Shown in pieces: positions 1 to 64,000 of a DNA stretch of 64,000 bases. Numbering within the stretch: position 1 is the stretch's first letter; the number at the start of each line of letters is the position of its first letter. The translations under genes and the position numbers were made by a program. The notes under the pieces were generated by a model. It did not search any database, was not told where the DNA came from, and saw only the letters and a program-made list of their open reading frames with translations. Location of the stretch: contig WIUZ02000012.1 in the NCBI GenBank assembly GCA_015956445.1, positions 62,001 to 126,000 of the forward strand, given 5' to 3'. The stretch comes from Thelephora terrestris (Eukaryota; Basidiomycota; Agaricomycetes; Thelephorales; Thelephoraceae).

Positions 1-416
1 ACAGAGACGATAAATTAGTGGAAGAAAGGAGTTGAAGGGAATTGTCGTCGGTCCAAGGACACTGGAATGTGGAGAAGGATCGTCTGCGTCACGCTATGTT
101 TAGAGAGAAATGAACGAGGGCCGTCAGAAAAACCCAAGTAGTCTTTGGGGCTCGTGAGGTCGGAAAATTGATTTTATAGATCATAATCTCATCTCTCATG
201 TCAACTTTCCCAGCTTGCCCAAAAATAGAAAGGCGCAATGTGTGTGCTTCTCGGGATTGCTCGCAACGGAACTTCTTTCGGCTAGTCCACCTTGGCAACA
301 GCCTAACTTCCCTCGCCTGCTTTGTCTTCAACTCCCTCCTCCTCCTCCCCAACATCGGGTGGCAATAATTGTTATCTGTCTTATGAGAGTTCTGCAGGTC
401 TCGTGTCGCCCTTGTT
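1..416. other. Unclassified flank, no supported gene
   Basis: I see no gene here. Short open frames exist on both strands, but none has a recognisable domain or a conserved second copy in the window. The stretch is the left flank of the family D LTR; the duplicated target TTGTT is at 412-416. Together with the sequence after 5055 it forms the pre-insertion locus, which may itself be an older repeat. Confidence 0.5.
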
Positions 417-669
417 TGTCAGCGTGCTGAATTTTATTCCCTTTTTGAACCATTTTTTTACACCCAACTTTCGCCCACTTTCCTTACCTATACCCTTTTC
501 TTATCTTATCATTTCCCTTATCACGACTCACACGTCATCAAGGAACACAGACAAGGACACTGATGATATTACACACGTGCGCGCAGCAAAGACACAAGAC
601 TACCAAACCGACGGAGTTGAATCCGCTCGGGCTCTATGGACGAGGACTAAGGCGTACAAACCCTAGTCG

Positions 670-3289
670 TCAAGACCTGGTCTGCCAGTACTCCTCAGCA
701 CTGGCAATCTCCTCCTCCGTCCCCTCCGAGGCACTCTCGACGGCTTCCTCGTTGACCATCTCGACGACCCGAGCTTCCTCCAGACGATGAGCTACGGCCA
801 GCTGAACCTCGGCGCGCAGGTGGTTCCTCGCTAAATCGACCGTAGTCTGATCCCGAGTCCTCTGGACTGACCAGCCCTCCACTCTCTCGGTCAGTTGAGC
901 CACCAGGCAAACGGCCTCCGCTGCACGCTGGACCGACAAGAGCGTAAGGTCGGTTAAGCCGTTCACGTCGACGGACTCCGCCGGAATCAGTTCGCCACGA
1001 TCCACGCGACACTGAAGCATCGTCGCATCGGAATAGGACAGTGGATTCAATGTCTCCACCCTGGCGGACGACGTTGGGATTACTGGGACACATGCGGTGC
1101 GCTGGACGAAGTGCCCCACGATAAGGAACCCAACGACGAGCACGGATAGACACTGGGGGCAAGGGGTGGTGTTCCGGTCCAGAACATTGCAAGTTCATTG
1201 CAAGGAAATGGACGATGAACCTGGCAAAAACCGACCCAGAACATCGCAAAGACATTCTGAATTTTCCAGGCCAATTTCTTTGCAGTGTTCTGGGACAGAA
1301 AATGGTCAGTACATTCACAGTGTTCCAGTAATGTTCCCACTAGGTAATCCATGGGTACATTCAGAATCTCCCCAAAGAAAGTAACCTTGATGTCGATGAT
1401 TGGCGCATTTACAATGTTCCTGGTCAGGAAAATTCAAAATGCGGCCAAACAATGTGTTTGCAGTGTTCCAGGGTGGTACATCCAGAATGTACTGGTGCCA
1501 TTGACTGCAATGTACTGAGTTTTGCAAACATCAGGAACACTGCAGGAACACTGCAAGGAAACTGGAAAAACTGGGAACATTTTGAATGAACTTGTGATGT
1601 TCCCAGTTTTTCCAGTTTTCTTGCAGTGTTCCTGACGTTTGCCGAACTCAGTACATCACAGTTGACAGTACCAGTACATTCTGGACGTACCACACTGGAA
1701 CACTGCAAAAACACTGTTTGGGTGCATTTTGAATTTTCCTGTCCAGGAAAATTGTAAATGCACCGATCGTCGACGTTGAGGTTACTTTCTTTGGGAAAAT
1801 TCTGAATGTACCCATGGGTTACCTAATGGGAACATCACCGGAACATTGTGAATGTACTGACCATTTTCTGTCCCAGAACACTGCAAAGAAATTGGCCTGG
1901 AAAATTCAGAATGTCTTTGCGATGTTCTGGGTCGGTTTTTGCCAGGTTCATCGTCCATTTCCTTGCAATGAACTTGCAATGTTCTGGACCGGAACACCAC
2001 CCCTTGCCCCCAGTGAGAACGTTGCCCATGCACTGGCGAGATCGACGGAGGCGGAATCGGAACAGCCACCTCGTTCTCCCCCACGTACTCCAACTCGGGA
2101 GAACTGCTAACCGGATTCACGGCCGTCTCCTCAGACGTCTCGCGGACGACCTCTTCCCCGCCATCGGTATGCGCCGGTGTACGGTACGAACCGTCGGAGG
2201 CTAAAAAGGATGTCAGTGGACAAGTCAAAATATGTCAACCGGCATCCCACCTATTGGGGAAGCCATCCGATCCGGGATCGACTCGTCTCTGGACTCGTCG
2301 CGTACCGCAGCTACCGAACGCGTATGGCAGTGACACAATCGCTCGCTCATGGACTCTACCCGAGCGCCCAGTAACAGCAAGGCATCATCCAACGTGTCAA
2401 CCTGAGAAGTGGCATGAGCTCTCTTGGACAAAGACCAGGAGAAGTCGCACCAACCTTGGTGTCCAGCTCATTCAGAGCCCTTCTATGACGGTTGAGCCGT
2501 CGATCGACCTCGATCAGGTCCCTCTGGATGGTGTCGTCCCTCTCCTTCAAGGATTCGACCAATCAATTATGTTCCTCCCGCATCGCCAGCATCTCGCTCT
2601 CGAACGTCACACGAAGCGTGTCGTTCATCAGGAGGAGCGTTTTCTTCATGTCCAACGCCTCCGAGTACATCCTACGGGCGTCGTCCTTTGCTTCCTTCAC
2701 CTCACGTTTCAGCCGCTCATTCTATAAGTCCATCAGTGTTATCCCACAAGCGGGATGCACAGACCGACTCACCGCTTTCTGTTCCGTCCTCAGTAGGAAC
2801 CAAAGGCGGTGACCCACAGCTGCTGTATAGTGTTGGGAGCGAGTCGCTCCAGGCCACCTTCCTTCTCCGTTTCCCAGGTCGTAGATTCCCATCTTCAGAA
2901 GATCCCACAACGATGACGCCACCGGAGTCTCCCATGGCATACGCAACTCGGTGTCAAATGTGACCCCGCGCATAGACTCCTGTAACTTGTGGTCAATCAA
3001 GTTGTGATACCACAACTCGTCATCCATGGTCAAGTAGTGGGGAGGCCTGGCGATCGTTGCCTCCAGTTGTCGAGCATCCACCTTATCAGCAACAGCAAAG
3101 ATCTACGATACAATGTCAGTTGTTGCCAGCAAACGGTGATACGTGACGTCACACCTCGCGATAACTGGGGTACGCCACGTTGGCGTTCGGAAGGAAGTAA
3201 CCCTTGTTCTGCACGGACCGAGGATCCGCGGACTCAATGGTAGCGGTGCTGTTCTCAGCACGGAAGACACGATCGGAGATCATGGGCAT
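670..3289 (-). CDS. Antisense U3 gene of family D, copy 1 (holds a palindromic insertion in a predicted intron)
   Basis: This minus-strand gene starts at MPMISDRVFR (3289) and runs left to about 670. A second copy lies at 43521-45270. Its second coding block (about 2723-3100) contains DDELW and GIYD words also found in the family A gene. The third is a helical, coiled-coil-like block beginning NERLKREVKEAK. The fourth carries a Cys-x-Cys pair, and the C-terminal part is Ser/Glu rich. Blocks are separated by gaps of about 50 bp with GT and AG ends. The palindromic element at 1151-2015 falls in the predicted last intron. Function is unknown. The copy looks decayed relative to copy 2. It is likely transcribed opposite to the LTR promoter, from its own upstream region near 3300-3420. 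Confidence 0.6.
1151..2015. mobile_element. Palindromic CACTA-like element 1 (865 bp)
   Basis: The two halves are near-perfect reverse complements over the whole length, with the centre near 1582. Ends are CACTGGGGGCAAGGGG and its complement. The 3-bp target AGA is duplicated (1148-1150 and 2016-2018). The matching empty site is seen in the other family D LTR near 44000, where GGATAGAACG is uninterrupted. The interior is built from short words around GTTCCAG and AACACTGCAA, different from the other palindromes. It encodes no transposase, so it is non-autonomous. CACTG ends with 3-bp duplications fit the CACTA/EnSpm superfamily; a KDZ-type element is an alternative I cannot exclude. Confidence 0.8.
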
Positions 3290-3441
3290 AGTGAATGAGT
3301 AGTTGGTTGGTAGGATTGTTGGCTTGAGAAGAAGGGAGTTTGAGGGATCCAACGGCCGGTTTGCACTACGCTTTATTCAACCACCGACAGCGCTCGCGCC
3401 CTATTCGCCATTGGATCGGCCCATCGTTTCACCGGCCCAGA

Positions 3442-4281
3442 CACTGGGGGCAAGGGGTCACTTACCCAGCGATTACATTGTGATTACATTGTGATTTTTT
3501 AGACAATGTATCCAGCCTGTGGCCAGGAGGTACATGCTGAGTTCTTTTAGAAAGGGCCCATCAATGTGACCACAATGTGGCCAGTGGGTCCATCTTGATC
3601 ACTTTTACAAAGTACCCATCAATTCAATCACAATATGCCCTGTGGGTCCATGCAGGATACATTGTAAAAGTATTCATCAAAGTGGCCACTGGGCACTTTG
3701 TGAAAGAAACCCCTGGGTTCTTTCACATTTTTGCTTACAATGTGTCCAGCATACACCTGAGCCACTCATTGAAAGTTCTTTCATAAAGTATCCAGCAATG
3801 TGTCCACAAAGTATTCAACCAGATACTCAATGGCTTCTTTGAGAGTTTGTTGTGAAATCCAACCACATCGAGAGTTCATTGTGAAAACATTGAGAAGAAC
3901 CCCCTGGGGATATTGTGGTCGCATTGCAGGGTACTTTTTGAAAGAACTCTCAATGAGTGGCTCAGGCACCAAGTAGGATAAATTGTAAATAATATTGTGA
4001 AAGAAAACCCTGGTTTCTTTCACAAAGTGCCCAGTGGCCACTTTGATGAATACTTTTACAATGTATCCTGCATGGACCCACAGGGCACATTGTGATTGAA
4101 TTGATGGGTACTTTGTAAAAGTGATCAAGATGGACCCACTGGCCACATTGTGGTCACATTGATGGGTTCTTTCTAAAAGAACTCAGCATGTACCTCCTGG
4201 CCACAGGCTGGATACATTGTCTAAAAAATCACAATGTAACCACAATGTAATCGCTGGGTAAGTGACCCCTTGCCCCCAGTG
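3442..4281. mobile_element. Palindromic CACTA-like element 2 (840 bp)
   Basis: This is a full-length inverted repeat with ends CACTGGGGGCAAGGGG and its complement, centred near 3861. The target AGA is duplicated at 3439-3441 and 4282-4284. The empty site GGCCCAGACTCCCC is present in the second D LTR at about 45415. Interior words (ACATTGTG, CACAATGT, TACCCATCAA) match the element at 39206-39987, so these two belong to one subfamily. It lies just upstream of the antisense gene start, where it could separate that gene from its promoter. Confidence 0.82.
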
Positions 4282-4582
4282 AGACTCCCCATACATTTGC
4301 TTCAGTCATTCAAGTCCCACTCGGTCTTTTGTTGTCCCGATCGGACGAGCTGACGCGTCGTCCTCTTATTGGTCAGTCTTCACATGTGATATTGTCCTTT
4401 GTCATTCCTTTCCCACACGATGTCATGACCCCTTTCTTATTCTCTCACGAACCCTGACCCATTAGTCATTCCTTTATTATTTCTATTCTCTGTTTCGGGC
4501 CGCTTACTGTCCCAGCTTACTCTCGGCCCTTCTTTGCTCCGAGTTATTATTAGATAGGATTATCTCTGTCCCGGCCGCTCTC

Positions 4583-4590
4583 CTATATAG
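4583..4590 (+). promoter_or_regulatory. Sense TATA box of LTR D copy 1
   Basis: CTATATAG lies in the only promoter-like context near the right end of the LTR, followed by a pyrimidine-rich stretch. The same box is at 45721-45728 in copy 2. It marks the probable U3/R boundary and shows that the retrotransposon reads plus, opposite to the embedded gene. Confidence 0.55.
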
Positions 4591-5174
4591 GTACCAGTAG
4601 AGTAGCTGAGGACTCCCCATCTTTGATATCTCGGGAAGTCCTCTTCTCCTTGCAGCATCGGTGTATTTGCTGTAGGCCACTGAAGAGCTTATCGAGTAAC
4701 TCTCTGAACACGTTCGCTCTCCTCTCTCTCTCAGCCTTGCATTAAGAATCGGCGAACGCGCTTACGAAAAGGAGTTCCTCGCCGCTCTCCTAATCAAGCA
4801 CCAGTTTGAGGCGCCATCCTCAGGCTCTTATCTCTGCCCTCAGAAGACAATAGGGATTGATCGGATAGAGGCTCGGCACTCCTGCTGTGAATTCGGACAA
4901 CCTACTGGAGAACGCTCGTCCATCGCGTTTTGGACCACGTAGACTTTGGGTGGATATAGGGAAGTCGTTCCCCCTTTGCCCCATTGTTTCTTGTTGGTTG
5001 GAGTTGTGACTCACCAACAGCACTGGTACCTGAAGGGCGAAGAGTGGCCCTGACATTGTTCTCATCTGATTTATCGGGTGTGAACTGGTCTCGTGCCAGA
5101 ACTTTGCGCCTCCCCGTCGCGCTCGTTCTCATCTGATATATTGGGTGCAAACTGCACCGGAACTCTGTGCCTCG

Positions 5175-5455
5175 TCAACAACACTGCTATCGCGTCGGAG
5201 ATTTGCTTCTGTCCGTGTTCGCCACCTGTCGGTTTACGCGGCTCTGGCTACTGTGGGTTTTGGGGGTTTCACCTCGTCAACGACGTTGCTATCTCGTCGG
5301 AGATTTGCTTCTGTCCGTGTTCACCGCCTGTCGGTTTACGCGGCTCTGGCTGCTGTGGGTTCTGGGGGCTTTCACCTCATCAACGACGTTGCTATCTCGT
5401 CGGAGGTTTGCTATAATCCGCGTTCACCGCTTTCGGTTACGCAGCTCCACCTCCC
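5175..5455 (+). repeat. Tandem repeat, unit about 102 bp, about 2.7 copies
   Basis: Units begin at about 5175, 5277 and 5380 with TCAACRACRYTGCTATC and repeat phrases such as TCGGAGATTTGCTTCTGTCC. The third unit is diverged and partial. All three frames stay open through it, which is a by-product of the repeat rather than evidence for coding. Confidence 0.75.
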
Positions 5456-5734
5456 GCTTTTCGCTCGTTTTCACCCTAATCATTAGGTGTGTGCAAACCT
5501 GTCTTGTGCAAGAACGTCAGCACTATGGGCTCTTGCCCCGTCAATAACACGATGTTTCTCTCCCTCACGGAGGAGTGGATCCATCTGCGTCGACCGCTTT
5601 AGGTCCTAGTGAATTGTGACTTACCAATTGTTTTGTAAAATATCTCACGGTGTCACTAGCACTTGTTCCCAAAAGCAGTCATATGGTATTGGAATCTAAG
5701 GGCCTCGAAATGATACATCATACATTACTACCGG
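5456..5734. other. Intergenic stretch, nothing recognised
   Basis: I see no gene, RNA or repeat signature between the tandem repeat and the end of the minus-strand host-like gene. Confidence 0.4.
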
Positions 5735-6507
5735 TCAGACCATATTGTAATCGCATGTGTAAATCTGTCCGTGGAGCCATCGATCAAAGTCAGTGTCTCT
5801 TCCAGGATTCTCAAGGCCCTCCCTAATTGTGAGGTGATCTCTCATCAACTTTAGCAGTGCACCGTTGACCTGAATGCCTAGCCTGTCGAAGCATGTATTA
5901 ACCCTCAGAGGGGGGGGGAACTCCACCTGTTCTTGGTCCGGCTGCTCAATCATTCCGATATTGACGTGGACCTAGGGAGCGAGGGGACCGTGAGTTTTCT
6001 TTTGAAATGGGGGAGCTGTTTGAGAATGTGCTTACAGCCCTGGTGTTCTGTGTGTCTAGTTGTTGGGTTCCATGCCAGTACACCCACAGCATTCTCACCC
6101 TCAAGAGGCCGTTCTCTCTCTCCTTTTCCATCTCTTCATCGGCTATGAAACCGTCTGGAAGCAAAACATGTCCAGGGCGATTCAAGTACTCTCCGAAGGA
6201 CCTTATGACGATTTCCCCCAACATCGAGGGATCTGTCACCACTGGCGCGGGATCGAAGACGAGGCGGATCTTCTCCCGGGTCCACAAATCTTCAACGCAG
6301 TGGATGGACGACACGGATAACTCTAGGGCTATCGCTGCGGTTCTACCAAGACTTCTACAGGCCTTTGTTGCGTGTCGCACCCGATACGTCAGCATCGCTC
6401 ATTAACAATGGTGCTGGACCTACCTGGAGCCAAGGAGCAGCGCCTTGGAAGCACCTTCGGAAGCCCTTCAACATCTCCACAAATTGTATTGTGGAGAGGA
6501 AGTTGGC
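5735..6507 (-). pseudogene. Host-like multi-exon gene, 3' part, cut off by the family C insertion
   Basis: This is the downstream part of a minus-strand gene whose middle lies at 20456-21677 and whose start lies at 24102-25641. Open blocks at about 5946-6395 and 5735-5953 contain protein-like sequence (LWTREKIRLVFDPAP, NRPGHVLLPDGF). The solo LTR C, with TTGGC duplicated at 6503-6507 and 20451-20455, sits in a coding block: the same frame is open on both sides once the insertion is set aside. The block just left of the junction ends at a good donor (CAG followed by GTAGGT). I do not recognise the family with confidence. As it stands the gene is separated from its 5' part by about 14 kb and is presumably dead. 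Confidence 0.5.
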
Positions 6508-6612
6508 TGTCACGAACGCGTGACATAGTAGCCAAGATCTCACAAATAATTCAAGACATTGGTCTCATTCGCAGTAATAATAATACAAAGGGAACTAAAA
6601 GGAACTACAAAC

Positions 6613-7516
6613 TTAGACAAGGACAAACGGATCGACATCACAAGAACAGTTCTGAGGAAGAGGGCAACGCTGAGCGAAGTGGTGAGGGTTGTGAATACTT
6701 TCAGGACAGTAGGACCACTCTCGCGTCACCGGATCCTGCCAACACTCCCTACACCCCAACACATCATGAGATAAACTATCATACATCTCTCGCCGCACGT
6801 CCGACAAGGCCTCGCTCACTAATGCGAACCCATAGCGGTCTTGGAGACCCGCCACCTCCACCTTCAACTTCATCCTCACCTGACGTGACTTGTCGGAGGG
6901 ACGACAACGTTGACCAGAACGAGTCATCGGACTCTTGCGGGTCTTCTTCCTTTGGGACCTCTCCACCATCTGGCGAACTGGGACAGGACTCCAGGGAGGG
7001 GATGGAGGGAGAGGAACGCCCTGATCCTGGCGGTGGCGAAGGGACGACTGGGGACTTGGAAGGGGGGTCGGTGCAATAAGCCCCGTGACATTGATGTCCG
7101 AAATATCGGAAGAGAGATGCCTGGAAAGGTCCCCAATGTTCCAGAGCAAAGTGAGAGAAGTCATCATTCAAGCCGTTCATGATGACGTACATGAGATCCA
7201 CCCGCTTCTCCAATTTCGCGATCCTATCCTCCCTATCCCTCTCCATGACGTCCAGTAACTGGACAGCTCCAGGGTGTAAAGCCCGGACCACAGGCCCAGA
7301 AAGTCTGGGATCTTCGTAACCGGCCTGTTCCCAGAACTCGGCAGGAGCGTTATGGGCGGTAAGGAAGTCGACGGCGACCTGATTGTCGTGGGCGATGTTG
7401 GCAGGAGTATCGTACAAGTGTTGCTCCATGTTGTAAGGAGCACCCGTCTCAAGAGACGGGGTGAAGGGGGTGGAAGCAGCGTTGAGGACGACATTGGCGG
7501 CAGCAAAAGCAGACAT
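6613..7516 (-). CDS. Antisense U3 gene of family C, copy 1
   Basis: Start at 7516 (MSAFAAANVV). The first block of about 140 residues has an EHLYDTPA-like segment, then a charged helical stretch (MERDREDRIAKLEKRVDLMY) likely to form a coiled coil, and ends near ALEHWGPF. A later block in another frame, probably reached through an intron I could not place, is proline-rich then basic. It ends in a Cys/His-rich tail with GCRECW, YCPE, HHFAQRC and CSC, all conserved in copy 2. The tail could bind zinc. There is no clear sequence match to the A/D genes, but position, strand and layout are the same. It is probably driven by an upstream promoter near 7600. Function unknown. Confidence 0.55.
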
Positions 7517-7717
7517 GGTAGCAGAGGATGGTAGAAGATAGTATTGGTGTTTGGTGGGAGTGGAAAAGAGACGATGAGGGAAACGATCATTAATCCCCCT
7601 GACTTAAATACATCCTGACTCAAGGAAAACCAGAAAGGGAAAACAAAAACCCATTATCCATTAACATCCCCATTAGGGTAAACGAACCCTCAACCCCAAT
7701 CGAGATCCCATCAATTC

Positions 7718-7755
7718 AGAGAAATCCCCATCGATCATGAGAAATCCCCATCACG
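7718..7755 (+). repeat. Short minisatellite in LTR C copy 1
   Basis: GAGAAATCCCCATCRATC-type units occur about twice in tandem here, with a diverged unit near 7780. Copy 2 of the same LTR has about four units at 54915-54998, so the array length varies between copies. Confidence 0.6.
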
Positions 7756-7954
7756 CTTCTATTGCTACCACGAAACACGAGAAATCCCCGAATGCTTCCA
7801 TTGACCCGCGCCCCTATTGTTCCCGTACGAGTAATTACTATCGGTCGTCCTAAGTCCCCTCATTCTGACTCATCCACCCTACCCTAAACTACGCACAGAC
7901 CATGTTGACTCTTGTTTGACTCGTTGTAGAATAATGACTCCTGTAGAGGATTGG

Positions 7955-7964
7955 GTATATAAGG
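7955..7964 (+). promoter_or_regulatory. Sense TATA box of LTR C
   Basis: GTATATAAGG is followed by a C/T-rich stretch (CTCCTTCTTTTCCCC) typical of fungal start regions. The equivalent in copy 2 is near 55191. It lies about 145 bp upstream of the plus-strand ORF that starts at 8109. Confidence 0.6.
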
Positions 7965-8108
7965 AAGAGCGTTCGCTCCTTCTTTTCCCCATTCTCAATC
8001 TCTTCTGTACTCCCCTAACCACAACCTGAATAAACAAAGTAAGCTGAGGAATTCTCCTCACGTCTTACTCTCTCTAACTCATTCAAGCAGGAATTCTCCT
8101 GCCAGTGT

Positions 8109-8588
8109 ATGTTCAGTCCCCCAAATCCTTTCCCCTCTATTAGTCCAGTCCAACGACCGAACGTCCCTGACGCCAGGAGATCTATCTGGGAGTATAAACT
8201 CATCAGGAGTCTCCAAGTAAACCGAACAGCCGGTTTACTCACCCATTTCCCTTATTACCGACCCTTTGCAGCCCTCGACGCCGGAGTCACCACTCCTCCT
8301 TTTCTCTTAGGAGCAGACCATCAATTCCTCTGGAATTCGGATCTTACGGAGAGCGTCCTTGCCACCGTTTACTTCAGTATCAGTCCAGCCTTTTATTTTC
8401 CTTCACCGCGTGTTCATCTAACCACAAATATCCATACCCACTCTCCTGCTATCATCGTCCTCTGGTGGGAAATCCCAACTGAATTACCTTATTCAGTTAT
8501 AGAATATCTCGTCAGTTTCGAACGTCTCAGCGACCAAGACTTTGAACCATTTGTGCAGCAGCTCAGTCAGTTCTGCCAAGACTATCAC
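8109..8588 (+). CDS. Sense ORF in the R/U5 part of LTR C, copy 1 (interrupted by the A element)
   Basis: The frame starts MFSPPNPFPS and contains RRSIWEYKL, RPFAALDA, GADHQFLW and PAIIVLWWEIP, all conserved in copy 2 (55348 onwards). The A-family element enters at 8589, and the rest of the LTR resumes at 20287-20450, where the same frame reaches its stop just before the LTR end. It is not gag, protease, RT or integrase that I can recognise. Conservation between two independent solo LTRs suggests it was a gene. It lies downstream of the LTR promoter, so it would be the first ORF on the element's own RNA. Confidence 0.55.
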
Positions 8589-8777
8589 TGTCAGGAACAT
8601 GGTATTTTAAAAAAAAAACTTTTTATAACACGCTCTTTCTTCGAACTCTTCTTACCACTTCTTATGTTTTGAATGCTTCACACTCCTTATCTTTCACACC
8701 AATCATTCGAAACACACACACGCGCGTACTATTCCCAGCGAATCCACAACGAGCTATACAAGTGCTATCCTACGTCC

Positions 8778-10518
8778 TCAAAAGTCGACTCTATCCACGG
8801 CAGGCCTGAAGGTCACCAAACGTCCATCCCGGAGATCGTAGTGCTGGCCCCTCCTCGCTAGGACCTCCCCGAACATGGCGTCACCATCTTCGGCACTCAG
8901 CTGAACGACTAGTTCAAGCCGATAGGAAGAGACTCCTTCGAGCGGACCGATCAGCCTCCCAGATGTCACCGAACTCTGGAACACCTGATCCCACATCGCC
9001 ATCACCGGGTGACTGCTCAACAGCACTATCGACGTAGTCGGCGAGCGACCCTCCGTCTCCCTCGTCGGACCCCTGGGTGGGATCCTGTCTTGCGAGTCGA
9101 AGCTGGTGGCGAAGCTGGATCTCCGACTCGACCTGTCGGTAGGGACGGTTGACCCGATAGCGGAACTCTCGTCCTCCACCTCGACCAGACTGGTCACCAT
9201 CCGACTCAACTGGTCGAGGATAGGGATTAGCCGATGGAGCCATGCGATGAGCAGGACGGCGTCGAGAGCGTTTGCAACGTTGCCCCTTAGTCACCGGACG
9301 TACCTCGGCAACCCTCGGAGCATCTTCGGCTCGGTCAACCTCCATGACCTCATCCTCGATCTTCACCAACTGATGGATCGGCTGCAAGACGCAGCGCCCA
9401 CAGTTCTCCTTGTCGGAAGCGGCCAAGGTGGAAGCCGGACCTGGTGTCGGAACGGGAACCGCGTTCTCGATCGGAGGCGTCGCATAGGACGACGGTTTAG
9501 GCGATGGCAGTACCACCTCGTCGGCGTACTCCAACTCGAACGGAACATCGGCTGTCCCCTGACCAACCAATTTGGGACCCTCCTTGCAGTTGCAGGTCTT
9601 ATCCTGCAAGGACTCGACCTGCGCTGTCAACACAGCCACCACGTTCTCGAGTTCTTCGGTCTAGGAAATGTCAGCTTCCATCATTCTAAAACAACGATGA
9701 AAGCGGCATTACCTTTTCATCCCTCCTGGCCAACGCACCCTTGATGTTGTTATCCCTGACCTTCAGACCGGCGATCAACTCTTGATGGTTGGCGACCATT
9801 GCCTCCAACGCCTCGTTCGTTCCTTGTTGGAAGGCTGCCAAGGTCTCCTTCATCTGAAGACCCTCCGCCGACAGACGAAGAACGTCTGCCTTCGCCTCTT
9901 TCACCTCGCGCTCCAAACGTTCAACCTAGGCAGTTTGATTAGTCGAGAGTCATACTCGAATATTCAAACGGAGAACCGACCTTGCTCTCCCCCTCCCGAA
10001 CGAGCGACCACAACAACGACGTGGCGGCAGTGGCATGGCGGACGGCCCGAGGAACGGTTGCCCCGTGCTCCAACAGGTCCTGGTCGTAGATCCCCCTCTG
10101 AAGGGTGTACCAGAGCTCCTTCTTGATCGGATGCTCCAGCTCCCCGAATCTACCCCTCATCCGGAAGGCTACCTTCTCGGCGATGATTGTACGGACCCAG
10201 AGCTCATCGTCCCAGGTCAACCCCATTAAATGAGGCATGGTCTCCCTGAGACGTTCGGGGTCCACTTCCGTGACGACCTCCAAGATCTAGAAGCCGTTAG
10301 CTGGACATCAACGCCCCAAAGAACGTAACCTCTACCTAGAGGAAGGCGTTAGTGCTAGCACAGAAAGCTCTAGGTCTCCCCCATACCTGGTCATCCGTGG
10401 TATAGGGAGTCCCTGCTGCACAGGCGTAGGACTTGCGGGCAGCGGCACGACGGTCGATGCGAGAGATGGTAGAGATACCATTGGCGACTTTGTAGGTATG
10501 GTTGTTGGGGAAGGACAT
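8778..10518 (-). CDS. Antisense U3 gene of family A, in the 5' LTR
   Basis: Start at 10518 (MSFPNNHTYK). Coding blocks run leftwards: an N-terminal 44 residues; about 100 residues with DDELW, RFGELEHPIKKELW and GIYDQDLLEHG; a helical block beginning VERLEREVKEAK, probably coiled coil; then a block with CNC and CGRC cysteine pairs and an acidic Ser/Pro region; and a C-terminal block ending FRPAVDRVDF at 8778. Introns with GT/AG ends, about 50-100 bp, separate the blocks and agree in phase, giving about 479 residues; positions are worked out in the copy at 61660-63398. An in-frame alternative without the last intron would end at 8914. It looks whole. It probably has its own promoter near 10590. 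No known domain recognised. Confidence 0.7.
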
Positions 10519-10585
10519 GTTTTGGTAAGATGATGGGGAAGTTGCTGGTGTTGCTGATCAAGGATGGCTTCAAGAAGACGTCCTT

Positions 10586-10591
10586 CTTATA
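10586..10591 (-). promoter_or_regulatory. TATA-like box for the antisense gene of LTR A
   Basis: On the minus strand the sequence reads CTATAAGAAGG about 70 bp before the ATG at 10518, followed by an A/C-rich leader. A CACGTG box lies further upstream (about 10606). The same arrangement occurs in the other A LTRs, for example near 61588. Confidence 0.5.
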
Positions 10592-11418
10592 GCCTAGATC
10601 GGTGATCCTTCACGTGACCTACCTCGACGAACCTCATTGGTCCGGGTCACATCAACTTCCGCCCCTGTACCATCATCGTTGGCTTACTACATCAAGCTGA
10701 CACCTCGGCCCGCGGGACGGCCTTGGAAGAACTTCGTTCCGGAACGCTTAGAACGCGCGCGCACTAAAAATAGGTCTCAAGACCCTGATGACCCCTTTAT
10801 GACATCACGAGCCCCTTTTACGACCCCTCATGACTTTACGATTACGATCAACCCTGGACCCTGATCACACACGTGGACAGTCACATCACAGTCTCCTAAC
10901 CGGAGGAAGGACTCGCCGCTATTCGGAAGCATCGCCTTAGGATCCTTCTGGTTAGCCCAGCGCATGTGGAGTAGCCGTTAGCGTGAAACGCCGGCGAATC
11001 TGTAATCCCTCATGTCCCATGAGTCTAGGCCCGACCTCCTCATGTTCGGACGTACGTTGAGGTTGCCACTAGTCCGTGATGCTGTTACCGCCTACAGACA
11101 ACAAGGGATGTTTGCATGGCTCTACTCCCGAATCCGCTGGTACAACTATGTAAAGGGAGATTGCCACCTGACCCTTGGGTGTGGTCCCCAGGTACGAACT
11201 TTCATGACCCCATGCCCCTTTTCCTTTTTGGACTAGTGTTATCTTTACCCCTATGTTTCATGCGGACATTCCTTATCTTTTATGCAATCCTTCACACGCT
11301 AGTAAGGCCCTTTGTCCTTCATTCTCCCACGCGTCACCTTTGTTCGCTTCCCTTACTTAGCGTTCTCACACTCCTTATCTCCCTTTGTTCTGGACTTGAT
11401 AAGGGTATATTAGGGTAT

Positions 11419-11487
11419 TGACGTCATGGCCACTCCTTTAGTATAAGTAGCAACTGTGGCTGTATCGTAGTACCTTAGTTTTGTTAC
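11419..11487 (+). promoter_or_regulatory. Sense promoter and predicted RNA start of LTR A
   Basis: TGACGTCA, a perfect CRE/ATF-type palindrome, is at 11419-11426. A TATA-like GTATAAG is at 11441-11447, and CCTTAGTTTTGTTACC lies about 33 bp further on. TAGTTTTGTTAC (11476-11487) is the exact complement of the sequence just inside the 5' LTR, which places the RNA 5' end here by analogy with Tf1. The module recurs in the other A LTRs. Confidence 0.6.
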
Positions 11488-11897
11488 CTCAGGAAATCCT
11501 CTGCCCTTCTCAGCCCAGTTGCAGTTAAGGACAAGTCAGAGTTTCTTGTTTGATCCAAGACATCCCCCATCTGCTCTCCCTCCCGCTCTGCGCGTCAACT
11601 GCGCCTCGTAACTATAGACTCTCAGCAGTCATATTAGAACACCTCGAGCGTCCAGTCGATCAACTGGTGGAGTCATCAATCCTGTTGTAGGGATCAACCC
11701 TTGCTTGTTAAACCGAACAAAGTACGGTTTAGGTTGGGTTTCTCTTTAGGATTTCGACCTGACTTGTAGTGACCTCGGACAACCTACCGGAAGAATAGAG
11801 ACGTGATCGTTCTCTCACAAGCTAGTCGGACTAGTGAGTACTCTGCGGAGTCGGCTCAGTGCACTGGTAGTTGTTGGGGTAGAGTGGCCCTGACAGA

Positions 11898-11909
11898 GTA
11901 ACAAAACTA
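11898..11909 (+). other. Putative self-priming primer-binding site
   Basis: GTAACAAAACTA begins 2 nt inside the 5' LTR and is a perfect 12-nt reverse complement of 11476-11487, the predicted 5' end of the element's RNA. I see no match to a common tRNA 3' end. In the Tf1/sushi group the RNA 5' end folds back onto a similar site to prime reverse transcription; this is inferred here from complementarity only. Confidence 0.65.
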
Positions 11910-12345
11910 CCAGCCGGTACCTTGTTCACCCACCACATCGCGAAGCTCTCACTGTTGCTTAAAGACGGACAACCATTTCGTCTAACAGAAGAAGACTTCG
12001 GCCCCCTGTCTCAGGAGAGGAATCAGATTCGTCTACAGAAGACACCCCTCAAAGGCGTCGTACACAGCCTTCACCCTCTCAACCCTCTTTACAACGTCTC
12101 TCATCTCCAGCTGAAGCTCGAGCGTACCGTGCTACTCTCGCTTCAAACAGCTCAACTCTATTATCTCGTTTCACCCCTCGCATTCCCTCCTTTCAATCAA
12201 CTCCTACTTCGCAGTCCCCTCTTAACACCCCTGTCCCACGACAACTCGCTCTTCTCCCCTCTTCTTCACAACTTTCAGATCTACCTGGAGGTTTCCTTGA
12301 CGACGACAAGCGGTTGATATCACCAAACCACAAGCCTTCTTCCAT

Positions 12346-13107
12346 TTGAAGCAAAACACGTTTCCAACCTTTCGCACGCAACTCCTTATGCGCGAAAAAC
12401 CTCCTACCACTTACGATGAGTGGAAAGACGCGTTGATTCAAATGCAAGAACAGCTAGACTCGACTAGGGAATATGACAGGCACGAATACGGAAATAGTTT
12501 TGGAAAGAACACTCAACACCAAAACTACCAACCTTCCACTGTCAAAGGTTACGGACCTATGCAAGTCGACGCCATGCGCCAACAACCCCGAGTCATTCTA
12601 CGTCGACCACAGTCCAAACCTCCTGTCAGAGCCGCACACCCTCGTCTAGCTCCTTATCCTACTGGTGGAAATCTCAAACCGTCATCTTCCTCGAAGAAAC
12701 CGAATCCCTCCAAACCCTCTGGATCCAAACCCCCTCCTCGAAAAGTCATTTGTTACGCCTGTAACCAACCTGGCCATTACGCTAGGAATTGCACGGCCAA
12801 CATTCGACAGTTGGACTCCACCCATGTTCAACAACTAGAGCACGCTCTAGAATACATCTATGGCATCCAAGGTTTTGGACAAGAAGGGAACGACGAATAC
12901 GAATTGGAAGATCCCTTGGCAGCATTCGAAGAAGCAGGAGTGTTTGACAACGAAGAAGAAGCAGAAGAAGAAGAAAATCTTATTGACTTGGAAGAAGAAC
13001 CGTTGGCTCGATCCCAGGAGCCCCGAATTATGGACCAGATATGGGACAAGAAGACCAGGAGTCTTTTTAGATGGACAAACCGGACAGACAACACCGGCGA
13101 GTCTTGA
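12346..13107 (+). CDS. gag (C-terminal region with zinc knuckle) of the family A element
   Basis: This frame of about 253 residues holds a basic, proline-rich linker, then a CCHC zinc knuckle CYACNQPGHYARNC (12751-12792, about residues 136-149), then an acidic Glu-rich tail. In Ty3/gypsy elements Gag forms the particle and the knuckle binds the element's RNA. The region from the LTR to 12346 is probably also gag-derived, but gag looks incomplete. Its end overlaps the pol frame, and pol is in a different frame, as is common in this family, which often relies on ribosomal frameshifting. Confidence 0.75.
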   Translation: MKQNTFPTFRTQLLMREKPPTTYDEWKDALIQMQEQLDSTREYDRHEYGNSFGKNTQHQNYQPSTVKGYGPMQVDAMRQQPRVILRRPQSKPPVRAAHPRLAPYPTGGNLKPSSSSKKPNPSKPSGSKPPPRKVICYACNQPGHYARNCTANIRQLDSTHVQQLEHALEYIYGIQGFGQEGNDEYELEDPLAAFEEAGVFDNEEEAEEEENLIDLEEEPLARSQEPRIMDQIWDKKTRSLFRWTNRTDNTGES

Positions 13108-16100
13108 ATTTTCTCAGATTGCGGACGATACCCCTATGCTCCCCTCATTTCCTGAATCACATGTACTTTTAGCATCTCTTAAGCAGCGAATCGAATCTGC
13201 TTTCCCACTCTCATTGCATCCCCTCGCCGCTCTCGAAAATCAAAAAGTTGTCAACAGAACATCGTCACGACTCTCACGACTATTCCCCATGATCAAACTG
13301 CAGATTGCAGTTTCATCTGACGAAATTTACGACATCGAAGCCCTCCTTGATTCTGGCGCAACCGCCACCTACATTTCACGCTCATTTGTTCAAGATCATG
13401 CCCTCTCTACTCGAAAGCTCACTACCCCCATCTATGCCATCAATGCAGACGACACGTTCAACGCCACCACCATTACCCATCAGACGAAGCTTACCCTTAG
13501 TTTCAAAGGACACATTTCTACCGAATGGTTCCTTGTCACCGACATAGGCACCAAGACTATGATTGTCGGTATGACATGGTTACGAACCCACAATCCGGAA
13601 ATCGATTGGCGAACAGGACAAGTCTTGTTCACCAGATGTCCTTCCTCATGCATCGCTCATCAATCTCTATCCGACGTTCTACCCTCTGCACTTGACTACG
13701 CTTCGGTTATCACGGAATACTCCTCCCAATTCGATATCAATCGCATCGCTCACTCTATCAATGCCAAAGAAAACGCCGCTATGCGTTGGGCTATAGACGA
13801 CTTGAAGAACAAGAAAGTCCTTACCATCGAAGACATTCGAAAAGGACCACTCAAGGCGTATGCGGATGTATTCGAAGAAATGACCTATCAAGAGTTACCC
13901 CCACACCGAAAATGGGATCACAAAATCGAGCTAGTACCCGATTGGGAATCACAGCTTTGGAAACCACATACCTATCCCCTTTCCTACGACGAACAGAAGG
14001 AACTCGATATCTTCATCGAAGAAAACCTCGCAAATGGTCGAATCCGTCGTTCGGAGTCTCCCTTGGCATCCCCCGTCTTCTTTATCAATAAGAAGGATGG
14101 CAAGAAACGAATGGTTATCGATTACCGAAGACTCAATGACATCACCAAAAAGAACGCCTACCCCCTTCCTCGTATTGACGAGCTTATCCAGAAATGGAAA
14201 GGCTGTCTGTACTTCTCTGCCCTCGACATTCGCTCTGGATACTACAATGTCCGAATGCGCGAAGGCGACGAATGGAAAACTGCGTTCACCACCAACCGAG
14301 GACTCTTCGAATCCCTCGTCATGACGTTTGGACAGTGCAATGCTCCTGCCACTTTCCAGACCATGATGGACTCTATCTTCATCGTTCAGATACGACGAGG
14401 TGATACGGGAACCTTCATCGATGACATAGGCATCGGAACCTCCTACGATCCACGGAAGCTCCTCAGTCCCGAAGAATTTCATCTCTCTGTTCTTAAAGAA
14501 ATCTTCCAGCTTTGCCGAGAACACAAACTGTCCCTTAAACCGGAAAAGTGTGTTATCATGCAGAAAGAGATTCCTTATCTAGGACATTACATCTCGGGCA
14601 AAGGAATCCGTCCAGACCCTGTCAAACTCGCAGGAATTACTGATTGGCCAGTACCCACTACCGTTTCCGAGCTACGAGCCTACTTAGGCATCATGAGCTA
14701 CTACCGCCGTTTCATCCCTGGCTTCTCCATCATTGCACGACCTCTCAACGACCTTTTACGAAAAGACGCTCCCTGGAAATGGGAAACTCCTCAACAAGAC
14801 GCCTACCAAAAGTTGAAGGACCTCCTCCTTCATGAAGCCTTTCTCCTTCATCCAGACAACGAGAAACAGTTCATTCTCGAAACGGACGCTTCAGGTTATG
14901 CCTGGGGTGCTGTTTTGTCACAGCAAGATGACGAAGGAAAATGGCGACCAATTGGCTGTCTTTCTCAAGGTTTCACAGATCCGGAGACGCGTTACGACAC
15001 TCACGACCGAGAACTCCTATCTATTATCCGCGCACTGGAGGCTTTCCATCACTTCCTTATGGGAACCAAATTCCCCATCACCATCCTTAACGATCACAAC
15101 AACCTTCAGTACTTCAAAACGAAACGAAAACTGTCCAAGCGACAGGCACGTTGGTCACAGATCTTGGCCAACTATTACTTCGAATTTCGTTATCGACCAG
15201 GCAGACAATCATCTGTCCCTGACCATCTCTCTCGTCGCGCAGACCACGTCCCAAAGGATGTACCCGACGAAGAACAAATCCTCCTACCTCCTTCCCTCTT
15301 CAAAGACAACTTCGAAGCACAGAAGATCAATTCGGTCATCACTGAAACCCTCAACGAGCGAAACTTTGGAAAAGAAATTGCCATCGCTCAATCACAGGAT
15401 CCACTTATCCAAGGATTCAACACGATGACTGAAAGTCAACTGTCTTCCGAAATTGACGGTCTACCCAACGGTTGGGCTTTACTAGGCGAACTATGGACCT
15501 ATCGTGGCAAGATCTACGTTCCATCCCTCCTACGCTCAGAAGTATTCCAGCAGTTGCACGCTTTAGGACCTGCAGCTCATCCCGGAATCAAAGGCAGTCT
15601 AGAAGTCATACAGAGAGACTTCTATTGGCCACTGATGCGGACAGAAATCAAGGAACGAGTTCAGAACTGCCACGTATGCCAAACTCAGAAGAACCGAAAT
15701 CAGAAGCCCCATGGACTCCTCAAACCTATTGACGTTACACCAGGGTTTTGGGAAGTCGTCACCACCGATCTGATCACAGGTCTTCCTCCTTGCCAAGGCT
15801 ACAATTCGGTCGTTACCTATACCGATAAACGAGGCAAGATGAAACACGTCGCCCCCACCGTTGATACCCTTGATACTAGTGGTTTTGCCAAGTTATACCT
15901 AGAGAACGTTTGGAAACGTCATGGTACCTCCAAGAAGATCATCACTGATCGAGGTCCCCAAATGTCCTCACGATCTTTTAGGGAGATTTGCAAACAACTA
16001 GGTGTGGAACTTGCTCTGTCTACTGCTTATCATCCACAGACCGATGGACAATCGGAACGAACCAACCAAGAAGTCGAACAGGCCCTTCGAACAGTCATAT

Positions 16101-16954
16101 CCTATCATCAAGACGATTGGGTCGACTGGATCCCTGTTATCGAATTCGCTCTCAACAACCGTTATCATTCTGGTCTCAAGACCACGCCTTTCTATGCGAA
16201 TTACGGTTATCACCCTCACATTGGTTCCCTTCCTCGAGTTCAATCTCCCATCGATTCAGTCGAAGACTTCGTATCTCACCTTCACGAGGTGCAGAAACAA
16301 ACGGAAGAGTCTTTGACTAAAGCAGCAGAAGATATGAAGAAGTTCTACGATCGTCATCGGAACAAGACCCCCGAATTCAATGTTGGAGACAAGGTCCTCT
16401 TGGACAATTCAGACCTAGCTTTGAACCGTCCTTCTCGAAAGCTATCAGAGCGATACTCTGGTCCTTTTGAGATTACCGAGAAAATTGGCACACATGCTTA
16501 TCGACTCAAGCTACCCCTTTATTGGAAGAACGTTCATTCAGTCTGGAATGTCTCCAAGATATTCCCCTATCATGAAGATCCTCTTAACCCCAATCATCCT
16601 CGTCCACCTCCTGATATCATCGAAGGCGAACCAGAATGGGAAGTAGAGAAGATCCTCGATGCCAAGTTTTTACATGGTAACCTCAAATACCTCGTTAAGT
16701 GGTTAGGCTGGCCGGACACCGAAAATTCTTGGGAAGATGAAGACAACCTCGAGAATTCCCCAGAACTAATTGCTGAATTCTACAAGCAGTTCCCAGGCGC
16801 ACCACGACGACTACCTGATGGCACAATGTCAGGCAAACCCGTTACCACCCGGAAGAAACGCGGCAGGAAGAGGATAGGCCTTTTAGATCATCGGCCCATG
16901 ACAATTCATACCGACGTTCAAAAATGGCCTATTGGATCATTGACTAGGGACTAG
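12860..16954 (+). CDS. pol: protease, reverse transcriptase, RNase H, integrase, chromodomain
   Basis: One open frame of 1,364 residues; the true N-terminus is probably nearer the end of gag. Approximate order: aspartic protease with LLDSGATATYIS (about 160); RT with YPLPRIDEL, FSALDIRSGYY and the catalytic FIDDI (about 520); RNase H starting ETDASGYAWGAVLS (about 675); integrase zinc region H-x-H-C-C with HPGIKG and CHVCQ (about 900-940); integrase core with TTDLITG, TDRGPQ and the Glu in DGQSERTNQ (about 969, 1029, 1065); then a chromodomain, EWEVEKILDAK to YLVKWLGW and SWEDEDNL (about 1260-1310). The chromodomain puts it among chromoviruses, whose integration is steered to methylated-histone chromatin. 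It looks whole. Confidence 0.93.
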   Translation: MASKVLDKKGTTNTNWKIPWQHSKKQECLTTKKKQKKKKILLTWKKNRWLDPRSPELWTRYGTRRPGVFLDGQTGQTTPASLEFSQIADDTPMLPSFPESHVLLASLKQRIESAFPLSLHPLAALENQKVVNRTSSRLSRLFPMIKLQIAVSSDEIYDIEALLDSGATATYISRSFVQDHALSTRKLTTPIYAINADDTFNATTITHQTKLTLSFKGHISTEWFLVTDIGTKTMIVGMTWLRTHNPEIDWRTGQVLFTRCPSSCIAHQSLSDVLPSALDYASVITEYSSQFDINRIAHSINAKENAAMRWAIDDLKNKKVLTIEDIRKGPLKAYADVFEEMTYQELPPHRKWDHKIELVPDWESQLWKPHTYPLSYDEQKELDIFIEENLANGRIRRSESPLASPVFFINKKDGKKRMVIDYRRLNDITKKNAYPLPRIDELIQKWKGCLYFSALDIRSGYYNVRMREGDEWKTAFTTNRGLFESLVMTFGQCNAPATFQTMMDSIFIVQIRRGDTGTFIDDIGIGTSYDPRKLLSPEEFHLSVLKEIFQLCREHKLSLKPEKCVIMQKEIPYLGHYISGKGIRPDPVKLAGITDWPVPTTVSELRAYLGIMSYYRRFIPGFSIIARPLNDLLRKDAPWKWETPQQDAYQKLKDLLLHEAFLLHPDNEKQFILETDASGYAWGAVLSQQDDEGKWRPIGCLSQGFTDPETRYDTHDRELLSIIRALEAFHHFLMGTKFPITILNDHNNLQYFKTKRKLSKRQARWSQILANYYFEFRYRPGRQSSVPDHLSRRADHVPKDVPDEEQILLPPSLFKDNFEAQKINSVITETLNERNFGKEIAIAQSQDPLIQGFNTMTESQLSSEIDGLPNGWALLGELWTYRGKIYVPSLLRSEVFQQLHALGPAAHPGIKGSLEVIQRDFYWPLMRTEIKERVQNCHVCQTQKNRNQKPHGLLKPIDVTPGFWEVVTTDLITGLPPCQGYNSVVTYTDKRGKMKHVAPTVDTLDTSGFAKLYLENVWKRHGTSKKIITDRGPQMSSRSFREICKQLGVELALSTAYHPQTDGQSERTNQEVEQALRTVISYHQDDWVDWIPVIEFALNNRYHSGLKTTPFYANYGYHPHIGSLPRVQSPIDSVEDFVSHLHEVQKQTEESLTKAAEDMKKFYDRHRNKTPEFNVGDKVLLDNSDLALNRPSRKLSERYSGPFEITEKIGTHAYRLKLPLYWKNVHSVWNVSKIFPYHEDPLNPNHPRPPPDIIEGEPEWEVEKILDAKFLHGNLKYLVKWLGWPDTENSWEDEDNLENSPELIAEFYKQFPGAPRRLPDGTMSGKPVTTRKKRGRKRIGLLDHRPMTIHTDVQKWPIGSLTRD

Positions 16955-16961
16955 TCAATCC

Positions 16962-16974
16962 AGGAAGAGGATAA
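16962..16974 (+). other. Polypurine tract
   Basis: AGGAAGAGGATAA ends directly at the 3' LTR (16975). Purine-rich sequence in this position primes plus-strand DNA synthesis in LTR retroelements. Confidence 0.8.
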
Positions 16975-19900
16975 TGTCAGGAACATGGTATTTTAAAAAA
17001 AAAACTTTTTATAACACGCTCTTTCTTCGAACTCTTCTTACCACTTCTTATGTTTTGAATGCTTCACACTCCTTATCTTTCACACCAATCATTCGAAACA
17101 CACACACGCGCGTACTATTCCCAGCGAATCCACAACGAGCTATACAAGTGCTATCCTACGTCCTCAAAAGTCGACTCTATCCACGGCAGGCCTGAAGGTC
17201 ACCAAACGTCCATCCCGGAGATCGTAGTGCTGGCCCCTCCTCGCTAGGACCTCCCCGAACATGGCGTCACCATCTTCGGCACTCAGCTGAACGACTAGTT
17301 CAAGCCGATAGGAAGAGACTCCTTCGAGCGGACCGATCAGCCTCCCAGATGTCACCGAACTCTGGAACACCTGATCCCACATCGCCATCACCGGGTGACT
17401 GCTCAACAGCACTATCGACGTAGTCGGCGAGCGACCCTCCGTCTCCCTCGTCGGACCCCTGGGTGGGATCCTGTCTTGCGAGTCGAAGCTGGTGGCGAAG
17501 CTGGATCTCCGACTCGACCTGTCGGTAGGGACGGTTGACCCGATAGCGGAACTCTCGTCCTCCACCTCGACCAGACTGGTCACCATCCGACTCAACTGGT
17601 CGAGGATAGGGATTAGCCGATGGAGCCATGCGATGAGCAGGACGGCGTCGAGAGCGTTTGCAACGTTGCCCCTTAGTCACCGGACGTACCTCGGCAACCC
17701 TCGGAGCATCTTCGGCTCGGTCAACCTCCATGACCTCATCCTCGATCTTCACCAACTGATGGATCGGCTGCAAGACGCAGCGCCCACAGTTCTCCTTGTC
17801 AGAAGCGGCCAAGGTGGAAGCCGGACCTGGTGTCGGAACGGGAACCGCGTTCTCGATCGGAGGCGTCGCATAGGACGACGGTTTAGGCGATGGCAGTACC
17901 ACCTCGTCGGCGTACTCCAACTCGAACGGAACATCGGCTGTCCCCTGACCAACCAATTTGGGACCCTCCTTGCAGTTGCAGGTCTTATCCTGCAAGGACT
18001 CGACCTGCGCTGTCAACACAGCCACCACGTTCTCGAGTTCTTCGGTCTAGGAAATGTCAGCTTCCATCATTCTAAAACAACGATGAAAGCGGCATTACCT
18101 TTTCATCCCTCCTGGCCAACGCACCCTTGATGTTGTTATCCCTGACCTTCAGACCGGCGATCAACTCTTGATGGTTGGCGACCATTGCCTCCAACGCCTC
18201 GTTCGTTCCTTGTTGGAAGGCTGCCAAGGTCTCCTTCATCTGAAGACCCTCCGCCGACAGACGAAGAACGTCTGCCTTCGCCTCTTTCACCTCGCGCTCC
18301 AAACGTTCAACCTAGGCAGTTTGATTAGTCGAGAGTCATACTCGAATATTCAAACGGAGAACCGACCTTGCTCTCCCCCTCCCGAACGAGCGACCACAAC
18401 AACGACGTGGCGGCAGTGGCATGGCGGACGGCCCGAGGAACGGTTGCCCCGTGCTCCAACAGGTCCTGGTCGTAGATCCCCCTCTGAAGGGTGTACCAGA
18501 GCTCCTTCTTGATCGGATGCTCCAGCTCCCCGAATCTACCCCTCATCCGGAAGGCTACCTTCTCGGCGATGATTGTACGGACCCAGAGCTCATCGTCCCA
18601 GGTCAACCCCATTAAATGAGGCATGGTCTCCCTGAGACGTTCGGGGTCCACTTCCGTGACGACCTCCAAGATCTAGAAGCCGTTAGCTGGACATCAACGC
18701 CCCAAAGAACGTAACCTCTACCTAGAGGAAGGCGTTAGTGCTAGCACAGAAAGCTCTAGGTCTCCCCCATACCTGGTCATCCGTGGTATAGGGAGTCCCT
18801 GCTGCACAGGCGTAGGACTTGCGGGCAGCGGCACGACGGTCGATGCGAGAGATGGTAGAGATACCATTGGCGACTTTGTAGGTATGGTTGTTGGGGAAGG
18901 ACATGTTTTGGTAAGATGATGGGGAAGTTGCTGGTGTTGCTGATCAAGGATGGCTTCAAGAAGACGTCCTTCTTATAGCCTAGATCGGTGATCCTTCACG
19001 TGACCTACCTCGACGAACCTCATTGGTCCGGGTCACATCAACTTCCGCCCCTGTACCATCATCGTTGGCTTACTACATCAAGCTGACACCTCGGCCCGCG
19101 GGACGGCCTTGGAAGAACTTCGTTCCGGAACGCTTAGAACGCGCGCGCACTAAAAATAGGTCTCAAGACCCTGATGACCCCTTTATGACATCACGAGCCC
19201 CTTTTACGACCCCTCATGACTTTACGATTACGATCAACCCTGGACCCTGATCACACACGTGGACAGTCACATCACAGTCTCCTAACCGGAGGAAGGACTC
19301 GCCGCTATTCGGAAGCATCGCCTTAGGATCCTTCTGGTTAGCCCAGCGCATGTGGAGTAGCCGTTAGCGTGAAACGCCGGCGAATCTGTAATCCCTCATG
19401 TCCCATGAGTCTAGGCCCGACCTCCTCATGTTCGGACGTACGTTGAGGTTGCCACTAGTCCGTGATGCTGTTACCGCCTACAGACAACAAGGGATGTTTG
19501 CATGGCTCTACTCCCGAATCCGCTGGTACAACTATGTAAAGGGAGATTGCCACCTGACCCTTGGGTGTGGTCCCCAGGTACGAACTTTCATGACCCCATG
19601 CCCCTTTTCCTTTTTGGACTAGTGTTATCTTTACCCCTATGTTTCATGCGGACATTCCTTATCTTTTATGCAATCCTTCACACGCTAGTAAGGCCCTTTG
19701 TCCTTCATTCTCCCACGCGTCACCTTTGTTCGCTTCCCTTACTTAGCGTTCTCACACTCCTTATCTCCCTTTGTTCTGGACTTGATAAGGGTATATTAGG
19801 GTATTGACGTCATGGCCACTCCTTTAGTATAAGTAGCAACTGTGGCTGTATCGTAGTACCTTAGTTTTGTTACCTCAGGAAATCCTCTGCCCTTCTCAGC

Positions 19901-20281
19901 CCAGTTGCAGTTAAGGACAAGTCAGAGTTTCTTGTTTGATCCAAGACATCCCCCATCTGCTCTCCCTCCCGCTCTGCGCGTCAACTGCGCCTCGTAACTA
20001 TAGACTCTCAGCAGTCATATTAGAACACCTCGAGCGTCCAGTCGATCAACTGGTGGAGTCATCAATCCTGTTGTAGGGATCAACCCTTGCTTGTTAAACC
20101 GAACAAAGTACGGTTTAGGTTGGGTTTCTCTTTAGGATTTCGACCTGACTTGTAGTGACCTCGGACAACCTACCGGAAGAATAGAGACGTGATCGTTCTC
20201 TCACAAGCTAGTCGGACTAGTGAGTACTCTGCGGAGTCGGCTCAGTGCACTGGTAGTTGTTGGGGTAGAGTGGCCCTGACA
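16975..20281 (+). repeat. 3' LTR of the full-length family A element
   Basis: 3,307 bp, the same length as the 5' LTR and nearly identical to it. It is followed directly by the ATCAC target duplication (20282-20286) and then by the rest of the family C LTR. Confidence 0.93.
17164..18904 (-). CDS. Antisense U3 gene of family A, in the 3' LTR
   Basis: This is the second copy of the gene at 8778-10518, carried by the 3' LTR. Start at 18904. The same coding blocks and gaps are present, with at most one residue changed in any overlapping frame compared. Since the 3' U3 is the template for both LTRs during reverse transcription, this copy and the 5' copy are replicated together. It looks whole. 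It could be transcribed from its own TATA-like box near 18975, while the genomic RNA of the element covers it in antisense. Confidence 0.7.
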
Positions 20282-20455
20282 ATCACTCGCCCGTCCACCC
20301 ATATCAAACAGAGTCACCTCTCTCTCTTGATATCCCTCCTCCTCTCACCTCTACGCCCGGGACCCCCTTCAAAACCAGACCCGACACCCCCCATCCATCT
20401 GCTAATCCTCTAGCGCCCCACAAACAGTAAGCAGGCCTACAACCCTGACATTGGC

Positions 20456-21677
20456 ATTTCCAAACATTGCGGAGGTGACGATGGCTGTTGTCCACTGAAC
20501 GTGGTTGGTTTTCCGTCCGGTCTGAGTCACTTTCTGCAGCTGAAGAATAGCTATCACTATCTGCAATCAAACACCAACAGGTAGCAATCGCTCACTTCGA
20601 TGCCAAGGTCGACAATAAGGTCCTGGACCAAAGTTCGATGGCCCGTTGGAAGGTCCCTCCAGTCTTGACCTGGAAGGACGATCATCCAAGGAAGCAAGAT
20701 CCTAGCCTTGGACTTCTGGAGTTGATTGATGAAGCTGAGGCTCAGATCCATTGGAGCCCTTGGGTCGGACCGTTCTTCAACATTGGAAAGGAGTGCGTAT
20801 ATGACTGCTGGGGATACAGGGCGGACACCGTCCCCACTGAGCAATGCCAACGCAATCAATGTGCCCGAAACTTTCCAGTAAGCACGGTCGGCGACAGGCG
20901 AGTCATCGGGGACCATAGTGCTGTCGATAACCTTCCAACAGCCTTCGCGCTCAGCCATGAGGTGTAGTGCTTCTTGAAACGCACTTCTCTGGGGTCCCAC
21001 TCCTTGAGCATTGCCACTGGTGGGTATACGTCTGAGCACCCTCACTTAAAGATTCACCAGACTGGACTCACCATATATACTCCACGTTGTAATGGATGAC
21101 AACGGTGGGGTCCAGGGGTATTTGATCGGCGCTTGGCTCAAGGGTTGTGCCCGCTGGAGGAGCAAAGGTTCCATCAGAATCTCCAAGTGTGAGGTCGATC
21201 TCAGGCGAAATCCTCCATTCGACAAATTTGAACAAAAGTTCCCCCAGCTCCCTACTGGTACCTGCCTGGAACCGAACCTCGACAGGGGAATAGGTACTGT
21301 AGCGATGAGGGTTGGGCTGGTCACTCGGTGATATCCGATCAGGCCATTGTACAGCAGAATCCCGACACGAAATGTCAAAGGGTGGGAGGGCGAAGGGGGG
21401 TTCGAGTGGTTGGGTTTGGGTAAACCCAACAATCCCAGATTCTCGTGCTTTGCCTTTGCCAACCAGCTCCAGGCCGACAGGCTGAGGAAGATCATTTTAA
21501 TGAGAGGATGACATGCGCTCTGAAACAATCCAAGTGCTTACCGGTGGGTTCTACAAACGGAGTTCAATAATCAGCGCGCGTTCGATACTTGTATCGCACA
21601 GTTTCTAAATTACCTTGCGAGTTTTCTTCGAATGCCTTGCACCCTCTATGGCAGTTTCGATGGGCACTGCCCCTGCC
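20456..21677 (-). pseudogene. Host-like multi-exon gene, middle part
   Basis: On the minus strand, a block at about 20557-21045 encodes ALHLMAEREGCWKVI, SPAVIYALLSNVEE and PTGHRTLVQDLIVDLG, which is clearly protein-like. Upstream of it, separated by a gap beginning GTGAGT near 21070, is a block with ELGELLFKFVEWRI and VVIHYNVEYIW. At the right edge a block continues across the solo B LTR (21678-24096): with the LTR and one CTGCC set aside, the frame is open from near 24115 into this segment, then meets a GTAATT donor near 21613. So the B LTR landed in an exon. I do not recognise the family; a HECT-like or transposon-linked Agaricomycete family is possible but not shown. Confidence 0.5.
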
Positions 21678-24096
21678 TGTGATGATTTCACCGTTTACCC
21701 CCTTTCATTTCCTTTATTTAACGCCTCATCACCACTAAGTCAGTTGGTGCCCTGCCCTAAACACGGCGGTAAACTGTTTATTATGCAATATGCCCTATGC
21801 GTAACGACTCAAAGTCCAATACGTGGAACGTGCTACTAGTCAAGATACCCCAGAAGACCCGAGGTATAATACGTGAACATGTACCGGCGGACCTTCATAC
21901 GAAGATCCCCCCTACCTGGCCCTCCGTTGCCCCTGGACGACTAGTAGATATTCAGGCTACCGACAACAAGGGATGTATTAATAAGCGTCGCGCGCTGACC
22001 TCTCGCAGAAGTCAACCGGCTTATTAATCTGACCCTTGGATTGGACTTATGAAAACCATTATGTTTTACGACTCATGGATCACACGCAATAGACAAAATA
22101 GAAAGAAGATTCATTGGAAGCCAACAGTACAAAAGAGTTATCTAATCAATATCTCTTCGGATCCTTTGTACTACTTCCAATGCCGATCTCACCAACTCCT
22201 CATTCAACCAGTTCTGCTCCCGGATCTCGTTCGGGTCCACGTCCGACAAGTCATCGTAATCTGGAAGCTCCGTATCAGAGTTTGGTTCACTATCGGGAAC
22301 GAACTCGGCGTACGGATCATACTCCAGAGCAGGCCATTGACGGCGACTACCCCAAGGAGTAGAAACGAACTCAGGACGAGGAGTGTCCCTACGGACGACT
22401 CCTACGTTCTGATAGAATTCGTCGCTCCCAATCTCAATGACCTCATCATCAACGGGAACCAACCTGTTCTCATGATGGACCAACAGACGAGCGGGCGGCG
22501 ACTCAGCCCGATTAGGGATGATCGGCGACCCGGCCCGATGCGGAACTTCCGGCTCCTCTTCTTCGACTCGGACCTCCGACTCATTGCACTTCCTCTGGAG
22601 ATCTCGGACTTCTCCGGTCAACTCGGAAACACGACGAGTAAGGCGAACCTAACAGGAACAGGGTTAGAAGATGACAACTATCTTCGATCCCAGTCCCAGT
22701 ACCTTATCGTCTTCCAATTCCCCGGTCTTCGCGACAAGACCCCGGACCAAGTCCTTCAGGGTGATCACCTCTCCCTAAAGAAAATGTTGGGTTAGAAGAT
22801 GCTCAATATCTCCCGACCCCACATTTACCTTCAACCTGTCGATCGCCATACCATGCTGCTCCTGCTCATCTTCGATCTGCAAGATGCCTTCATGACATCC
22901 AAGGAACTCCTTTTCCAACTTCTCGATTTCTTCGCGACGACCATCAACTCGCTCATTGACATGAGCTATCTCATCCATCAACATGGACCCAACGTTACCC
23001 GTATGGATAACGCTGGCCTCCAACACGGAGTTGAAGGTCTCATTGGTCTCGGTAACGAATTCGACACCCCTGTTAAGGAGTTCGGTTGCATAAGGGTTCG
23101 TCTCGATACGCGCTAACTTGCGCCGAGACACCCTACGAGAAGCCTGGATGAAATCCCTAAATCCTAAAGCGGAACGTCAGCAGACATGCTAAATATGTCA
23201 ACCGGCATCCCGAACCTAAGTCGGTAAAACCCTCATTAGGGTCGGCGGTGGCGGTCCGGTCCATGACGTTTCCCAAAGTGGGATAAGGACGAGAAGTATC
23301 ACGACGAGCGTGAGAGAAACGGTCGATGTTGAAGTTGTTCTCCTGAACAGGAGAGTAGGAGGAAGAGCGACGGGTGGGAACACGAGTAGAAGCACGAGGC
23401 ATGTTGGGTGTGTGTAACAAAGGGAAGTTTGTTGGGAGACCAGTCATCCAACCCCCTTTGGTTATATACCAAATGCCACCCCCCTTCCACGACTCAGGAG
23501 TTGAGTCATCATTTCTATTGTTTACTGCGCATGACCCACATGACATCATATGCCCCTATCTTTAGTCATATGCTCCCCTTTTGCTATTGGCTGTTAGTCA
23601 GCCATACCCACATTCATTCCGAACATTCTCAGGATACGTCATGCTTTGTAATTGCTCTGTAATGCTCTCAAATTGCTATTGGCCGCCACACTTTCGTTTA
23701 TCAGCTGATAATTTGTAGCATTAGTCACCACGTAACGCACAGACCATGCAGTGCTGTGCACGGACCATGTTTGTCTGTGTTTGTATCTTTAGGGTAGTTA
23801 CATGTCACTGTCACGTCACAAATCTAAGTAGTATATATACTCAGAGTAGTTTAGCCTGTACTCCTTAGATTTGTTATCATCAGACTCTCCGTGACCTCTA
23901 TTGCTGTGTGCTTAGAGCAAGAGTGCCTGAAGACCCTTGTCTCCTTCTTTCTCCTCTTCTCCAATCTAAGTCTGTGAAGAGACTTCCGATATCCCTGGGT
24001 TTGCAACAGGGTTATAACTGTGTGTTTGACCCCTGCGTGTGAAAGGTTTGGATAGCAAGAGTGCTATTGAACTGTAGAGGTCGCGTCGGCCTGACA
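21678..24096 (+). mobile_element. Solo LTR, family B (2,419 bp), in the host-like gene
   Basis: It starts TGTGATGATTTCACCG and ends GTCGGCCTGACA, with a perfect 5-bp duplication CTGCC (21673-21677 and 24097-24101). The sense promoter is GTATATATAC at 23831-23840, with CCTTAGATTTGTTATC about 30 bp on, very like the family A start region. The antisense gene is on the minus strand. There is no internal region, so this is a solo LTR. Confidence 0.88.
22142..23402 (-). CDS. Antisense U3 gene of family B, copy in 21678-24096
   Basis: Start at 23402 (MPRASTR, then RRSSSYSPVQENNFNIDRFSHA). It has the same four blocks as the reference copy at 26905-28165: Arg/Ser-rich N-terminus; a block with RRKLARIETNPYA and a long helical region; a short block with the VRAL-type helix; and an acidic C-terminal block with DYDDLSDVDPNE and QNWLNEELVRSALEVVQRI. 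The copy is diverged in its first two blocks from the others. Whether it still makes protein cannot be told from sequence alone. Confidence 0.6.
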
Positions 24097-24101
24097 CTGC
24101 C

Positions 24102-25641
24102 TGTCCGACGTCCTGGTGAGCCAACAAATGGCAAGAGAGATGGACTAAAACTTACGACTTCTCTGCCAGTGTTATGAGATGCTGCCCTGCTCCGCTTGTT
24201 CGCCTTTGGCTGGGTCTGGGGTTTTGTGATCAGCGGGTGGATTGCGGGGGATTGGTTGTAAATCCCTACTGGATTGGTTTGTTCAAGAAGCGCAGCAAGC
24301 ACTGCTTCTAGGTCGTCATCCGCGACATGGTCCCCCATGCTAATCATCTTGTCGGTTTGTAGACTCCCGGATGGCAAGGGGGTAAAGACCGGGTCAGGAC
24401 TGAGAGAGGGGCTCAAGCTGCTTGGGTCGGGACCAAGAGAGGGGCTTAAGCTGCTGGGACATCGTAGGTCCTTGGTTCCACAAAGATCTGCGACGGAATC
24501 GAAGACCTCAACTAGGTCTCTAAATTCCTTGGCCAGGACACGATATGCAAAGCATTCGTGAGAACCAAACCGACAGATATTGGTGGGGATCTCCACCATT
24601 CTGCTGAGGCTTGTGAGAGAGCCTTCGACGAACCCGGTGAATCGAGGAGCTTCTCCGGATTAGATACAGGTATCCGCCAAATACGCTTGAAATCGAAATT
24701 ACCCACCGATAACAATTAACCGATCAGGAATGGGGTCTTCGTCTGGCCCAGAAATAGGGTTTGTCACCACAAGGCTCCCCCTCAAATAATCCAGGGTCCA
24801 CTGCGATGAAGAGATATGTTCTGGGTGAACCAGAATGTACCTTTTATCGCTCCGACCCCTGGCTGGTTTTATCCCACATTTCACGAATGTCCAGCAGGTG
24901 CTATTTGCAGAGGGGGGCTGGTTGGCGGGCCTTGGGGGAAGCTGAATCCTGGCTGGTAAGGAAGAAATGCCATCCGTGATCTTCCTATCAAACAGACTCC
25001 AATTGGATTGCAGCAGTTCATCGTCGGTGAATCTGAGGTGGAAGACCAGACCAATGTCGAACATCCGCTGGGCGAATGGTCCAAATGTTCCGTTTGAAAT
25101 CTCAAACCTGGGAATGCCGGGTTGCAGCTCTTTGATGCTGTCGGGGAACTGGGAAATCTGGCAGGAGGGTTAGGTGAGCGCATGTGAGAGTGGAGTTGAT
25201 TGGAAAAACAAAACAGCAATACATTGAGAGGGAAAAACAGGACGTAAACATTTCTGTCAACAGGGTTCGATGCTGACGGTTCTTTGTAGGCTCTGGCGAC
25301 CTGGGTTTTCTTCTTGGTCTTGTTGCTGTTCCTGGCTATGCTCCTCTTTCGGTTCTCCTCGCTTGTCGACGAAGCTTGGTTTTCACGCGGACGGAACTGC
25401 CGAAGTATTGGTGCTGATTGATTCAAGGGGATTCCAAAAGGAAGGCCTGGGCGTGAATCGATGGAGGCGGGAGGGATAGGTCCAGCGAACGGTTGGTAGA
25501 GGTGAATAGGCCTGTGAGGGCCAGGTGCTTGGTGAGTAGTAGGCATGGGAGGAGCGTGGGCTGGAGAGAAACGATCATTTTGGTTGGCTGCGTCCAGCAA
25601 AGGGGGGGGGAGATCGATGAAGGGTTTTGCCGTGAAAGCAA
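24102..25641 (-). pseudogene. Host-like multi-exon gene, 5' part
   Basis: This is the upstream part of the same minus-strand gene. Blocks at 24012-24599 (MVEIPTNICRFGSHECFAYRV, then a Ser/Pro repeat and KANKRSRAASHNTGREV), 24699-25064 (FDIGLVFHLRFTDDELLQSNW, RYILVHPEHISSSQWTLDYL) and 24881-25600 (Pro-rich N-terminus, basic NKTKKKTQVARAYKEPSA) are broken by short gaps with GT/AG ends. One such intron runs from the donor GTAAGTTTTAG near 24160 to CACCAG near 24117. A DELL/KRYILVHPEH combination does not match a family I can name. Its own integrity is unclear, but it is cut off from its 3' part by two LTR insertions. Confidence 0.45.
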
Positions 25642-25982
25642 ACGCAGAGGTTGCCGTTGGGGATCTGGATATGTGTCAATCAGTTAGCAGGTATGACAAG
25701 TAACCTATGGGGGAAAGGAAGCAACGGCGGTTTGTTGTTCATTCCAGTAAACCGGCAATGAAGAGCGAGAGACAGGGAAAGAGAACATAGCATTCATGGC
25801 CAGTAAACCAGCCATGAATACGAGTACGGGAATTGCTCACATATTCCAAGCAGGTGCAAGTCTGAACCCCGCACGGTGTCGGACCCCTGGATTAATCATG
25901 ATTTATTTACTATTTTTCGCACAATTAATAGTGTACTTACAGCCCAAGCAGGAATATTTTATGGATAATTGTTTATTCATTT

Positions 25983-26024
25983 GATAAGATAAGGACAATA
26001 GATAAGATAAGAGATAAGATAAGC
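25983..26024 (+). promoter_or_regulatory. GATAAG cluster in element E
   Basis: At least six GATAAG words lie within about 42 bp. GATAAG is the classic binding word for fungal GATA factors (nitrogen and light response). Directly after it, ATCATGGAA repeats twice and GGAATG several times. Confidence 0.5.
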
Positions 26025-26798
26025 CTGGAAAATCATGGAAAATCATGGAATTCCTTGGAGCCTACTGGTGAACACCGGAACGTATTAGAAGGTAATGGAA
26101 CATTCTAGAAGGTGACGGAATGTCACAGATGTGACCACTGGTCACCCAAAGGAACAAGACGGAATGCCATGGAACATGATGGAATGTTATGGAATAATGT
26201 GGAATGCGTTTGTCAGGCCGACGCGACCTCTTCAGTTCAATAGCACTCTTGCTATCCAAACCTATCACACGCAGGGATCAAACACACAGTTATAGCCCTG
26301 TTGCAAACCCAGGGATATCGGAAGTCTCTTCACAGACTAGATTGGAGAAGAGGAGAAAGAAGGAGACAAGGGTCTTCAGGCACTCTTGCTCTAAGCACAC
26401 AGCAGTAGAGGTCACGGAGAGTCTGATGATAACAAATCTAAGGAGTACAGGCTAAACTACTCTGAGTATATATACTACTTAGATTTGTGACGTGACAGTG
26501 ACATGTAACTACCCTAAAGATACAAACACAGACAAACATGGTCCGTGCACAGCACTGCATGGTCTGTGCGTTACGTGGTGACTAATGCTACAAATTATCA
26601 GCTGATAAACGAAAGTGTGGCGGCCAATAGCAATTTGAGAGCATTACAGAGCAATTACAAAGCATGACGTATCCTGAGAATGTTCGGAAGGAATGTGGGT
26701 ATGGCTGACTAACAGCCAATAGCAAAAGGGGAGCATATGACTAAGAAATAGGGGCATATGATGTCATGTGGGTCATGCGCAGTAAACAATAGAAATGA

Positions 26799-26846
26799 TG
26801 ACTCAACTCCTGAGTCGTGGAAGGGGCGTGGCATTTGGTATATAAC
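26799..26846 (+). promoter_or_regulatory. Promoter of the family B antisense gene
   Basis: TGACTCA (26799-26805) and an inverted TGAGTC nine bases on form a Gcn4/AP-1-type pair. TATATAACC (26839-26846) follows, about 60 bp before the ATG at 26905. The same arrangement is present in the B copies near 23500, 37390, 40750, 50640 and 63900, so it is a conserved promoter of the embedded gene and not of the retroelement. Confidence 0.65.
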
Positions 26847-26904
26847 CAAAGGGGGTTGGATGACTGGTCTTCCAACAAACCCACCTTTGTTACACACTCA
26901 CAAC

Positions 26905-28165
26905 ATGCCTCGTGCCTCTACTCGTAATCCCACTCGTCGTTCTTCTTCCTACTCTCCTGTTCAGGAGAACAACTTCAACATCGACCACTTCTCCCATGCC
27001 CGTCGGGATCCTTCCCGCCCTTATCCCACTTTGGGAGCAGTTATGGACAGGACCGCCACCGCCGACCCTAATGAGGGGTTCTCTGATTTAGGTGGGGGCC
27101 CTGCTTGTGCATTCCGATTTAGGAAACCAAGCTAACTCCTTTTAGGTTTCAGGGACTTTCTCCAAGCTGCTCGAAGGGTGTCTCGGCGCAAGTTGGCGCG
27201 CATCGAGACTAACCCTTACGCGGACGAACTCCTTAATAGGGGTGTCGAGTTCGTGACTGAGGCCAACGAGACCTTCAACTCCGTGTTGGAGGCCAGCGTT
27301 CTTCATACGGGGAACGTTGGGTCCATGTTGATGGACGAAGTGGCTCATGTCAACGAGCGCATCGATGGTCGTCGTGAAGAGATAGAAGCTTTGGAGAACT
27401 GGAAGGAGGATATGCAGGGGGTCATTCATGGACAGGAAGATAGCGTTGTTCGGCAGGGGGCCGATATTGATTTGCTAAAGGTAAATGTGGGGTCGGGAGA
27501 TATTTGACATCTCCAACTTAACATTTCCTTTTAGGGAGAGGTGACTACTCTCAAGGACTTGGTCCGGGCTCTGGTTACCAAAACCGGAGAATTGGAAGAT
27601 GATAAGGTAAGGGGTAGGGGTTGAAGATAATTGATCTCTTCTAACCCTATTCCTTTAGGTTCGCCTTACTCGTCGTGTCTCCGAGTTGACCGGAGAAATC
27701 CGAGATCTCCAGAGGAGGTGCAATGAGCCGGAGGTCCGAGTTGAAGAAGAGGAGCCGGAGGTTCCGTATCGGGCCGGGTCGCCGATCATCCCTAACCGGG
27801 CTGAGTCGCCGCCCGCTCGTTTGTTAGTCCGTCACGAGAACAGGTTGGTTCCGATCGATGATGAGGTCATTGAAATCGGGAGCGACGAATTTTATCAGAA
27901 TGTAGGAGTCGTCCGTAGGGACACTCCTCGTCCTGAGTTCGTTTCTACTCCTTGGGGTAGTCGCCGTCAATGGCCTGCTCTGGAGTACGATCCGTACGCC
28001 GAGTTCGTTCCCGATAGCGAACCAAACTCTGATACGGAGCTTCCAGATTACGATGACTTGTCGGATGTGGACCCGAACGAGATCCGGGAGCAGAACTGGT
28101 TGAATGAGGAGTTGGTGAGATCGGCATTGGAAGTAGTACAAAGGATCCGAAGAGATATTGATTAA
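26905..28165 (+). CDS. Antisense U3 gene of family B, reference copy
   Basis: Start MPRASTRNP at 26905, about 60 bp after a TATA box. Predicted introns are 27092-27145, 27481-27534 and 27607-27658, each 52-54 bp with GT and AG ends and CTAAC- or TTAAC-like branch words. Coding blocks of 187, 335, 72 and 507 bp sum to 1,101, an exact multiple of three, giving 366 residues. Residues 1-62 are Arg/Ser-rich. The second block has long amphipathic helices likely to form a coiled coil (NETFNSVLEA, DGRREEIEALENW). The last block is acidic (EVRVEEEEPEVP, DYDDLSDVDPNE). The segment VSELTGEIRDLQRRC resembles the Cys-x-Cys block of the family A gene. It looks whole. Function unknown. Confidence 0.75.
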
Positions 28166-28665
28166 ATAACTCTTTTGTACTGTTGGTTTCCAATGCATCT
28201 TCTTTCTATTTTCTATTGCGCGTGATCCATGAGTCGTAAAGCATAATGGTTTTCATAAGTCCAATCCAAGGGTCAGATTAATAAGCCGGTTGACTTCTGC
28301 GAGAGGTCAGCGCGCGACGCTTTATTAATACATCCCTTGTTGTCGGTAGTCTGAATATCTACTAGTCGTCCAGGGGCAACGGAGGGCCAGGTAGGGGGGA
28401 TCTTCGTATGAAGGTCCGCCGGTACATGTTCACGTATTATACCTCGGGTCTTCTGGGGTATCTTGACTAGTAGCACGTTCCACGTATTGGACTTTGAGTC
28501 GTTAAGCATAGGGCATATTGCATAATAAACAGTTTACCGCCGTGTTTAGGGCAAGGCACCAACTGACTTAGTGGTGATGAGGCGTTAAATAAAGGAAATG
28601 AAAGGGGGTAAACGGCGAAATCATCACAGCGTTGGAATGTTCTGGGACATTCTCCTGTAAATTAG

Positions 28666-28673
28666 TATATATA
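28666..28673 (+). promoter_or_regulatory. TATA box of element E
   Basis: TATATATA is followed about 40 bp on by a pyrimidine-rich stretch. It sets the reading direction of E as plus. Confidence 0.5.
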
Positions 28674-29204
28674 GACCTCAACCACACTTCTAAGGGACAA
28701 TCAGTTCACCCCACCAGGACAGCAGCTCACCCACTACTCAGGGAGAATCACCAACAGGTCAGTCTTCACCTAGACTGAGGTTCTCTTTGCTAGTTTTCCC
28801 CCACAACTTTTTATCTACCCCTATCCCTTAGGACTGATTGGTTGAGTGATTTTGAGTAATCACATACCACTTTCAGCCTCATCCTCTATGTGAAGAAGCA
28901 CTAAGTCAGAAGTACTGATCAAGCCTAGCACACTTGTGACGTTGGAGTTTTTGGTGTCTGTATTGCTGAAGTCTGATACTTTAGGCAGATAGCCCTCCAC
29001 TTCAGAAGAGTGTTTGTTTAGGTAACAGCCAGATTTAGCAGGTACCACAAAGGTCTCCGACATATTCTACGACATATCATTTTATCCCAAGTTTATTTGA
29101 AGTTATATTTGTTTGACACACTAGGCGTCATCTGTAGCAAGTTTAAGGTATCTGACATACCTCTATAAGCTCTATGACATATCTTGTCACTTTTACAACA
29201 TATC

Positions 29205-29335
29205 AAGCACAGCCTCAGGTGTAAGCGTACACCTTCCTTATTTGGTTTAGCTTCACGACACAGCCTCGACACAGCTTTAGGTACAGCCTAAGGACAGGAC
29301 TATTACACAGCCTCAAGCACAGCCTCAAGGCCCAT
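29205..29335 (+). repeat. Degenerate CACAGCCTC repeats in element E
   Basis: CACAGCCTC-like words recur at least six times at irregular spacing, with related ACAGCCTAAGG and ACAGCTTTAGG forms. They lie in the presumed R/U5 part of E. No function assigned. Confidence 0.5.
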
Positions 29336-29693
29336 CCTTGAGTCAGGAACCCCATTCCTATCAGAACATAGATTCCCACGGTGAAGTTAGGTGTCTAATC
29401 GGAGTGTACAGAGCCCCTGAGTGATAACATTACTGATTCCCTAGAATAATTACTGAGGGACACACTACTAGTAGATCCCCAGCGAACTCATCAGGACCAA
29501 GAGCCGGAAAGAGGAACCCCGCTCTACCCTGTGGAGTTGTTAGTCGAGTTCATTGACTAATCAACCAGCCTGCTTGGTTTCTATACTCTAGTCTCTAAGC
29601 AAACCAAAGGGTGTTAGTTATCTTCCGTATAGGAAATAACACTACACTCCCCACGAACCCGACAACGGCCTCTGATTTAGAGCTTGATTAGGT

Positions 29694-29710
29694 GGGGGGG
29701 GGGGGGGGGG
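29694..29710 (+). repeat. Run of 17 G
   Basis: An uninterrupted G17 tract. Such runs are unstable and hard to sequence, so the exact length is doubtful. It lies just right of element E. Confidence 0.9.
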
Positions 29711-29854
29711 TGGTGCCATCCAGACATCATTTCGAGGCTCAGGAGGGTTGCAGGGGGGAATACAGGGCAGGGAAAAGTGGGCAAAGAAGAACGAGGGTGG
29801 CTTAGACTTCTTTGTATCAGCTATTATCCCCAAGCCGAGCGTGGGTTTTCTCGC

Positions 29855-30010
29855 CGGCACCAGAGACGGAGGGTCCGCTGGCACCAGAGACGGAGGTTTT
29901 TCCGACCCCAGGAGACGGAGGTTTTACTGACACCAGAGACAGAGGGTTTTGCCGATGCCAGACGCAGATGTTTCGCTGACGCTGGAGACGGAGGTTTCAC
30001 TGACGCTCAA
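29855..30010 (+). repeat. Minisatellite, unit about 24-30 bp
   Basis: Units built on CACCAGAGACGGAGG followed by TTT and a CCGACG- or CTGAC-like spacer repeat about six times with drift. The repeat keeps several frames open, so the plus-strand frame across it (29684-30103) is not good evidence for a gene. From 30011 to 30569 I see nothing supportable except A/T-rich sequence. Confidence 0.65.
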
Positions 30011-30569
30011 GTGGAAGCTAAGCAGAGCGAACAAGCTTTTTTTGACATGGCTCAGAAGCTGTTCACGTCTCAGAAGCTGTTCCACCCCGTCGCCATGACA
30101 TGACATATGTCATAGAAAAAAGATGGAACTATAATATCTTTTCAGGTACAGATAATTTATACTATCGTTATTTTAATTATAATGACATAAATAAATACAT
30201 TATTCATTTGTGATCAGGAGATTTAAGCATAACCGTTGACAATGGAGAATGTTGTTTGATGGGATGGAGTGATGACAAGTGGGATTTGATGGCGCATTGT
30301 CAGAAGCCAATCCCAGGGGTATCGACCGGGTGTTGAGAATGGGTTAGCCACTATCTGACTCCTTCCCACTCTCGCTCACTCTCACTCACTCTGGATAATC
30401 GCTATCCACCTTCTATCACTTTAGGTAACTGCTCTTCACTCCAACTCATCCTTCTCCATTGCAGAACCGGTGTGCCAAAAGAATGAGGTGGATTTTTGTC
30501 CAGAGAATCCCTTCATAGTTAAACCCAACTCAGCCTTGCTCCACGACAGGAAACTCAACGAGGGTTTCC

Positions 30570-31094
30570 TCACGTTTTCATCTTCCCAGTCCTTGGCAAG
30601 AACTCTTTCCTAGTGGTTACTTTTTCCTGAAAATCAACCCTACTTGGCGAGAGACACTTCCAGTGAATCCTCGCAATCTCGTCGTCAGTCTCAGATAACT
30701 TCCTCCCGGCTATCCTCCACTTGGATCTTTTCTTCTTCCCTTTGTCGCTAGGATCATCGCTGTGGTCGGAGCTTGCCTTGTCGTCCCGAATGAGGGGAGC
30801 TTGTGGAGGTAAATCGAACTTCCTGATCCTGCTGACGCTTCCGACGATCCTTATTGGGGTTTCTATCTGGTATTTGGCATGGTCGGTGGCTTCGTCGACA
30901 AGCGTCATGCGGAGGGGAGAGTTCTTGGTGAATTCGAATGTACAGGCACCCATCGTGGGTGTGGTGGGACGATTGATAAAGACGAAATTATTATGATCTT
31001 CAGTTGGAATTGTAATTCCAATTGCAATTTCATTGGTGTATATTGCCTCCGACGTTGATTGCGCTGGAATGGGATGGTGCCTGACGTGATGCAC
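30570..31094 (-). CDS. DUF6593-like protein
   Basis: This minus-strand frame encodes 174 residues at most; a start at MGACTFEFTKN (about residue 48) fits the family better. Recognisable pattern: TFEFTKNSPLRMTLVDEATDH, then YQIETPIRIVGSVSRIRKFD, a charged Ser/Asp/Lys insert, then DEIARIHWKCLS and TTRKEFLPRTGKM. This matches the usual beta-rich layout of the DUF6593 family, abundant in Agaricomycetes and of unknown role. The family's usual C-terminal segment is not visible in this frame, so the gene may continue after an intron or be truncated. It stands alone between a minisatellite and an empty stretch. Confidence 0.6.
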   Translation of the reverse strand: MHHVRHHPIPAQSTSEAIYTNEIAIGITIPTEDHNNFVFINRPTTPTMGACTFEFTKNSPLRMTLVDEATDHAKYQIETPIRIVGSVSRIRKFDLPPQAPLIRDDKASSDHSDDPSDKGKKKRSKWRIAGRKLSETDDEIARIHWKCLSPSRVDFQEKVTTRKEFLPRTGKMKT

Positions 31095-32427
31095 CCAATG
31101 TTTCCGCTACGGCGCAGCAGGTGAGCCCAAGACGACCAAACCCAAACCGTACGTAAGACACATCCGGATCATGGAACTATCCTGTTTGGAAGATAACAGG
31201 GACCCGCAGCGAAACGCAGAACCGGCACACTAGCACACCCCTCCCGAGGTTCTAGGGAACACACAACAAAGCAAGACCATGGGAACTTTTCAACACCTCG
31301 AGTTCACGAAATCCCCCGCGGTAACTCCAAACACTGTTCCGCTCCCGCGACCAACGCACTGTGGGATAAGATAGCTCGCCGAACCTACGAAATCATGATC
31401 GTGGATCCTCCGACCTCAGCGCGCAGATGCAAGCCATCGTTTTGTGGTCCTCGTGCAAATTTAACACGATCAGTAAGGGCGTACCAATCTGTGCAGAGCT
31501 TGTCCCACGTATACCTTGGGTTGTGAGGATTGCCAAATCTATATCTCAGTCATGAACTGGAGATTCCGGGTTGAATGAGAAACGCGGATAAGGGATGAAA
31601 ACCAACGGGCATGAGCCCTGAGATGAACGAATATCTCACGCGCTCTCACTGGCGGTCCCTAAGGCCTGATCTCCGGTGTATACAGGCCCTAGCTATAGTT
31701 CCGGGAGAATGACAAAGCGGTTATAAAGAGGCGGGGCATGAACGTCCACCGTAGGGTGGGACAGCTAGTGCACGAAACACCGCCCACGGTCATGTATCAA
31801 GTCAATTTGGAGCTTGAGGTTATGCGTCCTTATCAGACTGGGAGGCCGTAACGGGCTTTTTGGGTATGGGGGCGTATAACCAGCGTGGTTCCCCAGTGAT
31901 AGACCCTCCATGTTCGTGAAGAAGCGAGGGGGAGGCGAGTGCAACATGATGAGGTGGGCGATTGCAGGCAGCACCACCCCTAGGGTCCAATTCTACTGAA
32001 TTATACCTTCAAGGAGAGGTGTACTTAGCTGAGATACAGTCATGCACTGGATACCAATGAGCAAGTTCGAGAGCCGTGAACCACTGTGCCCGATTGGGTC
32101 CTTCCGCGGTGTTGGTGTTGGTGATCCCCCAACGGGTGCCCACGTAGGGACGGGTTTTTATGTCACTGTCAGTCCGTCCCCGAGTCTGGGGGTGTCGGTG
32201 AGACTCCGACGTTGTTAAGCCTGTGGTTGAAAACACGGAATAGATAGTGGGGTGGTGGAGAGGTACCTCGAAGCGGCAAAGTATATCTTGTACCGTTTGG
32301 GGGAAAGATAAGTGTGCGCAAATGTGTACAAGAACATAACTGACTTGATAAGCAGCGTTACTTAACTATACACGAACACAACAAGTATGACGAGACGAAA
32401 GCGGAGTTTGCCGGTCTCACTTGAACC
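31095..32427. other. Intergenic stretch, no gene recognised
   Basis: I find no protein-like frame longer than about 75 codons, no tRNA-like or rRNA-like segment, and no copy elsewhere in the window. Base composition is more G+C balanced than in the neighbouring LTRs. It may be unique host sequence. Confidence 0.4.
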
Positions 32428-34439
32428 ATGACCTCCACTGTTGACTATATCGTGGCCTACCCTCACCCTGATGTCCACCCCTCTGATTCCGTACAGCGTA
32501 TTTCGATGTGCTTGAGGGCGACTGTGAAAGACCTTCATGATCGCCTTGTTCTTCTCTTCCCAGAACACGCCACCCAATTGAAAAAAGCAACCTTTCGGAA
32601 GGCGAGTCGTCCATCAGTGGCCTGGCTTCCACATTGACCAGGATTACAGGCCTTAAATCTTGCTACCAGTAATGTTAATACCACCTCCAGAGGACCGGTA
32701 CGCAAGTGGATCCACGACAGAGAGGGAGAAGAGATGCCAATGTATCTGCTTCTGAAAGAGTGCTTTCCCGATAGCCCAGATGTGCCAACTAGCTATAGCA
32801 TCCAAATTGTCGCCGTGACCAACGAAAGTGCGCGCCCATGCACGTGGCTTGGTCAATTTTTTGACGAATTCCCTTTGCAGTCCTCGAGGACGCGGATTAT
32901 CTAGATGACACTAACGGGAACGCCCTGCGTATGCATAGTGAGCGTCCTTTTGATCCTAATCCCACATCTGTTCTCACCCAGTACAGCACGATCTAAAGAG
33001 GCTGAGCAGCTCGGGACAAGCCTCGCCCCGTCTGATTCTATCAAGGACCCCCACAACGTCAAGGCGACTGTCTATAATCCTGGTGGACCGCGATATGGCC
33101 GACCTTCCTTCCGCTTTGGACCACCGACGGTTCTTTTCAACAATTCGCTGGCTGTTTTGAAATACGACCTCGAACATCTTGAGAAGCTTACGCCAACCTT
33201 CGTGTACGTAAACGCTGCCTTCAAGCTCGTCACTGCTGCTACTGGTTTCTTTGACAACGAGGCTGAGAGGGGGAAGGAGATAGAGCAAATCTTGCCGGCT
33301 TTTTTTGGACAAAATGTCAAATGGGGAACCCCAATAGCGGATGGGAAAGCCAAGCCAGATGGTGTTTTATTTGAAGGGCCCTACGCGTGTCTGATTTTCG
33401 AGCTGAAGAATGAGCCGGGTCTGGGAGGAGACCCGTTTCTGCAGAGTTTGGTTGTGTATGAGAAGGTTATCAAACATCAGGTAACGTCCTCCTCCCCTCC
33501 CGTCGATGGTTCCGCGGCTCATACCTACAGTACTCCGGTTTTACCTCGCGCTCAAACTTTCCCGTCGTCCTGCTAAGCATGGCAGGGAACTGTCTTGTGG
33601 TGTCGACCGCCATCTATACCGATGCCGTATACGCGGACAAGTTGCTTACCATCGACCTTCACCTTGGGTTGTGCGGTCCAGCCAATGTTCTCCGCGTTGC
33701 ACGTGTGTTCACGGCGATAAGTGAATGTACAGATGAACTTTCCCGTTATTACAGACGACTCCAACCCGAAGCGCACCCCAGCGTTATGTACCCAAGTCCC
33801 ACCGCAGACCCACCGGAAAATCAGTCACAGATACCACGGCTCGAATTCTTCGCCAAGGTGGATCACGCGAGCGGCACTCAGCTGGCCATTTTCGATGAGG
33901 CTAACAAGCGTCACGCAATATATCTCGCAAACCGGGCCTGTAGCTCCACAGGTAGCACCTCGACCGAGGTTGTTTTGGTCAAGTTCACCGCGAGCTACGA
34001 CGAAGAAGCTCACCTTTTGCTCGCCAAACACGTGCCCCCACTTGCCCCAAAACTATACTCTTGCCATCGCGTCATCGGTGGCCTAAAAATGGTCGTCATG
34101 GAATACTTGTCAAACGCCAGCCCCCTCCACCGCTTCTTTCCACCGAACCCCGTCCCGTATTCACTGAAGGACGAAGTCGTCCGCCATAGCCTCAAGAAGG
34201 CTCTGGAGCTGCTTCACTCAAAGAACCTTGTATTTGGCGACCTCCGCGTGGCGAACGTACTTTACTCGCATGAAGGTGATCGTGTTTTCTTGGTCGATTT
34301 TGACTGGGTTGGCAAACATCAAGAATCCCGATATTCCCCTTGTCTCAATCCTGAAGCAAAGCTTGGTGTGGATAAGTGGCAAGTTATGGAAAAGGCGCAT
34401 GACGAAGCGAACTTAAAGGCGATTCTGAAATGGCTCTGA
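32428..34439 (+). CDS. Crinkler-type REase-kinase protein
   Basis: The core begins by 32905. A nuclease-fold block (about 33060-33482) contains FGPPTVLFNN, VYVNAAFKLVTAATGFFDNE and KPDGVLFEGPYACLIFELKNE. The Asp of PDG and the E-x-K of FELKNE fit a PD-(D/E)xK site. After a short gap with GTAACG and CTACAG ends, the protein continues with FPVVLLS, YADKLLTIDLHLG and a C-terminal protein-kinase-like domain: an EEAHLLL region, the catalytic-loop equivalent FGDLRVANVLY and the metal-binding DFDW. This REase-plus-kinase order is known from fungal Crinkler-like effectors. Upstream frames at 32428-32637 and about 32670-32900 may be the N-terminal header. I cannot tell whether the 5' part is spliced or decayed. 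Confidence 0.65.
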
Positions 34440-35569
34440 GTCAGTAGAACAGTAGCTTCCTGCTGTCTTTCTTGTAAAAATAAGCACAAGCCCTTTCTGC
34501 ACAGCATGTTGGTGATCCGGATTGTGCACCTTCAAGCCTCTCGGTGATTTCTGCACCGGTCAGCCACAAAGCGCTGAAGACCTACGGTAGTCTAGATACA
34601 AGACAATTGGGAGTTATCTCTCTGCAGCCCTCGTCGGTCGGACTTGAAAATTTTTGATTCAATCATTGAAGATCGGGCATTTCGGATCTCATGTGGGTCT
34701 GCAGAGAGATACTCCAAAATGTCTTGTGAACTATGTATAGAGGAAGGGGGGATCACGGTCACAGGGGGTGACGTGTTACTAGCGCGCAAGGCTCAGGTCA
34801 CGGTGCTCAATCCCCTTCCATTATTTATTCTTATTTGTACTTCGGTTATCCCCATCTGTGTTACCCCATTCATGCTGAATGGACCGGCAGAAGGGACAAG
34901 TGGCACTCCCTCATAATTCGCTTATCAAGCAAGCATGTAGATCAAAGGAGGGCTACGCATTCAACCGGAACACATCCCATTCCTTCCAGCTCGACGTGAC
35001 AGAGGCCCTAATACTCAGCCTCGATTCTACGGTCATTGTGGGGACGGGGTTTGACAGGTTTCATCAGTGAATTTCGCAATCACTTTTTACTTTTTGCACT
35101 TATTTGCGCTTATTCCTGTGCTAATTTTTCGGGCGCTAAAATACCCTGGCTTAAATAAGCGTCACTTATTCACTTATTGGCACTTATTTGCACTTATTTT
35201 CACTTATTTGATGAAATCCAGGTTGACTGATGTTCTGTGCGTTCTCTCAAGTTGCGACCTGGTCCTGGCTGGCCTTCGTCAAGCTCCATGTCGTCCAAGT
35301 CATTGGTGGGTTACGAGTGGAAAGAGGGATCCAATCAAATTATTGATCCGAGTAAATACATAAAATCCTTTCTGGGTAATTTACAATGTGGTTGATTGGG
35401 TTAGGGTTAGCCATTTATGGACACCGTTACCGTGACATGGCCCTCTGTATACAGAGTTCCCCAGACGTTCTAGGATCGATTGATGTTTCACCGGCTCATA
35501 TTTTAAACTCAAATTGAGATCCTAGAATGTCTGGTTCGAGACTAGACCTATGGTTGAAGCGTTGGGCGT
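34440..35569. other. Intergenic stretch with a simple repeat
   Basis: There is no supported gene. Near 35146-35218 the words CACTTATT and TTGCACTTATTT recur about seven times. A few short frames (for example 34644-34916) lack any recognisable feature. The stretch ends at the GGCGT duplication of the next B LTR. Confidence 0.45.
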
Positions 35570-37994
35570 TGTGATGATTTCGCCGTTTACCCCCTTTCAT
35601 TTCCTTTATTTAACGCCTCATCACCACTAAGTCAGTTGGTGCCCTGCCCTAAACACGGCGGTAAACTGTTTATTATGCAGTATGCCCTATGCTTAACGAC
35701 TCAAAGTCCAATACGTGGAACGTGCTACTAGTCAAGATACCCCAGAAGACCCGAGGTATAATACGTGAACATGTACCGGCGGACCTTCATATGAAGATCC
35801 CCCCTACCTGGCCCTCCGTTGCCCCTGGACGACTAGTAGATATTCAGGCTACCGACAACAAGGGATGTATTAATAAACGTCGCGCGCTGACCTCTCGCAG
35901 AAGTCAACCGGTTTATTAATCTGACCCTTGGATTGGACTTATGAAAACCATTATGTTTTACGACTCATGGATCACGCACAATAGACAAAATAGAAGATTC
36001 ATTGGAAGCCAACAGTACAAAAGAGTTATCTAATCAATATCTCTTTGGATCCTTTGTACTACTTCCAATGCCGATCTCACCAACTCCTCGTTCAACCAGT
36101 TCTGCTCCCGGATCTCGTTCGGGTCCACGTCCGACAAGTCATCGTAATCTGGAAGCTCCGTATCAGAGTTTGGTTCACTATCGGGAACGAACTCAGCGTA
36201 CGGATCGTACTCCAGAGCAGGCCATTGACGGCGACTACCCCAAGGAGTAGAAACGAACTCAGGACGAGGAGTGTCCCTACGGACAACTCCTACGTTCTGG
36301 TAGAATTCGTCGCTCCCGATTTCAATGACCTCATCATCAATGGGAACCAACCTGTTCTCGTGACGGACCAACAGACGAGCAGGCGGCGACTCGGCCCGAT
36401 TGGGAACTATCGGCGACCCGGCCCGATGCAGAACTTCTCCCCCTTCCTCTTCTTCGACTCGGACCTCCGGCTCGTTGCACCTCCTCTGGAGATCCCGGAC
36501 TTCTCCGGTCAACTCGGAGACACGACGAGTAAGGCGAACCTAAAACGAATAGGGTTAGAAGACATTAAAAACCTTCAACCCCTACCCGTTACCTTATCAT
36601 CCTCCAATTCTCCAGTCTTGGTAACCAGAGCCCGGACCAAGTCCTTAAGAGTGGTCACCTCTCCCTAAAGGAAATGTTGGGTTAGAGAAGTCAATTATCT
36701 CCCGACCCCACATTTACCTTAAGCAAATCAATATCGGCCCCCTGCCGAACAACGCTATCCTCCTGCCCATGAATGACACCTTGCATATCCTCTTTCCAAT
36801 TCTCCAACGCTTCTATCTCCTCACGACGACCATCAATACGCTCATTGACATGAGCCACTTCGTCCATTAACATGGACCCAACGTTCCCCGTATGGAGAAC
36901 GCTGGCCTCCAACACGGAGTTGAAGGTCTCGTTGGATTCAGTCACGAACTCAACACCCCTATTGAGGAGTTCGTTCGCATAAGGGTTAGTCTCTATGCGC
37001 GCCAACTTGCGCCGAGACACCCTACGAGCAGCTTGGAGAAAGTCCCTGAAACCTAAAAGGAGTTAGCTTGGTTTCCTAGATCGGAATTCGCAAGCAGGGC
37101 CCCCACCTAAATCAGAGAACCCCTCATTAGGGTCGGCGGTGGCGGTCCGGTCCATAACGGCTCCCAAGGTGGGATAAGGGCGGGACGGATCACGACGGGC
37201 ATGGGAGAAGCGGTCGATGTTGAAGTTGTTCTCCTGAACAGGAGAGTAGGAGGAAGAGCGACGAGTGGGATTACGAGTAGAAGCACGAGGCATGTTGGCT
37301 GTGTGTGTGTGTAACAAAGGGAGGTTTGTTGAGAGACCCAGTCATCCAACCCCCTTTGGTTATATACCAAATGCCACGCCCCTTCCACGACTCAGGAGTT
37401 GAGTCATCATTTCTATTGTTTACTGCGCATGACCCACATGACATCATATGCCCCTATTTCTTAGTCATATGCTCCCCTTTTGCCATTGGCTGTTAGTCAG
37501 TCATACCCACATTCCTTCCGAACATTCCCAGGCTACGTCATGCTTTGTAACTGCTTTGTAATGCTCTCAAATTGCTATTGGCCGCCACACTTTCGTTTAT
37601 CAGCTGATAATTTGTAGCATTAGTCACCACGTAACGCACAGACCATGCAGTGCTACGCACGGACCATGTTTGTCTGTGTTTGTATCTTTAGGGTAGTTAC
37701 ATGTCACTGTCACGTCACAAATCTAAGTAGTATATATACTCAGAGTAGTTTAGCCTGTACTCCTTAGATTTGTTATCATCAGACTCTCCATGACCTCTAC
37801 TGCTGTGTGCTTAGAGCAAGAGTGCCTGAAGACCCTTGTCTCCTTCTTTCTCCTCTTCTCCAATCTAGTCTGTGAAGAGACTTCCGATATCCCTGGGTTT
37901 GCAACAGGGCTATAACTGTGTGATTGATCCTTGTGTGCGATAGGTTTGGATAACCAGAGTGTTATTGAACTGTAGAGGTCGCGTCGGCCTGACA
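35570..37994 (+). mobile_element. Solo LTR, family B (2,425 bp)
   Basis: It starts TGTGATGATTTCGCCG and ends GTCGGCCTGACA, with a perfect 5-bp duplication GGCGT (35565-35569 and 37995-37999). Orientation is as in the copy at 21678. The sense promoter GTATATATAC lies near 37731. No internal region. Confidence 0.88.
36030..37293 (-). CDS. Antisense U3 gene of family B, copy in 35570-37994
   Basis: Start at 37293. All four coding blocks of the family are present with introns at the same places: N-terminal Arg/Ser block, helical block (RRKLARIETNPYANELLNR), the short block, and the acidic C-terminal block ending EVVQRIQRDID at 36030. A small in-frame insertion (EEEGGEVLH) distinguishes it from the copy at 26905. 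The conserved TATATAACC and TGACTCA promoter lies upstream (37360-37405). It looks whole. Confidence 0.7.
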
Positions 37995-39205
37995 GGCGTA
38001 CCGCATAACATTGATGAATTCTGGCTGTGTGTTGTGATTATCGCCTTTTGTTGTACCAAGGGTTTTTTGTGTACTTCTCAGGCGGTACACTGCACTGTGG
38101 GAAGTGAGGGTACTGATGAAAAAGACCTCTGTTCAAGCGTTGTGGGTACTGACCAAATCAGTGCGTTCACACACTGGTGATCAATGGCTCTACAGAAGTG
38201 ACAAAACTGAACTAATAAGTGCCCGAAAAAGTGCACAGGACACTGATTGCAATGTGTCGCAGGCGTTTATTCCAGAGACAAATCATTGTCCCGGTGTCAT
38301 GCCCTTTGACACTTATCATTCAGTATCAAATACACTTAGCCTGGGCACTTCCATAAGGGCCGGAGATGTTCCGTTAATATTCCAGTAGATAATACAAATA
38401 TACTAAAGAATGACCCTCAGTCATCATCGAGATCAGAGACAATAACATCGCTCTCGTCTCCGTGCTCATCACTGTTGCCTTCTGTGTTGTTGAGATCGAG
38501 GCTCGGGGGACCCACGGTGCCGCAACCAGTGTCGGCAGGGGCTGCTTTGCTAGCGGCTCTCTTGGCTCGGAGGTTTGCACGATGGTTATTCATATATTGT
38601 TGCATGAGCATGCGAACAGGCCAGGTGTTGCGATACTTTGTGCATCAGAAAAGGTGGCACAAAGTTATTGAGGTTATGTGAGGTTATTTGAAGTTATTTG
38701 AGGTTATTCCTTACCTAATTTTGTGACCTACATCAGACAATCATAAAATAACCAAAGAAAAGGTGAATAAGGTGAAATAATCGACAAATAATGTCGCTGC
38801 CACCTATTCTGATGTGATGAACGGGTACTTTTCTGCAACCTGGTGGCAGACAGGTGTTGAGCAGGTAGAGTTTATTCTATACTACTACATGGCATACTCT
38901 AGTGCTTACCTGAGAGGGAGAGTATGAGAGTGCAAGTGGGGGTGAGAGAGAGAGAAGCGATTGATTGATCTATCTACACATGTGGGGTATATATCTATCT
39001 ACTTTATTGGTGTCACAACTATATAGTGTGACTGATGCAGGGTCTGTGCGGCAGCTTAAGGCACGTGTGCGTCATACCAATCGATCGGATCACTGATGTG
39101 ATACTGTCCCTTTGGGTCGCTTATTCAGCGCTTTCCGGCATCAGCTCTTGCATGAAGTGGTGGAGCCGGTTGACCCGTTGCCAGGCACAGACCTCCGGTT
39201 CAACA
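37995..39205. other. Unclassified stretch with simple repeats
   Basis: No gene is supported. AGGTTATTTG-type words repeat about five times near 38664-38710, and GAGAGA tracts occur near 38945. A minus-strand frame at 38417-38611 encodes an acidic tail (DEHGDESDVIVSDLDDD) but has no other support. Confidence 0.4.
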
Positions 39206-39987
39206 CACTGGGGACAAGGGGTCACTTACCCAACAATTATATTGTGATTACATTGTGACTTTTTAGGCAATGTGTTCAGCCTATGGCCAGGAGGTACATG
39301 CTGAGTTCTTTTACAAAGTACCCATCAATGTGACCACAATGTGGCCAGTGGGTCCATCTTGATCACTTTTACAAAGTACCCATCAATTCAATCACAATGT
39401 GCCCTGTGGGTCCATGCAGGATACATTGTAAAAGTATCCATCAAAGTGGCCACTGGGCACTTTGTGAAAGAAACCAGGGTTTTCTTTCACAATATTGTTT
39501 ACAATTTATCCTACTGGGTGCCTGAGCCACTCATTGAGAGCTCTTTCAAAAAGTAATCAGCAATGTAACCACAATGTCCCCAGGAGGTTCTTCTTAATGT
39601 TTTCACAATAAACTCTCAATGTGGTTGGATCTCACAACAAACTCTCAAAGAAACCATTGAGTATCTGGTTGAATACTTTGTGGACACATTGCTGGATACT
39701 TTATGAAAGAACTCTCAATGAGTGGCTCAGGTATATGCTGGACACATTGTAAGCAAAATTGTGAAAGAACCCAGGGGTTTCTTTCACAAAGTGCCCAGTG
39801 GCCACTTTGATGGATACTTTTACAATGTATCCTGCATGGACCCACAGGGCACATTGTAATTGAATTGATGGGTACTTTGTAAAAGAACTCAGCATGTACC
39901 TCCTGGCCATAGGCTGAACACATTGCCTAAAAAGTCACAATGTAATCACAATGTAATTGCTGGGTAAGTGACCCCTTGCCCCCAGTG
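39206..39987. mobile_element. Palindromic CACTA-like element 3 (782 bp)
   Basis: It starts CACTGGGGACAAGGGG and ends with the complement of CACTGGGGGCAAGGGG. The 3-bp duplication is ACA (39203-39205 and 39988-39990). Interior sequence closely matches element 2 at 3442-4281, including ATCTTGATCACTTTTACAAA. This is the only palindrome here not clearly inside an LTR. Confidence 0.82.
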
Positions 39988-40170
39988 ACAACAGGTGAGT
40001 TGCGAGACGATCTGCAGAAATCTGACATACAAAGGCAACCGCTTTCACGACCTCCACCATTTCCTGGCCCATTGATGCACTTTGATGGGTCTAGGTAGGC
40101 TCTAATGGACCAATCTGCCACCTGGTTCACTTAGGTAATCAAAGTTTTGATTACTAAGCAAGGCTGACCG

Positions 40171-41014
40171 TGTCAGGCCGACGCGACCTCTACAGTTCAA
40201 TAACACTCTGGTTATCCAAACCTATCGTAATCAGGGGTCAAACACACAGTTATAACCCTGATACAAACCCAGGAATATGAGAAGTCTCTTCACAGACTAG
40301 AGTAGAAGAGAGGAGAAGGAAGGAGACAAGGTTCTTCAGATACTCTTGCTCTTTAGCACACAGCAGTAGAGGTCACGGAGAGTCTGATGATAACAAATCT
40401 AGGGAAGTACAGGCTAAACTACTCTGAGTATATATACTACCTAGATTTGTGACATGACTTTTGACTAGTAACTACACTAGTGATACAAACAGAGTCAAAC
40501 AAGGTCCGTGCACAGCACAGCCTGGTCTGTGCGCAGGGTGACTAAGACTCTTAGTAATACAAATGAGTCATGCTGACTCATGCACAACAATAACAGCAAA
40601 TAGCAATTCGAGAGCATGACAAGGATAGCGGAAATGAATGTGGGTTGGCTGAGTAATAGCCAATAGCCAAAGGGGAGCATACAACTAAGGATAGGGGCAT
40701 ATGATGTCATGTGGGTCATGCGCAGTAAACAATAGAAAAGATGACTCAGCTTCCTGAGTTGTGGAAGGAGCGTGGCATTTGGTATATAACCAAAGGGGGT
40801 TGGATGACTAGGTCCCCCAACAAACCATCCTTTGTTACATAGCCAACATGCCTCATGCCTCTACTCGTCTTCCCACTCGTCGTTCTTCCTCCCACTCTCC
40901 TGTCCAGGAGAATAGCTTCAACATTGATTGTTTCTCCCATGCTCGTCGTGACCCGTCCCGCCCTTATCCCACTTTGGGAGCAGTTATGGACCGCACCGCC
41001 ACCGCTGACCCACC
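40171..41014 (-). mobile_element. Truncated, diverged LTR of family B
   Basis: It begins at the TGTCAGGCCGACGCGACC end and matches family B through the promoter and the first coding block of the embedded gene. Homology then stops at about 41014. It is the most diverged B copy in the window. No target duplication can be assessed because the far end is missing. Confidence 0.75.
40848..41014 (+). pseudogene. Antisense U3 gene of family B, first block only
   Basis: MPHASTRLPTRRSSSHSP onwards matches the N-terminus of the family B gene, with the TATATAACC box about 60 bp upstream. The copy ends where the LTR is truncated. It is a fossil fragment. Confidence 0.65.
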
Positions 41015-41314
41015 GTCTATTCGCGCGACCTTTGAATCCAGTGCCAGCACCCAGTCCCTACCTCCCTACCCCACTAGCTACCGATTACGCAGGTTGACGG
41101 CCCCTCAATTGGCACAGGAGTGTCATGTCCGCCCGATGTCCTGATCACCAAACCACTCCCACAATCCCATCAATGCATGCCCCTTTTCCGCTATCTCTGC
41201 CTCCGTGTCTGTCCTCCCCAAATGGCATGTGATGTTGCGATCGGCCGATGTTTCCTGATCCCTTATCTTGTTGCGATGACACGTCCCCTCCTCCGGTCTG
41301 GTTCCCTTCAGTCT
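41015..41314. other. Unclassified 300 bp between two truncated LTRs
   Basis: I see no match to the other elements in the window and no supported gene. It lies between the broken end of a B LTR and the broken end of an A LTR. Confidence 0.4.
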
Positions 41315-42036
41315 AACACTAGTCCTAAAAGAATTAGGGGCATGGAGTCATTAAAGTTTGTACCTGGGGATCACACCCAAGGGTCAGGTGGAAACCTCTC
41401 TTTATATGGCTGTGCCAGCAGGATTCGGGAGTGAAGCCATACAACATCCCTTGTTGTCTGTAGGCGGTAACAGCATCACGGACTAGTGGCAACCTCAACG
41501 TACGTCCAAACATGAGGAGGTAGGGCCTAGACTCATGGGACATGAGGGATTACAGATTCACCGGTGTTTCACACTAACGGCTACTCCATGTTCGCTGGGC
41601 TAAACAAAAAAGTGTCTAAGGCACTCCTTCTGAATAACAGCGATTCCTTCCTCCGGTTAGGAGACTGTGATGTGACTGTCCACGTGTGTGATCAGGGTCC
41701 AGGGTTGGTTGTAATTGTAAAGTCATGAGGGGTCGTAAAAGGGGTTCGTGATGTCATGAAGGGGTCATCAGGGTCTTGAGACCTATTTTTAGTGCGTGCG
41801 TGTTCTAGGCGTTCCGGAACGAAGTTCTTCCAAGGCCGTCCCGCAGGCCGAGGTGTCAGCTTGATGTAGTAAGCTAACGATGATGGTACAGGGGCGGAAG
41901 TTGATGTGACCCGGACCAATGAGATTCGTCGAGGTAGGTCATGTGAAGGATCACCGGTCTAGGCTATAAGAAGGACGTCTTCTTGAAGCCATCCTTGATC
42001 AGCAACACCAGCAACTTCCCCATCATCTTACCAAAC

Positions 42037-43272
42037 ATGTCCTTCCCCAACAACCATACCTACAAAGTTGCCAACGGCATCTCCACCATTTCTCGCATCG
42101 ACCGTCGTGCCGCCGCTCGCAAGACCTACCACTGGGGGCAAGGGCCCAAATACCCACCGGGCACATTGTGATTACATTGTGGTCACAGTCAAAAAGTGAC
42201 TCCAATGTGCCCAGTGGGTACATTGTGAGCACATTTTGAATGTACTCCATCATGTGAATCAAATTTTGCCATCACAAAACATGTAGATCACATTCACAAT
42301 GTATTCAACATGTGGAGGAATTGGTGGGGTACATTGTGAACACATTTTGAATGTCGTCGATTTTACAATGTGAATCGAATGTATTCAAAATATGCCTAGG
42401 ACATGTGTTTTGGTGCATTATGGTCACATGACTGGGTACATTGTAAATGCGATCAGTATTTGCCCAGCGGTAATATTAAATTCACATTTTTGGGCACATT
42501 TTGAATGTACCTAATTTTTACCCACCGGGCACATTGGGATCACTTGTTGACTGTAACCACAATGTAATCACAATGTACCTGGTGGGTATTTGGGCCCTTG
42601 CCCCCAGTGTACGCCACTGCGGTGGGGACTCCCTATACCACTGATGACCAGGTATGGGGGAGACCTAGGGCTTCGTGTGTTTGCACTAACACCTTCCTCT
42701 AGGTAGAGGTTCGTTCTTTCGGCATTGAGGTCGAGCTAACGGCTTCTAGATCTTGGAGCTCATCACAGAGGTGGACGCCGAACGTCTCAGGGAGACGATC
42801 CCTCATTTGATGGGATTAACCTGGGACGATGAGCTCTGGGTCCGGTCTATGATCGCCAAGAAGGTGATCTTCCAGATGAGGGGTAGGTTTGGGGAACTGG
42901 AGCATCCGATTAAGAAGGAGCTCTGGTACACCCTGCAGAGGGGGATCTACGATCAGGATCTGTTGGAGCACGGGGCAACTGTTCCTCGGGCCGTCCGCCA
43001 TGCCACCGCTTCCACCACGCTGTTGTGGTCGCTCGTTCGGGAGGGGGAAAGCTGAGTAGGTTTTCCGTTTGGATATTCGAGCATGACTCTCGACTAACCA
43101 AACTGCCTAGGTTGAATGATTGGAGCACGAGGTGAAGGAGGCGAAGGCAGACGTCCTGCGTCTGTCAGCGGAGGGACTCTTGATGAAGGAGACCCTGGCT
43201 GATTTCCAGAAGGGGACGAATGAGGCGTTGGAGGCGATGGTTGCTAACCATCAAGAGTTGGTCGCCGGGTTG
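42037..43272 (+). pseudogene. Antisense U3 gene of family A, partial copy
   Basis: Start MSFPNNHTYK at 42037. The N-terminal block holds the palindromic element at 42130-42609. The second block (ERLRETIPHLMGLTWDDELW onwards, about 42750-43055) and the start of the helical block (from about 43120) follow. The copy ends at the D LTR. It is a fossil. Confidence 0.7.
42130..42609. mobile_element. Palindromic CACTA-like element 4 (480 bp)
   Basis: It is the shortest of the six. Ends are CACTGGGGGCAAGGGCCC and its complement. TAC is duplicated (42127-42129 and 42610-42612). The empty site is the same exon in the other A LTRs (for example 49801-49830, AAGACCTATGCCACTGC). Interior words are ACATTGTGATTACA and TGTGCCCAGTGGG. 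Confidence 0.82.
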
Positions 43273-46193
43273 TGTCAGCGTGCTGAAATTTTATTCCTTT
43301 TTTTGAACCATTTTCACACCCAACTTTCGCCCACTTTCCTTACCTATACCCCTTTCTTATCTTATCTGTCCCCCTTATTACGACTCACACGTCATCCGAA
43401 AGGCAAGACACAGATGATATTACACGTACACACATAGCGAAGACACGAGACAACCAAACCAACGGAGTTGAATCCGCACGGACTCTATGGACGAGGACCA
43501 AGGTGTACAAACCCTAGCTGTCAAGACCTGGTTTGCCAGTACTCCTCAGCACTGGCAACCTCCTCCTCCGTCCCCTCCGAGGCACTCTCGATGGCTTCCT
43601 CGTCGACCATCTCGACGACCCGAGCTTCCTCCAGACGATGAGCTACGGCCAGCTGAACCTCGGCGGGCAGGCGGTTCCTCGCTGAATCGACCATAGTCTG
43701 ATTCAGAGTCCTCTGGACTGACCAACCCTCCACTCTCTCGGTCAGTTGAGCCACTAGGCAAACGGCCACCGCTGCACGCTGGACCAACAAGAGCGTAAGG
43801 TCGGTTAAGCCGTTCACGTCGACGGACTCCACCGGAATCAGTTCGCCGCGATCCACGCGACACTGTAGCATCGTCGCATCGGAATAGGACGGTGGATTCA
43901 ATGTCTCCACCCTGGCGGACGACGTTGGGATCACTGGGACGCATGCGGTGCGCTGGACGAAGTGCCCCACGATAAGGAACCCAACGACGAGCATGGATAG
44001 AACGTTGCCCACGCACCGGCGAGATCGACAGAGGCGGAATCGGAACAGCCACCTCGTTCTCCCCCACGTACTCCAACTCGGGAGAACTGCTAACCGGATT
44101 CACGGCCGTCTCCTCGGACGTCTCGCGGACGACCTCTTCCCCGCCATCAGTGTGCGCCGGTGTACGGTACGAACCGTCGGAGGCTAAAAAGGATGTCAGT
44201 GGACAAGTCAACTATGTCAACCGACATCCCACCTATTGGGGAAGCCATCCGATCCGGTATCGACTCGTCCTCGGACTCGTCGCGAACCGCAGCCACCGAA
44301 CGAGTGCGGCAGTGGCACAACCGCTCGCTCATCGATTCGACCCGAGCGCCCAACAACGGCAAGGCGTCGTCCAACGTATCAACCTAGGAATGGCGTGAGC
44401 TCTCTTGGATGAAGACCAGGAGAAGTCGCACCGACCTTGGTGTCGAGCTCATTCAGAGCCCTTCTGTGACGGTTGAGCCGTCGGTCGACCTCAATCAAGT
44501 CCTGTTGGATGGTGTCGTCCCATTCCTTCAAGGACTCAACCAACCGATTGTGTTCTTCACGCATCACCAGCATCTCGCTCTCAAATGTCACGCGAAGCGT
44601 ATCATTCATCAGGAGCAGTGTCTTCTTCATGTCCAACGCTTCCGAATACATCCTACGGGCGTCGTCCTTCGCTTCCTTCACTTCACGCTTCAGCCGCTCA
44701 TTCTATAAGCCTGTCAGTGTTATCCCACAAGCGGGATGCACAGACTGACTCACCGCTTTCTGTTCTGTCCTCAAAAGGAACCAAAGGCGGTGACCAACGG
44801 CTGCTGTGTAATGTTGCGAACGAGTCGCTCCTGGCCACCTTCCTTCGCTGTTTCCCAGGTCGTAGATTCCCATCTTCAGAAGACCCCACAACGATGACGC
44901 CACCGGAGTCTCCCATGGCATACGCAACTCGGTGTCAAATGTGACCCCGCGCATAGACTCCTGTAACTTGTGGTCAATCAAGTTGTGATACCACAACTCG
45001 TCATCCATGGTCAAGTAGTGGGGAGGCCTGGCGATCGTTGCCTCCAGTTGTTGAGCATCCACCTTATCAGCAATAGCGAAGATCTACGATGCGATGTCAG
45101 TTGTTGCCAGCAAACGGCGACACGTGACGTCGCACCTCGTGATAACTGGGGTCCGCCACGTTGGCGTTCGGAAGGAAGTAACCCTTGTTCTGCACGGACC
45201 GAGGATCCGCGGACTCAATGGTAGCGGTGCTGTTCTCAGCACGGAAGACACGATCGGAGATCATGGGCATAGTGAATGAGTAGTTGGTTGGTAGGACTGT
45301 TGGTTTGAGAAGAAGGGAGTTTGATGGATCCAACGGCCGGTTTGCGCTACGCTTTATTCGACCACCGACAGCGCTCGCGCCCTATTCGCCATTGGATCGG
45401 TCCATCGTTTCACCGGCCCAGACTCCCCATACATTCGCTTCAGTCATTCAAGTCCCACTCGGTCTTTTGTTGTCCCGATCGGATGAGCTGACACGTCGTC
45501 CTCTTATTGGTCAGTCTTCACATGTGATATTGTCCTTTGTCATTCCTTTCCCACACGACGTCATGACCCCTTTCTTATTCTCTCACGAACCCTGACCCAT
45601 TAGTCATTCCTTTATCATTTCTATTCTCTATTTCGGGCCGCTTACTGTCCCAGCTTACTCTCGGCCCTTCTTTGCTCCGAGTTATTATTAGATAGGATTA
45701 TCTCTGTCCCGGCCGCTCTCCTATATAGGTACCAGTAGAGTAGCTGAGGACTCCCCATCTTTGATATCTCGGGAAGTCCTCTTCTCCTTGCAGCATCGGT
45801 GTATTTGCTGTAGGCCACTGAAGAGCTTATCGAGTAACTCTCTGAACACGTTCGCTCTCCTCTCTCTCTCAGCCTTGCGTTAAGAATCGGCGAACGCGCT
45901 TACGAAAAGGAGTTCCTCGCCGCTCTCTTAATCAAGCACCAGTTTGAGGCGCCATCCTCAGGCTCTTATCTCTGCCCTCAGAAGACGATAGGGATTGATC
46001 TGATAGAGGCTCGGCACTCCTGCTGTGAATTCGGACAACCTACCGGAGAACGTTCGTCCATCGCGTTTTGGACCACGTAGACTTTGGGTGGATATAGGGA
46101 AGTCGTTCCCCCTTTGCCCCATTGTTTCTTGTTGGTTGGAGTTGCGACTCACCAACAGCACTGGTACCTGAAGGGCGAAGAGTGGCCCTGACA
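43273..46193 (+). mobile_element. LTR of family D, copy 2 (2,921 bp)
   Basis: It starts TGTCAGCGTGCTG and ends GTGGCCCTGACA, without the palindromic insertions of copy 1. The flanks do not match: GGTTG on the left (within a family A gene) and CAGGC on the right (a different gene-like sequence). Either it is one LTR of an element lost by deletion, or an ectopic exchange joined two loci here. The TATA box is at 45721-45728. Confidence 0.82.
43521..45270 (-). CDS. Antisense U3 gene of family D, reference copy
   Basis: Start MPMISDRVFR at 45270. Predicted first intron 45084-45135 and second 44703-44753 have GT/AG ends; the blocks between them are 135 and 330 bp, both whole codons. Block 2 (ARQLEATIARPPHYL, DDELWYHNLIDHKLQESMRG, GIYDLG, LWFLLRTEQKA) aligns with block 2 of family A. 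Block 3, NERLKREVKEAKDDARRM onwards, aligns with VERLEREVKEAKADVLRL and is probably coiled coil. Block 4 has ARVESMSERLCHC, like AQVESLQDKTCNC in A. A last 64-bp intron (GTGCGT to TCGTCCAG, near 43955-44020) leads to an Arg/Glu-rich C-terminus ending YWQTRS. Introns between blocks 3 and 5 are less certain. It looks whole or nearly so. Confidence 0.62.
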
Positions 46194-47269
46194 CAGGCCA
46201 TGTTGGACCGTCTCCAATTGTCAAAGTCCTTTGCAAACCTTGGGAGTGCCAAATACTATAGGTTTGAAAGCACTACTGACCACGATGGTCAGAAGGAGCG
46301 TTGGTTTCGTGAACTGCTTACAAGGCATGATGCCCTGCGCAACCTGGAACTTACTGATAGCTGTCATCTGTGGTAAGAACTTTTGTTTCATTTCCACTTT
46401 CTTCTCACTGAAAAACCACACAGGTTTAACTGCATCCTCAACCAGTGGAACACTTCGGAAGAATTCAATTTTGAACGGAACATGCACCTTAACCAAGAGC
46501 TCGCCAGCGACAAAATGGATGAGTTTGAATGGATAGAGGAAGATCTGATGGCTGTAGATGTCCCTCTCCCAACTTTCCAAGAGGGTTCTCTCCTGCATCA
46601 GCTTGAGACCTCTCAGTTCTCACTGGACACAGGCGTGGCAGAACTCTGGTTGGATAACCACATCTTTGCTTTGAAGAGCTGGGGGCTCCATCTGACCGGA
46701 GAAGAAGATCCCTCCTGCAACAAATTTTTTCCTAGAAGACTTGGCCTTTTCACAGAACGTCCTGACACGAATTTGCGAAGATTGTTCGATGGCGGGCTCA
46801 AAGGGCTCACTGCCGACTTCGATCTCCACCTGTCCCATCCTGGCAGAGACAGGCTCCCTCAGCAGCTGTCAGGGTCCGTCCTTCACATCCAGCCTGTTGG
46901 AAAGGCATACTTGTTAACGGTCAGAGATAAAGACGCTTATCCCTGGAAGCTCTTGATCGAAGACCCCCTGGTCCTGCTCCAAATAGAAAGGGAACAGTGG
47001 CACCTCCAACCCGAAGGACTCGTTTCAAATCTCATCCAGAAAGGCCTCCGTTTCAAAATCCTCTACCCCTGCTACCAGGAAGGAGCGACCTTCTATCAAA
47101 ACCCGGGTCCTGTGACCCACCCGATGGGTAAAGCCACGACTCACACAGACTACCTGGCCTACCGTCTTGAGGTAGCCCACTTCTTTGAGTTCTACCCTCA
47201 TGCTCATGTGGCGGCGTTGTGTTCTGGTGGGATCCTTTGGAGGATTGCTGTCGACGTTCTTCCAATCCC
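46194..47269 (+). pseudogene. Gene-like stretch with one intron, unknown family, cut at both ends
   Basis: A frame enters from the LTR border (AMLDRLQLSKSFANLGSAKY), runs to TDSCHLW, and continues after a 51-bp intron (46373-46423, GTAAGA to CACAG) as FNCILNQWNTSEEFNFERN. It carries on through DLMAVDVPLPTF, WLDNHIFALKSWG, VTHPMGKATTHTDYLAYRLEV and GGILWRIAVDVLPIP. The family C LTR then enters at 47270, and the frame stays open in the 27 bp after that LTR (55992-56018). The 5' part is missing at the D LTR. Length and style resemble Agaricomycete families expanded with transposons, but I cannot name one. Confidence 0.5.
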
Positions 47270-47645
47270 TGTCATGAACACATGACATGTTATGCAAAAT
47301 CACACAGATAATTCAAGACATTGGTCTTATTCGCAAACATAGTAATAGTACAAGTAGACCTACAAAAGAAACTAAACAAGAAGGAAGGGATCTATCTTAC
47401 AGACGCAGTCCTGATCTATCGGACAACGATGAGCGAAGTGGAAGGGATTATATACCGACTGAGGGCAGTATGTATAATCCTGAGATACCGGATCCACCCA
47501 GCAGTCCCGGCATCCCAGAACATCATGCTTCAAACTATCAAACATATCCCTCCTCACTGAATCTAACCCTTCACGGACTAGATCGAATCCATACTTTTCC
47601 TGAAGACTCGCCACTGTCAGGGCCACTCAACCCCAACAACTACCA

Positions 47646-48368
47646 CACTGGGGGCAGACCCCTACTTACCCGGCAGGCAAATTGAGGGTTTTTTGAGAGT
47701 TTTTCAACAATTTACTCAGATTTTACCCAGTGGGTTCATTGTGAACAAATTCAAAACTTACCCACCACTTTGCCCTCAATTTGATTGGTGGGTAAGTTTT
47801 GAAATTGTTCTCAACAAGCTCATCAGTTTGCCCATGAGGTACTTCTTTGACAAAACTCTAAGGGTTCTTTCACAAATTGCACAAAATGTGCCCACCACAT
47901 GCTCTGAGCCACTCATCAATAGTTCTTTCAAAACTTGCTCACAACATACTCAGTAACATACTCACCAGGTTTTCTTTGATGTAATCACAACAAACTCTTG
48001 ATATGCTCAATTTCTTGACAAACTCTCAACAATCCCACTGTGTACATGATTGAACATGTTGTGGGCAAATTTGTGGGTATTTTGTGAAAGAACTCTGGGC
48101 GAGTGGCTCAGATGATGTGGTGGACACATTTTGCACAATTTGTGAAAGAACTCTTAGAGTTTTGTCAAAGAAGTACCTCATGGGCAAACTGATGAGCTTG
48201 TTGAGAACAATTTCAAAACTTACCCACCAATCAAATTGAGGGCAAAGTGGTGGGTAAGTTTTGAATTTGTTCACAATGAACCCACTGGGTAAAATCTGAG
48301 TAAATTGTTGAAAAACTCTCAAAAAACCCTCAATTTGCCTGCCAGGTAAATAGGGGTCTGCCCCCAGT
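47646..48368. mobile_element. Palindromic CACTA-like element 5 (723 bp)
   Basis: It starts CACTGGGGGCAGACCCC and ends with its complement, lacking only the last G. ACCA is repeated on both sides (47642-47645 and 48369-48372). The empty site is AACTACCAGT in other A LTRs (near 60290). Interior words (TTTGTGAAAGAACTC, GGTAAGTTTTGAA) differ from the other five, so it is a separate subfamily. Confidence 0.78.
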
Positions 48369-50041
48369 ACCAGTGCACTGAGCCGACTCCGCAGAGTACT
48401 CACTAGTCCAACTAGCTTGTGAGAGAACGATCATGTCTCTATTCTTCTGGTAGGTTGTCCGAGGTCACTGCAAGTCAGGTCGAAATCCTAAAGAGAAACC
48501 CAACCTAAACCGTTCTTCGTTCGGTTTAACCAACAAGGGTTTATCCCTACAACAGGATTGATGACTCCACCAGTTGATCAACTGGACGCTCGAGGTATTC
48601 TACAAGATGAACGCTGGGGTTCTATAGTTACGAGGCGCAGTTGACGCACAGAGCGGGAGGGAGAGCAGATGGGGATGTCTTGGATCAAACAAGAAACTCT
48701 GACTTGGCCTTAACTGCAACTGGGCTGAGAAGGGCAGAGGATTTCCTGAGGTAACAAAACTAAGGTACTACGATACAGCCACAGTTGCTACTTATACTAC
48801 AGGAGTGGCCATGACGTCAATACCCTAATATACCCTTATCAAGCCAAAACAAAGGGAGATAAGGAGTGTGAGAACGCTAAGTAAGGGAAGCGATCAAAGG
48901 TGACGCGTGGGAGAATAAAAGACGAAGGGCCTTACTAGCGTGTGAAGGATTGCATAAAAGATAAGAAATGTCCGCATGAAACATAGGGGTAAAGATAACA
49001 CTAGTCCAAAAGAAAAGGGGACATGGGGTTGTGAAAGTTCGTACCTGGGGATCTCACCCAAGGGCCAGGTGTCAATCTCCCTTTACATGGCTTTGCCAGC
49101 TGGATTCGGGAGTAGAGACATTCAACATCCCTTGTTGTCTGTAGGCGGTAACAGCATCACGGACAAGTGGCAACCTCAATGTACGTCCGAACATGAGGAG
49201 GTCGGGCCTAGACTCATGGGACATGAGGGATTACAGATTCGCCGGTGTTTCACGCTAACGGCTACTTCCACATTCGCTGGGCTAAACAAAAGGAGTCTAA
49301 GGCACTCCTTCCGAATAACGGTGATTCCTTCCTCTGGTTAGGAGACTGTGATGTGACTGTCCACGTGTGTGATCAGGGTCCAGGGTTGATCGTAATCGTA
49401 AAGTCATGAGGGGTCGTAAAAGGGGTTCTTGATGTCATAAAGGGGTCATCAGGGTCTTGAAACCTATTTTTAGTGTGCGCGCGCGTTCTAGGCGTTCCGG
49501 AACGAAGTTCTTCCAAGGCCGTCCTGCGGGCCGAGGTGTCAGCTTGATGTAGTAAGCCAACGATGATGGTACAGTGGCGGAAGTTGATGTGACCCGGACC
49601 AATGAGATTCGTCGAGGTAGGTCACGTGAAGGATCACCGGTCTAGGCTATAAGAAGGATGTCTTCTTGAAGCCATCCTTGATCAGCAACACCAGCAACTT
49701 CCCCATCATCTTACCAAAACATGTCCTTCCCCAACAACCATACCTACAAAGTTGCCAACGGCATCTCCACCATTTCTCGCATCGACTGTCGTGCCGCCGC
49801 TCACAAGACCTATGCCACTGCGGCGGGGACTCCCTATACCACTGATGACCAGGTATGGGGGAGACCTAGGGCTTCGTGTGTTTGCACTAACGCCTTCCTC
49901 TAGGTAGAGGTTCGTTCTTTCGGCATTGAGGTCGAGCTAACGGCTTCTAGATCTTGGAGGTCATCACGGAGGTGGACGCCGAACGTCTCAGGGAGACGAT
50001 CCCTCATTTGATGGGATTAACCTGGGACAATGAGCTCTGGG

Positions 50042-52461
50042 TGTCAGGCCGACGCGACCTCTACAGTTCAATAGCACTCTTGCTATCCAAACCTATCACA
50101 CACAGGGGTCAAACACACAGTTATAATCCTGTTGCAAACCCAGGGATATCGGAAGTCTCTTCACGGACTAGATTGGAGAAGAGGAGAAAGAAGGAGACTG
50201 GGGTCTTCAGGCACTCTTGCTCTAAGCACACAGCAGTAGAGGTCACAGAGAGTCTGATGATAACAAATCTAAGGAGTACAGGCTAAACTACTCTGAGTAT
50301 ATATACTACTTAGATTTGTGACGTGACAGTGACATGTAACTACCCTAAAGATACAAACACAGACAAATATGGTCCGTGCACAGCACTGCATGGTCTGTGC
50401 GTTACGTGGTGACTAATGCTACAAATTATCAGCTGATAAACGAAAGTGTGGCGGCCAATAGCAATTTGAGAGCATTACAAAGCAGTTACAAAGCATGACG
50501 TAGCCTGGGAATGTTCGGAAGGAATGTGGGTATGACTGACTAACAGCCAATGGCAAAAGGGGAGCATATGACTAAGAAATAGGGGCATATGATGTCATGT
50601 GGGTCATGCGCAGTAAACAATAGAAATGATGACTCAACTCCTGAGTCGTGGAAGGGGCGTGGCATTTGGTATATAACCAAAGGGGGTTGGATGACTGGGT
50701 CTCTCAACAAACCCACCTTTGTTACACACAACCAATATGCCTCGTGCTCAAACTCGTGTTCCTACTCGCCGCTCTTCTTCCTACTCTCCTGTCCAGGAGA
50801 ACAACTTCAACATTGACCGCTTCTCCCATGCCCGTCGGGATCCTTCCCGTCCTTATCCCACCTTGGGAGCAGTTATGGACCGGACCGCCACCGCCGACCC
50901 TAAGGAAGGGTTCTCTGACTTAGGTGGGGGCCCTGCTTGCGCATTCCGGTTTAGGAAACCAAGCTAACTCCTTTTAGGTTTCAGGGACTTTCTCCAAGCT
51001 GCTCGAAGGGTATCTCGGCGCAAGTTGGCGCGTATCGAAACTAACCCTTATGCGAACGAACTCCTCAATAGGGGTGTTGAGTTCGTGACTGAGGCCAACG
51101 AGACCTTCAACTCCGTGTTGGAGGCCAGCGTTCTTCATACGGGGAACGTTGGGTCCATGTTAATGGACGAAGTGGCTCATGTCAATGAGCGCATTGATGG
51201 TCGTCGTGAGGAGATAGAGGTCTTGGAGAATTGGAGGGAGGATATGCAGGGTGTTATTCATGGGCAAGAAGATAGTATCGTTCGGCAGGGCGCCGACATC
51301 GATTTGTTGAAGGTAAGAAAGTTTGGGTCTGGAGTGATTGACCTTTCTAACTCAAACTTTCTTTTTAGGGAGAGGTGACTACTCTCAAGGACTTGGTCCG
51401 GGCTCTGGTTACCAAAACTGGAGAATTGGAGGACGATAAGGTAACGGGTAGGGGTTGAAGGTTTTTTGATGACTTCTAACCCTATTCGTTTTAGGTTCGC
51501 CTTACTCGTCGAGTCTCCGAGTTGACCGGAGAGGTCCGGGATCTCCAGAGGAGGTGTAACGAGCCGGAGGTCTGAGTCAAAGAAGAGGAGTTGGAAATCC
51601 CGCATCGGGCCGGGTCGCCGATAGTCCCTAATCGGGCTGAGTCGCCACCCGCTCGTTTGTTGGTCCGTCACAAGAACAGGTTGGTTCCCATTGATGATGA
51701 GGTCATTGAGATCGGGAGCGACGAATTCTATCAGAATGTAGGAGTTGTCCGTAGGGATACTCCTCGTCCTGAGTTCGTTTCTACTCCTTGGGATAGTCGC
51801 CGTCAATGGCCTGCTCTGGAGTATGATCCGTACGCCGAGTTCGTTCCCGATAGTGAACCAAACTCTGATACGGAGCTTCCAGATTACGATGACTTGTCGG
51901 ATGTGGACCCGAACGAGATCCGGGAGCAGAACTGGTTGAATGAGGAGTTGGTGAGATCGGCATTGGAAGTAGTACAAAGGATCCGAAGAGATATTGATTA
52001 GATAACTCTTTTGTACTGTTGGCTTCCAATGAATCTTCTTTCTTGTCTATTGCGTGTGATCCATGAGTTGTAAAGCATAATGGTTTTCATAAGTCCAATC
52101 CAAGGGTCAGATTAATAAGCCGGTTGACTTCTGCGAGAGGTCAGCGCGCGTCGCTTATTAATACATCCCTTGTTGTCGGTAGCCTGAATATCTACTAGTC
52201 GTCCAGGGGCAACGGAGGGCCAGGTAGGGGGAATCTTCGTATGAAGGTTCGCCGGTACATGTTCACGTATTATACCTCGGGTCTTCTGGGGTATCTTGAC
52301 TAGTAGCACGTTCCACGTATTGGACTTTGAATCGTTAAGCATAGGGCATGGTGCATAATAAACAGTTTACCGCCGTGTTTAGGGCAGGGCACCAACTGAC
52401 TTAGTGGTGATGAGGCGTTAAATAAAGAAAATAAAAGGGGGTAAACGGCAAAATCATCACA
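50042..52461 (-). mobile_element. Solo LTR, family B (2,420 bp), inside the A LTR
   Basis: It runs from TGTCAGGCCGACGC to AAATCATCACA with a perfect 5-bp duplication CTGGG (50037-50041 and 52462-52466). It is the innermost level of a B-in-A-in-C nest, so it is the youngest of the three. Confidence 0.9.
50737..52001 (+). CDS. Antisense U3 gene of family B, copy in 50042-52461
   Basis: Start MPRAQTRVP at 50737, with TATATAACC about 65 bp upstream and TGACTCA before it. The four blocks and three short introns sit as in the copy at 26905. The second intron (GTAAGAAAG to TTTTTAG) differs in sequence from that of other copies while keeping its ends and position, as expected of a spliced intron. 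The C-terminus EVVQRIRRDID is unchanged. I cannot tell whether the copy is still functional. Confidence 0.65.
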
Positions 52462-54914
52462 CTGGGTCCGCACAATGATCGCAGAGAAGATGAACTTTCA
52501 GATGTGTGGTAGGTTCGGGGAGCTAGAGCATCCGATCAAGAAGGAGCTCTGGTACACTCTTCAGAGGGGAATCTACGATCAGGACCTGTTGGAGCACGGA
52601 GCAACCGTTCCTCGGGCCGTCCGCCATGCCACCGCTTCCACTAGTCTCTTGTGGTCGCTCGTTCGGGAAGGGGAGAGCCGGGTAGGTTCTCTGTTTGAAT
52701 ATTCGAGTATGACTCTCGACTAATCAAACTGCCTATGTTGAATGATTGGAGCGTGAGGTGAAAGCGGCGAAGGCAGATGTCCTTTGTCTGTCAGCAGAGG
52801 GTCTTCAGATGAAGGAGACCTTGGCCGCTTTCCAGCAGGGCACAAACGAGGCATTGGAGGCGATGGTTGCTACCCATCAGGAGTTGATTGCCGGGTTGAA
52901 AGTTAGGGATAACAACATCAAGGGTGCGCTGGCCAGGAGGGATGAAAAGGTAGCTTTCCTCATCTCGAAGACGAAATGAGGGAAGCTGACACTTCTTCTA
53001 GACTGAAGAACTTGAAAACGTGGTGGCCGTGTTGACGGCGCAGGTCGAGTCCTTGCAGGACAAGACCTGCAACTGTAAGGAGGTGCCTGTGTTGGTTGGT
53101 CAGGGGACAGCCGATGTTCCGTTCGAGCTGGAGTACGCCGATGAGGTGGTACTCCCTTCGCCTAACCCGTCGTCCTATGCCACGCCTCTGATCGAGAATG
53201 CGGTTCCCGTTCTGACTCTGGCTCCGGCTTCTACTCTGGCCGCATCCGACAAGGAGAACTGTGGGCGCTGCACCTTGCAGCCGATTCATCAGTTGGTGAA
53301 GATCGAGGATGAGGTCATGGAAGTGGATCGGGCCGAAGATGCTCCGAGAGTTGCCGAGGTACGTCCAGTGACTAAGGGGCAACGCTGCAAACGCTCTCGA
53401 CGCCGTCCCGCCCATTGTATGACCGCATCGGCTAATCCTTACCCTCGACCAGTTGAGTCGGATGGTGACCAGTCTGGTCGAGGTGAGGGGCGAGGATTCC
53501 GATATTGGGTCCACCGTCCTTACCGACAGGTCAAGTCAGAGATCCAACTCCGACACCAGCTTCGCCTTGCAAGGCAGGATCCCACCCAGGGGTCTGACGA
53601 GGGAGACGGAGGGTCACTTGCCGACTACGTCGATAGTGTTGCCGAGCAGTCACCCGGTGATGGAGATGTGGGACCAGGTGTTCCGCAGTTCGGTGACATC
53701 TGGGAGGCTGATCGGTCCGCTTGAAGGCATCTCTTCCTATCGGCTTGAACTAGTCGTTCAGCTGAGTGCCGAAGACGGTGACGCCATGTTTGGGGAGGTT
53801 CTTGCAAGGAGGGGCCAGCACTACGATCTCCGAGATGGACAGTTGATGACCTTTAGGCCTGCCGTAGATAGAGTCGATTTCTGATGGGACATTTATAGCA
53901 CTTTGTATGGCCATGTAGTTCCGATTCGCTGGGAATAGTACGCGCGTGTGTGTGTTTTGAATGATTGGTGTGAAGGATAAGGAGTGAGAAGCATTCAAAC
54001 ATAAGAAATGGTAAGAAGAGTTCAAAGAAAGAGCGTGTTATAAAAAGTTTTAAAAATACCATGTTCCTGACAGCCACTTCCAACTTCAGCCGCATTCAAA
54101 CTTGACGACTCTTGCTCGACGGACGACACCGCTGTCCAATACGAGTCATTGGACTCTTGCGCTCTTTCTTCGAGGTCCTTGCCACCATCTGAGGAACTGG
54201 GGCAGGACTCCAGGGAGGGGACTGAGGAAGAGGTACCCCTTGATCCTGGCAGTGTCGGAGGGACAATGGGGGAGTGAGGAGCGGGGTCGATGCAATATGC
54301 CCTTCAACACTGGTGCCCGAAATACCGGAAGAAAGATTCCTGGAATGGTTTCCAATGTTCCAAGGCAAAGTGAGTAAAGTCTTCATTAAGACTATTAACA
54401 ACAACATACATCACGTCCATCTGACCCTCCAACTTCCTGATACGATCTTCCCTCTCTTGCTCCATCGCGTTCCTCAAAGGGGAAACCCCAGGAGCCCATC
54501 GACGAGTCCGGTTAGGGTCTTCATAACCGGCCTGTTCCCAAAACTGAGAGGGAGTGTTGTGAGCCGCCAAGAAATCAACGGCAACCTTGTTGTCTTGAGC
54601 GATATCAGTGGGGGTGTCATACAAGTGTTGTTCGACGTCGTAGGGAGTGTCGTCCTTGTAGGAGACAGAAACGAAGGGGGTGGCAGAAGCATTGAGAGAC
54701 ATAGTTTCGAAAGGTGTTTGTGAGAGGGGAGAACTGATGTAGATTGGTGGGAGTGGAAAGGAGACGATGAGGGGAAAAGGCAGAATAACCCATAGCCTAA
54801 ATATGTCTAGATCAATGGACAGCCCAAACGGGTAAGAACAATGCGCCACTATTCCCTATTGTCCCGAAAGGAATAGCTGAACCCTCAACCCTAATCTCGA
54901 TCCCATCAAATCCC

Positions 54915-54998
54915 GAGAAATCCCCATCGATCATGAGAAATCCCCATCAATCATGAGAAATCCCCATCAATCATGAGAGATCCCCACCAGTCTTCTAT
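54915..54998 (+). repeat. Minisatellite in LTR C copy 2
   Basis: About four units of GAGAAATCCCCATCAATCAT (20-21 bp) in tandem. Copy 1 of the LTR (7718-7755) has about two. Confidence 0.75.
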
Positions 54999-55347
54999 TA
55001 CTACCTTGAAACGTAGGAAATCCCCATTGTGCTTCTAATGACTCATCCGCTATTGTTCCCCTGTTCTGCACTCGCCATTAGTTGTTCTAAGTCCCACTTC
55101 TCTGACTCACCCGACCTGCCCTAAATTACGCACAGATCATGTTGATTCCTGTTTGGTTCGTTGTAGAATTATGACTCCTGTAGAGGATTGGGTATATGAG
55201 GAAGAGCGTTCGCTCCTTTCTTTTCCCCATTCTCAATCTCTTCTGTACTCTCCTACCAACTGCTCAATAAAACAAGTAAGCTGAGGAATTCTCCTCTTAC
55301 CTTACGTTTATCTGACTCATTCAAAGCAGGAATTCTCCTGCTAGTGT

Positions 55348-55971
55348 ATGTTTAGCGCTCCTAGCCCCTTCCCTTCCACTAGTCCCGTTCCACGCCCAAT
55401 CATCCCAGACGCTCGACGCTCCATCTGGGAGTATAAGCTCATGAGAAGTCTACAGCTTAATAGGACCTCAGGTCTATTAGCTCATCATCCACATTATCGA
55501 CCCTTCGCCGCCCTCGACGCCAGGGTCACTACCCCTCCTTTCTTATTAGGGGCTGATCATCAATTCCTTTGGAAATCGGATCTCACTGAAAGCGTGCTAG
55601 CCACCGTCTATTTCAGTATTAGCCCGGCCTTCTACTTCCCCACCCCTCGCATTCATCTCACCACCAATGTTCATACCCATTGCCCAGCTATTATTGTTCT
55701 CTGGTGGGATATACCAACTGATCTTCCCTACGCTGTTATAGATTATCTCAGCAGCTTCGAACGACTCAGCGATTAAGAATTTGAACTTTTTATTCAACAC
55801 CTGGTTGAATTTTGCAGCGACTACAATGCTCCCATTCACCCATATCAATTTGAGTCACCACTCACTCTTGATATTCCTCTTCCTCTCATCTCCACTCCAG
55901 GAACTGCGTCTTTCAAACTTCGACCCGATACACCTTACCCCGCTAATCCTCTAGCGTCCCCCAAACAGTAA
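55348..55971 (+). CDS. Sense ORF in the R/U5 part of LTR C, copy 2
   Basis: The frame starts MFSAPSPFPS, with RRSIWEYKLMRSLQLNRTSG, YRPFAALDARVTTPPFLLGAD and AIIVLWWDIPTDLPY. It corresponds to the copy beginning at 8109 and reaches the LTR end with a shared C-terminal sequence near 55971. It lies about 150 bp after the LTR C TATA box. This copy looks lightly decayed. No domain recognised; a globular protein with a Trp-Trp core is plausible. Confidence 0.5.
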
Positions 55972-56202
55972 GCAGGCCTACAACCCTGACAATACCTGCA
56001 GAGTCCGACTTGGTCCACTGTCAGGAACATGGTATTTTTAAAACTTTTTATAACACGCTCTTTCTTCAGACTCTTCTTACCAATTCTTATGTTTGAATGC
56101 TTCACACTCCTTATCCTTCACATCAATCATTCAAACACACACACGCGCGTACTATTCCCAGCGAATCCACAACGAGCTATATACGGTGCTATCCAAGTCC
56201 CA

Positions 56203-58862
56203 TCAAAAATCGACTCTATCTACGGCAGGCCTAAAGGTCATCAATCGTCCATCCCGGAGATCGTAGTGCTGGCCCCTCCTTGCAAGGACCTCCCCGAACA
56301 TGGCGTCACCGTCTTCGGCACTCAGCTGAACGACTAGTTCAAGCCGATAGGAAGAGATGCTTTCGAGCGGACCGATCAGCCTCCCAGATGTCACCGAACT
56401 GCTGAACACCTGGTCCCACACACTGGGGACAAGGGGTCAAATACCTGGTGGGTACATGCTGAACACATTGTGATCACAGTCAACAAGTGATCACAATGTG
56501 CCCAGTGGGGGAAATTTAAATACATTCAAAATGTGCCTGGCCATGTGAGTCCAATGTGCCCAGTAGGCACATTTTGATTGTGATCACAATGTACCCATCA
56601 ATGTGATCTCAATGTGCCCACTGGGGACATTTTTGATTGCGATCACAATGTACACATCAATGTGAGCTCAATGTGCCTGCTGTGCACATTTTGATTGTGA
56701 TCACAATGTTCCCATCAATGTGTTCTAAATGTACCCAGCTCATTACATAATAGTTTCTTTCACAATGTTGTCCACAATGTGTCCAGCATGTGGCTGAGCC
56801 ACTCATTCAAACTTCTTTCACAAAGTATCCAGTGATGTGTCTAGAATGTGTACAGCCATACTCATAGTGATTTCTTTGAAAGTTCATGGTGAAATCAAAC
56901 AACATTGTGATTACATTGTGATTACTTTAAAAAGAACCCCCTGGGGACATTATGGACACATCACTGGGTAATCTTTGAAAGAATTTTGAATGAGTGGCTC
57001 AGCCACATGCTGGACACATTGTGGACAACATTGTGAAAGAAACTATAATGTAATGAGCTGGGTACATTTAGAACACATTGATGGGAACATTGTGATCACA
57101 ATCAAAATGTGCACAGCAGGCACATTGAGCTCACATTGATGTGTACATTGAGATCACATTGATGGGTACATTGTGATCACAATCAAAATGTGCCTACTGG
57201 GCACATTGGACTCACATGGCCAGGCACATTTTGAATGTATTTAAATTTCCCCCACTGGGCACATTGTAATCACTTGTTTACTGTGATCACAATGTGTTCA
57301 GCATGTACCCACTGGGTATTTGACCCCTTGTCCCCAGTGACATTGCCATCACCGGGTGACTGCTCGGCAGCACTATCGACGTAGTCGGCAAGCGACCCTC
57401 CGTCTCCCTCGTCGGACCCCTGGGCAGGATCCTGCCTTGTGAGGCGAAGCTGGTGTCGGAGTTGGATCTCTGACTTGACCTGTCGGTAAGGATGGTGGAC
57501 CCGATATCGGAATCCTCGCTCCTCACCTCAACCAGACTGGTCACCATCCGACTCAACTGGTCGAGGGTAAGGATTAGCCAACGCGGCTACGATGGGCGGG
57601 ACGGCGTCGAGAGTGTTTGCAGCGTTGCCCCTTAGTCACCGGACGTACCTCGGCGACCCTCGGAGCATCTTCAGCTCAGTCAACCTCCACAACCTCGTCC
57701 TCGATCTTCACCAACTGATGGATCGGCTGCAAGGCGCAGTGTCCACAGTTCTCCTTGTTGGATGCGGCCAGAGTGGAAGCCGGAGCCGGAGTTGGAACGG
57801 GAACCGCGTTCTCAATCGGAGGCGTCGCATAGGATGACGGGTTAAGCGATGGGAGTACCACCTCGTCGGCATACTCCAACTCGAACGGAACATCGGCGGT
57901 CCCCTGACCAACCAATTTGGGACCCTCTTTGCAGTTGCAGGTCTTGTCCTGCAAGGACTCGACCTGCGCCGTCAACACGGCCACCACGTTCTCGAGTTCC
58001 TCAGTCTAGAAGAAGTGTCAGCTTCCCTCATTTTGTCTTCGAGATGAGGAAAGCTACCTTTTCATCCCTCCTGGCCAACGCACCCTTAATGTTGTTATCC
58101 CTAACCTTCAACCCGGTGATTAACTCCTGATGGTTGGCAACCATTGCGTCCAACGCCTCATTCGTCCCCTGCTGGAAGGCGGCCAAGGTCTCCTTCATCT
58201 GAAGACCCTCCGCTGACAGACGAAGGACATCTGCCTTCGCCTCCTTCACCTCACGCTCCAATCGTTCAACCTAGGCAGTTTGATTAGTCGAGAGTCATAC
58301 TCGAATATTCAAACAGAGAACCTACCCAGCTCTCTCCTTCCCGAACAAGCGACCACAAGAGACTGGTAGAAGCGGTGGCGTGGCAGACGGCCCGAGGAAC
58401 GGTCACTCCGTGCTCCAACAGGTCCTGATTGTAGATTCCCCTTTGAAGGGTATACCAGAGCTCCTTCTTGATCGGATGCTCCAACTCCCCGAACCTACCC
58501 CTCATCTGGAAGGCCACCTTCTCTGCAATTATCGTACGGACCCAGAGCTCGTTGTCCCAAGTCAACCCCATCAAATGTGGGATCGTCTCCCTGAGACGTT
58601 CGGCGTCCACTTCCGTGACGATCTCCAAGATCTAGAAGCTGTTAGTTTGACATCAACGCCCTAAAGAACAAACCTCTACCTAGAGGAAGGCGTTAGTGCG
58701 AACACACGAAGCTCTAGGCCTCCCCCATACCTGATCATCAGTGGTATAGGGAGTCCCTGCCGCAGTGGCGTAGGTCTTGCGAGCGGTGGCACGACGGTCG
58801 ATGCGAGAGATGGTAGAGATGCCATTGGCAACTTTGTAGGTGTGGTTGTTTGGGAAGGACAT
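56203..58862 (-). pseudogene. Antisense U3 gene of family A, holding a palindromic element
   Basis: Start at 58862 (MSFPNNHTYK). The second, helical and Cys-pair blocks lie at 58284-58628, 58028-58261 and 57676-57987. The C-terminal block is interrupted at 56421-57339 by palindromic element 6 and ends FRPAVDRVDF at 56203. Otherwise conserved. Confidence 0.66.
56421..57339. mobile_element. Palindromic CACTA-like element 6 (919 bp)
   Basis: It is the longest of the six. Ends are CACTGGGGACAAGGGGTC and its complement. ACA is duplicated (56418-56420 and 57340-57342). The empty site CCCACATCGCC is present in the full-length A element (near 8990). Interior words ACATTGTGATCACAATG and TGTGCCCA are close to those of element 4. 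Confidence 0.82.
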
Positions 58863-60259
58863 GTTTTGGTAAGATGATGGGGAAGTTGCTGGTGTTGCTG
58901 ATCAAGGATGGCTCCAAGAAGACGTCCTTCTTATAGCCTAGATCGGTGATCCTTCACGTGACCTACCTCGACGAACCTCATTGGTCCGGGTCACATCAAC
59001 TTCCGCCCCTGTACCATCATCATCGGCTTACTACATCAAGCTGACACCTCGGCCCGTGGGACGGCCTTGGAAGAACTTCGTTCCGGAACGCCTAGAACGC
59101 ACGCGCACTAAAAATAGGTCTCAAGACCCTGACGACCCCTCATGACTTTACGATTACGATCAACCCTGGACCCTGATCACACACGTGGACAGTCACATCA
59201 CAGTCTCTTAACCGAAGGAAGGAATCGCCGTTATTCGGAAGGAGTACCTTAGACTCCTTTTGTTTAGCCCAGCGCATGTGGAGTAGCCATTAGCGTGAAA
59301 CGCCAGCGAATCTGTAATCTCTCATGTTCCATGAGTCTAGGCCCGACCTCCTCATGTTCGGACGTACGTTGAGGTTGCCACTATTCCGTGATGCTGTTAC
59401 CGCCTACAGACAACAAGGGATGTTTGCATGGTCTCTTATCTCGGAGCCACTCAAAAATTGCATGAAGCAATGAGAGGTTTCCACCTGACCCTTGGGTGTG
59501 ATCCCCAGGTACGAACTTTCATGACCCCATGCCCCTCTTTCTTTTAGGACTAGTGTTATCTTTACCCCTATGTTTCATGCGGACATTCGTTATCTTTCAT
59601 GCAATCCTTCACACGCTAGTAAGGCCCTTTGTCCTTTATTCTCCCACACGTCACCTTTGTTCGCTTCCCTTACTTAGCGTTCACACACTCCTTATCCCCC
59701 TTTGTTCTGGACTTGATAAGGGTATATTAGGGTATTGACGTCATGGCCACTCCTTTAGTATAAGTAGCAACTGTGGCTGTATCATAGTACCTTAGTTTTG
59801 TTACCTCAGGAAATCCTCTGCCCTTCTCAGCCCAGTTGCAGTTAAGGCCAAGTCAGAGTTTCTTGTTTGATCCAAGACATCCCCATCTGCTCTCCCTCCT
59901 GCTCTGTGCGTCAACTGCGCCTCGTAACTATAGAACCTCAGCGTTCACCTTATAGAACACCTCGAGCGTCCAGTCGATCAACTGGTGGAGTCATCAATCC
60001 TGCTGTAGGGATAAACCCTTGTTAGTTAAACCGAACGAAGTACGGTTTAGGTTGGGTTTCCCTTTAGGATTTCGACCTGACTTGCAGTGACCTTGGACAA
60101 CCTACTGGAAGAATAGAGACGTGATCGTTCTCTCACAAGCTAGTTGGACTAGTGAGTACTCTGCGGAGTCGGCTCAGTGCACTGGTAGTGTTGGGGTAGA
60201 GTGGCCCTGACACCTTCTAGAAGCCTGAATAAAGTCCCTAAAGCCTAAAAGGAGTTAGC

Positions 60260-63200
60260 TGTCAGGGCCACTCTACCCCAACAACTACCAGTTCACTGAG
60301 CCGACTCCGCAGAGTACTCACTAGTCCGACTAGCTTGTGAGAGAACGATCACGTCTCTATTCTTCCGGTAGGTTGTCCGAGGTCACTGCAAGTCAGGTCG
60401 AAATCCTAAAGAGAAACCCAACCTAAACCGTACTTCGTTCGGTTTAACAAACAAGGGTTGATCCCTACAACAGGATTGATGACTCCACCAGTTGATCGAC
60501 TGGACGCTCGAGGTGTTCTAATATGACTGCGGGGAGTCTATAGTTACGAGGCGCAGTTGACGCGCAGAGCGGGAGGGAGAGCAGATGGGGGATGTCTTGG
60601 ATCAAACAAGAAACTCTGACTTGGCCTTAACTGCAACTGGGCTGAGAAGGGCAGAGGATTTCCTGAGGTAACAAAACTAAGGTATTACGATACAGCCACA
60701 GTTGCTACTTATACTAAAGGAGTGGCCATGACGTCAATACCCTAATATACCCTTATCAAGTCCGAACAAAGGGAGATAAGGAATGTGAGAACGCTAAGTA
60801 AGGGAAGCGAACAAATATGACACGTGGGAGAATAAAGGACAAAGGGCCTTACTAGCGTGTGAAGGATTGCATAAAAGATAAGGAATGTCCGCATGAAACA
60901 TAGGGGTAAAGATTACACTAGTCCTAAAAGAAATAGGGGCATGGGTCATGAAAGTTCGTACCTGGATCTAGACCACACCCAAGGGTCAGGTGAGCACCAT
61001 CTCTGAGCTTCTGCGATTGGCTAGAGATCGAAGGAGCTCTACACATCCCTTGTTGTCGGTAGGTGGTATGATACCAACAGACAGGCAGTAACCTGGGAGT
61101 TGCAACCGTAATCGCTTGATCAGACCCAGTCTTGATTAGGCATAGCACCTGGGAATATCGTTCTTCCTAAGTGGCACCAGGGATTATATTCTTCGGCCGC
61201 CGTTCTCGGCTCGGGCCTACTCTGCTTCCAAAGCACAACTAGATCAGATAGGGTTACTATCCGATTAGAAGCACAGTGTCCAAATGTTGATACCCCGTGC
61301 CCACGTGTGTGTTCCAGGGTCCAGGGTTGTTCGTAATCGTAAAGTCATGAGGGGTCGTAAAAGGGGTTCGTGATGTCATAAAGGGGTCATCAGGGTCTTG
61401 AGACCTATTTTTAGTGCGCGCGCGTTCTAGACGTTCCGGAACGAAGTTCTTCCAAGGCCGTCCCGCGGGCCGAGGTGTCAGCTTGATGTAGTAAGCCGAC
61501 GATGATGATACAGAGGCGGAAGTTGATGTGACCCGGACCAATGAGGTTCGTCGAGGTAGGTCACGTGAAGGATCACCGATCTAGGCTATAAGAAGGACGT
61601 CTTCTTGGAGCCATCCTTGATCAGCAACACCAGCAACTTCCCCATCATCTTACCAAAACATGTCCTTCCCCAACAACCATACCTACAAAGTTGCCAACGG
61701 CATCTCCACCATCTCCCGTATCGACCGTCGTGCCGCCGCTCGCAAGACCTATGCCTGTGCGGCGGGGACTCCCTATACCACGGATGACCAGGTATGGGGG
61801 AGACCTAGAGCTTCGTGTGTTCGCACTAACGCCTTCCTCTAGGTAGAGGAACGTTCTTTTGGCGTTGATGTCAAACTAACGTCTTCTAGATCTTGGAGGT
61901 CGTCACGGAAGTAGACCCCGAACGTCTCAGGGAGACAATGCCTCATTTGGTGGGGTTGACCTGGGACGATGAGCTCTGGGTCCGTACGATCATCGCCGAA
62001 AAGGTGGCATTCCGAATGAGGGGTAGGTTCGGGGAGCTGGAGCATCCGATCAAAAAGGAGCTCTGGTACACCCTTCAAAGGGGAATCTACGATCAGGACC
62101 TATTGGAGCACGGAGCTACCGTTCCTCGGGCCGTCCGCCATGCTACTGCCGCCACGTCGTTGTTGTGGTCGCTCGTTCGGGAGGGGGAAAGCCGGGTAGG
62201 TTTTCCGTCTGAATATTCGAGTATGACTCTCGACTAATCAGACTGCCTAGGTGGAACGATTGGAGCGTGAGGTGAAAGAGGCGAAAGCAGACGTCCTTCG
62301 TCTGTCAGCGGAGGGTCTTCAAATGAAGGAGACCTTGGCTGCCTTCCAGCAGGGGACGAACGAGGCGTTGGAGGCCATGGTCGCCAATCATCAAGAGTTG
62401 ATCGCCGGTCTGAAGGTTAGGGACAACAACATCAAGGGGGCATTGGCCAGGAGGGATGAAAAGGTAGCTTTCCTCATCTCGAAGACGAAATGAGGGAAGC
62501 TGACACTTCTTCTAGACGGAAGAACTCGAGAACGTGGTGGCCGTGTTGACAGCGCAGGTCGAGTCCTTGCAGGACAAGACCTGCAACTGCAAGGAGGGTC
62601 CCAAATTGGTTGGTCAGGGGACCGCCGATGTTCCGTTCGAGTTGGAGTACGCCGACGAGGTGGTACTCCCATCTCCTAACCCATCGTCCTATGCGACGCC
62701 TCCGATTGAGAACGCGGTTCCCGTTCCGACTCCGGCTCCGGCTTCCATTCTGGCCGCTTCCGACAAGGAGAACTGTGGGCGCTGCGTCCTGCAGCCGATC
62801 CATCAGTTGGTGAAGATCGAGGATGAGGTCATGGAAGTTGACCGAGCCGAAGATGCTCCGAGGGTCGCCGAGGTACGTCCGGTGACTAAGGGGCAACGTT
62901 GCAAGCGCTCTCGACGCCGTCCTGCTCATCGCATGGCTCCATCGGCTAATCCCTATCCTCGTCCAGTCGAGTCGGATGGTGACCAGTCTGGTCGAGGTGG
63001 GGGACGAGAGTTCCGCTATCGGGTCAACCGTCCCTACCGACAGGTCGAGTCGGAGATCCAGCTTCGCCACCAGCGTCGACTCGCAATCCAGGATCCCACC
63101 CAGGGGTCCGACGAGGGAGACGGAGGGTCGCTGGCCGACTACGTCGATAGTGCTGTCGAGCAGTCACCCGGTGATGGCGATGTGGGACCAGGTGTTCCAG

Positions 63201-63584
63201 AGTTCGGTGACATCTGGGAGGCTGATCGGTCCGCTCGAAGGTATCTCTTCCTATCGGCTTGAACTGGTCGTTCAGCTGAGTGCCGAAGATGGTGATGCCA
63301 TGTTCGGGGAGGTTCTAGCAAGGAGGGGCCAGCACTACGATCTCCGGGATGGACGGTTGGTGACCTTCAGGCCTGCCGTAGATAGAGTCGACTTTTGAGG
63401 GTGTAGGATAGCACTTGTATAGCTCGTTGTGGATTCGCTGGGAATAGTACGCGCGTGTGTGTGTTTCGAATGATTGGTATGAAGGATAAGGAGTGTGAAG
63501 CATTCAAAACATAAGAATTGGTAAGAAGAGTTCAAAGAAAGAAAGAGCGTGTTATAAAAGTTTAAAAATACCATGTTCCTGACA
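60260..63584 (-). mobile_element. Solo LTR, family A, inverted (3,325 bp)
   Basis: It runs from TGTCAGGGCCACTC to CCATGTTCCTGACA with a perfect 5-bp duplication TTAGC. No other element is nested inside. Sequence near 60960-61310 differs more from the other A LTRs than the rest does, so part of the U3 has diverged or been exchanged. Its left neighbour at 56019-60212 is an A LTR in the opposite orientation, only 47 bp away. Confidence 0.9.
61660..63398 (+). CDS. Antisense U3 gene of family A, reference copy
   Basis: Start MSFPNNHTYK at 61660; TATA-like CTATAAGAAGG about 70 bp upstream. Coding blocks 61660-61791, 61890-62195, 62251-62463, 62516-62872 and 62967-63398 (132, 306, 213, 357 and 432 bp) are each whole codons, all introns have GT/AG ends, and the sum gives 479 residues. 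Block 2: GLTWDDELWVRTIIAEK, RGRFGELEHPIKKELW, GIYDQDLLEHG. Block 3: VERLEREVKEAKADV, probable coiled coil. Block 4: DKTCNC and ENCGRC cysteine pairs and an EDEVMEVDRAEDAP acidic patch. Block 5: Ser/Arg-rich, then GRLIGPLEGISSYRLELVVQL and FRPAVDRVDF. The first intron contains a back-to-back splice-site pair. It looks whole. No known family recognised; a structural, nucleic-acid-binding or regulatory role are all open. Confidence 0.72.
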
Positions 63585-64000
63585 TTAGCTTGGTTTCCTA
63601 AATCGGAATGCGCAAGCAGGGCCCCCACCTAAGTCAGTAAACCCTTCTTGAGGGTCGGCAGTGGCAGAACGATCCAAGACGTTCCCCAAAGTAGGATAGG
63701 GATGAGCCCTATTGTCACGAGCATGGATAAAGCGGTCGATGTTGAAGTTACTCTCCTGAACAGGAGAGTTGGAGGAAGAGCGACGGGTGGGAACTCGAGT
63801 AGAAGTACGAGGCATGTTGGCTTTGTGTAACAAAGGTGGGTTTGTTGAGAGACCCAGTCATCCAACCCCCTTTGGTTATATACCAAATGCCACGCCCTTT
63901 CCACAACTCAGGAGTTGAGTCATCTTTTCTATTGTTTACTGCGCATGACCCACATGACATCATCTGCCCCTATTTCTTAGTCATATGCTCCCCTTTTGCC

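Follow-up and report, generated by a model that had tools for sequence, protein, structure and literature searches.

Candidate spliced accessory genes antisense within the long terminal repeats of Thelephora terrestris retrotransposons

A multi-block open reading frame at 8778–10518 lies inside a long terminal repeat (LTR), on the strand opposite to the genes of the retrotransposon that carries it. Is this frame a protein-coding gene, does it belong to the LTR itself, and what might its product do? The window, that is, the whole 64-kb stretch of DNA that was analysed, is a nest of LTR elements and occupies positions 62001–126000 of contig C4 in a 40.6-Mb assembly. Two of the gene products, one from LTR family A and one from family B, find their best matches in Thelephora terrestris hypothetical proteins that are 94–97% identical over 96–100% of the length. 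Gene-bearing places in the window number six for family A, six for family B, two for family C and two or three for family D. The resulting tally of 16 or 17, which takes in fragments and treats each split copy as one, matches the 16 places counted in the original prediction. Rfam and tRNA scans over the window returned no matches. The window also holds a repeat (5448–6507) directly left of the D copy, which recurs at 98% identity in six or more further genomic places, and three short elements bounded by long inverted terminal repeats (3442–4281, 39205–39988 and 56421–57339), two of which sit inside LTR copies. Between B copies, 33462–34436 gives a weak protein-kinase match under the Pfam cut-off and is perhaps a fragment of a host gene.

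Family A is represented at 8589–20281 by a full-length Ty3 chromovirus with 3307-bp LTRs. Its parts are as follows:

8589–11895, + strand: 5′ LTR, TGTCAGG..CCTGACA, 3307 bp, one difference from the 3′ LTR; target duplication (TSD) ATCAC at 8584–8588
10586–10591, − strand: TATAAG in the promoter of the antisense gene, preceded by CCAAT and CACGTG; predicted transcription start near 10555–10560; diversity minimum at 10509–10868
11442–11447, + strand: TATAAG box of the element promoter, R start at ~11476; diversity minimum at 11349–11588
11898–11909, + strand: self-priming PBS, 12 nt, complementary to 11476–11487 (LTR positions 2888–2899)
12301–13104: frame with a CCHC knuckle (gag)
12851–16951, + strand: pol frame with protease, RT, RNase H, integrase, Tf2-1-like SH3 and chromodomain
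16975–20281, + strand: 3′ LTR, with a second gene copy inside at 17164–18904 (− strand); other TSD copy at 20282–20286

As in other Ty3/Metaviridae chromoviruses, RT, RNase H, integrase and chromodomain share one pol frame, and the LTR pair has TG..CA ends and a 5-bp TSD. The PBS begins two bases past the 5′ LTR, and its complement within the LTR lies ~30 bases downstream of the element's TATAAG box. This self-priming match of the Tf1 type (12 nt in A, 11 nt in C) puts the start of R in A at ~11476; since the gene occupies LTR positions 190–1930, it lies wholly in U3, opposite gag-pol. Diversity along the A LTR falls to two minima, one at the gene promoter and one at the element promoter, and the TATA-like box that had been predicted for the gene is borne out in A by a conserved gene promoter with TATAAG. 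The internal region of this copy (11896–16974) measures 5079 bp, compared with ~6.0 kb in four full-length copies on contigs C1, C11, C12 and C56, a difference that appears to begin in the gag region.

The A gene reads on the minus strand through five exons:

10387–10518, − strand: exon 1, ATG at 10518
9981–10286, − strand: exon 2, predicted helical
9713–9925, − strand: exon 3, coiled coil
9304–9660, − strand: exon 4, end of the coiled coil and a low-confidence part; runs on in frame to stop 8914 when intron 4 is kept
9210–9303, − strand: intron 4, optional; donor GTACGT and acceptor CCAG in all 25 copies
8778–9209, − strand: exon 5, second frame, 479-codon form, stop 8778; public models such as P0008
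61660–63398, + strand: third complete copy of the gene

The predicted limits proved exact: the ATG at 10518 and the fully spliced stop at 8778 are joined by four GT/AG introns into 479 codons. The predicted intron layout stands as regards its GT/AG ends and whole codons, and needs amendment in that intron 1 varies among models and the last intron is optional. Intron 1 is a single 100-nt intron in models P0002 and P0022; P0008 has two ~50-nt introns flanking a 6-nt exon. The full frame is open in 27 of the 33 copies that cover at least 80% of the gene (26 without an exon indel, one with an in-frame loss of 21 nt), and the four GT/AG pairs are all present in the 26 indel-free copies; the other six are truncated, split by an insertion or interrupted by stops. 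Copies were drawn from the window, from neighbouring stretches and from the 40 candidates that scored highest among 635 in a first-look search, so that old decayed copies are under-represented, and they include both LTRs of two elements. First-look candidates for the other families number 305 for B, 291 for C and 392 for D, the last figure taking in another repeat. Within the 25-LTR set used for pN/pS, 18 were presumed solo from the absence of a partner among the best 40 of 635. The chained row W_60260 was dropped from later statistics, and seven of the 33 copies lie outside the 26-copy codon-position statistics.

Open frames might arise by chance in a GC-rich LTR and resemble exons. The strand opposite to the gene has long open frames too, so length alone is no proof. 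Constraint at the codon level separates the two strands. Pooled pN/pS over A exons 1–4 is 0.078 (25 copies), compared with 1.37 and 1.19 for the sense-strand shadow frames over the same gene, which carry stops in 13/25 and 20/25 copies, and with 1.6 and 4.2 for shifted-frame controls, which carry stops in 25/25. Diversity in A exons 1–4 gathers at third positions; exon 3, for example, has values of 0.035, 0.003 and 0.178 at codon positions 1, 2 and 3, and exon 5 as spliced is flat (0.046, 0.070, 0.067). The gag of six A elements shows a codon-position pattern like that of the antisense gene. Low ratios recur in C (0.085 over exons 1–3 in six copies, two of them with stops; 0.052 in exon 4), in the D antisense exon 1 (0.160, nine copies) and in the B gene (0.152, 12 copies), with C1 aligned without its inserts and rows W_6508 and W_54073 left out of the D statistics. 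The comparison of synonymous with non-synonymous change that the original prediction had proposed thus tells strongly against chance. Together with the codon-position pattern, the pN/pS of 0.05–0.16 in main exons, the almost complete lack of exon indels among close copies and a family C homologue with the same introns, and given that shadow frames fail the same tests, it rules out chance frames, whose probability we put at next to nothing; that the gene is real we regard as close to certain. Third codon positions in A copies are ~3x more diverged than LTR non-coding DNA, likewise outside CpG, and gag shows the same excess relative to the leader, so the excess is element-wide. CpG decay was rejected as its cause, since it persists at non-CpG sites.

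In A, variants confined to a single copy comprise 118 synonymous and 66 non-synonymous changes and no stops. In B they are near neutral (112 synonymous, 129 non-synonymous, six stops), as in decaying solo LTRs, which would place selection in the source lineages; B variants shared among copies number 183 synonymous, 62 non-synonymous and two stops. On these counts, the B pattern reads as post-insertion decay of solo LTRs superimposed on selection in source lineages. Gene conversion among copies could alternatively keep the genes intact. Since a trans-acting product would benefit every copy, selection on it would require cis preference or host-level effects.

Family C carries a comparable gene:

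43272–46193, + strand: C LTR copy, its sense strand read off a complete C element (contig C5)
43521–45270, − strand: C gene, exons 45270–45136, 45083–44754, 44702–44436, 44383–44233 and from 44183, the last with optional intron 44016–43953
414–5055, + strand: second C copy, TSD TTGTT, interrupted by two insertions, with an in-frame stop in the gene

The full-length C element on contig C5 has the 11-nt self-priming match, and its gene is antisense too. The A and C proteins share 32% identity over A residues 1–243 (BLASTP E 1.2e-30; hhalign probability 99.3%), and three introns, all in phase 0, lie at equivalent aligned places in the two genes. Judged from these alignments, the A and C genes are homologous, so that a single gene family spans two families of LTRs. 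When the genome was searched with C exon 2, 138 of the 150 matches scored, out of 569 candidates, had no stop.

Copies of families B and D lie elsewhere in the window:

26211–28628, − strand (from a candidate promoter): B solo LTR, TSD GCGTT
26905–28165, + strand: B gene, exons 26905–27091, 27146–27480, 27535–27606 and 27659–28165; 366 aa
6508–20450, + strand (weakly suggested): D solo LTR (6508–8588 and 20287–20450), TSD TTGGC, split by the entire A element
6613–7516, − strand: D antisense gene with an optional 70-nt intron (7190–7121); 245 aa when kept (stop 6779), 277 aa when removed (stop 6613)

The candidate element promoter of B consists of TATATATA and a match to the A R start, unchanged in 12 of 12 copies, and this TATA plus R-start block would make the B gene antisense. 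For D, a right end resembling the U5 ends of A and C weakly suggests the same orientation. The prediction that the genes lie antisense in U3 is therefore seen directly in A and C, and extends to B by way of its probable promoter and, faintly, to D. Pairwise hhalign comparisons of A with B, B with C, and those involving D (its profile built from two chimeric public proteins) gave probabilities below 7%. The further claim of a single gene class accordingly holds for A and C, on homology and shared introns; B and D resemble them in layout, yet no homology could be demonstrated, and their genes are either very diverged members or separate acquisitions. To judge from their ratios (0.15 and 0.16), the B and D genes appear to be under constraint as well. 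The D LTR also has a sense-strand frame near its right end (8109–8588 and 20287–20427; ~206 aa), split here by the nested A element. This frame has a pN/pS of 0.055 and is stop-free in nine copies, the mark of what looks to be a second LTR gene, on the strand opposite to the antisense gene.

Family B documents persistence of the gene in solo LTRs. Its gene is open in 8 of 12 copies, with the ATG and splice dinucleotides kept in all 12, and the genome has 222 matches to the B 5′ end (one for a control pattern), that is, more than 200 copies. A search for a full-length B element with the predicted PBS pattern, three mismatches allowed, matched eight places, all A-type; no complete element turned up for either B or D. 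Two adjacent B copies on contig C7 were considered as an LTR pair and rejected; their separate TSDs make them two solo LTRs. All eight B copies with inspected flanks are solo, each with its own 5-bp TSD, and seven of these carry an open gene, as expected if the gene is left behind in solo LTRs. That it belongs to the LTR, a second expectation of the original prediction, agrees with its presence in each of the two LTRs that flank full-length A and C elements, its conserved promoter and its gag-like codon pattern.

The 3′ end of the A gene can be read in two ways. With intron 4 kept, the frame ends at stop 8914 (465 aa), and the intron encodes a conserved basic peptide, stop-free in 24/25 copies, with a pN/pS of 0.097. 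The intron-retained reading is constrained from 9303 to ~8962 (0.33), and its last 15 codons are unconstrained (2.3); the spliced frame is unconstrained over 9209–8961 (1.03) and constrained from 8960 to its end (0.26, 0.31). Public A gene models include both C-terminal types. The last intron of C has the donor GTGCGT in 5/6 copies and CCAG in 6/6, with pN/pS of ~0.5–0.6 past it in either reading, and D has its 70-nt GTACGT..CCAG intron in 9/9 copies. In D, exon 1 and the tail have diversities of 0.101 and 0.085, the intron and the frame overlap only 0.022 and 0.028; these low values in the intron and overlap read as a double-coding signature. In C, diversity is lower in the frame overlap (0.082 versus 0.12–0.14) but not in the intron (0.152), and in A there is no drop in either intron 4 or the overlap, which argues against double coding in A. 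Openness of the second C-terminal frame is by itself non-significant (shuffle P 0.26 in A, 0.22 in C and 0.31 in D). Retention of intron 4 may be a regulated switch. It is tempting to go further and picture the LTR as a self-contained cassette in which a conserved splice switch toggles two overlapping frames. In A and C a basic segment resembling a nuclear signal would be gained or lost, giving nuclear and non-nuclear forms of a coiled-coil regulator, and hundreds of solo LTRs would act as a family dosage sensor; we consider this picture speculative, with the odds against it.

The A protein starts with a basic N terminus, followed by a helical part and a long coiled coil, and its tail is poorly structured. 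AlphaFold places one long helix at residues 127–240 in A and 104–220 in B (pLDDT mostly 60–89); outside the coiled coil the models are poor (mean pLDDT 46 and 48), with little else confident. The long coiled coil makes it probable that the modelled protein forms oligomers. The B protein is laid out as in A and C, with a basic start, helices, a coiled coil that ends near Cys and a short LV.I.DEV.E motif. Pfam searches returned no family above the cut-off, the weak matches being mostly generic coiled coils; bZIP_1 matched the coiled-coil part of P0008 at E 0.52, with 10.9 bits against a cut-off of 27.6, and for four A and B proteins (P0008, P0001, P0073 and P0088) PF04195 is absent even when E values up to 1 are admitted. 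In the public T. terrestris annotation, at least 71 protein clusters match A and 73 match B, and a C-type cluster has 51 members; the A and C-type searches scored the 8000 candidates sharing most words. Outside T. terrestris, the relatives found are metagenome proteins, mostly 64–92% identical over 20–25% of the first query. Eleven of the 12 examined start within exon 4 in the intron-retained frame, as proteins predicted from DNA should, and the twelfth (P0174) has the other C-terminal frame after an unrelated start; the exon 3–exon 4 junction occurs in none of the 12.

Our best explanation of these sequence data, with a probability of roughly 0.6, is an LTR-resident, spliced antisense accessory gene that has its own promoter and is kept by protein-level selection. 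On this reading, U3 would house a second, independent transcription unit, whose transcription and in vivo splicing we infer, and the retrotransposon would own an accessory gene retained through selection on its protein. The product would be an oligomeric coiled-coil protein, presumably active in the nucleus, and may regulate the expression or silencing of the element in trans, in the way that HBZ works for HTLV-1 and that has been suggested for plant Retand antisense proteins. The likeliest role is that of a nuclear accessory protein that forms oligomers and influences, in trans, how its own element is expressed, although we rate it slightly below an even chance. Each insertion brings two copies of the gene and a solo LTR retains one; because the gene lies inside the LTR, its dosage would track family copy number.

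Other roles and origins can be weighed against this reading. The product might serve in structure or replication, as a Gag-like protein or an RNA chaperone; the coiled coil and the invariant C244, C306 and C309 (C242 is nearly invariant) would be in keeping with a role in particles or in nucleic-acid binding. Yet a frame with a Gag-type CCHC knuckle already lies inside the element, solved-structure matches are weak and are read as coiled-coil likeness (best E 0.28 for A; a GCN4 fusion at E 0.007 for B), and an antisense location with its own promoter would better fit a regulator, so we think a structural role unlikely. Spliceosomal introns in a retroelement gene might instead point to a cellular gene that an ancestral LTR took up and that benefits, or is kept by, the host, the antisense position shielding its introns through retrotransposition. 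In three protein searches, however, every named relative is from T. terrestris (among the 8000 most word-sharing candidates scored for A and C-type), and the 150 of 569 C exon 2 candidates that were scored include no diverged single-copy relative, all being at least 84% identical; a host origin of this kind seems to us quite improbable. A narrower proposal casts the gene specifically as an anti-silencing factor or as a copy-number brake working by negative feedback. Its position means that dosage would grow with the LTRs left behind, but neither sign of effect has direct support, and we regard the proposal as possible though doubtful.

Tf1/sushi-type chromoviruses are self-priming, with a chromodomain pol and a PBS complementary to the R start; Tf1 LTRs are short and are not known to contain an antisense gene. 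The elements described here have a Tf1-like chromodomain pol (A) and self-priming (A and C), but their 2.9–3.3-kb LTRs are mostly filled by the antisense gene. The sag gene of MMTV, an animal retrovirus, is an open frame in U3 on the sense strand and encodes a membrane superantigen; the U3 location is common to sag and the A and C genes, and strand and product differ. The HBZ gene extends beyond the LTR into internal sequence, and its antisense transcript is spliced. HBZ of HTLV-1 is described as an antisense gene initiated in the 3′ LTR and as a bZIP factor acting on the viral LTR. Unlike HBZ, the A gene has its promoter, exons and stop all in U3, and its product has no bZIP match above the cut-off. 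One account places HBZ in the nucleus (PMC11963269).

Plant elements offer a second parallel. All or most copies of Retand (TRP28, PF04195), Grande and RIRE2 are described as carrying an antisense aORF, which is situated between pol and the 3′ LTR, and the Grande product is cited as nuclear (PMC11963269). Like the A and C genes, these aORFs are antisense to gag-pol (PMC11963269). They occur once per element and are presumably lost in solo LTRs, whereas the A gene is wholly in U3; Retand elements are, moreover, non-chromovirus plant elements, as opposed to the fungal chromoviruses here, and PF04195 is not matched. What the A and C genes appear to share with HBZ and the plant antisense proteins is orientation and probable logic, rather than a defining domain or, for the plants, position. 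Among fungal chromodomain elements, crapaud of Podospora anserina has subfamilies that differ mainly in U3; its LTRs are 339–443 bp long with a divergent U3 half of <200 bp, and the available text of the source mentions no U3 gene (PMC10787394). In the open-access literature searched, we encountered no gene lying antisense within an LTR. That LTR elements can have antisense accessory genes is already known; a spliced version in fungal chromoviruses, wholly in U3, doubled in each element and retained by solo LTRs, is one that we did not encounter in that literature.

The usual view of LTRs grants them no role beyond that of promoter and terminator, and takes solo LTRs for inert remnants. In T. 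terrestris, a protein gene under selection lies in the LTR of two related families at the least, and probably of four, so that solo LTRs can be promoter-bearing copies of a gene. Well over a hundred 'hypothetical protein' clusters of this species match LTR genes. Divergence among LTR copies is then not simply neutral, which bears on the dating of insertions. The genes may represent a fungal, intron-containing counterpart to the regulators that deltaretroviruses and plant elements encode in antisense.
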